This document shows positions 1-64,000 of a DNA stretch of 64,000 nt, one piece after another (positions within the stretch are counted from its first letter, which is position 1; each line of letters opens with the position of its first letter). The position numbers and the translations under genes were made by a program. Under the pieces are notes generated by a model that was given only the letters and a program-made list of their open reading frames with translations, did not search any database and had not been told where the DNA came from. The DNA comes from Allolobophora icterica (taxonomy: Eukaryota > Annelida > Clitellata > Crassiclitellata > Lumbricidae), in assembly GCA_963556255.1 (NCBI GenBank), contig OY744617.1:27507679-27571678 (forward strand). The letters run 5' to 3'.

Positions 1-717
1 TAGCCTCGTTTACAGGAAGTTAGTGCTTGATCGAGCAGTCTCATGACAAGCAACAGTTTATTTAGAAATATCCTATTGCAACCCAATCTAAATAAAGGTC
101 CTTTCAGCCTAAGTTGCAGGAATTGTAAGAGGCAGAAATTAATTCCAAAGTTTTGAGCCCAAGACCTTGTTGTTTGGGCCATTTATGAATTTCGAAAGGC
201 CTATAAGTAATAGACACAAATGCCAGACTATATATAAAGGGCCAAGGCAGATTACCCTCCTGGGTTGCACTGTGCTAGGAAAACCCTACATTATACTGCT
301 GTAGATATAGGCGTAACATTTTGAGGCATGACGTTCGGGAATGTCATTGGAATAATTTTATATACTGTATAACAGTGTATCTAAATGTAGGATTTTGGAC
401 CATATATACCTTCCTAAACAGAGTTACAAAAGGTCTAGGAAATTGAGGGTCATGTTACATCCTTGGTGCTTCGGAGTAATACTCTGAACCATACCTAAAT
501 GGGTTTTAAATCAGCCAGCACGGATGTTCACGAGATGCTGTCTCACCGTGTTCTGTGTTCTTCTCTTCCGGCTTCTTTTGACATGAGCCGGATCAGTTAT
601 GATATCCCTTTGTTATTAGTACAATGTGACTTTTGATATTGTGCAGTTGCACCTGATTAGGTCTGTCAGATAGTCCTGTTTCAGGGCTGTTTTAAGAGCT
701 CCTTTAAAGGTGCTATA
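1..717. other. Intergenic, nothing recognised
   Basis: No coding exon, RNA gene or clear repeat can be supported here. The stretch is AT-rich with stops in all frames. Confidence 0.5.
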
Positions 718-1136
718 TCACCATCCTAATACATATACATACATACACAAATACATACATACATACATGGTTACATATCCACATACAGACAGAAAGACAT
801 ACATACTGACATACATATACTCATACACACAGAAAGACATACATACTGACATACATACACTCATACACACAGAAAGACATACATACTGACATACATACAC
901 TCATACACACAGAAAGACATACATACTGACATACATACTTGCATACATATGTAGTAAATATGTATGCAATTATGTATGTCAGTATGTATGTCTTTCTGCC
1001 TGTATGTATAATATATAAATATGTTTGTCTGTATGTATGCAAGTATGTATGTATGTATGTATGTACATAATATGAACATACATACATGCATGCATACATA
1101 CTTGCATACATACAGACATACTTAATACATACTTAA

Positions 1137-1169
<33 letters not shown>

Positions 1170-1180
1170 CATACGGACAT
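718..1180. repeat. (CATA/TATG)n tetranucleotide repeat block
   Basis: Degenerate CATA and GACA tetranucleotides run through the block, switch strand near 955-1080 to TATG, and end in a TA tract. Unbroken frames across it only reflect the repeat. Confidence 0.9.
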
Positions 1181-2514
1181 ACATCTGTCTCTTAGTGTAT
1201 CTGTGCATGTTGACAAGCTATGTTTTATCTTTTGTATTCTAGATGTGGGCAACATAGCTTGTATTACATACTTTATGCATGATGTCTTATTTTGCCCACA
1301 TTTCCAATGCCCTACATTTGCTACTATAAACTGTCATGTCATAGGAGAACTATGGCCGCTCACTTGACATAAATAGTGTGCTTGAAGGCAATTTCAAACT
1401 TTAGACTGTGGTCATTTCTCTGTCAGCATTTTCAATAAATATAGACATCTGATTACCATTGTTTAATTGTTCAATTAAATTTCACCGATTGTTTAAACTG
1501 GTTCCCTGCAGTCATGCGCTGCAGGCAGAAACTAAGATGGACTTAAGCGATGAAGCTGTCCAAAAGTTATGGCACAAATATCTGTCTTGGCTGACTGAGA
1601 TATATTTCATGGTTTCTGTGTGGCAAGTGCCTTCCAACATCTTCTGTTCAATGTTTATGGGTGGATCTGACAGGACAAAATAGTAATGGCCATATGGCCT
1701 CCTATGCTGAGGCTAAGAAAATTAAGTTGTTAAGACTTCATGACATAAAATGCCTATTACAGCTAACTGGGGGGCGTTTTGTGATTAGACTATACACACT
1801 TCTGAAGAGATCAATACGCTGTGCAGGTAAAATAACAACAACAGAGCCATTAACACACCTGTCAGGAACTCTGGTGGTAATGTTATGTAATCAGTATGAC
1901 ATAAATCAACATATGTAATGTACTTGGTCATTATTATAGCACCACTTAGAGAAAACTTAAGCAGTACTCGTGACCTAACAACACTAATTTCCCACTGAAC
2001 AAAATAGTTTTCTTTCGCCCGAACATAAATAGGCAGATAAAGAAGCTCAAGAGCTCTTGTCTTGATTTACAAGAAAATCCATTCTAAAATGATGAACAGG
2101 CCACAGTTCTTAATTGTTTAACAAACAGTTATGCAGCTCCTTTTGCTGCGTTAGAGAAAAGGTGCTATATAAATTGCCTACATACAACATACATGTATAC
2201 AAGCAAATCACCCAGCATGTAACTGGGAATAATATAATGATTGCCTTTGCTTACCCAACCTACCTGACCTTGATCTTTGAAATGTGCTTCAGCAAGTATT
2301 GTTTGATGTTCTTGTTCTATATAGGCGCACTTTAACTTCTGGAAGGAGGTGTCACGGATGAATTCTACCCAGGAATTTTACCGAAAATATGTGAACAGAG
2401 GTACTGTATAGATTGATCTTCTGAATAATGAACGATGTTCTAATGTATATGTAGCTATGTAAATAATTGGAAAAAATGTGAAAATAATAAATAAATATAT
2501 GAAATTTAAATGGT
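1181..2514. other. Intergenic; SINE-A fragment near 1686-1745
   Basis: No gene is supported. The part near 1686-1745 (GCTGAGGCTAAGAAA followed by an AAGTTGTTAAGACTTCAT-like stretch) matches the middle of the tRNA-derived SINE seen complete at 31118-31410, so it is a decayed fragment of it. Confidence 0.5.
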
Positions 2515-2690
2515 AGTGAGCAGTAGCCGATTGGTTAGAGTGCTTGCCTTGTAACGAGAAGAGTACGGGTTCGATCCTCCTCCCTGAGACAGTTACTGCT
2601 AAGGGACCCCTTGAGCAAGTCCTTCACTCACAATTGCTCAGTGCCATTGACTGATGCTTGGTGATTAGAATGTGGCACTTAATAAATGTG
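2515..2690 (+). repeat. tRNA-derived SINE (family C)
   Basis: A pol III A-box-like segment (GATTGGTTAGAGTGC) and a B box (GGGTTCGATCC) lie at the usual spacing. They are followed by a body containing GAGCAAGTCCTTCACTC, a core shared with SINE family B (7608, 31848), and an AT-rich tail. A related diverged copy is at 52680-52790. There is no cloverleaf good enough to call a functional tRNA. Confidence 0.7.
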
Positions 2691-3268
2691 TGATAATAAC
2701 AAATACTAATTATCTTATGATTTTGCTTAGCAGTAACCATTAATTGATAATTGTGTATTATAATTTATGATTTTATGATAATGCTGCTATATAAATTACA
2801 GGATTAGAATTTATTATAATAGAATATTATATGAATAGCAGCTATATAAATGTGCCTACAGTGGTAACTGCTATATAAGCTAGCAGGGTGATACATTGTA
2901 TATATAATAACTCGTAAGTGTGTACTATTCTTGGGTTACTATAGGTTCTTGGTACAGCTTGGTACATATGCATGATCAGAAGCTACAACTAGGCCTACAT
3001 AATATAAAATTGTGCATTGCCTCAAGCCATTCATCTTAGCCCATGCTGGCCTACTGAGTATGTTGTTCAGTGACAACATTGCATATATGAGTAGCACCTT
3101 CAAAAGAAATTCATAGGTTCAGAAGAAAATAAAAAATTACAAGAACGACCACATTGACTGAGACTGTCTTAATAGGAAGCAATATTACACTGTGGGTATA
3201 GATGTATAGTTTTGGGTATATATAATATTATATATTTATTTTTATGTATAGGGTATAGTTTTATCTCT

Positions 3269-3378
3269 TTTCCGCAAATGCTTGAAGACCATTTTGTTTC
3301 ATCGTGGTTTTATTGTTAGGTTGGTAGCACCTCTGATGAGTCTGTCCTGAAGTGGCGCTATATAAATTTGCAATTACC
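3269..3378 (+). repeat. Dispersed repeat, 3' tail ending GGCGCTATATAAATTTGC
   Basis: This block closely matches 26148-26268: TTTTCCGCAAAYGCTTGAAGAC, then GAGCGCCTCTGATGAGTCT-like sequence, then GTGGCGCTATATAAATTTGCAAT. Many other repeats in the window end in a similar GCGCTATA(G/T)AAAT tail. It probably is the 3' end of a SINE or non-LTR element. Confidence 0.65.
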
Positions 3379-3625
3379 ACTACCCTAGATTGGTGTACAG
3401 TGTTAGTCCTGGATGTGTTCAGAAGCTTCCAGACCATGGTGCACCAAAGAATTACTTGTTGACATTTGACTCTTAAATAAATTCTGTCGAGAGTCATTGG
3501 AGGGTGCTTAAAATTCAGATTATTTATTTATCAGATGAATGAATAGCTATGTGCCCTCTACTTAAGTAAGTTAAGTACATGTGCATACACTTGGTGACTT
3601 GTATAATGTATACAGCAGTCTTGTT

Positions 3626-3750
3626 GACAAGACCTTAAACCTCAAGACCAAGACTTTGAACCTCAAGACCAAGACCTCGAACCTCAAGACCAAGACTTTG
3701 AACCTCAAGACCAAGACCTTGAACCTCAAGACCAAGACCAAGACTTTTAA
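3626..3750. repeat. 21-bp minisatellite
   Basis: About six tandem copies of a 21-bp unit (GACCAAGACYTTGAACCTCAA). Both strands stay open through it, which explains short repetitive frames; nothing else suggests coding. Confidence 0.85.
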
Positions 3751-3790
3751 AAACGAACTCGAGTGCACTCGAGACCAAGACCTTGGTCTC

Positions 3791-5775
3791 GAGGACAACA
3801 AGACTGGTATACAGTGGTTGCATACCTGCTGTTCAGAAAAAATTCTCGTGGTCTAGGATTACAAGCAAGCAGTTATGGCCCAACCAATGATTCTGTGTAA
3901 AGTAATCCTATGAAAGATTATGGTCTGTGTGCAATTGTTTATGTTGTAATACTAGTATTGGCACAAGTAAGTCAACGTACAGAGGATGTGTGCCATGCGT
4001 GTAGGAATGTGCATGTTCTTTGTCATGGGTATACAATGCGTTCAGTTTGTCTTAGGTGCCGTTCAAGACATGTTAATAAAAGTGATCAAGAAACACAGAA
4101 AATCAAATGGTGAATGGTGTCTTTAATAAGCCGCTATAAATTTTGTAATCAGCATGTTAAAGTTCTAGCTGCATGGTTGTTTCAAGAGCTTTTCAAACAG
4201 TTGCCTTTATGATTTATGAAGACCTAATAATAAGAAGCCAACTCTAAAGTGTTTACTGTTTTGTCAAATATTGCATATTGGCCTAGCATTAAAATATGCC
4301 CAGCGACTATATATATAATTATATATACATATATACAGTATGTATATATAGATATCTGTGTGTATGTGCACATGAGTGTGTGTGAAGTGGATAGACTTAC
4401 AAAACAGACAGGTAGGTGTTCTTGGTCAGATATTACAGGCAAAAATCAACAATTTTGAACAATATGTACTATGTACAATTGTACAATATACACAATGGCC
4501 AAAATCAGTCACGTGGAACACTTTTACAAACACTGCTTTGTAATTTAAGTGCTATAGACCAGTGTTTCTTAAACTTTCAAGGTTGCATGGTAGCTGAATC
4601 ATTCAAGCACTCACAAGATCATATGAATAGCTTTTAGCATCTAAAAAAATTTCAGCAATGCCGTCTCAGCCCCGTCATTTGAGATAAGTTGATACCAGTA
4701 CCACTGAATTTTATATTTCCGTTCACGGCCTTCGTAGTAATTAAAATTTTTACTTAAGGCCAGATGCCTTATGCCAGACAATATTTCATTAACATTTTTC
4801 GAAGCGCTGCAATTAATTTCCAACTCTAACAATATGGTGGAAATTGAAATCTGTACCACGTGCCTGCCCGTATACTCATGTACAGCATGTGACCAATTTT
4901 GCTTGGTAATCCTAGCTGTGATAGAATTCTGACATAAGTCTGTTGCTTGTCAGGGATATGCGCTTTACCACGAAGTCAAGGCCATAAGTTTCCAGGATTC
5001 AAGACTCCGGCACAAGCAGCACGACTTCCTAGTGTCAAATTAAACTAAGCACTTAAGTAAATAAGTAAGCACTTAAGTAAGTAAGTTGGTAAGTGTTTGT
5101 TTATTAATGCAGAACAACTGTCAAAACTTGCAGTGAACAGTGCATACATGTACAACACTTATTGACATAGATACTATTGATCTGTGTAAAAAATGCAAGT
5201 ACAGTCACATGGCTAGGCTAAGAATGATTGTAGACAGACATTTGTGAGGCTTTGATATATTATGCAGACAGTCAGTAAGCTTCCAACTTTTAGAGCTTTG
5301 GTATTTTGATTAAAATTCGAACTATGCAACAGCTTCATGGAAAGTACCTGGTTTGACTTAATAATCAGTAAGATGCATCTTAGTCATCTCTGGGTTCTTT
5401 GAGGTTTTTTAATTGTACCCAATTTTTACCAGAACTTAACTTAAGCCTTACAGCAGGACTCCAACCAATAAGTAGCAGGGAGTTTTTTGGTAGAAAATTA
5501 ACAACTCAATAGGGCTAGTTTTTTGGTAGAAAGTTAACAACTCACTAGCGCTAGTTTTTTGGCAGAAAGTTAACAACTCAGTAGGGCTATTAGGCCCATA
5601 TCAAACAGGCTATATGTTAAATAAATGATTTAGTATCAGTGATATTTGTGTGTATTCTGTTTTGTTATACTTTATTTGGACCAATAAACCATGATTGATT
5701 GATTGATTGATTGATTGAAATGCATCATGAGTTACCACTGTAAGACTTTAATAAGCTTTTTGTATCTTTTTTCAG
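3791..5775. other. No gene recognised; small tandem repeat at 5481-5590
   Basis: The region is AT-rich without a supportable exon. At 5481-5590 there are three tandem copies of a 36-bp unit (AGTTTTTTGGTAGAAAGTTAAC...). A short GATT run is at 5692-5718. Upstream exons of the growth-factor gene may lie here but I cannot identify them. Confidence 0.5.
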
Positions 5776-8700
5776 AAGCTTCTGAAAAAGCTGAAATACT
5801 ACAAAGATACGAAGATACGCTACAGGGTAGCATACGACAGGAATGTGAGTGTTAGAAGTTAATTAAATCTCATCCTTCCGATATTTTTCGGTCATTATGA
5901 TACATTTAATTCATAACTTGAATTGAGAGTTTCTGGCTAAATATCTTAATCATCTCCAGATTTCCATTGTGCCACTTGAAAGCAGAGCACAAGGCACCGT
6001 TTATTCATGAGCGCTGCATATGTGATTGTAATTGTAATTAGTAACTTCTATTGCGCCGGTGTCTAATGCACAAGGCATCATCCAATGGCACACCAAAACC
6101 AAGACGTGATCAGGTCAATATTAAGAAGATCAGTCCGTAAGGCAGAGAGGCAGCCTGTGGTGGATAAGCAGTTTGAAAAGAGGTAAGATTTAAGTTGAGA
6201 ATGAAACAACACAAATGACTTAACAGAGCGCATCTAGACACACAGAGAGAGTTCCAAAAAGTAGATCCAACAACCGAAAAAGCTCGTTCACCAAGAACAG
6301 TTCATGATTTAGGTATGACCTGACGAAGATAATCAGATGACCTCGTTGAATAATGATAAGTCTGAGGAATAAGAACTGATTTTAAGTATTGTGGCTGGCC
6401 AGAGTCCAAAGTTTTAGAAACTGTGAACCATAATTTGAAACTAATTTTTGCTGAACAGGAAGCCAATGCAAAGATTTAAGCACAGGGGTTATATGTTCAT
6501 ATTTTGATGTATTAGTTCTGGTTCCAATTCTGAGAAATCTGTTTTCCACATGGCTGGCTATCTTCTATGTCTGAGCACTGCAAGAAGTTTCTCCTACATT
6601 TCATCATGAATTTACCAAAACTACACTATCACTTTCGAATTTCATATGTACCAAATAAATTTAGCCTGTCTCATGGCTATTTTTAATTTACTGCCAATAT
6701 CTGCTTTGAAAGGTAGTTTCTTTTTTTGATGTGCAGTGTAAATTAGTCAATGCAATACATTACCGAAGAAACTCATGCTTAATTAGTAATAATTATAATT
6801 AATAATAGTAGCAATTAGAATGATTTAACGAATAGCATTATTATTGACATTGTCTTTGTAATTAATAACAACAGCAGCTTTCCAAGAGTAGTTTTCTTTA
6901 GGGGTTTTGCCAGTGCAGTATGTTTATATAGGAAGTTCACTTGATGTATAAAATGATTTTTGAGGCCAGCTTTCTCATAACGGATGTTTTCTTTCTGCTT
7001 AGTTCCAGAATTGCAAGACAGTGCGTTGTTGCCATGTTATCCTCTGAATGCTTCCGTTCCGTTACCGGCTAATCCAGATCCTCGTTACGAAAGAATTCCT
7101 CCATGTGCAATTCTTCCACGGTGTGGCGGATGCTGTGGACCCATATACACATGTTTACCAACGTCAGTTATATCAGTTCCAGTAATGGTGAGAGATGTGA
7201 GACAGCACGTTCTTTGGTTTGCTCTTAAGATAGCAGCACTGTGTGTCCTGCAGTGAGGTCATCTTCCTATTTGCATAATTATCTTCCCATTGAAATTTGT
7301 CTGTTCTGCATAGCCTGGATCACATTAGATTTTCTGGGGAACTCCCAGTTGACGCCTTTTCCAATCTAATCAGTAACTGTTATTTGTTGGTATTTATCGT
7401 ATGGATGGGTGTTTGTTGCTGTGAATGCAGGCAGCCAAGTGATTTTAAGCAATGCTGAGCATTGATTGATTGATTGATCGATCGATCGATCGATCGATCG
7501 ATTGATTGATTGATTGATTGATTGATGTACATGGATTGGTGACTCCCACTGAATACATGGCCACCTGGGTCAAGTCAGCCATGCCTCCCTACACAGCCGG
7601 GATATGTGGGCATGGTGGCTCAGTGGTAAGTTCGGTGCCTTGTGACCGGAGGGTTGCAGGTTCGAATCCCACTCTAGCCGCTGCATACGGACCTTGGGCA
7701 AGTCCTTCACTCGCGATTGCTCGTTGCGCTTCGGCATGAAAACTCCGACACAGTAAACCAATGCTGTAGTCGGGAGCGCCTCTGAGTAGTAGTAGACTTG
7801 AGGAGACGCTATAGAAATATCCGAAATAAATAAATAAATAAATAAAATGAAAGGTAGGAGGCTAAAAAAAATTCCAGTTGTGGATTGTTCTAGTTATAAG
7901 ATAGCACAAAGTATTCAGAATAAAGCGCAAACACAGCTGGGCATCCACAGAGGTAAATTTCCTAGTGTTAACTAAACTGGACAAGGAAATTTTGTCAGTT
8001 TCATTTGATTCACAAGTCCTGTTGAAGAGATTAGGACATCTACCGGTAGTTTGAATTTCCAATAAACTTACACTACCTATCTCCATCTTTCATATGATGT
8101 CTGTGCTTTTCTCTCTGCTGTTGCCAATTCTCCTTCACGTTGTTTAAGTGGAAGTTGAACTCATTTTTACCAGGTACACGAAGGAATACCAGGTCCTGAT
8201 GCGACGTTTACCCGTGTAACTCTGATGATGGATAGTCATGCCACGTGTGGGTGTTCGTGTGCCATTCTGGCCAGTGACTGCAATTCTGCAACACATGTTT
8301 ACAACGGCGATGAATGTTCGTGCCATTGTAAAAATGCCGATCAAGCGACAAGCTGCCCAACACTGAAGATATGGGACGAAAAGCTATGCCGCTGCAGATG
8401 CCATAACATCACCAACTGTCTTGACGATGAGGTCTTCAATTTTGCAACATGCAGGTACTTGCAGTTCTGTAATTATAATTGTAGTTGGACTTTTTTATAG
8501 TGCCACTCAAAGAGCAAGACAATAGCACCACTCGCAGAGGAAGACAATAGCACCACTGAAAGAGCAAGACAGTAGCACCCCTCAAAGAGCAAGACAATAG
8601 CACCCCTCAAAGAGCAGAACAGTAGCACCACTCAGAGAGCAAGACAATATCACTACTTAGAGAGCAGGACAGTAGCACCACTCAAAGAGCAGGACAGTAG

Positions 8701-9517
8701 CACCACTCAAAGAGCAAGACATTAGCACCACTCAAAGAGCAAGACAATACACCACTCAAAGAGCAAGACAAATCTGAGGCTCTCTCTGCGCTGGCCTATA
8801 TGATATTAAATGTTGTTTAGAACTAGACGGCGCATAGGTGTAGACTGGGGGGGGCTGCCGGGGCACATGCCCCCCAATAATTGAGATGGACTGTACATCC
8901 AATGCAACAAGTGTAGAATGAATATCCAACACCCCCCCCCCAATATTTTGTACAAGTAGACGCCAGTGAGACTGCTCTACTGGGGCTTCATTTAGATCAA
9001 CCATTGATTGATGCCTATTGCAAGTACCTTGTCCATCATGAATATGGGAAAACAGAAGTTGTTACCTTAGCAACAACCCCAGTAATGCCAGCCAGGCCTC
9101 GATAAAGGAGGAGGGCGACGCTAATCGTCTTTAGGTTTAGGTACTATAAAGGCACTATGTTATGTGTCTAGCTACTATACATACATATATGTCTGCACAC
9201 ATAAAGAGTGGCTGTTGGGCTAATGTGAATAAGCTTGTGCCTGCGCTTGGCTTTCAAGTGGTGCTTTAGAAGTTTGGAGTTTACGATTACTGTTTGTTAT
9301 ATTGGTGTTTGAACCATCTTTCAACGGGTAGACCGCAGATCTGATATGAATAAATGAATGAAAAAATGAATGAATAAATCTCATATTCTTTCATTCATTC
9401 ATTCATTCATTCATTCATTCATCTGAGTCTAAAGATGATTGAGACTTCTTACAAGTGACTGATTACAACTATTTTACTTTATTGTGTTTCTGTTGTAGCT
9501 GTCAGAGCAAGCTATGA
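5776..9517 (+). CDS. PDGF/VEGF-like growth factor, 3' exons (partial gene)
   Basis: Secreted cystine-knot growth factors of this family bind receptor tyrosine kinases. Seen here: exons 5776-5844, 7003-7187, 8174-8454 and 9499-9517, all with AG/GT borders and matching phases (1, 0, 2), ending in TGA. The 7003 exon carries IPPCAILPRCGGCC then YTCLPT, the hallmark P-x-C-x5-RCGGCC-x4/5-CxPT of the PDGF/VEGF knot. The 8174 exon continues with a HATCGCSC motif and then a cysteine-rich tail (CSCHC, CRCRC), like the silk-type cysteine repeats behind the knot in VEGF-C/D and invertebrate PVFs. The 5776 exon would be a helical propeptide. Signal peptide and 5' exons are not identified. The last exon is only 19 bp and is the least certain. 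Family assignment is firm; the exact member is not. Confidence 0.8.
6040..6540. repeat. Dispersed repeat in a growth-factor intron
   Basis: The sequence starting TTCTATTGCGCC and running through GGCAGCCTGTGGTGGATAA, GTTGAGAA and CACCAAGAACAGTTC is shared, with divergence, with 21390-21660 and more distantly with 24010-24240 and 55140-55690. It is a medium-copy interspersed family of unknown class. Confidence 0.6.
7461..7528. repeat. (GATT/GATC)n microsatellite
   Basis: Perfect GATT units grade into GATC and back again. It lies in the growth-factor intron just upstream of a SINE. Confidence 0.9.
7608..7850 (+). repeat. tRNA-derived SINE (family B)
   Basis: A-box-like GTGGCTCAGTGGTAAG and B box GGTTCGAATCCC, then GGGCAAGTCCTTCACTCGC, TCGGGAGCGCCTCTGAGTAG and a tail GACGCTATAGAAATATCC with an (AAAT)n end. 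Other copies: 31461-31693 (minus) and 31848-32074 (plus). Confidence 0.85.
8485..8775. repeat. 24-bp minisatellite in growth-factor intron
   Basis: About eleven tandem copies of a unit like AGAGCAAGACAATAGCACCA lie just downstream of the 8174-8454 exon. It is intronic and non-coding. Confidence 0.85.
8830..8985. mobile_element. MITE, copy also at 18570-18715
   Basis: The pieces ATAGGTGTAGACT, GGGGCACATGCCCCCAATAATTG, CATCCAATGCAACAAGTGTA and CAATATTTTGTACAAGT recur in inverted orientation at 18570-18715. The ends resemble imperfect inverted repeats around a GGCGTA core. No target duplication was resolved. Confidence 0.6.
9340..9425. repeat. (TGAA)n / (TTCA)n microsatellites
   Basis: A short (ATGAATGAA)-type run is followed by (TTCA)n in the same intron. 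The pair is inverted and could fold. Confidence 0.8.
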
Positions 9518-9856
9518 ACATCCTACGCCGATGCGATCGAATATTTGCCCACGGGTGCAGATCTGGGTTTTAATGCAGACTTAGGCTCCTGGAACTTTAT
9601 CTGTTAACCCGTCCAGCTGCTTCCTCAGATTTCCTTCAAAATCACTCTCTGTCTCAAGAGAGAAGACAACGGCGTCGAATTCCGGACTACTGGCAGTTCT
9701 ACCTAACAGAAATAATTAACTGCAGCTCTTATTCTTTCGTGTAGTATAAAGAAATCCTGGAAACTCAATAGCAAATTAATAGAAAATTCATTTAAAGTTA
9801 GTAGAAACAATAGTGGCATCTGCAATAAAGCATTTAGGAAGAATGTCGGCATAGGG

Positions 9857-10285
9857 GCCGTCCACATATTACGTACGCACTGAGGGGGTGGGGGGTCGGA
9901 TTTTGGCGATTTTGCGTACGGGTGCGAACGGGGGGGAGGGGGGGACAAAAGTGTACGTACGCAAAATAAATTTCTAATCATGACGTCCACATTAGCCTAT
10001 TTATAACTCTGTATTGTCCTACAGTCGTCCGATGGCATTTTATTACATTATATAAAAGCCATGTGAAGTTATTCTGTGCTGTGAACGAGACACCTATAAT
10101 TTGTCTATATTGGCCCTCACTCATCCTTCAATCTGGCCTAAAGTGCAGACTTTCGAGACACTTTCTGCAGCTGGTCTTCGGGGGGGGGGTGCGTCAAGTG
10201 TACGTACGCGGGGGGGGGGTGTGGAAGAAAGTACGCTTGCGAACAGGGGGGTCCAATTTTCCAGGATTTTTGCGTACGTAATATA
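9857..10285. mobile_element. Non-autonomous DNA element with GTACGTACGC motifs
   Basis: The outer ends read GTCCACATATTACGTACGC and, inverted, TCCATATATTACGTACGC. Between them are poly-G tracts and further GTACGTACGC sites. The structure is that of a palindromic MITE; the class and target duplication are unresolved. Confidence 0.6.
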
Positions 10286-10300
10286 TGGATGGAGGAGGCT

Positions 10301-10361
10301 ACAATCGATGTACCCCAAAACATGGTATGGGGCATACCATGTTTTGGGGTACATCGATTGT
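10301..10361. repeat. Perfect 28-bp-arm hairpin
   Basis: 10301-10328 and 10334-10361 are exact inverted repeats around the 5-nt loop GGGGC. The arm begins ACAATCGATGTACCCC. It directly adjoins the DNA element on its left. Confidence 0.95.
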
Positions 10362-10676
10362 ATTGATATGCAGGCCTATTGTAACATGATGTATGGCTGA
10401 TTGGCGTGATTGCAGCCACTTGGGGTGCCAATTACAGTCCTGTTGATATCAGTGATAATAGGCTTCATGACAATGATCTACTGTTGACGTAATGCTGACA
10501 AATTTATTGAAAGTTTTAATATGTTAATTAATTAATTGCTATATTTATGTGTATATATTTAATGTATGTGCCTCTAAATGTCTATAGTTGCTGAAAATGC
10601 TGTTATCCATGAATTGTTCAGACAAAATTCGAACGTTTGCTCTGAGGCCTCTGACTTTCGCGTGCTTTTGATTACT

Positions 10677-10714
10677 CTGGGATTAAGATTACTAATTAGT
10701 AATCTTAATCCCAG
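10677..10714. repeat. Perfect 38-bp palindrome
   Basis: Starting CTGGGATTAAGATTACTAA, the sequence is its own reverse complement with no loop. Confidence 0.95.
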
Positions 10715-11189
10715 GATTACCTTAGCAATTCCAAATTGGTTGGTGCACCTCACTATAATTGATAATAGTTGGTAACAGCTGCTAACAATAATAGTTGGTC
10801 CCATTTCGTTACTGATATCTGTTTATTTTCTTCTATTATTTTATGTTACATCTATTGAAAATGACTGAATTGCTTTAGCTCTAAGAGTTCTACATGCAGC
10901 AAATCATCTCTCGTGAGTTTGGCGGAGGCAACCGTTGCATTGGCACTCAAACTGGTTATGGTGAAGGTTGGCATACACTCATAAATTAAAAAAAACATTA
11001 TAAAAATGGTAACAATAGAAAATAAAAAACCAGAAAACTATAATTTGAACATATACCTATGTAGAAAAACAGAGAAAATAATATAAGGTTATAAAAATGA
11101 GACTGAACTCAGGAATTAGAGGAAAGTTCATCACTTGGCCCACTATGTGAATTTGCTATGCCGGCATTAGCTACTTAGGAGAAGAGCCT

Positions 11190-11310
11190 TCCCTTAAGCT
11201 AGCCTGAGAAGCAGCCATGGGTATGATCGAAGTGTTTCCATCTTCATTTTCTTAGCTTCGGCATACGAGAGCGAGTGGCCGATCACTTGGGACTTTGCAC
11301 TACCTTGCAC
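11190..11310 (-). repeat. SINE family A fragment
   Basis: The stretch CTTAAGCTAGCCTGAGAAGC ... TTTTCTTAGCTTCGGCATA is the reverse complement of the 3' body of the SINE at 31118-31410. A tRNA-like part at about 11660-11735 (GAGAGTCGAACCCATTACC) may belong to a second decayed copy. Confidence 0.65.
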
Positions 11311-11839
11311 TATGGGGAGCAATGGAGTTCCTTTGCTCAACCTCTTACACAGCATTGGCTGCGTGACGCCTAAGGGATAATAATCCCGCTGGGGAGGGAC
11401 ACCTAAGTAGATCAAGTACAGCATCAAATAACGACTGTCTTAGCCTCCTCCATCCAAAAGACCAATAGACAGAGCAAAAAATAAATAAATGATGGGCCGG
11501 CTGGAGACATACTCATACCTGAGAATAACCTTAACTAAACTGGGCTGAATATCTACGAGACTATACCCTAGAGTAGGCCCACGTGCTGGCATGTGTACTC
11601 AATATTCTTCACCCAAGTCAAGGCAATAGTGTGTAGATCAGAAATTCATAATAAACATTACTTAATATTACTTAATATTACACCGAGAGTCGAACCCATT
11701 ACCTAAGTCATGGCCGAGTTCGCTTGGTGGCTCTAGTGAGACAATGATATTCACCTCACTAGTTGTAAACTGTCGACCTATCTGTATAGCTAGGATCTTG
11801 CGTTACGCAACGAAGCAGCCTTGGAGGTCTTTAACGTGC

Positions 11840-11843
<4 letters not shown>

Positions 11844-11904
<61 letters not shown>
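11844..11904. repeat. (TA)n microsatellite
   Basis: An uninterrupted TA dinucleotide run of about 60 bp. Confidence 0.95.
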
Positions 11905-11908
<4 letters not shown>

Positions 11909-12126
11909 CATGCAAAGTTGCGTAGGCTTATAAGCTAGGCAATAGACATGCAACTAAACAAACACTTGACCTAGAGACTCTGCGTGAGTTGGTTCCCGTG
12001 ACTTGGCTTTTTAGGCGCTGTAAAATCTAGATTACAATTACAATCACCAGCAGAGTAGTTCAAAACGCTATAGCGATAGACCGAACTGTTGACAAAAAAT
12101 GCATCCTCGCTGTTCCATCTATTCAA

Positions 12127-12288
12127 AGGCGTCTACACCATAGAAACCTTGGAGCAAACGCTCCATCCAAGAAATGTGGGGGGAGATCTGTAAGTGTATG
12201 TGCCATCATTTACGGGGGGAAGGAACGGGAAGGGGGAAGAGGAGGGAAGGGAGGGAAGTTGCTCCAATGACTTGGGGGGATAGACGAC
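12127..12288. mobile_element. hAT-type MITE copy (family with 19417 and 28288)
   Basis: It matches the 28288-28446 element end to end: GGCGTCTACACCATAGAAACC, GGAGCAAACGCTCCATCC, a purine-rich centre, TTGCTCCAATGACTT and AGACG. The end is partly degraded and no target duplication is visible. Confidence 0.75.
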
Positions 12289-12534
12289 CTTGGCTGGAAC
12301 TGCTCGTTTTGAATGATAAGCAGGATTATCTTGATCGATGAATGCTCGAAAATTACTATTAATATAACTTTTTATTATTAATATTACTATTATTATTACT
12401 ATTGTTATTATATGAAGATTTGTAAAGCGCAAGTTAATGTAACTATATAAATACACCGCATGTGCAATTACTATAATAATTAAGTTACGAAGCATTTTAG
12501 GTTCAACTTCTTCTTCTTCTTTGGTTCTCTGCCC

Positions 12535-12945
12535 TTAGGCAGGTTCGTATGTCCATTCCTCTCGATGTTGAGCTTCCGCTTTCATCTGTCTGTAGCCGTC
12601 CCTCTTTATTGTCCAGTCTAGGAACATTGTTCTTGGTCTTCCTCTTGTCTTTTTCCCTTCCATTCTACCCTCGATGATATCTCGTAGCAGGGAATTTCCT
12701 CTCATTATATGGCCAATCCATCTTCTTTGACGCTCTCTGATTGTCCTCATCATGGATCTCTCCTCTCCCACCATTTGCAGTACTTCGTCATTTGTCTTGT
12801 GCTCTGTCCAGCTGATTCTCTCCATTCTACGCCATATCCACATTTCGAAGGCTTCTATCCTTTTGATGTCCTCCCCTCTTATAGTCCACGTTTCAGATCC
12901 GTATAGAACCACACTACAACTCTGGAAATAGAAGAAATGTGCCAT
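12535..12945 (-). pseudogene. Non-LTR retrotransposon reverse transcriptase, C-terminal fragment
   Basis: The frame reads through YGSETWTIRGEDIKRIEAFEM, WIWRRMERISWTEHKTNDEVL, RRWIGHIMRGNSLL and EGKKTRGRPR. This is the conserved C-terminal tail of LINE-type reverse transcriptases, downstream of the polymerase core. The catalytic YADD region and endonuclease are missing, so this is a 5'-truncated dead copy. Confidence 0.85.
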
Positions 12946-13916
12946 GGACGCTAAATTACTTACTCACTTTCCGAATAAACACGAATAGTAACGACCTAAG
13001 TAACGACGTAGGCCCTATAATTTATGTAAGACGTCAACGTTTTATCCGATTGTTTATACGATGACGTCATTTTTGGACATCGTTTCGCGTCGTGGAAACG
13101 CGTTGATGAGGTCCATCTTGAAAACCAACTTACAAAAGATGGGACGAATTCACAGTAAATCGTCGAAATTGTTCATCAGAATCAGTAGAAATTAGACGAA
13201 ACAACTGTTTCTTTTGAAGGAACAAACCGATCATTGATCGAATGATCGAACGATTTGTCATTTCGAAAAGAAAACATCTGAGAGAAGATCGAAGCTAAAC
13301 GTAAGAATAATTGTTTCGCTTTATGACACAAATTGATAAATGAATGTTTAGGCCTATATAGGGCCTTAACCCCATTTGATCGATTGATAGATCAAAAAGT
13401 CTAATCTAATCTGCGGACTTTTCCCCGTTATCATAATTGACAACGTTATCACACTGCGCAAATCTAGGCTAAGCATTGCGCAGTTGGTGGCACGTGACAA
13501 CGACGGACTAGTGCGTTCCATGGAGGGAAACGTACATCGTGTTCTTCGGGGGCTATTTCTACCAGTTGCTAAGAGGAATTATATAATCTTCGCCCAAGTT
13601 CTCACCAATTTGAACTCCCCAGTAAGGATGATAGGAACTTTATTGCCAGAGCCCTATTTGCTATTATCTACAGCCATCCTTAATCTCCACAAATTATGCT
13701 ACATCACATGCGTTGTGACAAAAATCATTTTTTAGATTTAGCTATATTTATTATTCTGATGTGATTGATTCCCATGTTAATGTAGGCCTACCTGGCTGCG
13801 GTGTGCCATCCAGTTTTCTTTGATAAACGAGTATGCATAAATGTTATCATAATGCGACAACGGTCGCTTTACGCAGACCCAAAAGCGTAGGCTAACCAGC
13901 CGAGATCGATCCTTTA

Positions 13917-14025
13917 AGCTTCTGTTTAACGACGCTGTGTCATAACAAAGATGATTATCGTCTCCCTCCTCCTTTCTCAAGGCATGGAATAATTGGCATT
14001 ACCAAAGTACAGGCAGTGGCGGAGT
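13917..14025. repeat. Dispersed repeat shared with 27295-27400
   Basis: Both blocks contain GACGCTGTGTCATAAYAAAGATGATTA, a pyrimidine-rich CCTCCTCCTTT stretch and GCAGTGGYGGAGTT. I do not recognise the class. Confidence 0.6.
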
Positions 14026-14089
14026 TTGATCGATCCATAAGATCCCGTGACGTAAATAGGCCCAACTAGTTTAGGTCGAAGGTCATCGG

Positions 14090-14312
14090 TATGATAGGAT
14101 AGTGATATCATTTTCTTAGGCACCTCTCTCCGTTTCCGTCTGATCTTCCCACTTACACGGTGTACGGTCAGTGGACCTATTGTTGCAGAGTTGACATGGT
14201 CGCGTAAATGTCGAAACAAATTTCTGCCTTGGCTTAGATAATTGGATTTGAACTCCCGACCTTTCGATTGACGGTCTCGTACACTAATCACTAGACTATC
14301 ACGTATCACAAA
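14090..14312 (-). repeat. tRNA-derived SINE (family A), reversed
   Basis: Reversed B box (TTTGAACTCCCGACC) and A-box region (ACTAATCACTAGACTATCACG), with the body containing ACGGTGTACGGTCAGTGGAC and CGAAACAAATTTCTGCC. It matches the copies at 31118 (plus) and 51290-51490 (minus). Confidence 0.75.
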
Positions 14313-14544
14313 GCCGCCAAAGCGTCTTATTCCTATTATGCTGGCCTGATGTATTGTTATGATGATATATAATTATAATTATATGGACTTGCTTAACTTT
14401 CTTCTGTAGATCACATGCGTCCGATTCTACGATTCTAATGATTCTACTGATTCTACGATTCTACGTTTCTACTGATTCTCCGATTCAACGATTCTACTGA
14501 AGTGCCAATTCGCCGCACGTGAACTCGGTCACCTTTGTCTCTCT

Positions 14545-17515
14545 TTCTGTTTGGGTGTGGGTGCGTGTGTTGGCGTGGGTGTGGGTGCGTGTGTGATGGT
14601 GTGGGTGTGTTGGTGTGGGTGTGGGTTCGTGTGTGATGGTGTGGGTGTGTGAGTTGGTGTGGGTGTGGGTGCGTGTGAGATGGTGTGGGTGTGTGTGTGT
14701 TGGTGTGGATGTGGGTGCGTGTGTGATGGTGTGGGTGTGTGTGTGTTGGTGTTGGTGTGGGTACGTGTGTGATGGTGCGGGTGTGTGTGTGTGTGTGTGT
14801 GTGGGTGTGGGTGTGTTTGTGTTGGTGGGGGTGTGGCTGCCTGTGTGATGGTGTGTGTGGGTGCGTGTGTGTTGGTGTGGGTGTGGGTGCGTGTGTGATG
14901 GTGTGGTTGTGTGTGTGCTAGTCGTAGTACCCCATGGAGCCCCTGGCGTGGCGTAAATCCCCGTAAGCTCCATTGGTTACTACGACTAGGTGGGTGTATG
15001 TGTTGGTGTGGGTGTGTGTGTGTGTTGGTGTGGGTGTGGGTGCGTGTGTGATGGTGTGTGTGTGTGGGTGCGTGTGTGTTGGTGTGGGTGTGGGTGCGTG
15101 TGTGATGGTGTGGGTGTGTGTGTGCTAGTCGTAGTACCCCATGGAGCCCCTGGCGTGGCGTAAAACCCCGTAAGCTCCATTGGCTACTACGACTAGGTGG
15201 GTGTGTGTGTTGGTGTGTGTGTGTTGGTGTGGGTGTGGGTGCGTGTGTGTTGGTGTGGGTGTGGGTGCGTGTGTGATGGTGTGGGTGTGCGTGTGTGCTA
15301 GTCGTAGTACCCCATGGAGCCCCTGGCGTGGCGTAAAACCCCGTAAGCTCCATTGGTTACTACGACTAGGTGGGTGTGTGTGTTGGTGTGGGTGTGTGTG
15401 TGTTGGTGTGGGTGTGGGTGCGTGTGTGATGGTGTGTGTGTGTGGGTGCGTGTGTGTTGGTGTGGGTGTGGGTGCGTGTGTGATGATGTGGGTGTGGGTG
15501 CGTGTGTGATGGTGTGGGTGTGTGTGTGTGTGCTAGTCGTAGTACCCCATGGAGCCCCTGGCGTGGCGTAAATCCCCGTAAGCTCCATTGGTTACTACGA
15601 CTAGGTGGGTGTATGTGTTGGTGTGGGTGTGTGTGTGTTGGTGTGGGTGTGGGTGCGTGTGTGATGGTGTGTGTGTGTGGGTGCGTGTGGGTTGGTGTGG
15701 GTGTGGGTGCGTGAATGATGGTGTGGGTGTGTGTGTGTGTGCTAGTCGTAGTACCCCATGGAGCCCCTGGCGTGGCGTAAAACCCCGTAAGCTCCATTGG
15801 CTACTACGACTAGGTGTGTGTGTGTGTTGGTGTGTGTGTGTTGGTGTGGGTGTGGGTGCGTGTGTGTTGGTGTGGGTGTGGGTGCGTGTGTGATGGTGTG
15901 GGTGTGTGTGTGTGCTAGTCGTAGTACCCCATGGAGCCCCTGGCGTGGCGTAAAACCCCGTAAGCTCCATTGGCTACTACGACTAGGTGGGTGTGTGTGT
16001 TGGTGTGTGTGTGTGTGTTGGTGTGGGTGTGGGTGCGTGTGTGTTGGTGTGGGTGTGGGTGCGTGTGTGATGGTGTGGGTGTGCGTGTGTGCTAGTCGTA
16101 GTACCCCATGGAGCCCCGGGCGTGGCGTAAAACCCCGTAAGCTCCATTGGTTACTACGACTAGGTGGGTGTGTGTGTTGGTGTGGGCGTGTGTGTGTGTG
16201 TGTTGGTGTGGGTGCGTGTGTGATGGTGTGTGTGTGTGGGTGCGTGTGTGTTGGTGTGGGTGCGTGTGTGATGGTGTGGGTGTGTGTGTGCTAGTCGTAG
16301 TACCCCATGGAGCCCCTGGCGTGGCGTAAAACCCCGTAAGCTCCATTGGCTACTACGACTAGGTGGGTGTGTGTGTTGGTGTGTGTGTGTGTTGGTGTGG
16401 GTGTGGGTGCGTGTGTGATGGTGTGTGTGTGTGGGTGCGTGTGTGTTGGTGTGGGTGTGGGTGCGTGTGTGATGGTGTGGGTGTGTGTGCGTGCTAGTCG
16501 TAGTACCCCATGGAGCCCCTGGCGTGGCGTAAAACCCCGTAAGCTCCATTGGGTACTACGACTAGGTGTGTGTGTGTTGGTGTGGGTGTGTGTGTGTGCG
16601 TGGGTGTGGGTGCGTGTGTGATGGTGTGTGTGTGTGGGTGCGTGTGTGTTGGTGTGGGTGTGGGTGCGTGTGTGATGGTGTGTGTGTGTGGGTGCGTGTG
16701 TGTTGGTGTGGGTGTGGGTGCGTGTGTGATGGTGTGGGTGTGTGTGCGTGCTAGTCGTAGTACCCCATGGAGCCCCTGGCGTGGCGTAAAACCCCGTAAG
16801 CTCCATGGGGTACTACGACTAGGTAGGTGTGTGTGTTTGTGTGGGTGTGTGTGTGGGTGTGGGTGCGTGTGTGATGGTGTGGGTGTGTGTGGGTGGGTGT
16901 GGGTGCGTGTGTGTTGGTGTGGGTGTGGGTGCGTGTGTGATGGTGTGGGTGTGTGTGTGTGTGCTAGTCGTAGTACCCCATGGAGCCCCCGGCGTGGCGT
17001 AAAACCCCGTAAGCTCCATTGGGTACTACGACTAGGTGGGTTTGTGTGTTTGTGTGGGTGTGTGTGTGTGTGTGTGTGTGGGTGTGGGTGCGTGTGTGAT
17101 GGTGTGTGTGTGTGTGTGGGTGTGGGTGCGTGTGTTGGTGTGGGTGTGGGTGCGTGTGTGATGGTGTGGGTGTATGTGTGTGCTAGTCGTAGTACCCCAT
17201 GGAGCCCCTGGCGTGGCGTAAAACCCCGTAAGCTCCATGAGGTACTACGACTAGGTGGGTGTGTGTGTTGGTGTGGAGGTGTGTATGTGGGTGTGCGTGC
17301 GTGTGTGATGTTGTGGGTGCGTGTGTGATGTTGTGGGTGAGTGAGTGTGTGTGTGTGTGGGTGTGTGTGTATGTGTGTGTGGGTGTGGGTGTGTGTGTGT
17401 GTGTGTGCGTGTGTGCGTGCGTGTGTGTGAGTGTGTGTGTGTAGGTGTTTGTGTGTGTATGTGTGTGTAGGTGTTTGTGTGTGTAGGTGTGTGTGTGTGT
17501 GTGTGTGTTTGTAGG
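14545..17515. repeat. GT-rich array carrying twelve 72-bp foldback modules
   Basis: Twelve modules of exactly 72 bp start at 14918, 15125, 15298, 15533, 15742, 15915, 16092, 16291, 16494, 16751, 16964 and 17183. Each begins CTAGTCGTAGTA and ends TACTACGACTAG; the 23-bp arms are inverted repeats of one another (perfect in the 16751 copy, one to a few mismatches elsewhere). Between them are GTGTGGGTGCGTGTGTGATG-type spacers of about 100-185 bp. The long frames in this block on both strands are low-complexity artefacts. Confidence 0.95.
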
Positions 17516-18569
17516 GTCGCAAGGGCGGAGAATGGAAGTCAGAACGGATGATCGAAAGTCTCGGAAGACGGATTCAGGATCGCGATCATGAGCGTCAATA
17601 TCTGGAAACGGAACGAGCAAGCAAGACAAGAAATTATAAATTGGATAATATCCGACCCCGCTGTAACGAAACAAAACCTGCATAGCCTATAGTCTTTTTA
17701 AAGTTATCAATGAACTGCTTTGCAAACCAGTTCTCTGATCAGATCAGACTAGACGACTAGAGGTAGAAACAGCTTGAACAAAATATTAACATGTGCAAAA
17801 CTGTCTAGTGTCAGACGAACACTAGTATGGAACTATGGATTAACATTGCAAGACATTTTTACTGTTTACTGCAAACTCTTCAATAATGCTAAACCGAATA
17901 TACTTGCTGAATTATGAGCTAATTATAATAATTATAATTTTATGATAGAAAAAGAATCTTGCAAAATCAGTTAGGCCTACTTTGTTTCCGTATTTGCTAA
18001 TAATCTGACACTGAATTGTCACGCTCAAATCATAATCATGCTACATGTAGGCCTATTCAGTATCAGTTTAAAATTCTCCACTTTGGTTAACTGTATACGG
18101 CTGGTTAGCTATACATTGGTTAAAGCGTACAGCTATAGGCGTCTCTCTGTGCGACGATGTCACTACGGCGTAGCTATAGGAATGGTGCGGCCGCATCGCG
18201 GGCGATGTATAAGGGACTTCTAATAGGGCGGCAAACTGAGGTGCATAAGACAATAATCACCACCCTATTATTTCAATGGTCATCACGTGACGACAACGAA
18301 AGCCTAGACCCAAAAGCGCCAGATTTGGCCGATGAGAAGCATCAGACTCGATATCTTATCGAGTTTTAACTCAAGTTAAACTGACCCGAGCTATCTGCCT
18401 GTCTATGAAAGCCCATGCGACGAGTATTACGTATTAAGCTACATGTATATAGACCGCTGTCAAAGCCTTTCTGGTTTTTATCGGACACATGCACTGACAC
18501 TCCCCATTCCTCTCTGAGGCTCTCTCTCTCTCACTCGTTGTTTTAGGATAGCGCATAGCGCGTGTCAGA
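17516..18569. other. Intergenic, no gene recognised
   Basis: Short frames exist but show no domain or composition bias. Nothing else is recognised. Confidence 0.5.
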
Positions 18570-18715
18570 TTAAAGCCTCATTCACTGGCGTAAACTTGTC
18601 CAAAATATTGGGGGGGGGCGCATTTGGTTATTCATTCTACACTTGTTGCATTGGATGGACATTTCAATTATTGGGGGCATGTGCCCCGGTTCCCCCTCCC
18701 AGAGTCTACGCCTAT
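18570..18715. mobile_element. MITE, inverted relative of 8830-8985
   Basis: It contains CAAAATATTG, CTACACTTGTTGCATTGGATG and CAATTATTGGGGGCATGTGCC and ends GTCTACGCCTATGG, which is the reverse complement order of the other copy. Confidence 0.6.
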
Positions 18716-18984
18716 GGCCTCATTCCTGTTGGGATTGCTGAAGATTAAAAGCTATAGCTTTCAACAGCTAATGTACACCTCTGACGATAGTTGTCAGGCC
18801 CAAAGCATCAGGTTCAAGCATACATGAAGCATATATGTAGTCGCCCAGGTTGACCTAATTAGTTTAAGGAGAGAGTTGCACTTAGGGAAGTCGATTCAAC
18901 TTTGAAGAAATATAACGACAAAAACGAAAACCAGCTCTAGTCTTTTGATTTGATCTCTCTGAAGCAAAAAGAATTATGTACATG

Positions 18985-19313
18985 CATAGGCGTTATCTGT
19001 GGGGGGGACGAGGGCATCCGTACTCCCCACTTTTTGGACTGAGGGGAACCGTACCGCCCACTTTTTAAACAATGCCAAAATGCCAATCAATATTTTATTT
19101 TGCCAGATATCACAGTCTCAGCCTTGCTTCGTGTATGTAGACAGAGTGAGGAGTAGGCCCTATGTATCGCAAAAATACGAAAGTACTTGTATTGACACAA
19201 AAATTAATGAGAATACTGGCACGGTATAATATGTCCAAAATTTTCTTCATGCGAAAAGCGAAAGTGGAGAAGAAATTGGTACCCCACACTTTATAGACGA
19301 ATGTTACGCTCCT
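18985..19313. mobile_element. Non-autonomous DNA element, relative at 56597-56790
   Basis: The ends read ATAGGCGTTATCTGTGGGGG and GAATGTTACGCTCCTGTG. The interior shares TTTTTAAACAATGCCAAAATGCCAATCAATATTTTATT-like and CTTGCTTCGTG segments (inverted) with the 56.6-kb fragment. Confidence 0.55.
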
Positions 19314-19416
19314 GTGTACAGGTAAGGTGGGCATGATACAAAAAGTATTAAATCTGACGCCTAGCGATTGAATTATGAGACATAACTCCGTAGGTCCGCA
19401 ACAACCTCGCTGTGGC

Positions 19417-19581
19417 CAGGGGCATCTACACCATAGAAACCTTGGAGCAAATGCTCCATCCAAGAAATGGGATGGGGGATCTGTCAGTGTGTGCGCCACC
19501 ATTTTATGGGAAGGAACGGGGAGGGGGGAGAAGAGGGGAAGGGGAAGTTGCTGAAATGACTTAGGGGGATAGACGCCTCTG
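19417..19581. mobile_element. hAT-type MITE copy (family with 28288)
   Basis: It starts CAGGGGCATCTACACCATAG, has GGAGCAAATGCTCCATCC and a purine-rich centre, and ends ATAGACGCCTCTG. Flanking 8-mers do not match, so the duplication has decayed or the ends have shifted. Confidence 0.75.
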
Positions 19582-19599
19582 CATCTATTGATTATTTCG

Positions 19600-20629
19600 T
19601 TTGATTAGTTGCATGTCTATTGCCTAGCTTATACGCAATTTTTTATGAATTGTATGACGTGCGTTTACGACCTGCAAGGCTGCTTCGTTGTGTAACGCAA
19701 ACGGTGGGTGTGAAGTGTAGGCGCTACAAAATCAGCTCATTTGAAGTGTGAAACATGTGAAAAGTGTTATATAACAAGCTAATGCTCATTGGTCGGGCGT
19801 AATAACAGCCAACCAATGGCCAATAAGACTTGTATCACGTGGTTTATTACATAATTTGGCGAGAGCGATGTTATGAAACAGCAAAAGCGAAAATATATCA
19901 AATCGTAAATAAGAGCTTTTCGTTTTGTTGATGTAAGTGCGAAATAAATTTTTCCACTTTATAGAGTTATTAATTCGTTATAAGTTTTGTGGTATGAGCG
20001 GTGAAACGGTGGGGAGTTTCTGTGGGCCGTGACTCGACCTACTTCTCGCAAGATGTAATGTTGCTCGCGTTAACCATTGATTAGCAGTATGCCCTTGTTT
20101 GAACTTGTTAGTAAGTAGACGGTTTGCAAGGTAGGGCATTTGAGGTCTTGAAACTTTTACATTCTGTGTACTGTATAGTTACAACAGTTGGAAATCAGAA
20201 ATGAGTTTTGAAGAAGCTTGTCGTCGGCATGTTTTAGTTATACCTCAGGATTCGTAATGGGAAGCGGTGTCCTGTAACTGGTGTTCGAAACAATTTCTGG
20301 GGCGATGGTATTGATAGATGTAAAAGAAAAATGCGTTTCAACCAGACCACGAAGTATGTTTGGTTTCAACTTAGCTATTGGTTTAACGAATGAGCAGTAA
20401 ACATATGCATTAACATTTTTATAGTTTACAATCTCACAGCACTGTTTCATTTGCTATAATACCAATACCATGCCTCGAATAACACAGAATTGTTATATTG
20501 TGCTACAGAATCCTCATTTTCTGAACTGCCGAATGTTTATACACTTGGAAAAGATTGTGACAGCAGCCTACATGGTGGTTAAATCGGGATTTGTTGTTTT
20601 CCAGCAGACTGCAGTTTCTAGATAAGTGA
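19600..20629 (+). promoter_or_regulatory. Probable LONRF upstream/5' UTR region
   Basis: This region lies directly upstream of the LONRF start codon. At 19788-19830 there is a cluster of CCAAT/ATTGG motifs (CATTGGTC, AACCAATGGCCAATAAG). No TATA box stands out and the transcription start cannot be placed from sequence alone. Confidence 0.3.
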
Positions 20630-32390
<11,761 letters not shown>

Positions 32391-32506
32391 TGACCTGCGC
32401 ACATGTGTGTGTGTATAGGTGGTCTTCAAAATTGGACACTAATCTATTGTGGAAGCTAATCTAATCTATGGTGCGGGTGTCGAAATGGATAAGCATCAAT
32501 TGCTGG

Positions 32507-33276
32507 TAGGGCATAGCCGGGTACTGACCCGGATAACCGGAAATTCCGGGTATTCAACACCCGGAAGACACCCGGACCCGGAGCTGAAAGGTCATCCGGG
32601 TCCGGGTGGGTAACTGTCAACTAATGTAACATAATGTAATGACATCAGGAACAGTACGTTGCCTTGGCGACAGCCTTTGGCTGTTCATGATCTGCCGGCA
32701 TTTTCTTTTGATTATTGAGAACTCCAGCAAGTCCCTCTCCCCTCCTCCTTTCGCCTATGCCCCGACAATTTCCTTTGATGCTAAGAACTCCATCAAGTCC
32801 CTCTCCCTCCTCCTTTCGCCTAGACACCGACAATTTCCTTTGATGTTGAGAACTCTATTAAGTCCCTCTCCCCTCCTCCTTTTGCCTATGACAATTTCGT
32901 TTGATTGTTAAGAACTCCATCAAGTCCCTCTCCCCTCCACCTTTCGCCGATGCACCGACAATTTCTTTTGATTATAGAGAGCTCCAGCAAGTTCCTCTCC
33001 CCTCCTCCTTTCACCTATACGCGGACAGTTCTCTTTGATTATTGAGAACGCCAGCTAGTCCCTCTCTGCCACCCTTTTCGACCATTGCAGAGGTTTTCCT
33101 TGTTTATTAAAATGTTCTGAAGTTGATTCGTAGAGGGTAGAATGGAGTTATTTTTTCGCGACATTCAGATTAGAGATTACTTTTAGTTTTAATACCCGGA
33201 CCCGGTACCCGGACCCGGCAGATTTTTATTCAAACTACTTGGACCCGGTTGAAAAACGGCACCCGGCTATGCCCTA
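32507..33276. mobile_element. Non-autonomous hAT-like element, 770 bp, with 8-bp target duplication
   Basis: The inverted termini are TAGGGCATAGCCGGGT (16 bp exact). The flanking duplication ATTGCTGG is at 32499-32506 and 33277-33284. CCCGG-rich subterminal regions flank a minisatellite of about 60 bp (AAGTCCCTCTCCCCTCCTCC cores) between 32690 and 33080. It lies about 115 bp past the LONRF stop, so it may be in the 3' UTR. Confidence 0.85.
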
Positions 33277-33284
33277 ATTGCTGG

Positions 33285-34011
33285 TCACTTCTAACAGAAA
33301 CTGATGTGAGGGTCCTGGCTTGCCAATTGTGAAACGCAGAACCGTCTTCCACAGGAATTGCGGCTTCAGCCTTACTCTTCCCCTGTTCCAGAAATGACTG
33401 GAGTCTACTTTATTTGTTAGTGATAGCACTGATTTGGGCCGGGAGCTCCTCTGAATCGTTGAGTGGCGCTTTGGTAATTGTTCAATTACAATTACTGAGG
33501 TACAGTTTAATTCAATTGTTTGCTTCTCTCTGTGTGGAAACTCCTGAGAAATGTGGGCTTGAGTTGGACCAATCATTTGTGTATGTTTGAAATACAAAGC
33601 AGGACGCCTTTCTGAAAATACTGACCGGTACTGGTACTCATATGCAGACCCAAGAGAATGGGAAACTGAGTTGACACGAGGTGACCTAATGGATGGTCAT
33701 AAAGATAATACTCTGTACTGTGAGATTGGCATTTCAGGCACATGTGCTGCCATCTTTTAAAGTTTCAGTGCACTTGAAGGCATGTTACCAATGATTGAGA
33801 GGTGTATAATGGACCGTATCCTCCGACTTGACTAAGCAAAATTTGTGTTTCTGGATGGATCCAGAGTTTAACGACATCTAGTGGCAACAAAGGCTGTTGA
33901 CATCGACAAAAATTATTTTGGTATAATATTTGTGAGTCTGATTACTAAGTTCTGCTTTAAACGTTCTTCAGCAGAACGAGGATTGACATGAACTGCTGAC
34001 TGCTTATGCTT
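33285..34011. other. Intergenic, nothing recognised
   Basis: No gene or clear repeat is seen between the hAT-like element and the Polinton insertion, apart from a short GGCGCT tail-like piece near 33465. Confidence 0.5.
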
Positions 34012-34017
34012 TCAGAT
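34012..34017. repeat. Polinton target site duplication, left
   Basis: TCAGAT here is repeated at 52261-52266. Six-base duplications are characteristic of Polinton integration. The right copy shares its first T with the outermost base of the terminal repeat. Confidence 0.85.
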
Positions 34018-34254
34018 AGTAGATTAGAAGTGGGGTTTTGAGCGCAGGAGCTACAAAAAGCTGCTTGATATAAAGACTGCCTATACAGAAAAAGGGTCCA
34101 CAGAGGCCTACAGGACCCACAGACCCTTATCAACGATCGGTTTCCAAGCAGTGTCTGTGGCTATCGTGGCTTAGAAGTCTTTTGAATCATGGTGTTAAGT
34201 GAGTCTTTGAAATCAGGCTCAATAGAAAGTCCTTTGATATAAAGACCGTCTCTA
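34018..34254 (+). repeat. Polinton left terminal inverted repeat
   Basis: From 34019 to 34199 (181 bp) it reads as identical to the reverse complement of the right terminus. Similarity then becomes gapped and ends at GACCGTCTCTA (34244-34254). Confidence 0.93.
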
Positions 34255-34465
34255 AGCCAATTCGGCCAAAGCCAAAAAATAAGGATCGTGGATTGCCCTA
34301 ACACATCAAACCGCAAGAGTGTCGTTTGCTGCCGGCCGAGACCCTCCCACGAGGCCGGCCCAAACCATTGGAGTGTGCCAGTAAAAATTATAGCCCACTA
34401 ATCGTACGGCGGTGGTGCGCTAGGAATAACGGACTCACTACTCCAACCGCCTACGACGAAAATTT
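34255..34465. other. Polinton left subterminal non-coding region
   Basis: No gene. At 34332-34361 the 7-bp arms GCCGGCC and GGCCGGC could form a hairpin downstream of the leftmost gene; whether it ends transcription is unknown. Confidence 0.4.
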
Positions 34466-35071
34466 TTATATCGTGGTTCGCGGAGAAGACCCAGCGCTGG
34501 TTAGTTTCTTGATTAGTTCTGCCACCATCTGGTCTTTGCTTTGACTCGGCAACTCTTTTTTTCCATTCTTGCTTTGTATATCACGCTTCATCGTTCTATA
34601 TTTCTCCTCCTCTCCCAAAATAAGCTTATATTCTTCATCGCTAATAGCCGTGTCCTCTAACGCCTTAGAAATGTGGTCATGAACAGTGTTTAGCTTACTC
34701 TCCGCCAAAATACAAATTTCGTCGTGTTTTGAAGCTTTAGCAACAAAACTTCTACTTACAACATTTCCAATAATATCCAGAAAACTCGTCGCTATGGCCA
34801 AACTCTCTAGAACAATACCAGGAATAAAACCAATACCAGTGGCTAGCATAGCTGCCCCACCCACCCCAGTTCCAAGACTAACTATAGCAAGGCCGGCCGA
34901 GGCCCCATTAGCCACATCTACAACCCTCTTATACTTTTTGCACAGTTGTCCTCGACTTATCGCCTCAGATCTCAGGAATGCTTCTACTTCACCGATCTTC
35001 TGCAGACGAAACGTCTGCGACTTCGTGTCTGACGAAATTGTCGGCTCCGTAAGCGTTGGATACAAAGCCAT
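34466..35071 (-). CDS. Polinton accessory protein with paired hydrophobic segments, 201 aa
   Basis: I do not recognise a named function. The protein has a charged N-terminus, a Gly/Ala-rich hydrophobic region near residues 53-105 that could make two membrane-spanning hairpin helices (ASAGLAIVSLGTGVGGAA then IGFIPGIVLESLAIATSFL), and a charged helical C-terminal half (HDEICILAESKLNTVHDHIS, ISDEEYKLILGEEEKY). Proteins with this layout are, as I recall, common beside Polinton genes in invertebrate genomes. It is the leftmost gene, 6 bp downstream of the 184-aa gene. A TATA-like CTATAAAAAACA directly precedes the ATG. A membrane-active or entry-related role is only a guess. Confidence 0.75.
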   Translation of the reverse strand: MALYPTLTEPTISSDTKSQTFRLQKIGEVEAFLRSEAISRGQLCKKYKRVVDVANGASAGLAIVSLGTGVGGAAMLATGIGFIPGIVLESLAIATSFLDIIGNVVSRSFVAKASKHDEICILAESKLNTVHDHISKALEDTAISDEEYKLILGEEEKYRTMKRDIQSKNGKKELPSQSKDQMVAELIKKLTSAGSSPRTTI

Positions 35072-35077
35072 TGTTTT

Positions 35078-35632
35078 TTATAGTTGCTCTATTAGTAAAG
35101 TTACGTTTAAGTCGATAGATGAAGTACTTTCAACGCCTCTCTTTTTGCCTTCAATTCGGAAACTCGTTTGTCCTGGAACGAATATTGCCCTAGATGCATC
35201 AAATTGTCCACTTTGAATGTCAACTGTGCGATCGATGCTACCCCCAGCAGCTGCCGGTGCTATAACGCGAACTGTTGCATCACCACCGCAAACACCAAAG
35301 ACTGTAAGCTTCCAGAAACCGCCCTCTAACGAAACCCCCTCATTGGTGGTTTGCAAACTTATACACGGAAAACGCGCAGCGGTCAATGGAAGAGTTTGCC
35401 ACGCACTCGTGGTTACCGTTCCGGCCGCCGTATAGATATCGCGGCAGTGGTAATCGTCAGACACGAAGTCGATGTGCTGTTGAGGCACCGCGGTCAATAG
35501 CTCTGCGGTGGGCTTCGGGATGTCGTACCCCCAGTGGCCTACATCACCTAGACTGTCTATGCTGTATTTGCACATGTCTATTTCTCCGTGTTGTCGGAGA
35601 TACCCCCGTATCTTGTAGTGTGAGTCGACCAT
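35078..35632 (-). CDS. Unrecognised Polinton virion-type protein, 184 aa
   Basis: No family is recognised. The sequence is rich in alternating hydrophobic and polar residues (FWKLTVFGVCGGDATVRVI, TSFRIEGKKRG, SIDLNVTLLIEQL), which suggests a beta-sandwich, with few charged helices. It starts with ATG 9 bp downstream of the fibre-like gene and is followed after 6 bp by the 201-aa gene, so the three probably form one late transcript. Position next to the fibre gene suggests a fibre-tip or surface component, but that is inference. Confidence 0.72.
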   Translation of the reverse strand: MVDSHYKIRGYLRQHGEIDMCKYSIDSLGDVGHWGYDIPKPTAELLTAVPQQHIDFVSDDYHCRDIYTAAGTVTTSAWQTLPLTAARFPCISLQTTNEGVSLEGGFWKLTVFGVCGGDATVRVIAPAAAGGSIDRTVDIQSGQFDASRAIFVPGQTSFRIEGKKRGVESTSSIDLNVTLLIEQL

Positions 35633-35641
35633 TATTAAGTC

Positions 35642-37813
35642 TTATGTTTCCCCGTGTCTAAAATATGTATAGATCTGGAAGTGAGATATTCCAAAAGTAG
35701 CTTGTGGTGGGCTGGTGACCAAGACAATCAGCCTGAATTTTTTGTATTCTTCGTCATCAGTGAAGGTGAACTCTTGTGCAGAATTAGTCAAAGTGACAGT
35801 GGAGGAAATGAGGGAATGGAATCCCGTTCCTGCTCCAGGAGTGGCGAGTGGAATCCCATAAATCTTCCAGGACGTGATACGTGGTGCGGTAGGACTAGAT
35901 CCCCCAGCCAGACTAACCTTCCATACTTTCACAGGCGTCGGGCATTCAATCTGTAACCAAGTCCCACTACCCTGAGCCATAACATCGGCTCTCGATGTGG
36001 ACGCCGTCTTCCACTCACCTCTCACACCCGAGTTGAATGCCATATGAGGCGGGTTAGTGGGTAAAGATTCGTTGGCTGAGGCAATAAAACCCGTTTCGGA
36101 AACGTTTCTGGATAGGGGCGGAATGTGGCCGCTGTAGTTGAGAATCTTGATATTCTGCGCGTATCGCCTTTCATTAGCTATCTCACTGTCTACATACCGC
36201 TTGTTGGTCAGGTACCATGGTCCCGAGGGCGACGTATCATTATTCGTAGTGGCGATGGTGATCAGCCGCGTCACTTGTTTAAAACTCACAGCGTCGCTAT
36301 CGGATCCTGAAATTTCTGTTGGGAGCCCAGTCACTCTTTTACCACCCATAGCCAGATCACCGGTCATGGTACTGCCGGATTTAAAGACGCATGCGTTCCT
36401 AACAATAACATCTTGCTCGTTGGCGTACCTCTTAGCAGCTTCAGCTTTCTGGTCCGCATAGAGTCTAACGGAAGCTCCAATCTCAGCGTTTTTTACGTCA
36501 ACGTATCGTTTATTTGCCACATGCAACGGTTCTGTTGGTACTCTATCACTCTTTGTCATGTTGTCGGCGATCAGCTTCGATACTTGTGCCATACTCGTCG
36601 CGTCGCTTTCGGACGTTGCTGCGTCTGTAGGGAGCCCAGTAACTCTATTACCGCCCATGGTTAAATCACCCGTCATTGCGTCGCCAGCTTTAAGCACGCA
36701 TGCGCTCCTAACGATAACATCTTGCTCGTTGGCGTACGTCTTAGCAGCTTCAGCTTTCTGGTCCGCATAGAGTCTAACTGAAGCTCCAATCTCAGCGTTT
36801 TTCGCGTCCACATACCGTTTGTTAGTCAAGTACTTTGGTCCAGCCGGCGCCGTATCATTATTCATAGTGGCGTTGCTGATCAGCTGCGTCACCTGTTTCA
36901 AACTCGCGGCGTCGCTATCGGATCCTGGAATTTCTGTTGGCAGCCCAGTCACTCTTTTACCACCCATGGTCAAATCACCAGTCATAGAATCGCCGCTTTT
37001 GAGCACATGCCCGCCTCTTACGATAGCATGCTTCTCGTCCACATATCTTCTAGCGGTGGTGACCTTCTCATCCACGTACTGTCTGTAAGAAGCGTCGCGG
37101 GAATCTACATACCGCTTATTCACCACATGCAACGACTCCGTGGGTACTCTATCGAGTTTTACTAGAGCGCCAGCGACCGCTGTTGACACTTGTTTCCAAC
37201 TCGCTGCGTCGCTATCGGATCCTGAAATTTCTGTTGGGAGCCCAGTAACTCGGTGGCCACCCATAACTAAACTTCCAGTCATTACGCCGCCTGATTTGAG
37301 CACGCACGCATTCCTGACGATAACATCTTGCTCGTTAACATAACTTTTAACAATAAGGTCCTTGTCATCTGCATACCGCCTAACAGAATCTCTCAGCCCC
37401 GCATTCTTCTCGTCCGTGTACTGCCTGGCATCGATAAGTTTTTGGTCTGCATGATTTTCGGCCGCGGTCGCCTTCTGGTCCGCGTATCTTACCACTTGTG
37501 CCCAGCTCGCTGCGTCGCTTTCAGACGCTTCTGCGTCTGTGGGCAGGCCAGTAACTTTGTGACCACCCATTTTTAGAACACCAGACATCGTTCCACCGGT
37601 GAGTTGCAGGTTGTCCTGATCTACGATGTCTGCATAAGCCTTTGTCGCGGCGTCCGTTTCCATCGTCGGCGTTCCCACATTTGTCAGCCGAAAACCTCCA
37701 GCCGAAAGAATTCCCAGCATGGTATCACCAGCCTTGTGGATGAGCCCAGCGGCGCTTATCTGCCCTCCTCCCACCCCACCTCCACCGTCTCTTCCAAATT
37801 TATCAACCGGCAT
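35642..37813 (-). CDS. Fibre-like repeat protein with discoidin-like C-terminus, 723 aa
   Basis: Probably a trimeric surface fibre for host attachment (inference). The body is built from about six repeats spaced roughly 60-130 residues apart, each with a core like MTGDLTMGGKRVTGLPTE followed by SDSDAAS and then helical YVD-type segments (NKRYVD, RLYADQKAEAA, YANEQDVIVR). This pattern is typical of phage tail-fibre shafts. The last 130 or so residues (WLQIECPTPVKVWKVSLAGG, ITSWKIYG, EEYKKFRLIV, ISHFQIYTYF) look like an F5/8-type C (discoidin, galactose-binding-like) beta-sandwich. The start is taken at the ATG at 37813, preceded by TATATAAAA; an open upstream stretch has only TTG. It lies between the protease and the 184-aa protein. 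Confidence 0.82.
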   Translation of the reverse strand: MPVDKFGRDGGGGVGGGQISAAGLIHKAGDTMLGILSAGGFRLTNVGTPTMETDAATKAYADIVDQDNLQLTGGTMSGVLKMGGHKVTGLPTDAEASESDAASWAQVVRYADQKATAAENHADQKLIDARQYTDEKNAGLRDSVRRYADDKDLIVKSYVNEQDVIVRNACVLKSGGVMTGSLVMGGHRVTGLPTEISGSDSDAASWKQVSTAVAGALVKLDRVPTESLHVVNKRYVDSRDASYRQYVDEKVTTARRYVDEKHAIVRGGHVLKSGDSMTGDLTMGGKRVTGLPTEIPGSDSDAASLKQVTQLISNATMNNDTAPAGPKYLTNKRYVDAKNAEIGASVRLYADQKAEAAKTYANEQDVIVRSACVLKAGDAMTGDLTMGGNRVTGLPTDAATSESDATSMAQVSKLIADNMTKSDRVPTEPLHVANKRYVDVKNAEIGASVRLYADQKAEAAKRYANEQDVIVRNACVFKSGSTMTGDLAMGGKRVTGLPTEISGSDSDAVSFKQVTRLITIATTNNDTSPSGPWYLTNKRYVDSEIANERRYAQNIKILNYSGHIPPLSRNVSETGFIASANESLPTNPPHMAFNSGVRGEWKTASTSRADVMAQGSGTWLQIECPTPVKVWKVSLAGGSSPTAPRITSWKIYGIPLATPGAGTGFHSLISSTVTLTNSAQEFTFTDDEEYKKFRLIVLVTSPPQATFGISHFQIYTYFRHGET

Positions 37814-37840
37814 TTTTATATACAAAAAGGTGATGGAAGT

Positions 37841-38263
37841 CTAACATAGGTCAAGCACGATGTCTTCAAAATTCTTTCCGGCAGCGAGCTCTCTTAGCAC
37901 GAGCAGACAGAGATGACCACATACCACATCATCGGGCCCCTGTAGCTGAAATGTTTGAGTTCTTATAGGATTTTTTAAATATCGAGAAATTTCGAGAGGC
38001 GGATCCAGCCCATAACTGTCAAAATAGACGGCTTTTGGTCCATCTATCCAATAGGCGACCCAGTGAGTACCATCACCAGAACCGGAATCCAGATTAACAA
38101 CTCCACACTCCTTCTCACGAGCCACGGCGGGCAGACCATCTCGCATGAAAACACCGCGGAAATGCGGCAGCGCTCTGGCAACTTTCTCTATGTCGAAGTT
38201 GCTAAGAGGTTTTAGTTTTTTTGCCCGATGTAGAGACCGGATCCTTTGCACATTGGACAACAA
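37841..38263 (-). CDS. Adenain-type cysteine maturation protease (frame lacking an AUG)
   Basis: Cleaves virion precursor proteins during capsid maturation. Counting from the TTG at 38263 the catalytic set is visible: His67 in GTHWVAYW, Asp82 in YFDSYG, Gln108 and Cys115 in QGPDDVVCGHLC (seven apart, as in adenovirus protease). The conserved domain begins about residue 18 (KPLSNFDIEKV). There is no ATG upstream of the domain; the first internal Met (FMRDG) would delete conserved residues. The frame overlaps the pX-like gene and is -1 to it, with a slippery heptamer at the exit, so translation is most likely by frameshift from that gene. The stop is 27 bp upstream of the fibre-gene ATG. Confidence 0.9.
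   Translation of the reverse strand: MLSNVQRIRSLHRAKKLKPLSNFDIEKVARALPHFRGVFMRDGLPAVAREKECGVVNLDSGSGDGTHWVAYWIDGPKAVYFDSYGLDPPLEISRYLKNPIRTQTFQLQGPDDVVCGHLCLLVLRELAAGKNFEDIVLDLC
38173..38221 (-). promoter_or_regulatory. Predicted -1 programmed ribosomal frameshift signal
   Basis: On the minus strand the heptamer A AAA AAC (38221-38215) lies in the pX-like frame immediately before its TAA stop. A 6-nt spacer (38214-38209) follows. Then comes a stem of CTCT (38208-38205) with AGAG (38176-38173) and GCAACTT (38202-38196) with AAGTTGC (38184-38178), enclosing an 11-nt loop. A -1 slip enters the protease frame exactly at LKPLSNFD and would give a 290-residue pX-protease fusion. Confidence 0.75.
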
Positions 38264-38712
38264 CCACCACGAGTCTCGCGCCCGAGATATAAACCGGACC
38301 CCCGCGCTTCGAGTGCGCGATTGTGACGCTCCGCCTCCGCCTGTGCGGCGTCGTTGGCCTGTTTGTTGTGCACGGCCTCTGCCACCCCAGTGGCAATGCC
38401 ACCCACGGCACCCGCCGCGCCTAACCCACCAAAAATCAGTGGGAGGAGAGCCAGCAGTGGAAGAAAGCCGCCCGATTTTGTCATCTTTTTCAATTGCGTT
38501 TTGGTGAATCTCAGCTCCATACCAACGCCTTCCGAAATCTTCTTCACTATTCGGGCGGCTTGAACTTTTGTGAGCGCGAGCTTATCGTCTCCACGAAGCT
38601 GGCCATGAGCGAGCCGGATCGTGGCGCCAGTGCCGGCACGCGCAGCTTTAGCCAATGTTTGCTTTTGCCCTTCGGTCAGCGAAAGGCCGAACGCAACGTG
38701 TTCAGTTTTCAT
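38212..38712 (-). CDS. pX-like minor virion protein, 166 aa
   Basis: Resembles the small Polinton/adintovirus virion protein often compared with adenovirus core protein X or pVI. The N-terminal 75 residues are basic and helical with LT..Q...I-type repeats (LSLTEGQKQTLAKAARAG, LALTKVQAARIVKKISEG). A hydrophobic Gly/Ala-rich stretch spans about residues 82-112 (FLPLLALLPLIFGGLGAAG) and could insert in membranes. Near the C-terminus are two GSGLY(L/I)G motifs (138-144, 157-163) around RGG-CCPMC. The GG sites may be protease targets. The reading frame ends on the slippery site that leads into the protease. Confidence 0.8.
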   Translation of the reverse strand: MKTEHVAFGLSLTEGQKQTLAKAARAGTGATIRLAHGQLRGDDKLALTKVQAARIVKKISEGVGMELRFTKTQLKKMTKSGGFLPLLALLPLIFGGLGAAGAVGGIATGVAEAVHNKQANDAAQAEAERHNRALEARGSGLYLGRETRGGCCPMCKGSGLYIGQKN

Positions 38713-38769
38713 TTTTGGAAAAAATATATCTAAAAGAGGGCCTTGTATCTAAATGTGAAAAACCGATTT

Positions 38770-40065
38770 CTAGTAGACGACGTTGAATTTGCTGCCATCC
38801 GATTCAAAATTCAGGAGTCGGTCGCTGATCAGGACGGCATATGCCGTCGTATTATTTGGTACCCCTTCGTTAAAGTCCACCTTGATTTGTATGTCCTGTA
38901 CAGAGGTTTTAAGTCGTTCAGATTGCCTGCGCACGTCCAGAACGAAGATCGGAAACAAATCTACAAATTCGATTGGTGTCGGTTGGCATGACGATTCACG
39001 CGCGTCTATGCCGCAATATTCTTCCTTGAAGTCACGTAGGGCCTTGTAAGCGCGAGAGGTTGTCCTCTTGGTGAAGTCGAGATTCATGTCAACCACCGGG
39101 TAGCGATCGCTGTTGAGCATAGCGAAAATGTTGCGAACCTGCACATGGTCAAACAGTGCCGGATTCTGGCCTTGATGTGCATTCTTTCCAGTCTGAAAAG
39201 CAACAAGAATCCAGCGTGGCTTTTCCGTGCCCGACTTAACGCTCAAACGCCAGGAAAAAGTCGTCGCTCGTGGCACCGCAATGTTGTCGCATTGCATGGC
39301 GCGGAATGCTACAGGTACCTTAACCTTGGCTTCAATCTGCTTCATAAGCATGCTTTTATACTCCAAAGCGGGTATTATATGCGGCATGAACCAGGAGAGT
39401 TTAGTCAGCGCGATCTGGCCGTTGGCCGCAGCGGCTTCCTTGAAGATCGCGTCTGCATCCCCCTGCCGGCTCAGCAGTAAAGAGTGTTTGATCCCGTATA
39501 CGACCTTGTGATAATCATCGCAAAAACCGAATAGATGTCTTAAGGGAACGATGAATGAAAATGTGCCGATGGGGACGGGTTTTCCAATGATCATCAGTCG
39601 ACGGGCCTCGAAGCCGATATTCGCGGCCGCCGCCGCCGCACTCGTGTCCTTCTGCCAACACATGTTTAAACCTTCGCCTTTGGAAAAATCATCGCCGTAT
39701 ACCAGCATGCCTTTCATCGTCGTGGCTTGCCCAGGTGACATGACATTCTCTATCTCGGTATTGTTAGCCAGGTATCGAATTTGAGAAAACATGTACGGGA
39801 TAGCATTGTTGACGAATGACACCAACGAGTCTGCGTTGTAACCCGCGCCAGTTGATGTAATCCTGCCCTCCACAAGAAGGTAACTCTTAGAAGGCTGCGT
39901 GAAAATGTCTTGGTTCTGGATGTCTATCTGTATGGCCTGGCCATTGTTAATAGCCGCAGGGTTTTGTGATTCATACTCGCGGTATTCAAACGATTCGATG
40001 CTATTATCATCGGGCACCGCCGAAGCGATGTCCAACATTTCACTCGGCACGTCAAATGCTGCCAT
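38770..40065 (-). CDS. Polinton major capsid protein (double jelly-roll), 431 aa
   Basis: The hexon-equivalent that forms the icosahedral shell as trimers. It begins with the Polinton-typical MAAFDVPSEMLDIASAVP followed by SFEYREYESQNP and IDIQNQDIFTQPSKSYLLVEG. The C-terminal roll includes TSVQDIQIKVDFNEGVP and AYAVLISDRLLNF. The length is in the range of Polinton capsid proteins. The ATG at 40065 is preceded by TACTTATAATA. It sits between the pVI-like and pX-like genes, the usual morphogenesis cluster. Confidence 0.92.
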   Translation of the reverse strand: MAAFDVPSEMLDIASAVPDDNSIESFEYREYESQNPAAINNGQAIQIDIQNQDIFTQPSKSYLLVEGRITSTGAGYNADSLVSFVNNAIPYMFSQIRYLANNTEIENVMSPGQATTMKGMLVYGDDFSKGEGLNMCWQKDTSAAAAAANIGFEARRLMIIGKPVPIGTFSFIVPLRHLFGFCDDYHKVVYGIKHSLLLSRQGDADAIFKEAAAANGQIALTKLSWFMPHIIPALEYKSMLMKQIEAKVKVPVAFRAMQCDNIAVPRATTFSWRLSVKSGTEKPRWILVAFQTGKNAHQGQNPALFDHVQVRNIFAMLNSDRYPVVDMNLDFTKRTTSRAYKALRDFKEEYCGIDARESSCQPTPIEFVDLFPIFVLDVRRQSERLKTSVQDIQIKVDFNEGVPNNTTAYAVLISDRLLNFESDGSKFNVVY

Positions 40066-40168
40066 TATTATAAGTAAAAAAGTTCAAGCTTCAATTATTA
40101 ATCATGCTGTAAATGAAATTCATGTGTGGTGGGTTAAACATTTGTTGCGTTTTGTGAATATTTTTATT

Positions 40169-40627
40169 TCATTTTGCAAGAAACAGACCCCTACCACAAC
40201 GACTCGGCTTTATAGTTTTGAAACCGGATCCAGCAATACGGCTGTTTATGTCAGCCATTGCCGGAACAACGGGTGGCGGACTCACAGCCAGTTGTTTTAA
40301 GTATTCGATGCTCTTGTCGCTGAGCGCCTTCTCCAAAGGTGCGGGGACAACGGGCGCGGCAGCTGAATTTTCATTTCGTAAATGAGCTTCATTTACGGCC
40401 GCAGCGCGTCTCGCTTTCACGGCATCAACAATTTGCCTGACGGCAGATGCTGTTGTGGCGCCGGCTTTCGCGACATTACCAACCGCCTTGGCAACGTTTG
40501 TGATTGTGCCTCTATTCGCCGAAATGAAGGAGCCTGCACGGCCAAGGAAACCCGCGATTTTGGGTATCCAGTCGAAAAGTCCACCACCCACGACACGACG
40601 CCGCTTTTTAATTCCAAGAACAAACAT
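40169..40627 (-). CDS. pVI-like virion protein, 152 aa
   Basis: From the ATG at 40627 the protein has a short basic leader (KKRRRVVGGG) then GLFDWIPKIAGFLGRAGSF, an amphipathic helix. That layout, a GG-type protease site followed by a membrane-active helix, matches adenovirus pVI and its Polinton counterparts. Next come Ala-rich helices (VAKAVGNVAKAGATTASAVR), a Pro/Ala linker and a basic C-terminus (PSRCGRGLFLAK) that may be a second cleavage or interaction site. A longer reading from 40657 would start at GTG and overlap the penton gene, so I reject it. Function by analogy only. Confidence 0.75.
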   Translation of the reverse strand: MFVLGIKKRRRVVGGGLFDWIPKIAGFLGRAGSFISANRGTITNVAKAVGNVAKAGATTASAVRQIVDAVKARRAAAVNEAHLRNENSAAAPVVPAPLEKALSDKSIEYLKQLAVSPPPVVPAMADINSRIAGSGFKTIKPSRCGRGLFLAK

Positions 40628-40649
40628 GAGAATATTTAAGTGTGAACAT

Positions 40650-41450
40650 TTACGCACTGCGGATGTGAAACCTTATAGTTACTGTCTCACCGCGGAGGTT
40701 TAATTGTTCACCATTCTGGTCGGTCAGCCACACACGAATGCCCTGTACGTTACCAGCCGGTGCAACTGGTAGGTACACCAGATTTTTCGGAGACTCGATT
40801 ACCTTGTAGCCGGGCGACACATCCGGGAAAAAACTGTAGATTACTGGCAGCTGGCTACCATTTCGATACGATCCAGAGATGATGTCACAATTTACCAGGA
40901 TTGTGTCCACGCGGAGAATATCGACTGGATTTTCTCCCTCTTTATAACCACTACCAAGCCTCTGAGGGTTAAAACCGAGCATTTGCCTGATGGTAGATTG
41001 AGCCATATTTACCTTATATAGGGCATTCGTAATTTTTATGAAGGCGCGTAGGGTAGATGCGTTAGCTCCTATGGTAATAGGAGAATTAAAGCCGAGTGGT
41101 GCCACACCCGTCGGAGAATTTTGCTTTTCTAACTGCCTGCCGATTTCATCATTAATCTGTGCGATCTCATAGCTTCCGTCGGGCAAAATGATCGTCTTCC
41201 ACGTCACACCATTGTCGGTGCTGTAGACGAACTTGTTATTTGAACTGTCAATGTTCGGAATCGAATTATAAGTTTCAAGATTGACCAAAGCAAGCTCAAA
41301 GCGTCTTTTTGGATCCAGGTACAGCGGTGGTGAGAAAGCCGTGGTCCACCCTGTAGTATCTGAGGAAACAACTATACTAAAATTTTCCTTAGGCTGTAAA
41401 AGTTCTCGAATTTCTTCGAGTAGTTTCTCCGAGCGTTCCATCTGAGCCAT
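40650..41450 (-). CDS. Polinton minor capsid (penton-like single jelly-roll) protein, 266 aa
   Basis: Forms the pentameric vertices of the capsid. Family features visible: a short helical N-terminus, then RFELALVNLETYNSIPNI, NNKFVYSTDNG, LPDGSYEIAQINDEI, and a strand-rich C-terminal half ending RGETVTIRFHIRSA. These are the conserved landmarks of Polinton penton proteins. The length is typical. It lies directly upstream of the pVI-like and major capsid genes. Confidence 0.9.
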   Translation of the reverse strand: MAQMERSEKLLEEIRELLQPKENFSIVVSSDTTGWTTAFSPPLYLDPKRRFELALVNLETYNSIPNIDSSNNKFVYSTDNGVTWKTIILPDGSYEIAQINDEIGRQLEKQNSPTGVAPLGFNSPITIGANASTLRAFIKITNALYKVNMAQSTIRQMLGFNPQRLGSGYKEGENPVDILRVDTILVNCDIISGSYRNGSQLPVIYSFFPDVSPGYKVIESPKNLVYLPVAPAGNVQGIRVWLTDQNGEQLNLRGETVTIRFHIRSA

Positions 41451-41468
41451 GAATTTTGTTTTCTATTT

Positions 41469-42581
41469 CTATTTTATGAGCATGTTTCTATTCAATTCGA
41501 GTGCCAGCTCTTTGGAGATCGCACCGGAACGCAGTAACTCATCAAGAATGGCGGAGATTTCGTTGCCGAGACCTGTGTTTCCCGCGGCCCTAGAGGCCAC
41601 CAAAAGCTGCAACCTCTCTACCAGGGCGTTTGGGTCATTATAAAATTGCACCGCGCCGCCACGAATCAGTTGGAACTTTTTACTTTTCCGGCCATGAATA
41701 GGCAGACCAGACATCTGTACGAGCTTTTTGAAAGTTTCAATTGCCTGAGGCGAATATTGCTTAGTCTTAACGAAGCGTTTCGTTAACAGGCTGAACAACG
41801 ACTCATCGGCCGGAGATTCGAGAACGAGGTTCCCACCTTTAAACACTCTTAGTCTACCAGCAGACAGCGCGACGGGGTCGACGGAGAGCTCACCCAAGGC
41901 GCTACCTTGTAATTTAAGAGGAACGGCTGGGACACTGAAACCCTTTCCCTTTTTGATGAGGCTGTGGCCCGCTAGCAGTGTATGGATTCGCTTTTTATAT
42001 TCCCTTAGGGCTTCAATATCTGCAGTCACCTCATCTACCTTTTCTTCGTCTTTTTCCTTTTTGGCATTCTTTTTCTCTTTGCCCAGGGTGTGGCGATTAT
42101 AGTGATTTACCTCACCGATTATCTTTTCAGCACCTACAATGTCGGCTAGATCGAGCTCGCTCGGAGGTTTGAAACCGTGTCGTGTGATTGCCGCGACGTT
42201 GAGATATTTGTTTGGATCTACTAACAATGCGCGGGGGATTCGGGATGTTGGAAGCGCTGGAAGCGCTGGAGCAGCCGTTGGAGCAACTGCTCCCACGGAA
42301 TCACCGAACAAAGCTGCTATCGGGTTAAAATTAGCAGACTCTGAAATCTGCGCCGGCAAATCCTGTAAAGCGCTGGTGACTTTCTGCAGCTCCTTAGACG
42401 TAGCCACCTGGGATTCGGCGGTGGCTGTGGCTATTGGTTTGAAAAGCTTTGCCGCATCGTACTGAAGATTGGCTTCACCGAGCTTCTCATCCACGAAACG
42501 CTGTCTCAATCGATCTCTCCGAGCTAAATAATCCTGAGTTAACGCGTCTCGCTCCTGTTTAGAAGAAACCTTTGTCCACAT
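41469..42581 (-). CDS. Conserved Polinton PY-like protein, 370 aa
   Basis: I recognise it as one of the conserved Polinton proteins without enzymatic motifs found next to the capsid genes, but cannot assign a function. The N-terminal 90 residues are helical and charged (RDRLRQRFVDEKL). A Pro/Ala-rich linker follows near 120-140, a lysine/glutamate-rich coiled segment near 190-215 (KEKKNAKKEKDEEKVDEV), and a more globular C-terminal half with FSLLTKRFVKTKQYSPQAIE and GRKSKKFQLIRGGAVQFYND. A structural or scaffold role is likely from context. Confidence 0.78.
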   Translation of the reverse strand: MWTKVSSKQERDALTQDYLARRDRLRQRFVDEKLGEANLQYDAAKLFKPIATATAESQVATSKELQKVTSALQDLPAQISESANFNPIAALFGDSVGAVAPTAAPALPALPTSRIPRALLVDPNKYLNVAAITRHGFKPPSELDLADIVGAEKIIGEVNHYNRHTLGKEKKNAKKEKDEEKVDEVTADIEALREYKKRIHTLLAGHSLIKKGKGFSVPAVPLKLQGSALGELSVDPVALSAGRLRVFKGGNLVLESPADESLFSLLTKRFVKTKQYSPQAIETFKKLVQMSGLPIHGRKSKKFQLIRGGAVQFYNDPNALVERLQLLVASRAAGNTGLGNEISAILDELLRSGAISKELALELNRNMLIK

Positions 42582-42764
42582 CGTGGTTGTATGTCGACTA
42601 TATCTTGTAAGTTCTTAAGTGTGACAAGTTTCACAATGTGACTGATAATATCGTCACAACTGTCACGCTAAGGTATTTTTTTATACACATTCAATCAATC
42701 AGTAACGATAACTTTTGTCCACATCGCGTTTGTATGTCGGCTATATGTTGCCTATATCATGTCT
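42582..42764. other. Polinton spacer with duplicated gene leader
   Basis: The leader and first codons of the 370-aa gene (42569-42620) are repeated at 42711-42764 with a few changes. The extra copy reads ATGTGGACAAAAGTT on the minus strand and stops after nine codons. Confidence 0.7.
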
Positions 42765-43451
42765 TTAAATACTTGCCTTCGGCTTATAGAAGCGATCGAA
42801 CCCGCAGCGATATTTTCCATCGTACACTTTGGACGTCAAATCTATGACTGCGAATCCATATGGTTGGGCAGCGCACTCGCTGAAGAACGTACGGAATTCA
42901 TCGAAAGACATGTCGCCGCCCACGAACGTATCGTGAATGGCTCGCAAATTTTTGCTGTCTTGGTTGAAGAGGACGATAAGATTAGCATTGTCACGGATCG
43001 CTTGCTTCGGAATTCGAAAATAATTCTGCGTTAAGTAGAAGCAGTCCGCGCCACCGTGTCGGCCCATAGTGAAATACCTTTCGATGGGCGACTGTTTTTC
43101 AAGCATAACGTCGTCGAACACTAGAAGGCTTCTGGCATTCTTATTTAATGATTCAACTGGAACTATTTCATCTGAGCAAGAGTGAAAGGAAGCCACTTCC
43201 TTCCCGGCAACTTTTTCCAACTCTGTAACCCAGTCCCGGAGGAACTGATATTTTTCCTGTCCCAGAGACTTTGAGTATAGATAGAGCCGGTCAAAACGTA
43301 GGTACCCCTTCTTCAGAAGGAGGTTGAGTAGTAGGTTTGTTTTTCCACATCCGCTAGGCCCACAGATTATGCATCGTATGCTTGATGGCAACAACCAATG
43401 GTGGTGTTTTTTCCCATCGTCGGCTTCGAGGTCAAAATTTGTTATTTCCAT
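42765..43451 (-). CDS. FtsK/HerA-type genome packaging ATPase, 228 aa
   Basis: Drives DNA into the procapsid. From the ATG at 43451: Walker A GPSGCGKT at residues 31-38, Walker B LLVFDD at 109-114, and GRHGGADCFYLTQNYF just after it, containing the polar Gln/Asn of this ATPase class. Length and motif spacing fit Polinton, adintovirus and virophage A32-like ATPases. A longer frame begins at 43598, but its extra 49 residues run through the start of the divergent PLA2 gene and are unlike the family, so the 43451 start is preferred. The gene is divergent from the PLA2-domain gene with only about 38 bp between start codons. Confidence 0.93.
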   Translation of the reverse strand: MEITNFDLEADDGKKHHHWLLPSSIRCIICGPSGCGKTNLLLNLLLKKGYLRFDRLYLYSKSLGQEKYQFLRDWVTELEKVAGKEVASFHSCSDEIVPVESLNKNARSLLVFDDVMLEKQSPIERYFTMGRHGGADCFYLTQNYFRIPKQAIRDNANLIVLFNQDSKNLRAIHDTFVGGDMSFDEFRTFFSECAAQPYGFAVIDLTSKVYDGKYRCGFDRFYKPKASI

Positions 43452-43489
43452 ATAGAGACAACGAGTTATGATTGTATTCAACGAACACA

Positions 43490-44068
43490 ATGTATTGCCT
43501 ACGATGTAAGAAACATACTGAGACTTCAAATGAAACAATCGTCGAGTTACGAAACGGTCGGCCAGCCAAGAAGGGAACCTGTGCCGTCTGCGGTGCAAAG
43601 AAGAGCCAAATTTTGCCTTCTAAAGTGCGAAAGCGCAAGACTCATGAGTCTAGCGGAGGCTCGCTACTGAATAGGGCCCTCAACGCTCTACCTCTACCAG
43701 AAATGCATATGAGCCTTCCATCCGGTATGTCTTCAGAAGATAATCCGGGAGGTTCTTTTCAGAACACGGGAAAGTACTCTTACTGTGGACCATTCACAAA
43801 ACTCGATAAACGGCTGTCACAGCGCTATCACGGTGTTAATCAGCTCGACCGTGCGTGCCTCCACCATGATGTGGCTTACGCAGTTCATAAAGATACTCCG
43901 GGGCGTAACCACGCAGATGACATCCTCGCTGCAGCCGCGTCGAAGATCGCACTCACCGATGAAACTCCGGATTATGAGAAGAAGGATGCGCGGCTGGTAT
44001 CGGCCATTATGTCAGCGAAGTCGAGGCTGGGGATGGGTGTCAGAACGAGCCAGCGAAAACGCAAATGA
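43490..44068 (+). CDS. Zinc-ribbon plus parvovirus-type phospholipase A2 protein, 192 aa
   Basis: Probably helps the particle escape endosomes by hydrolysing phospholipids, as VP1 phospholipases do (analogy). The N-terminus has a Cys4 zinc ribbon (C3, C6, C31, C34). A linker with KVRKRK follows. The PLA2 part has the calcium loop YCGPFTKLD (98-106) and the catalytic dyad His126-Asp127 in LDRACLHHDVAY. A second acidic position is HADD (141-144). The C-terminus is basic (SQRKRK). The start is the ATG at 43490; the frame is open from 43472 but only with TTG. The stop overlaps ATG 44065 (ATGA). Confidence 0.85.
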   Translation: MYCLRCKKHTETSNETIVELRNGRPAKKGTCAVCGAKKSQILPSKVRKRKTHESSGGSLLNRALNALPLPEMHMSLPSGMSSEDNPGGSFQNTGKYSYCGPFTKLDKRLSQRYHGVNQLDRACLHHDVAYAVHKDTPGRNHADDILAAAASKIALTDETPDYEKKDARLVSAIMSAKSRLGMGVRTSQRKRK

Positions 44069-44118
44069 AATTCATTTGTGTATGTGTTTACCTGTTTGTA
44101 ATATATAGTTTTACTGAA

Positions 44119-45132
44119 ATGTCTAAGCACCTTTCAGCCGTCTATTACAGCCCTAGAGGTTACTGGCGAGGTAAGGCTGCGGTGAAGAAACTAGCCTCAG
44201 CCGCCAAAGTTTCCGAGGCGGAGGCTCGCGATTGGCTGAAGAAACAAGCTGTGTGGCAGATTTATCTACCCGTTCCACATCGCATACCGCATCCAAAGTT
44301 CGAGGAAAATCGACCAAACGCCGTACACCAAGCCGATCTCTTGTTTTTACCTCACGATAAAGTAGGTCGAAAGACTTATAAATACGCTCTCACTGTTGTT
44401 GATGTTGCCTCACGATACAAAGAAGCTGAACCGTTGATAAACAAAAGTGCGACCGAAGTCGCCGCCGCTTTAAGCCGGATCTATAAGAGGGGTCCATTGA
44501 CTTGGCCTCGACTTCTTCAGGTCGACCCTGGCCGCGAATTTATGGGTGATTTTACACCGTTGCTGGCGAAGCACGACGTTCTTGTAAGACGCGGACAGGC
44601 CGCAAATCATCGCCAACAGGGCATCGTTGAACGCTTTAACCGTACTCTAGCTGAGCGACTCTTCGGTGCTCAATACGCTCAGGAATTGCTCCTGGATGCA
44701 AGGGGGTCATCCGAACGGTCAGTGGAATGGGTTCGACGATTGCCCGAAGTTGTAGTTGCACTAAACGATGAGCCGACGCGCTTGCTCGACATGAAGCCGG
44801 TTGAAGCGATGAAAGCTGCTAAAGTGACACAGAAGCCCTCTCATTCACAAATGAAAACTCGTTTGTGGGGCTTGGATGAGCCTGTTCTCGGGCACGACGT
44901 TCTCGTCCGATATTTGTACGCTCCCGGCGAGCTCGAAGGTGGAAGCAAACGTGCCACCGATCCTAACTGGTCGCTCACCATCCACGCTATTTTGGATGTT
45001 GTTCGGCAGGCTGAGCAACCGGCTTTATACCATCTAGTTGATGGGCCTGGCCGCGGTTTTGTCCGTGAGGAGCTGCTTCTGGTGCCTATGGGCACTGAGC
45101 TACCCCCCGATAGAATACTCAACCGTCGTTGA
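44119..45132 (+). CDS. Polinton retroviral-type integrase (DDE), 337 aa
   Basis: Inserts the element's linear DNA, producing the 6-bp duplication. From the ATG at 44119 the catalytic triad is Asp73 (HQADLLFLP), Asp136 (LLQVDPGREFMG) and Glu171 (QQGIVERFNRT), with the classic 35-residue D-to-E spacing. The N-terminal 50 residues form a helical DNA-binding part; the C-terminal region (GHDVLVRYLYAPG, FVREELLLVPMG) looks like an SH3/chromo-like DNA-binding fold. An upstream ATG at 44065 would add a hydrophobic 18-residue extension unlike the family. TATATAG lies just before the chosen start. The last 14 bp overlap the polymerase gene tail to tail. Confidence 0.95.
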   Translation: MSKHLSAVYYSPRGYWRGKAAVKKLASAAKVSEAEARDWLKKQAVWQIYLPVPHRIPHPKFEENRPNAVHQADLLFLPHDKVGRKTYKYALTVVDVASRYKEAEPLINKSATEVAAALSRIYKRGPLTWPRLLQVDPGREFMGDFTPLLAKHDVLVRRGQAANHRQQGIVERFNRTLAERLFGAQYAQELLLDARGSSERSVEWVRRLPEVVVALNDEPTRLLDMKPVEAMKAAKVTQKPSHSQMKTRLWGLDEPVLGHDVLVRYLYAPGELEGGSKRATDPNWSLTIHAILDVVRQAEQPALYHLVDGPGRGFVREELLLVPMGTELPPDRILNRR

Positions 45133-48100
45133 TTTTGTAGTGCCCGTATGCCAGCGTTGTTATCCCATCGGCCTCTATCCACTTTTTTGTGTCTAATGGA
45201 GAGAGGCTGATCTTATTCTGCTCGTACACTCCGATCTGGTGGTCGTGGCTTCGAATCACGACTTGTGTGTGCCGCATCTCTTCTCGTTCGAACAGGCACT
45301 CCTTGTATAGCTCGTGATGCAGATCCTTCTTCACAACTGCTCTCTGAACGCCTTTAGCTTTCCTGATCTCTGAACCGCCCGATTTTAAGATCGAGTACAT
45401 CTTCGGACGCAGTCCCACGAATTCGGCGATGGCCAATCCGTTACATTCATCCTTGAACTTGCCCACGACTTTCTTGTTCTCGACGTCGTAGTATGGGCTG
45501 TCTCTAGAAAACTCGGAGAGGTCGAATAGGTGTTTTTTGTTCCACATATCGGCATAGGCGTTCGGAGTTTCCACCTGAAATAAGAGGCTGTCAGTGTCTG
45601 TGTATAAGAGTTGAGCATTGTTGCCGTACTCGTTTTTCACATCGTTGTACCAGAAGTCGTACATCAGATGCTTGCTGAGGTCGAGGACAGCCTGGCCGAC
45701 ATATACAGGTCTGTTTAACTTGAGCTTGCTCTTCAAACTGTGAATCGCGGCGAGTTGGTCGTTGAAGATTTTGTGTGATATGTAGGCCGGGTCGGCAGTT
45801 AGTTTACGAAGCTTGTCAACTTTTGAGGTCGGTACCAGGTTAACTCTGATTCTTTTTCTAAGATTTTCCATGGTCTTTCCAAAGACCGCATTATTAGCCA
45901 GTTTGAAGAAATCCTTCTCAAACTCCGACGTTGCCTTCGCTCTCAATTTCGTATTCATCTCGATGTATGGAGCCATCCATGCCTCCTGTCTAAACTTAAT
46001 GACACGATGAATTTTAGAAACTCGTAGCCCTAACGAGTGGTAGAGTTTGAGATTTCTATAATGGACCACATACCGCTCCTTAGGTCGTAGGCTTGGTACT
46101 AACTTCACATGCTTTGTGAACTTGCCTCCCAACTCGTTCATAAGCACATTCTGATAGTCACTCAACCACTCCTCTTGGACTGTCAGGGTCTCCGGTGCTA
46201 AGGGATAGTCGCTATGTGATTCGTGGAGGTGCCCCGGGTACCCGAGATCGACTTCAAGTAGGAAGCCTTCAGGCGCGTCATCTGGAGTTTCCAACACTTC
46301 ATCGAGAGTTGGACTTTCCCAGCTAAATCCTCCAACTGGCAGTGGCTGTTGCATCGCCCAGCCGTAAAGATTATTCGCGTCGAGATACATGATCCAGTTG
46401 TCTGGCTTCGTGGTATCGTGATCTGGGCATTGCGGGTTGTTGGCTTTTGCGAAGCGCTTGGATACCATCGAAATTCCGCCTCGGAGACCTTTCTCTACGA
46501 ACAAGTGCATGTCTATATCGGTTAAAAGTTCGAGTTCGATCTTCGTCTTTTTCAACAAAGCGTCCCAGGCCATTCCTGGTAGGCTGAAGTAGTTAGCCGG
46601 GTCCAGACTATAGTGCTTCATCGATGTGTCTCTGAAGGTCTCGAAGACATCGGCTAATAGAAGTACATCCGTGCGGAGATACAAGTCGTGATAGTCGCCC
46701 AGAGTTTTACAATCGAATTCATTCCATACTCGTTGGGCGTGTTCATAATCCGCATCAGAGATGTTCTCTCGGGACAGCCTGCTGTAGAACGCTTCTTTGG
46801 GTGGAAGTCGGTCTTCTTCGAAGCGGTGGTAATCGTCAATGTGCTCGTAACAATATACGCCCTTTCGCCTCAAAAGATCTAGTTTTGTCGCATCATTGTG
46901 AACGAAATTTTCCTTTATATACGCCGTTGTGACTTTCAGATCCTCAAGCGACAGATTTCCTGATAATTTATCCAACGAGCTGTTTAGAAACTGGAGACTA
47001 TCAATGAACTGTAGTTGTCCAATGTTAAATGTCATGTATTTCTCCATATTGTTTGGAATACAGTTAATTTCAGTTTCCTCATCCTGTGCGGCCTCACAGC
47101 TGCCTATCGCTTGCATTATGAGGTGGCTGTCGTAACCTCGTAGATTGTGGAAGACCACTGGTACCTTGCACTTATCTGGATATATTCGAAGCTTGAGGTT
47201 GCAGGCGTTATGAGCAGCACCTCGGTACTTACCAGTAATGTGACAGTGGTCGCGAACTCTATCCTCTTCGAGCGCTTCTCCGCAGATATGACATTCGTTA
47301 GCCTCGCGGAATGATTGGCGATCGGCCGCTGACATAACCATCTTAGCTGGGGTGGCCAGCCTTTGCTTGATAGTGGCTAGCTCGCCTTGTAGTCGTTGCA
47401 GGAACTCTGGCACGGCGTTCTCTCCACGATATAGAACTGGTTTCTTGGTGCGGCCATCGCATCGAACTACTATATAACAAAAACTACATGGTTTCTGCTC
47501 AGCTATCTGTCTAGTGTTGCTCTCGTTGGGGTTCATGGCTGCACCTTCGACTGGCACGTTCAACGCCTCGAAGTCTGCGTAAACGATATACGGAGTGCGC
47601 ATCTGTTTGTGATGGTTCTGGAATTTGAGGATATTTTCATCCTCTTTTGGCATCTCAATTCTCTGAGGCTTCTCACTAATACCCTGACAATCTTTGACAT
47701 GAGCATCCAGCAAGTCTTGTCTACAGAATATGTGTAGGCAGCGGCGACATGGGTGCTTTCGCTCTTTATGATCGCTGTTTTTGTACAGCATTCGGGCCAA
47801 GTCCTTGATCCAGACATAGTGATAATTCTGTAAAGGAAAAGTCTGCAAATGAGCCTGCAAATGAATTTCATTTGCGTTTGCGTTTACGTCGCTGGCCAAC
47901 AGTAGAAGATCAATATTGTGAACTCTAGTCTCTGTTGAGACATGGATTGGATACAGCCCTTCATTCCATCCGAAGACCGAAACGGACACCATAGGGTTCT
48001 GACGTTCGAACTTGCCGATATCTGTGACCTTCACTGGAAATTCTATACCGTCGAAGTTTAGCTCCTGGAGGTGTGTACGATACTTAGTTGGGCGTTGAGG

Positions 48101-48913
48101 GTCCTTTTCTACTGGATACATGGCACTTAAAATGGCCCACTCAAAGCATCGGTTATCGTCATTCTTTACATTAATAACCGTGCGAGGGGGTATGTACTTG
48201 GGTGTTGGAAAGTAGCTCTTACCTCGGAAAGGCTTATATCTTGCAAAACTGAGGTCTAGCGACACGACCCGCTTCACTCTCCACCCCGATCCCTCATTGG
48301 TATACTCCTCGAGGAGTTGTAGTACTTCGGCCTTGGCCTTCCGTATAGCCCCTTGGACTTTACCTGCATTGGTAATTGGTGCTGCTGTGCTTCGAAAGTA
48401 GGCGGTATTGGTAATGATGCCGGGGGGCGCGTTGCCACCATACACATTATCAACGGTCGGTGCCAACTTTTCCAAATCAACAGTCAACACTTGCGAGTAT
48501 TTTAAACCGCCATTTTTCAAGAGCTCTTCGTTTAGCTGCGACTCAATGTTGTGCTCCATTGCACTCAAGAAAGCCAACGCATCTCCCTCCAACCTGTGGT
48601 TAAGAGGTACTTCTGCACGGAAGTCTCTCAGATGCTGGTTGGCTAGCTCTCTGTGCACTAGAAAGGGTGGTGGTCCACCTCTATCTTTCTTATTTAGGAG
48701 TGGGTCAAATTCTGCCAGAAGGGCTTTACGTCTTGCCCCTCTGTGCTTACGTACTGGTGGAATTGGCCTTGGAAGCAGTGGTTTTAGTAATCGCCTTTTG
48801 ATTGTATCTGGAATAGGTTCGTCCAAGATGTTTTGTAAAACAGCTCGAAGAGCTGGGGGACCAGTAAACTCACCTAGCAATTGTTCAATTTTTTCATTCG
48901 TAGACAATGCCAT
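45119..48913 (-). CDS. Protein-primed family B DNA polymerase (Polinton pPolB), 1264 aa
   Basis: Replicates the element. A Polinton-specific N-terminal region (1-380) includes NDDNRCFEWAILSAMYP. A CRRC...H...C zinc finger is near 389-409. Exonuclease motifs are YADFEA (445-450), FHNLRGYDSHLI (588-599) and YLRTDVLLLADVF (745-757). An inserted ECHICGEALEEDRVRDHCH module (540-558), ending in NACN, is an endonuclease-VII/HNH-like zinc site usual in these polymerases. Polymerase motif A is YLDANNLYG (843-851), motif B KLANNAVFGK (1004-1013) and motif C YTDTDS (1104-1109). All catalytic residues are present. A short extra segment near 343-362 carries a 17-bp palindrome also found at 44062. The ATG at 48913 is preceded by TAATATAAAATA. 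Confidence 0.96.
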   Translation of the reverse strand: MALSTNEKIEQLLGEFTGPPALRAVLQNILDEPIPDTIKRRLLKPLLPRPIPPVRKHRGARRKALLAEFDPLLNKKDRGGPPPFLVHRELANQHLRDFRAEVPLNHRLEGDALAFLSAMEHNIESQLNEELLKNGGLKYSQVLTVDLEKLAPTVDNVYGGNAPPGIITNTAYFRSTAAPITNAGKVQGAIRKAKAEVLQLLEEYTNEGSGWRVKRVVSLDLSFARYKPFRGKSYFPTPKYIPPRTVINVKNDDNRCFEWAILSAMYPVEKDPQRPTKYRTHLQELNFDGIEFPVKVTDIGKFERQNPMVSVSVFGWNEGLYPIHVSTETRVHNIDLLLLASDVNANANEIHLQAHLQTFPLQNYHYVWIKDLARMLYKNSDHKERKHPCRRCLHIFCRQDLLDAHVKDCQGISEKPQRIEMPKEDENILKFQNHHKQMRTPYIVYADFEALNVPVEGAAMNPNESNTRQIAEQKPCSFCYIVVRCDGRTKKPVLYRGENAVPEFLQRLQGELATIKQRLATPAKMVMSAADRQSFREANECHICGEALEEDRVRDHCHITGKYRGAAHNACNLKLRIYPDKCKVPVVFHNLRGYDSHLIMQAIGSCEAAQDEETEINCIPNNMEKYMTFNIGQLQFIDSLQFLNSSLDKLSGNLSLEDLKVTTAYIKENFVHNDATKLDLLRRKGVYCYEHIDDYHRFEEDRLPPKEAFYSRLSRENISDADYEHAQRVWNEFDCKTLGDYHDLYLRTDVLLLADVFETFRDTSMKHYSLDPANYFSLPGMAWDALLKKTKIELELLTDIDMHLFVEKGLRGGISMVSKRFAKANNPQCPDHDTTKPDNWIMYLDANNLYGWAMQQPLPVGGFSWESPTLDEVLETPDDAPEGFLLEVDLGYPGHLHESHSDYPLAPETLTVQEEWLSDYQNVLMNELGGKFTKHVKLVPSLRPKERYVVHYRNLKLYHSLGLRVSKIHRVIKFRQEAWMAPYIEMNTKLRAKATSEFEKDFFKLANNAVFGKTMENLRKRIRVNLVPTSKVDKLRKLTADPAYISHKIFNDQLAAIHSLKSKLKLNRPVYVGQAVLDLSKHLMYDFWYNDVKNEYGNNAQLLYTDTDSLLFQVETPNAYADMWNKKHLFDLSEFSRDSPYYDVENKKVVGKFKDECNGLAIAEFVGLRPKMYSILKSGGSEIRKAKGVQRAVVKKDLHHELYKECLFEREEMRHTQVVIRSHDHQIGVYEQNKISLSPLDTKKWIEADGITTLAYGHYKINDG

Positions 48914-49076
48914 AGTTAGAAATTATTTTATATTACTATGGCAAACTTTTCTTTAATATAATAATTATGTTGTTTGTTCAAATGATAATTTTTGTTTACT
49001 GATGTTCGATTGACGCTTGCTCGTCTGTATTAACTCAATACAATAACTATGTCGTTTGTTCAAATGATAATTTTTT

Positions 49077-49352
49077 TTATTCTACTGATATATTCGATAG
49101 TCGCTTCCATTCCTTATTAAATTCACGGACTAGCCCGCCACGTCGTATTCTTGATTGTATAGCATAATAGCCACACTTCATACACTCACCCAAGGGGTTT
49201 TTGATACCCCTCCCACATTTAGCGCAAGGTTTTGTCCCGCAACCGTTTCGCAGTCGTGCTAAATGCTTGAAACAGTACTCCCCAATGCATCTGTGACAGC
49301 AGAGATTTTGTTTGCCTATCATAAGCCATTTGCAAAAATTTTGCCCCAACAT
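49077..49352 (-). CDS. Small cysteine-rich zinc-binding protein, 91 aa
   Basis: The function is unknown. It has several Cys pairs: LCCHRCIGEYCFKH, then KPCAKCGRG and GECMKCGY, which suggests two zinc-binding knuckles, and a basic C-terminal helix (IQSRIRRGG). Small Cys-rich proteins at the polymerase end of Polintons are common. It starts at ATG 49352 with TATACATAAAGCA upstream and ends 163 bp upstream of the polymerase ATG on the same strand. Confidence 0.78.
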   Translation of the reverse strand: MLGQNFCKWLMIGKQNLCCHRCIGEYCFKHLARLRNGCGTKPCAKCGRGIKNPLGECMKCGYYAIQSRIRRGGLVREFNKEWKRLSNISVE

Positions 49353-49550
49353 TATGCTTTATGTATACCGCAACATATTCTTTTATTTAAATTGAAAAAA
49401 TTCTGAACGACTTAAGATGCTTCTGCAGGAAGAGGATGAGGGAGTTGATCTTACACTCCTAGCTTAGTTCCCTCACCGTTTCAACTCTAAAAACTACTCA
49501 CCTTTTGACTGACGCATTTGGATCTTGATCCCCACCTCTCGCTGACTGAG
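49353..49550. other. Polinton spacer upstream of the zinc-binding gene
   Basis: It is non-coding and AT-rich near 49360-49400 and may hold the promoter for the leftward zinc-finger/polymerase genes. Confidence 0.4.
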
Positions 49551-50030
49551 CGCTTGTGAATAAGCTGATTTTTTCACGACTTTGCTTTTTATGCGCTATA
49601 GAAATCTCCACAGTATGATTACCATTACACCTTAACGTATGTCTGATTTGACTAAGCGCCTATAAGCTACTTTTTACGCTCTTCGATTTGGGCGCTATAG
49701 AAATCTCGAGATTATGATTACACCTTAATCGCATGTCTGATTTGACTAAGCCCCTATGAATAAGCTCCTATTTCCACGACTTCACTTTGGGCGTTATAGA
49801 AATCTCGAGATTATGATTACAACTTAACCGTCTGACTCGACTGATTTGACTAAGCACCTGTGAATAAGCTCCTTTTTTCCACGACTTATCTTTGGGCGCT
49901 ATGGAAGTCTCGAGATTACTATTACACTTAACCGTATGACTAATTTGACTGATTTGACTAAGCGCCTGTGAATAAGCTGGGGGTTTTTTGCGGTCACTTT
50001 TGGTGCTATAGAAGTTAACAGAGCGGCTTG
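49551..50030. repeat. About 100-bp tandem repeat inside the Polinton
   Basis: Four and a half copies of a unit running GCGCCTGTGAATAAGCT ... CACGACTTYRCTTTGGGCG ... CTATAGAAATCTCGAGATTATG ... TGATTTGACTAA. The GCGCTATAGAAATCTC part resembles the 3' tails of the host SINE families. Confidence 0.85.
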
Positions 50031-50165
50031 TCCAATGTATCTTTTATCTATAGAAAGCTGACAGAGCCATTAAAATCCACCATTGGTGCTGTATAAATTC
50101 CCTCTAGTAAGGACCGGTTGAAAGAACAGTCTTGTTTTAGAAGGGAACATGTTTCTGAAAACAGC

Positions 50166-50388
50166 TTTTCTACGAAACCGCATTCATAAGTAAATTCCAA
50201 CTTTACATTGGAATGTCAGAGGGAGACACGAAAGATATGACGTCACTGTACTATAATTATCTTCTCTAGGCCTCTGTTCTACGAAGCCACATTCCAAAGT
50301 AAATTTCAACTTTACATTGGGATGTCAGAGGGAGACACGAAAGATATGACGTCACTGTACTATAAATATTTTTCGTGGCCTATGGTTT
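50166..50388. repeat. Two tandem 110-bp copies with TGACGTCA
   Basis: Each copy has CTACGAARCCRCATTC, AACTTTACATTGGRATGTC, GAGGGAGACACGAAAG and ATATGACGTCACTGTACTAT. The perfect CRE palindrome TGACGTCA occurs once per copy. Confidence 0.85.
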
Positions 50389-51010
50389 CGTGAAGCATAT
50401 TATATTCGAGTTTATCCAATGGTTAAACTTTAATGTCTGGGTCAAGACTCGCCCTGGCGCTAAATAAATTCTCTTTTGTATTTTAAAAAGTAACACGTTT
50501 GGAAAAACAGCTTTGTTGTGTCCAGAACCTGGAAAACCTGAAAAAACCAGTAACACTGACTTAAACAAAGCAATACGCTTAATCAATAATGGTTGTAGGC
50601 TGTAGGCTGTACACACAGCCCGCGATATCCAGAGCAGATGGTTATGCAAACGTTAGGGTGGCCTAAAAATATCTGCTGCTTCGGGAGAAAAATCAGTTTA
50701 ACAAGCCAATAGGGTAAAGGAAAAATACACAATATTTTTGGTCCACCCTATTCTGCGCAGAGCGTTAGTAAACACAGTCCACAGCTCACGGCTGTACTCA
50801 GCGCCTGTAGACATGCCCTGTTGCCGGCTTCGGGCCGAATCAGCTGCCTTTGTCCCAGCTGGCGAACTTTGACCTGCTCAAGCAACAACAGAATTCATTC
50901 GTATCGGGCGCTGATTATTCAATACAGCATTTTAAACAACTTTGGGTAACCGTAAAGTCTGTAATCCTAATAGGCATTTAAGATAGCCATGAATATTAAA
51001 TATTAGCGAC
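50389..51010. other. Polinton right arm, no gene recognised
   Basis: A SINE-tail-like GGCGCTAAATAAATTC is at about 50456-50471. Short frames here look spurious. Nothing else is recognised. Confidence 0.45.
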
Positions 51011-51500
51011 TTGAATTCATTTTTCTTAACCTCTGCATAAGAGGGCGGATGACCAGTCCTCTCCCTCACCTTCTCATCTTACCACCGACAGTGTACGGCC
51101 AGTGCACTCATTATAGCTGAGTTGGCTAGGGGCGCAGGTGGGCAGAAATCTCGAAACAATTTCTGACGTATGCTAACCGCTCGACTATCTGGCGTCCCCT
51201 ATTTTACAGAGCAATCCCTTAAGCTAGTCCTGAGGCGGTCATAGGTATAAAGTGTTATCGACTTCATTTTCTTGGCCTCGGCATATGAGGGTGGTTGGCC
51301 AATCATCACCCTCACCGTCTCATCTTCCCACCGACAGTGCACAGCTGGTGTACTCAGTATAGGCGAGTCGGCTAGGGCGTGCAGATGAAGCAGAAATATC
51401 GAACCCATTTTTCTACCCTGGAGGGAATTTGAACCCTCGACCTGTCGATTGAGAATTCTCCACGCTAACCACTATACGATCGAACACTTAGACGCCTGAA
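51011..51500 (-). repeat. SINE family A, two partial copies in tandem, inside the Polinton
   Basis: The block 51190-51490 runs from reversed body (CTTAAGCTAGTCCTGAGGC, TTTTCTTGGCCTCGGCATA, CACCGACAGTGCACAGC) to reversed B box (GAATTTGAACCCTCGACC) and A-box (CGCTAACCACTATACGATC). The block 51030-51190 repeats the body. It matches the host copies at 14090 and 31118. Confidence 0.8.
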
Positions 51501-51725
51501 AAATCTTACTGCTGCAGGTTCTGGTGTGGGTTGAGAGCGCTGCTGATCTGAGTGGGCGCTATATAAATGTTCAGTAAATAAATATTTATTTTTCCCCTAG
51601 CATAGTACGGTATGGTTGTGTATAGGCCTACATGCATGCATACATACTGTATAAATATACTCAAGCTTAGTTAGACCATAAAATGTGAAATAAGCTTTAA
51701 ATTTTAAAGGCCTGCAGATGAAACA

Positions 51726-52004
51726 CTAACCTTCGCTCATACGTGGCTGCATCGCCTCGTCAAATCTTAGGAATATTCTTTGATGTCGCTGACGAGGAAT
51801 ACGTTGACAGTTTATACAATCTTTACCAAAACTATCGTTGATAACTAGTCGAAGGAAAAATCCTTCGAAGAGGAAGTAGATAAGCCATAAGCCATTTTCT
51901 GTCTGACGCATATGACCGGCTTCAACCGGATCTAAATGTATGCATTCATAGGGCTGTTGCGGCCTGATTGCAGCGTGTAATCTATGGCACGCTCTTGCTG
52001 TCAT
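51726..52004 (-). CDS. Possible small Polinton protein, 92 aa
   Basis: An uninterrupted ATG frame lies just inside the right terminal repeat, reading leftward like most genes of the element. Composition is protein-like rather than repetitive: HLDPVEAGHM, LWLIYFLFEGFFLRLVI, then KDCINCQRIPRQRHQRIFLR with one CxxC and a basic helix. No family is recognised with certainty. It could be a small regulatory protein, or a chance frame. Confidence 0.45.
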   Translation of the reverse strand: MTARACHRLHAAIRPQQPYECIHLDPVEAGHMRQTENGLWLIYFLFEGFFLRLVINDSFGKDCINCQRIPRQRHQRIFLRFDEAMQPRMSEG

Positions 52005-52030
52005 AAACGCAGATTAGAAGATGGGTGGTA

Positions 52031-52260
52031 TAGAGACGGTCTTTTGTATCAAATCACTTGAGCCTGTTTTTTAAAAACTCTTAACACCATGATTCAAAAG
52101 ACTTCTAAGCCACGATAGCCACAGACACTGCTTGGAAACCGATCGTTGATAAGGGTCTGTGGGTCCTGTAGGCCTCTGTGGACCCTTTTTCTGTATAGGC
52201 AGTCTTTATATCAAGCAGCTTTTTGTAGCTCCTGCGCTCAAAACCCCACTTCTAATCTAC
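52031..52260 (-). repeat. Polinton right terminal inverted repeat
   Basis: It is the counterpart of the left terminus. The outer 181 bp read as identical and the inner part differs by substitutions and small gaps. It ends CTTCTAATCTAC, with the following T shared by the target duplication. Confidence 0.93.
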
Positions 52261-52266
52261 TCAGAT
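52261..52266. repeat. Polinton target site duplication, right
   Basis: TCAGAT, matching 34012-34017. Confidence 0.85.
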
Positions 52267-53020
52267 TGTATTTGCAATTTTCGTTGTTAGAAATTAGGTT
52301 TTGAAAATTTAATAATGAGATTTCCTAATCTTCACAAAATATGACCAGTATTTTTATATGAATGACGATTTTAATTGTGTCAAATGTTAATGTTTATTTA
52401 ATTCTGAATTTACTGTTGGTTATTGCTGAGATCAACCCCCGCCACCCACCATTACACCTGGCTTATTTCTGAGTGGAAATCCCCAATGCATTCACCCAAA
52501 TCAATTTAGTTGAATCGGTTCAGTGGATTATTAAATCTTTGATTATGAACTCTATGTGCATTGTTTGGTAACTGATTTAGTACTGGTACCCGTCTGCAAA
52601 CCACAGTGGGGTCTGTCTGTCTGTTGGGTCTAAAGTTTTGGGCAAGAGAACATGGTTAACAAGGATGAGGAATACCTTGCGTGGGGTACAGTAGGTGATT
52701 GGTTCAAGTGCTCGGCTTATAACGTGGAGAGCATGGGTTCAATCTTCCCCAAGGCAGTCACTGTGTAAGGAAGCTGCTCTGATTTTTAAACTAAAGGAAA
52801 TATGATGCTTAAAATTGTATTGTGTGCTAGCTTATTTAATTTAGCTTGTGACAAATCTGTAGTTTTTCGGTTGTATATTCGATCGACTGATTCCGAAATG
52901 TCTGTGCAGAATTTCAGTTGCTACAATATCAAAGTTTTGTCTTGTTTGTTCTGCGAAAAAGAATTTGATTTAAAAAACACATGGTTTGTGAAATATTGTT
53001 TTTCCCAGTGTACTTGTGTG
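52267..53020. other. Intergenic with SINE family C copy at 52680-52790
   Basis: The part GTAGGTGATTGGTTCAAGTGC ... CATGGGTTCAATCTTCCCC ... GGCAGTCACTG is a diverged relative of 2515-2690. No gene is supported. Confidence 0.5.
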
Positions 53021-53028
53021 TGTTAGAA

Positions 53029-54994
53029 CAGTGTTTCTTAAACATTTGGATGCTGCGGACCGGTAATTGCTTTTCCAGCCATTTCGCGGACCGGTGCTTT
53101 TGAACGTCAGCTTACATGTTTGACATGCTATATTAAAAATTTGATTTCTTATAACATTGTCACTGTTTATCGCAACTATACTGTTGTTACAGTTTAACCT
53201 TCGCAGGACGGAAAGGGGTAAATAATTACCCCAGGGGTGTTTGGATGTTGATTGCGGAGCAACTGTAGGTAGGTATCATTTGTCGTTCCATGTGTTTACA
53301 AGTTACCACCAATGACATATTGTGACTGCATACCCACCACATTGCCATGTGGTGGGAAAAATATTTTTCAATCCAAAGTGTCCTGGGGTAAAAATTTACC
53401 CCTCTTCGTCCTCGACGTCGTTATTTTTTCGTTCATAGGGCCGATATGTTTTTGAAAGATATGAGCTCATAAGTGACTTCCAATCATAAATCAAGTGTGG
53501 AATCTACCATGGAACTGAGTGTTAATAGTTTCATAATTGTGGAGAGTTTATTTTCTAAGATGGCGGCCAATATGACCGCCAAAACAAAAATATGCATGTC
53601 TCAGCTCATAGGTAACCTAAAATGACAAATGAAGTGTCAATTGTAATATTTCCAAGGTAAAGGAATCGATTTATCGCAGTGGTAATAGTGTGTGAATACT
53701 GCTGTCCAAGATGGCGGCCAACATGGACGCCAAAACACAAAAATGTGTATAATATCTCGGCTTGTAGGTAAGATACAATGACAAATAAAGTGTCAATTGT
53801 AGCATTTCGAAGGTCAAGGAATTCATTTATCGTAGTGACAATAGCGTGGGAATACTACTATCCAAGATGGCGGCCAATATGGCCGACAAAACACAAAAAT
53901 AGGAATTATCAATCAGCTGACTGATCCGTCACCATTGCCACTGCGATAAATCGATTCACTGACCTTGGAAATGTTACAATTGACACTTCATTTGTCATTG
54001 GAGCTTACCTACAACCTGAGATATACCTATTTTTGTGTTTTGGCGGCCATGTTGGCCGCCATCTTGGAAATTAGTATTCCACACGATTGCCACTACGATA
54101 GTTTGATTTCCTGATCTTAGAAATGTTACAATTGATACCTCATTTGTCATTGTAGCCTACCTATGTGCTGAGATATATATATTTTTGTGTTTTCGCGGTC
54201 ATATTGGGCCGCCATCTTGGAAAGTATTATTCCTACACTATTGCCACTATGATAAATCGATTCCTTGACCTTGAATATGTTACAATTGACAATTCATTTG
54301 CAATTGTAGCTTGCCTATGAGCTGAGAAATACATATTGTTGTGTCTGGCGGACATATTGGCCGCCATCTTGGAAAATAGTATTTCCACACTATTGCCACT
54401 ACAATAAATCGATTCCTTGACCCTGGGAATGTTACAATGGACACTTCATTTGTCATTGTAAATTAGTTATGAGCTGAGACATACATATTGTTATGTTTTG
54501 GGCGGCCATGTTGGCCGCCATCTGGGACAATAGTATTCACACACTATTGCCACTATGATAGATCGATTTCCTGACCTTGCAAATGTTGCAATTGACACTT
54601 TATTTGTCATTGGAGCTTACCTACGTGCTGAGATATACATTTTTGTGTGTTTTAACGGCCATTTTGGCCGCCATCTTGAAAAGTAGTATTTACACACTAT
54701 TGCCACTATGATAAATCGATTCCTTGACCTTGGAAATGTTACAATTGACACTTCATTTGTCATCGTAGCTTACCTGTGAGCTGAGATATTATATATTGTG
54801 TTGGGGTAAAAAATTACCCCTTTCCGTCCTCCGTGTATCGTAAAATGTTTCCGTCCTGCGAAGGTTAAACCGTTTATTATACATTTTCGCGAATAAGTTG
54901 AAAAATTGTGAATTTTAAGGACTCTTTCACGGACCGGTGACCAGAGCTCCGCAGACCGGCGCCGGTCCGCGGACCACCACTTTAAGAACCGCTG
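53029..54994. mobile_element. hAT-type non-autonomous element, 1966 bp, with nested insertion
   Basis: The ends are CAGTGTTTCTTAAAC and (inverted) CAGCGGTTCTTAAAG, with GGACCGG-rich subterminal sequence on both sides. The 8-bp duplication TGTTAGAA is at 53021-53028 and 54995-55002. Removing the nested element leaves about 300 bp. Confidence 0.9.
53198..54864. mobile_element. piggyBac-type MITE nested in the hAT element, 1667 bp
   Basis: The terminal inverted repeats are CCTTCGCAGGACGGAAA, flanked by TTAA on both sides (53194-53197, 54865-54868), the piggyBac target. The interior is about eight units of roughly 150 bp. The first three have AAGATGGCGGCC on the + strand and the last five have it on the - strand, giving an overall inverted layout. 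No transposase. Confidence 0.88.
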
Positions 54995-55002
54995 TGTTAG
55001 AA

Positions 55003-55690
55003 GACAGTGGTTTTTATGGTAGCACACTTGGTCTCTAATCCAGCAATTGTAAGTTTGAGCCTACTGAGTGGACCGTCAAAGGTGTTACTGTGATGAAGCA
55101 GTATAATTTGGTACTGAGTGAACTCATAATTGTACACTTGAGATTTCTACAGCGCCGAAAAAGTGAAGTCGCTGGAACCAGCTTCGCGTATTCAACTCAT
55201 AATCGATGGGTGGGGGGTAAAATTGGTTCCAGGTAAAGATCCAAAGGGGTCAGTCAGGCAGACGGTCAAGGTGGGTGGTGTTTAGGGTTGAAACGGAGAG
55301 GGAGGTAAGGAGAAGTGGAGAATTCTGGATAGGATTTGTTTAGAGCAGTGTTTTCAGCTTTGAGTGAAAGACCTGCGGAGAGATGGCAAGAGGTGAGGTT
55401 TTTGTGAGTTCGTAGGATGGATCTGATAGTTCTCGTAGTACTGATGGGAGTTTGTTCCAGAGGGCTGGGAACTGTAAGGTTAACGACGAGCCCAGGCCAG
55501 GACAATCTATTCTAATTACTTCTATGGCGCCGTTATTATAATGTCCAAGACATCAGTCGATCGATAGTTTTGCTTGAGATGAAATTGCAATCAAGACTCG
55601 TAATCCACTGGAAAAGCTAAGTTGAAATCTGATCAGAGAAGCCAGGCCATGATGGTTATGCAAGTTGAAAAAGATTGTAAAACGATAAGG
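55003..55690. repeat. Dispersed repeats (two blocks)
   Basis: 55135-55510 begins GATTTCTACAGCGCCG and 55511-55690 begins TTCTATGGCGCCGTTAT. The second resembles 24005-24240. They look like pieces of one interspersed family. Confidence 0.5.
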
Positions 55691-56221
55691 GAATGACACC
55701 AAAAATACCCAATTTGGATATCCCTCCCCTCGTGCACTGAATGACCTAAGAAAATCAGCACCTACCGCAGATGCTTTTGTAGAAAACGGAAGACGGTTGA
55801 AGCAAGTCGGACTCTGTATGCACAGTGGAAGAACTTGCTTGTGTCCTGGGAATAATTTAATTGGTTTGCACTGTAGGGGTCGTCCACAATGGACCGACGC
55901 AAAATGTGACCTAATTTGACCTCCTCTGCAACTGGCATTACCTCCCCATCTCCCTTTGCGGCCAACCGATTACTGAGGCCCGGATTAGGCTAACCTGTTG
56001 ACCTGCAGGATAAATTGTGCTACAAGGTGGGATGACCCGATAGTGATGTGTTCAGCAAATGCACTCTAGATAGGTTCAGCGCCATACTGTGTGATTAAAG
56101 TTGGTGTTTGAGGCACGGGATGCACTTGGATTATAACCTCTTCTTGGCAGTATTTGGGTGACCCCTCCCTCGCCTCTGGTCTTCCGCAATATACGACCCC
56201 TATCAGACGTGATCAGATGCA
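55691..56221. other. Intergenic, nothing recognised
   Basis: Several short frames but no domain, RNA gene or clear repeat. Confidence 0.5.
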
Positions 56222-56229
56222 CTGGTTGT

Positions 56230-56586
56230 CAGGGACGTCATTTGGGGGGGGCAAGGGGGGCATTTGCCCCCCCCTGATTTTTGGAGAAAAAAATGAAAAA
56301 GCTGAAACAAGAAAAGGAGGAAGAAGAAAGGGGTAAAAAAAGAAAAAATGATACTCAAATTCACGGAATTATTATATACTATGAACAAAACTAGAGTCTG
56401 CATAGGTTTTTTCACAAGACCACACCTCTTTGCCAGTGTGGGAGGCACATTATGCAGTTTTCCCTCTAAAATTTTGAAGAAACAACCAAAAACTGTAAAA
56501 TTTTTTCGCGCGGAGCGCGAAAACATTTTTTACCTCTTTTTTGACGTCCTTGCCCCCCCCTGAAAAAAGCTGAAATGACGTCCCTG
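56230..56586. mobile_element. hAT-type MITE, 357 bp, with 8-bp target duplication
   Basis: The terminal repeats are CAGGGACGTCATTT (14 bp exact inverted). The flanking CTGGTTGT is at 56222-56229 and 56587-56594. Subterminal poly-G/poly-C tracts are inverted to each other. Confidence 0.92.
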
Positions 56587-56596
56587 CTGGTTGTGT

Positions 56597-56790
56597 CCAA
56601 GGGCGTAACTTTGGTCTAAAGAGTGGGGTACCAAATTCTTACATGCACGAAGCAAGGCGGAGACTGCTATCTCTGGGAAGGCACAATAATAAAATATTGA
56701 TTGGCATTTTTTTTAAGTGGAGGTACGGTACTCCCAGGCAAAAGTTGGGGTATGGGTACCCCTCGTGTCCCCCACAAATTACGCCAACCA
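56597..56790. mobile_element. DNA element fragment related to 18985-19313
   Basis: It contains AAGGGCGTAACTTTGGTC, AGTGGGGTACCAA, CACGAAGCAAGGC, AATATTGATTGGCATTTT and GTACCCCTCGTGTCCCCCAC, matching the inverted order of the 19-kb copy. Confidence 0.6.
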
Positions 56791-57234
56791 AAATTCGCAT
56801 CCATAGCAACAGAATGGTCAAACGATTAAGACTTCGAATAGCGATATGTTTACACATACACAAAGTCATGTCGAGAAACCGACAGGCTGTTATTGCTAAT
56901 AACCTACTGACACCCATGCACAGGCGTGCTAATGCAATCATTAGCGGCGCATATGAAAAATATGAGAATAAAAACGCTGTGGTAGCCATCGAGGTGAGTG
57001 CCATTCAGACCATTCTATAGCTTGCTACTTACGATGCTATAGAAATTGTCCTAATTTCAATACCATTACAGATCGCATCTTGATGAGTATGATTGCAGTT
57101 CTCTCTAAAACTGCGAGATCTTCGATTTTCTCCATTTCGCTTTTGTAAGCTCTGAGAACATTGTTTATGAGCCGTTCGCAATAATCCTAAATAATTCCGA
57201 ATTACTTATTCTGACTTGAAGTCGGGGACCGGGT
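56791..57234. other. Intergenic, nothing recognised
   Basis: No exon or repeat could be supported. Confidence 0.5.
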
Positions 57235-57690
57235 CAGAGAGTGTAGCACGTTTATGACGTCATAGCAATTTGCCAATTTATATCGAAATAGCAATTTATG
57301 ACGTAACAGAGACACAGCAATTATACGCGTACAGATATTCATAAGCGTTCATAATTGACGTAATAGCAATTTGTGACGTAACAGAGACACGTACAGATAT
57401 TCATAAGCATTTATAATTGACGTAATAGCAATTTGTGACGTAACAGAGACACGTACATTCATAAGCGTTCATAATTGACGTAATAGCAATTTGTGACGTA
57501 ACAGAGACACGTACAGATAGCCTATTCATAAGCGTTCATAATTGACGTAATAGCAATTTGTGACGTAACAGAGACACGTACATTCATACGCGTTCATAAT
57601 TGACGTAATAGCAATTTGTGACGTAATAGAGACACGTACAGATATTCATAAGCATTCATAATTGACGTAATAGCAATTTGTGACGTGATA
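57235..57690. repeat. 60-bp tandem repeat with paired TGACGTAA sites
   Basis: Six or more units of about 60 bp carry ATTGACGTAATAGCAATTTG and TGACGTAACAGAGACACG. Unit starts are near 57353, 57413, 57473, 57540, 57597 and 57658; a diverged lead-in at 57249 has TATGACGTCATAG. Confidence 0.9.
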
Positions 57691-58518
57691 CACACTGCGA
57701 TTTTCGCTACAATACATACATACATCCATACATATGCATGTATTTATGTATTCGTTTATTTCAAATACAACAGGCAGAACGATGCAGTTTACATAGAACT
57801 TATTTTAACGTTTCGAGAGATCGAATTTCCACTGGAGATTCACAAAATTGACCAAAAACATGTGGCATTTCTTTTCCGAGTATGGAAAAGAAAGATTTCG
57901 GACTTTACCGATCGTTAAATTGCCGTCTGAGTCAAACTGCTGACAAGATCTCTAATTTAAGTGCGGCCGTGAAGCTGGAGATTGCTCTCAGTAAGATGCA
58001 AGGAACGATTCTTTCCGGGACGACTTGCGCTCGGAAACTATCGCCGGTACGGTAAAGGAAATCGCATGTTGTGTGTCGTGGACGTCGTCTGAGATTAGCT
58101 GTGATCGTACGCGATAATCTTCCGTAATCCTCGTTAATCCCTTCTCTGTTGGGTCATTTGTTGATTGAATCCTCGGCTCTGGTGATATATCACCGGCAGT
58201 GGGCTTATAGCGACGACATATTGACGGCGTGGGCTTAATATCTTAGAGTAATTGGACAACTGCTTAGAGTGTGTACCGGCGACTGACTGTCGGAGATGGA
58301 CTGAGACAACCGGGCCAATCCTGCAGCAACGGCAACTGATGCTGCCCTGCGTGCGGCTGCTGATGTCTCTTTCAGACTCTTTCAAATGATGTAGTTGTTT
58401 AGTACCTTAGAAATCTTCTACAAAAGCAGCAATTGCAGTTAATTTATAAGGAATCCATTTTGCCACGTTGTTTTCCAGACAACAACAACAACAACTACCA
58501 GCTGTAATTATTGTAATT
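57691..58518. other. Intergenic, nothing recognised
   Basis: A short CATA run is at 57713-57740. No gene is supported. Confidence 0.45.
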
Positions 58519-58526
58519 ATATGTTG

Positions 58527-58608
<82 letters not shown>

Positions 58609-58640
58609 CATCATCATCGACATCATTATTATTGTTGTTG
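58519..58640. repeat. (ATT)n microsatellite
   Basis: About 30 TTA triplets, then CAT and TTG triplets. Confidence 0.95.
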
Positions 58641-58717
58641 TTGTCATTGTTATTACTGCTACTGCTGCTACCACTACTACTTAGACTACCAATACTTACA
58701 CCACTATTACTACTGCT

Positions 58718-59015
58718 CAGGGGCGGATCCAGGGGGGGCCAATCCGGCCATGGCCCCCCCATTTGAAATTTTTATTTATTTTTAACATGTGTTTTATGGG
58801 CGTTTTATGATGTTTACACAGGCGTGCCCCCCCATCCCCCTGTAGGCGTGGATGAGTCAAATGTACACAGAACGCGGGTCCCGTAGATGTAGACTGAAGA
58901 CATTAAAAAGGTTAATGACTAAAAAAATGACTAAAAAAGGTCATCAACTTTTTTGGGAGATGACTACAAAATTTGTGGCCCCCTGAAGTCGGGGACCGGG
59001 GTCAGACCGCCCCTG
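58718..59015. mobile_element. hAT-type MITE, 298 bp, with 8-bp target duplication
   Basis: The ends are CAGGGGCGGATCCAGGG and (inverted) CAGGGGCGGTCTGACCC. The flanks are CTACTGCT on both sides (58710-58717, 59016-59023), though the surrounding DNA is itself rich in CTACTG repeats, so the duplication is weaker evidence here. Confidence 0.8.
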
Positions 59016-59023
59016 CTACTGCT

Positions 59024-59627
59024 ACTACTACCACCACAACAACATCAATTACTACTAGTACCGGTACAACTGTCATCATATATTACTATAATTTGGTTTA
59101 AAAGTGGAACTAGTTCACCAGAGAACCCTAGAAGTCTTGAAACATGAAGAAAGGTAGTCTGTGACAAAAGCACAGGTTTGTTTATCCAATTGCTCTATTT
59201 CAGACACTCCGAATTCATTATCAAGTTAATTAGGTGTTGACTTTGGACTGACCAGAGGTCTCAACTTCAGCAAGGATTCTGTTTCAACTGGTGTGAAAAC
59301 TGCAACCGGTTTCATTGAGCCGAGCATTTGATATTCGTGGTCTGAGAATGTTTATTTGTCTTGCTGGCATTTCATTTTACTCCGGTCCCAACCGTTCCAA
59401 ACGTGTCCATGACTACCTGAGCTGGATATCATTAAATTCCGTAACCCAGGAGATGTCAGCCAATCAGCCAGTCTTCCTGCTCCTCTCCACTGATGCCATC
59501 CCATTTCCAGTGGATGTTTAGTGGAAGATCAATCAACGAGACAGTTGGTCTCTTAAGATGAATGTGTCTAGTGACTGCAAACTCAAATGTGGCCAGAATG
59601 CTTGTAGTTTGTGTACATGCTTGAATG
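59024..59627. other. Intergenic, nothing recognised
   Basis: Only short anonymous frames. Confidence 0.45.
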
Positions 59628-59750
59628 TGTGTATGTATGTATGTATGTATGTATGTATGTATGTATGTATGTATGTATGTATGTATGTATGTATGTATGT
59701 ATGTATGTATGTATGTATGTATGTATGTATGTATTTATGTATGTATGAAT
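59628..59750. repeat. (TATG)n microsatellite
   Basis: Nearly perfect TATG run. Confidence 0.97.
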
Positions 59751-59886
59751 GTACATCTTGGGAGCCTTTTAGGCGCCTGCTTATTTTTACAGAGCTATAC
59801 CCCTAGGGAGTGGAAGATCGAGTCGACGTGTAGAGAACTTACTGATATCGAACGGCGTCTTTCAAGATCTTGTATTCTTCGAGCAA

Positions 59887-60085
59887 GAATGTTACCATTC
59901 ATCTATCCCCCTCTAAGAGTGCTACCATTCATCTATTCCCCTCCAGAGGTGTTACCATTCATCTATCCCATCTAAGAGTGTTACCATTCATCTATTCCCT
60001 TCCAGAGGTGTTACCATTCATCTATCCCCTCTAAGAGTGTTACCATTCATCATCCCCTCCAAGAGTGTTACAATTCATCTATCCT
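59887..60085. repeat. Minisatellite, unit about 28 bp
   Basis: Seven copies of GTGTTACCATTCATCTATCC followed by alternating CTCTAAGA or CTCCAGAG. Confidence 0.9.
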
Positions 60086-60499
60086 GCCTCTCCTTAAGTA
60101 CCTGCGCACTTCAATCTGTTGTACTCTCGGGCGTTATCCGTCTCTCAATGCGCACGTGCACACCAAGTTCGTGTCTGGTCTTACCAGAGATTACTTTTAC
60201 GAGTGCGCTCATTCCCAAGTGAAGTCCATTGATTTTTGTCCGCTGCCGCATACCAGCCGTCGTTCCAGTTGTCCGGTAATTGCGTTTAGTTACTGGCTTT
60301 GCGTCTACGCTAGGATCCGTCCATTGATCTCGATCTTCTGCCGTTTCCTGTCGCAAATAGCCAGCGGCGGCCGTCTGGTCGGGAAAATCGTCGCATCCTG
60401 CTGAATGCTTCTTCTGCTATAGGCCTAGTTCGGGTCTTTGAACACGAAAAAGCGTTGAATATAGCTTTGGTGGCATAGGCAGTGTGAGAACTGTAGAAA
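60086..60499. other. Intergenic, nothing recognised
   Basis: No gene supported. Confidence 0.45.
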
Positions 60500-60845
60500 A
60501 AAGACTTGCTGGGGAAGGGTGGGTTAGACTTTGATGAGTTTGATCCATGTGGAGTTGAATATTTTATCCGTGTTTTGCAGACTGAGATATTTCAAAAATG
60601 CAGTAGAAACCTTAAACTCCTTAAAGTGATGACATCGCCAAATTTATTAGTGTACATTTCACATGGCACAAATCGCACGGTAAACCAGAATATTGCTTTA
60701 TTAGTAACCCACAAAGTGATTTGTGAAAGAAAATGCTAGCATATATGCACAATATAAGGACACTAGCACAACTGAGAGGATTGGAATTAAATGACCCCCT
60801 GGGGTGTGCAATGAAGACTTTAACTGGGGGTCTAAGAAGGACTAT
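60500..60845. repeat. Dispersed repeat, copy also at 63055-63370
   Basis: Shared pieces: GATCCATGTGGAGTTGAA, ATTTTATCCGYRTTTT, GACCCCMTGGGGTGTRCAAT and GAAGACTTTAACTG. The class is unknown. Confidence 0.7.
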
Positions 60846-61079
60846 ATATATTATTTAATATACATGTAGGCCCTATATTGTCAAGCATAAGAAGGGCATA
60901 CGTCCCTGTGTGCCTTCCTGAATCAACCATTGACTAGTAGGCCTATACGCAGTCCAGAAACCATCTCAAAGCAAAAGTCTATTCTATTCCGAACTTATCG
61001 ATCCCGTTTCTATTGTGAATGATTTTTGGTGGATTTGTTTGAAACGGAAGCAACGGACGGTCGTGTCCGGATAGCAAAC

Positions 61080-61150
61080 TTCTTGCGATTACCCTGGGGT
61101 AGATCTGAACCCTTGATCTTTGCCTGGTGCCGCGCGGCGAGCTCTACAGT
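61080..61150 (-). repeat. tRNA-like SINE remnant
   Basis: Reversed B-box-like GATCTGAACCCTTGATC and A-box-like region. It is not a functional tRNA. Confidence 0.35.
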
Positions 61151-61664
61151 GAGTTATCCTCTTGTTGCAGAGGGGCAGCGGAAGAGAATTCCGCGGGGAT
61201 AAATCAGGTTTTATGTGAAATTTCCTGAGTAGACAGCAATTTGACGGAGAATGGAAGCCAGCGCAGATCGCGTAATGCAGACGCCTATTAAATTACACGG
61301 CGCCCAAAATGCACGGGGTTTCTCGCAGGCCACGAGTTATATCGGCCATAATCGGCAACTGTCCCGGTGGCCGCGGAAAAAGATTGCGAATCTGGCCACC
61401 AAGGAGAATTTTCTTATCGGTATTGCGACGTCGATGGCTGTATACCCCGGTGAATTCACTATTGACATCAAAGACACATGAAAACGGAACAACAAAAGCC
61501 GGCATATGGCTTGTTTGTTTGAACGTCAAAGGGCAAGCTACAGTAGAAAGAAAAATACGTCTTTGAGCAGGCAGTTTGACAGGATTTTTTTATATGTTCA
61601 TTCAGTAAATTGACCAAAAATGAATGGCATTACTTTAAATCTAAAAGGATGGAAACTATATGAT
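61151..61664. other. Intergenic, nothing recognised
   Basis: Two overlapping frames near 61251-61566 have no recognisable domain and I do not call them genes. Confidence 0.4.
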
Positions 61665-61755
61665 GTCTGATGATGATGATGACGACGACGACGACGACGA
61701 TGATGATGATGATAGTGATGGTGGTGATGATGATAATGATGACGACTATGATAAC
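61665..61755. repeat. (GAT/GAC)n trinucleotide repeat
   Basis: GATGAT and GACGAC triplets with GTG interruptions. Confidence 0.9.
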
Positions 61756-61904
61756 GTTGATATCTACTACTACTATTGGCAGCCTGCTAGGCGCCCAAGG
61801 ATTGGGTTGGGTTAGAACTGATGTGGTAGTCCTGGGTCCGGTCAGGCTGGGTCCGGTATGTGATTGGTTTGGTTGGGCTGGATATTTAAAAATTGACAAC
61901 TGTG

Positions 61905-62026
61905 TGCTTGTATGTATGTATGCATGTATGTATGTATGTATGTATGTATGTATGTATGTATGTATGTATGCATGTATGTATGTATGTATGTATGTATGTA
62001 TGTCTGTATGTATGTATGTATGTATG
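61905..62026. repeat. (TATG)n microsatellite
   Basis: TATG units with rare GCATG and CTG variants. Confidence 0.95.
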
Positions 62027-63054
62027 TTCAGGAATGTCGGTACTTATTTGTGTACTGAATTGCATGAATGTATGTGGTTACAATGTATGTACCTGTATCA
62101 ATCTTCAGCTCCTAATCATTCCACGTCAAATTTTATAGATACAGTACAAATAATGCATGTATATTAATGCACATACAAATATACATGCATATATTATCTA
62201 TTCTAGACGTTAATGTATTGTCGACTGCTATGAGTTGTGCAGTCAGTGTAGGCATTTGTGAAGACTTCCTCCTTGTTGCTGCTTTTGCCAGTACACCTTT
62301 ATTGGCGCTGTCACTTTTATGCATCGAATTTCTTATGAATTGAAACTGCTCATAATCCGCCCTGATTTACGACCTGCAACATGTTGACGGCTTGACGAGC
62401 TCGTGTTAATGTCACCATAATCTTTGTGTCATTCGCTGTCATCACGTGTCTCTGAAGCAAAATGGCAATACGGTGATGACGTGCCCGTGTATCTCAGAGA
62501 TGTTAATTTCTCTACATTTTTCTCTGTTGATGTCTCTGCCTTTCACAGAACACTGAACCGTTTGTTATATGACAGGTCACGAAGTCGTCGTGACGGTTTA
62601 AGGAACTTGGCAATTCGCCTGGAATATTTATCCCGTCTTTCGACGCCGTTGAACCATTTCGCTTGACCGATTCATTACGCTTCATTTAAGTCTGAGGCTT
62701 TTCCCTCGGCTCGGCTCACGTTTGCTTTCAAAGAAATGAGTTTTGTATTTGCATTATGCGTTGCCTTAAGGTTTGTCATGGCCGTGAATAAACTCATGAC
62801 TTGATGCACACGACTGCCTTGCTGGCTTTGCAGTCGTCTTGCGCATGCCAAAGCTCCTTGGCTTTTAACCTTTTAATCTGACGACGGTTAATGAAGTCCT
62901 GGTGACATGTAATATCATGCAGTGCTGACTCCTTTGGTGGTGTTTATAAACGAGAACGATAACATTAGTTATATTGATATTGACTAGAGGCTATACTGCC
63001 ACATCAGAAGAAATAAGTGTTTCACTCAGTTTGAGAATTATAAAAAAGACCTGA
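62027..63054. other. Intergenic, nothing recognised
   Basis: No exon or RNA gene could be supported. Confidence 0.45.
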
Positions 63055-63370
63055 GGCGGGAGGGGGAATAGACTGATCCATGTGGAGTTGAAAATTTTAT
63101 CCGCATTTTTCAAGCTGATGTCAACGAAATTTGATAGCAGCAGATTTCAACGCTAGCAGTTTTGCAAGTCAGACTCGAATCAAAATCAATTTCTCTGTTG
63201 AGAAATTCAAAAATTCATACAAGATACACCATGGAAATTTTTTCTCTTTTTTAAGACTCAGAGTCAAATAATGCTAAATCACACCAGCACATCTGAGGGG
63301 GTTGGAAACGACCCCATGGGGTGTACAATGAAGACTTAACTGTGGGGTCCTAAGAAAGACTAAGAGGATT
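63055..63370. repeat. Dispersed repeat, copy of 60500-60845
   Basis: The same motif order as the 60.5-kb copy, with GATCCATGTGGAGTTGAA and GACCCCATGGGGTGTACAAT. Confidence 0.7.
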
Positions 63371-64000
63371 GAACACCCAACCTCCGACAATTCTCACCTT
63401 GGTTTCACTAGTTCTGTCAAAGGTATGCACTACAAAGTTTCAACCCCGCCAATGTCCGTAGTGCCAGGTAGCGCCAGTCCCAAGCCTGGAGAAAGGAGAA
63501 GGGAGAAGTCAACGGCCCTGGCAGCCATAAGATGTCGTTATTCACCGGAAACTAACACTACAAGGTTAGAAGCATGGCTGTTCTCTGTCAGTTTTGTCAA
63601 AGACATACCCTACAAGGTGACTGCAGCATCACATTCAATACAAAATACTGTGTAGTTACAGATTATCAAATCGAAGTACATCATGTGTGTGTGTACCTCT
63701 GTGTGTTTGGGTGTGTGTGTTTGTGTTTGTTAGCGTTTGTGTCTGTGTTTGGATTTGTGAGTTTTAGGTGTATGTGCGTGCGTGTGAGTTTGTGTGTATG
63801 ATGTGTGTGAGCGTGCGCGTGCCACATTAAATCAATCTTAACTTTATAGGAAATAAATTTTTAAATTCAATCCTCGGCGTGCAAATACAGGTGTGTTTAT
63901 TCTTCTCGTTTCGACCGCAAATGTCCTACTTGGCAGCGGTTCCGAACCAAGGAAATTTGTCATCTACTACTGCGCAGGTGAAAGCGTCCGCCATCTGCCG
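63371..64000. other. Intergenic; GT-rich stretch 63680-63820
   Basis: GTGTGTTTGTGT-rich low-complexity DNA in the middle; no gene is supported up to the window end. Confidence 0.45.

What the first reader, a model, noticed from the sequence alone, without database searches (positions are those of the whole stretch)
38173..38263. Programmed -1 frameshift joining the pX-like virion protein to the adenain-type protease
The protease frame has no AUG before its conserved domain and overlaps the pX-like frame in the -1 register. At the end of the pX-like frame is the canonical slippery heptamer A AAA AAC in the correct phase, directly followed by the TAA stop. A 6-nt spacer and a predicted stem (4 bp + 7 bp, 11-nt loop) follow. 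The slip enters the protease exactly where homology begins. This would set a low ratio of a 290-residue fusion and deliver the protease into the particle attached to a virion protein, as retroviruses do with Gag-Pro. I do not know of a described frameshift in Polintons.
Basis: partly seen in the sequence, partly recalled or inferred. Interest (0 to 1): 0.88.

Follow-up and report, generated by a model that had tools for sequence, protein, structure and literature searches.

The report
Polinton protease made by ribosomal frameshift
In this virus-like jumping element the gene for a predicted adenovirus-type protease has no ATG start codon before its conserved domain and overlaps the end of a predicted core-protein gene at a slippery A AAA AAC site whose protein trace recurs in many related elements, so the protease is likely made when ribosomes slip back one base, as in retroviruses.

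Summary
On the minus strand the pX-like frame ends CAA AAA AAC TAA (heptamer 38215-38221). The protease is in the -1 frame, open back to 38581; its first ATG (38146) lies inside the conserved domain. Identical 182-nt terminal repeats, a 5-bp target duplication and open frames for the other recognised genes make decay unlikely. AlphaFold plus Foldseek place the protease with adenain. Main evidence: 18 of 36 clade pX proteins end in Lys-Asn-stop (3 KK-stop, 1 KNR-stop) against 0 of 84 outgroup pX. For five protease relatives, pX and protease tails together force A AAA AAY plus stop (three pairs with matching contig lengths). 12 of 17 PLA2-type pX proteins also end in KN-stop, though none of the four proteins with a named (insect) host does. 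A -1 ribosomal frameshift explains this best. Against: the hairpin is unremarkable and not conserved; at least 11 other database proteins join pX and protease in frame; one relative pair fits +1. Prior print: a 2024 preprint suggests hypothetical slippery sites in adintovirus Penton ORFs and a similar Hexon-Adenain relationship. Untested: expression, nucleotide sequence of clade relatives, other copies in the host genome (tool did not complete).

The parts
34018..52261 (.). The whole Polinton/Maverick element (about 18.2 kb)
   Evidence: Terminal inverted repeats of 182 nt, 100% complementary, ends AGT...ACT
34018..34199 (+). Left terminal inverted repeat
52080..52261 (-). Right terminal inverted repeat
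34013..34017 (.). Target-site duplication CAGAT, left copy
   Evidence: Flanks printed; same 5 bases at 52262-52266
52262..52266 (.). Target-site duplication CAGAT, right copy
38212..38712 (-). pX-like (adenovirus mu-like) protein, zero frame, 166 aa plus stop
   Evidence: Adeno_PX E 0.0097, below Pfam's cut-off; 15 of 25 aligned clade members, this one included, match Adeno_PX at E up to 0.1, best 0.00021
38215..38221 (-). Slippery heptamer A AAA AAC
   Evidence: KN-stop tail kept in relatives
38212..38214 (-). Zero-frame stop codon TAA directly after the heptamer
37841..38215 (-). Protease frame entered after the slip (124 aa plus stop), adenain-type cysteine protease; H50, D65, C98 invariant, in residue numbers of window:37844-38212
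38173..38208 (-). Predicted hairpin 6 nt downstream of the heptamer; role doubtful
38770..40065 (-). Major capsid protein (double jelly roll), upstream neighbour
   Evidence: PF21738 E 7.9e-55
35642..37810 (-). Fibre-like repeat protein, downstream neighbour
   Evidence: ORF; repeat of period 309 nt; the name is inference

Best explanation
The end of the pX-like gene is a site where ribosomes likely slip back one base on A AAA AAC, read past the adjoining TAA and add the 124-residue protease to a fraction of pX molecules, giving a predicted 290-residue pX-protease fusion. Shown in the window: heptamer in phase, adjoining stop, protease in the -1 frame, no ATG before the protease domain, element with identical terminal repeats and open genes. 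Shown in relatives by their proteins: the pX frame often ends Lys-Asn-stop and, where pX and protease tails can be matched, both peptides fit only a DNA with A AAA AAY and a stop. Inferred: that the slip is ribosomal, that it happens at a useful rate, that the fusion enters the particle because pX (like adenovirus mu) binds the packaged genome, and that the protease later frees itself. The stimulator is not identified; the hairpin of the window is only a candidate.
For: Sequence of the junction. No ATG in the protease frame from 38581 down to 38146. pX tails: 18 of 36 clade members end KN-stop, 1 KNR-stop, 3 KK-stop; 0 of 84 outgroup pX end KN or KK. A further search added 6 KN-stop tails among 10 clade-like pX that I picked (one of the six, P0265, lacks the motif before it) and 12 among 23 script-selected pX of mostly PLA2 type, or 12 of the 17 that one search lists with Pfam PF08398. 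The stretch before KN varies in length and letters (LSKN, LGKKN, RPQKN, STALGGQKN, PCSKN), and in 36 of 36 database KN-stop tails the preceding residue (S, K, P, Q or E) has a codon ending in A. Overlap test: 10 of 4320 pairs of a listed protease and a clade pX are jointly encodable (threshold 9 codons; found 12-16) in the -1 relation, 0 of 4320 in the +1 relation, 0 of 10080 with outgroup pX in either relation; 0 of 36000 shuffled clade tails against the five matched proteases. The 10 pairs involve 5 proteases; for 3 of them (P0002/P0131, P0010/P0124, P0012/P0146) source and longest-contig length agree. The joint solution is A AAA AAY TRR. Protease tree: a 100/97 branch separates 28 rows labelled own start from 23 others that hold all 16 overlap-type rows. 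DNA of one outgroup-type Polinton (L001) shows a protease with its own ATG. Protease fold: pLDDT 91.8, best PDB match adenovirus proteinase, E 5e-7. [quoted passage not shown]
Against: No expression data. No nucleotide sequence of a clade relative was available; theirs is deduced from protein pairs, two of the five without a sign of a shared contig. In-frame joining exists: P0003 and P0016 in or near the clade, P0136 running on in frame (by eye), and P0242, P0243, P0245, P0246, P0247, P0249, P0250, P0254, P0257 further off. 7 of 36 clade pX have the C-terminal motif but other ends and 7 more lack the motif. Three clade tails end KK, that is A AAA AAG at best. No -1 partner was matched for the PLA2-type tails, and the four proteins with a named insect host (P0245, P0250, P0257, P0304) do not end in KN-stop. 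The hairpin is not exceptional and not conserved. Whether relatives lack an ATG in the protease frame is not known: a gene caller's first M may stand for ATG, GTG or TTG.
Confidence: 0.84

Rival explanations
1. Transcriptional slippage: RNA polymerase adds or drops A residues in the A-run, so that part of the mRNAs encode an in-frame pX-protease fusion.
For: The window has a run of 7 A; in-frame fusions and a likely one-base variant at this run exist among database entries (P0003, P0125, by eye).
Against: The overlaps of P0004 and P0010 with their pX partners are solved as TCA AAA AAY, only 6 A, short for slippage by cellular RNA polymerase II (recalled). What recurs is the phase of the heptamer plus the stop, which slippage of RNA does not need. 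Runs of 6-7 A occur at 10 other places in the element's minus-strand gene regions.
Confidence: 0.06
2. Splicing: an intron joins pX to the protease frame.
For: The frames overlap over a long stretch, so many junctions would be possible; adenovirus late genes are spliced (recalled).
Against: It does not explain why the pX end recurs as KN-stop in many relatives. Intact vertebrate Mavericks are described as encoding intronless ORFs (PMC8097293, passage).
Confidence: 0.03
3. The protease has its own mRNA or is reinitiated, starting at a non-AUG codon in the overlap.
For: GTG at 38251 and TTG at 38263 and 38260 lie in the protease frame upstream of the domain; the listed first residues of several relatives fall at about this place.
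Against: No CTG or ACG in the protease frame between 38581 and 38200; non-AUG starts would not conserve a slippery heptamer and stop.
Confidence: 0.04
4. The frames are apart because of a mutation or assembly error.
For: Homopolymer runs are prone to errors; in-frame relatives exist.
Against: Same arrangement deduced for five other proteases with pX partners; terminal repeats 182/182 identical; the element's other recognised genes are open.
Confidence: 0.02

Closest known systems
Gag-Pro frameshift of beta- and deltaretroviruses (MMTV, HTLV-1, HTLV-2)
   Same: Same heptamer A AAA AAC, protease in the -1 frame of a structural protein (PMC12789967 and PMC8310308, passages).
   Different: Here the element is a double-stranded DNA Polinton, the structural partner is a small pX-like protein and the protease is a cysteine protease of adenain type. 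No pseudoknot was shown.
Hypothetical slippery sites in adintovirus Penton ORFs and the Hexon-Adenain relation (PMC11071296)
   Same: Proposed -1 frameshifts in Polinton-related viruses, and a similar relationship with adenain as partner (section 16 read).
   Different: Other genes (Penton, Hexon); offered as hypothetical from KnotInFrame, without conservation evidence in the section that I read. pX is not named in that section.
Adenovirus pX/mu precursor and adenain
   Same: Related protease fold and weak Adeno_PX similarity.
   Different: In adenovirus the protease is a separate gene product (recalled); here it is predicted to be fused to the core protein.
In-frame pX-protease and PLA2-pX-protease fusions of other Polintons (P0003, P0016, P0242, P0243, P0245, P0250)
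   Same: Same domains joined in the same order.
   Different: One continuous frame, so every product would be a fusion.

Membership tests
-1 programmed ribosomal frameshift site | Slippery heptamer X XXY YYZ in phase | tested here: met
   A AAA AAC at 38215-38221
-1 programmed ribosomal frameshift site | Long -1 frame overlapping the heptamer and without its own AUG | tested here: met
   124 aa after the slip, first ATG at 38146 inside the domain; shown for the window only
-1 programmed ribosomal frameshift site | Heptamer kept in relatives with a divergent surrounding | tested here: met
   KN-stop in 18 of 36 against 0 of 84; joint decoding A AAA AAY stop for five proteases; nucleotide sequence of relatives not seen
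-1 programmed ribosomal frameshift site | Stimulatory structure about 5-9 nt downstream | tested here: inconclusive
   Hairpin after a 6-nt spacer, z -0.94 to -1.83 by cut, 137 of 1041 GC-matched windows as stable; K-V-A of the 3' arm in 0 of 15 relatives
-1 programmed ribosomal frameshift site | Measured frameshift product | not testable with these tools
   Needs reporter assay or peptides
Adenain (adenovirus-type cysteine protease) | Fold | tested here: met
   Foldseek best matches 1nln, 4wx4, 4piq, TMq 0.69-0.72
Adenain (adenovirus-type cysteine protease) | Catalytic His and Cys with acidic partner | tested here: met
   H50, D65, C98 invariant in 25 aligned sequences; that these are the catalytic positions is inferred from order and recall
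Adenovirus pX/mu | Pfam Adeno_PX above cut-off | tested here: not met
   16.2 bits against cut-off 25; 15 of 25 aligned clade members match at E up to 0.1. Hence called pX-like only
Polinton/Maverick | PolB, rve integrase, packaging ATPase, double-jelly-roll capsid protein, protease, terminal inverted repeats | tested here: met
Gag-Pro type retroviral element | Reverse-transcribing element with gag and pol | tested here: not met
   In the ten proteins scanned the families found are those of a Polinton; works like Gag-Pro, is not one

The most novel reading that the evidence does not exclude
A large branch of animal Polintons, covering both the stand-alone pX type of this window and a PLA2-pX type whose named relatives are insects, uses the retroviral A AAA AAC solution to tether a limited dose of maturation protease to its genome-binding core protein. 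The adjoining stop and a stimulator other than a conserved hairpin would set the ratio. In-frame fusions and AUG-started proteases would mark gains and losses of this control.
Probability: 0.5. Interest if true: 0.85.

Novelty: new variant of a known kind. Interest (0 to 1): 0.7.

Why it matters
Maverick particles have not been observed according to the abstract of PMC8097293 (listing), and how their protease is dosed and packaged is not known to me. [quoted passage not shown] It would also be a clean convergence with retroviral Gag-Pro, down to the heptamer.

Tried and rejected
Hairpin as the key signal: tested by shuffles and by other windows of the element, weak, not conserved; Rfam gave no match up to E 1 in 37500-39000. 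Nucleotide sequences of relatives: five scans of viral contigs with protease, capsid and pX queries gave none; one scan of genome contigs gave one Polinton contig filed under a bacterial MAG, of the own-ATG type. Copies in the host genome: the genome search was tried 18 times and never answered. Adenain cleavage sites in pX (consensus recalled): 33 of 36 clade pX relatives match the pattern somewhere, but the window's pX only at IFGGL inside its hydrophobic stretch, so I draw nothing from it. Pairing 66 further pX-like proteins, PLA2 types included, with 139 protease-bearing proteins gave no -1 pair, so a frameshift in the PLA2 type rests on the KN-stop tail alone. Literature: 10 paper searches. 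I saw no paper that describes this junction, but most subscription papers are not held, and the first adintovirus paper was not held under two ids.

Full report
What is there. The pX-like ORF (38712-38212, 166 aa) ends GGG CAA AAA AAC TAA. The protease frame is -1 to it, open from 38581 to the stop at 37841, and has no ATG before 38146, which is inside the conserved domain. The heptamer A AAA AAC (38215-38221) is in phase X XXY YYZ and the stop follows at once. A slip adds 124 residues, so the fusion would have 290. Of the in-phase X XXY YYZ sites found in 12 ORFs of the element, the others lead to -1 extensions of 0 to 52 residues.

The element. Terminal inverted repeats of 182 nt, 100% complementary, at 34018-34199 and 52080-52261, ends AGT/ACT and a CAGAT duplication outside. 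Pfam finds a double-jelly-roll capsid protein, a Pox_A32-like ATPase, PLA2, rve integrase and PolB among ten proteins scanned. These genes are open. A dead gene is therefore an unlikely reason for the frame break.

The protease. Pfam gives nothing for it, and sequence search of the PDB gives weak adenain matches (E 0.0025). The AlphaFold model (pLDDT 91.8) matches adenovirus proteinase best (1nln, E 5e-7, TMq 0.69; 4wx4, TMq 0.72). H50, D65 and C98 are invariant in 25 aligned sequences.

Relatives: protease tails. The search found 458 proteins, 120 listed. Of these, 119 could be anchored (P0084 could not). In 9 of 119 the stretch before the domain can be read, in the frame that makes the protease -1, as the pX C-terminal motif (P0013, see below, is one of the 9); in 1 of 119 (P0035) in the +1 relation. 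I labelled 15 database proteases plus the window as overlap type, by hand, using the lysine pair before the domain. P0003 and P0016 are in-frame fusions, P0009 is unclear, and the remaining rows were labelled own start or other fusion by elimination. On the protease tree (51 rows, a selection of the 120 plus the window) a branch with support 100/97 parts 28 rows of that last label from 23 rows that hold all 16 overlap-type rows, the two fusions, P0009 and four others. The overlap label needs 6 changes on the tree, so a single origin is not shown; the inner branches of that side are mostly unresolved.

Relatives: pX tails. In the pX search (179 found, 120 listed) I took P0122-P0156 and P0159 as the clade (36) and the other 84 as outgroup, by score and tail. 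Clade ends: 18 KN-stop, 1 KNR-stop, 3 KK-stop, 7 other with the C-terminal motif, 7 without it. Outgroup: none of 84 ends in KN or KK. The residues before KN change in kind and number while KN-stop stays, which speaks for selection on the nucleotides rather than on the tail peptide.

Decoding the overlap. If a database protease and a database pX overlap in the -1 relation, a DNA must exist that encodes both. 10 of 4320 clade pairs pass over 12-16 codons (threshold 9); 0 of 4320 in the +1 relation; 0 of 10080 outgroup pairs in each relation; 0 of 36000 shuffled clade tails against the five matched proteases. The solutions read A AAA AAY TRR at the end. The ten pairs hold five proteases: P0002, P0004, P0008, P0010, P0012. 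By eye P0275's end is out of frame with the conserved C-terminal motif, which points to an indel in that copy; it is a result against a universal rule.

A second group. Searching with P0003 (110 found) brought PLA2-pX proteins and relatives named Lucilia cuprina (P0245), Trichogramma kaykai (P0250), Exocentrus adspersus (P0257) and Cephus cinctus (P0304). In a script-selected set of 23, 12 end in KN-stop; all 12 are among the 17 that one search lists with the PLA2 family PF08398 and without protease. P0316 and P0323 of the 23 are of other types. None of the four proteins with a named host ends in KN-stop: three are in-frame fusions with the protease and P0304 ends otherwise. In-frame joining of pX and protease is seen in P0003, P0016, P0242, P0243, P0245, P0246, P0247, P0249, P0250, P0254 and P0257. 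No protease partner was matched for the PLA2-type KN-stop proteins. In all 36 database KN-stop tails the preceding residue is S, K, P, Q or E, each with a codon ending in A, as the heptamer needs.

Outgroup at DNA level. L001, a contig filed under a Balneolales MAG, is a Polinton fragment with a protease starting at its own ATG (MAQQIDVDGLILPNKPLTN...).

Hairpin. The predicted hairpin 38208-38173 has the right spacing, but 8, 10, 17 and 31 of 200 shuffles fold as well in four cuts, and 137 of 1041 GC-matched windows are as stable. Its 3' arm uses the codons of K-V-A; 0 of 15 other overlap-type proteases have K-V-A there, and the two nearest (P0002, P0008) have K-A-A. A stimulator may differ between elements, or be the stop-codon context, or be absent.

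Mechanism. I conclude -1 ribosomal frameshifting at about 0.84. Transcriptional slippage is the main rival; 6-A runs deduced for P0004 and P0010 and the fixed phase argue against it. What follows for the particle (dose, delivery by pX, self-release) is inference from adenovirus and retroviruses.

Known and new. [quoted passage not shown] relatively few eukaryotic DNA viruses are known to use frameshifting (PMC8310308, passage). One preprint suggests, by KnotInFrame, hypothetical slippery sites in adintovirus Penton ORFs and a similar relationship for Hexon-Adenain (PMC11071296, section 16). Searches for Polinton, Maverick or adintovirus with frameshift or slippery terms listed no paper that I recognised as describing a pX-protease frameshift. 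In one search (48 papers, 40 listed) only that preprint, of those listed, held 'slippery'. I opened eight papers: passages of PMC10120064, PMC8097293, PMC12567637, PMC8310308, PMC11089739, PMC3835772 and PMC12789967, and passages plus one section of PMC11071296.

Noticed in passing
P0300-P0325: PLA2-pX proteins end in KN-stop in 12 of the 17 with PF08398 in that range, suggesting the same slippery end in a second Polinton group; their proteases were not found, and none of the four proteins with a named (insect) host shows this end.
   Followed up: partly
P0018, P0020, P0056, P0084, P0262: Related proteases are fused in other elements to PLA2-like or integrase-like sequence; the protease seems to change partners.
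   Followed up: no
L001 (JAKSCW010000563.1): A contig filed as a Balneolales bacterium MAG carries Polinton genes (PolB end, protease, fibre-like protein), so it looks like a mis-binned eukaryotic or viral contig.
   Followed up: partly
window 35642-37810, repeats 36183-36999: A 723-residue protein made of repeats like MTGDLTMGGKRVTGLPTE, resembling phage tail-fibre repeats (recalled); L001 has a similar protein beginning MPVNKFG next to the protease.
   Followed up: no
window 34466-35077 and L001 2236-2964: Accessory proteins that look alike by eye around a RYKK stretch in both elements; no Pfam match for the window's.
   Followed up: no
window 14552-17512: About 3 kb of GT-rich tandem repeats with strong GC skew.
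   Followed up: no
window 53508-54799: Array of about 155-nt units in both orientations containing AAGATGGCGGCCAA.
   Followed up: no
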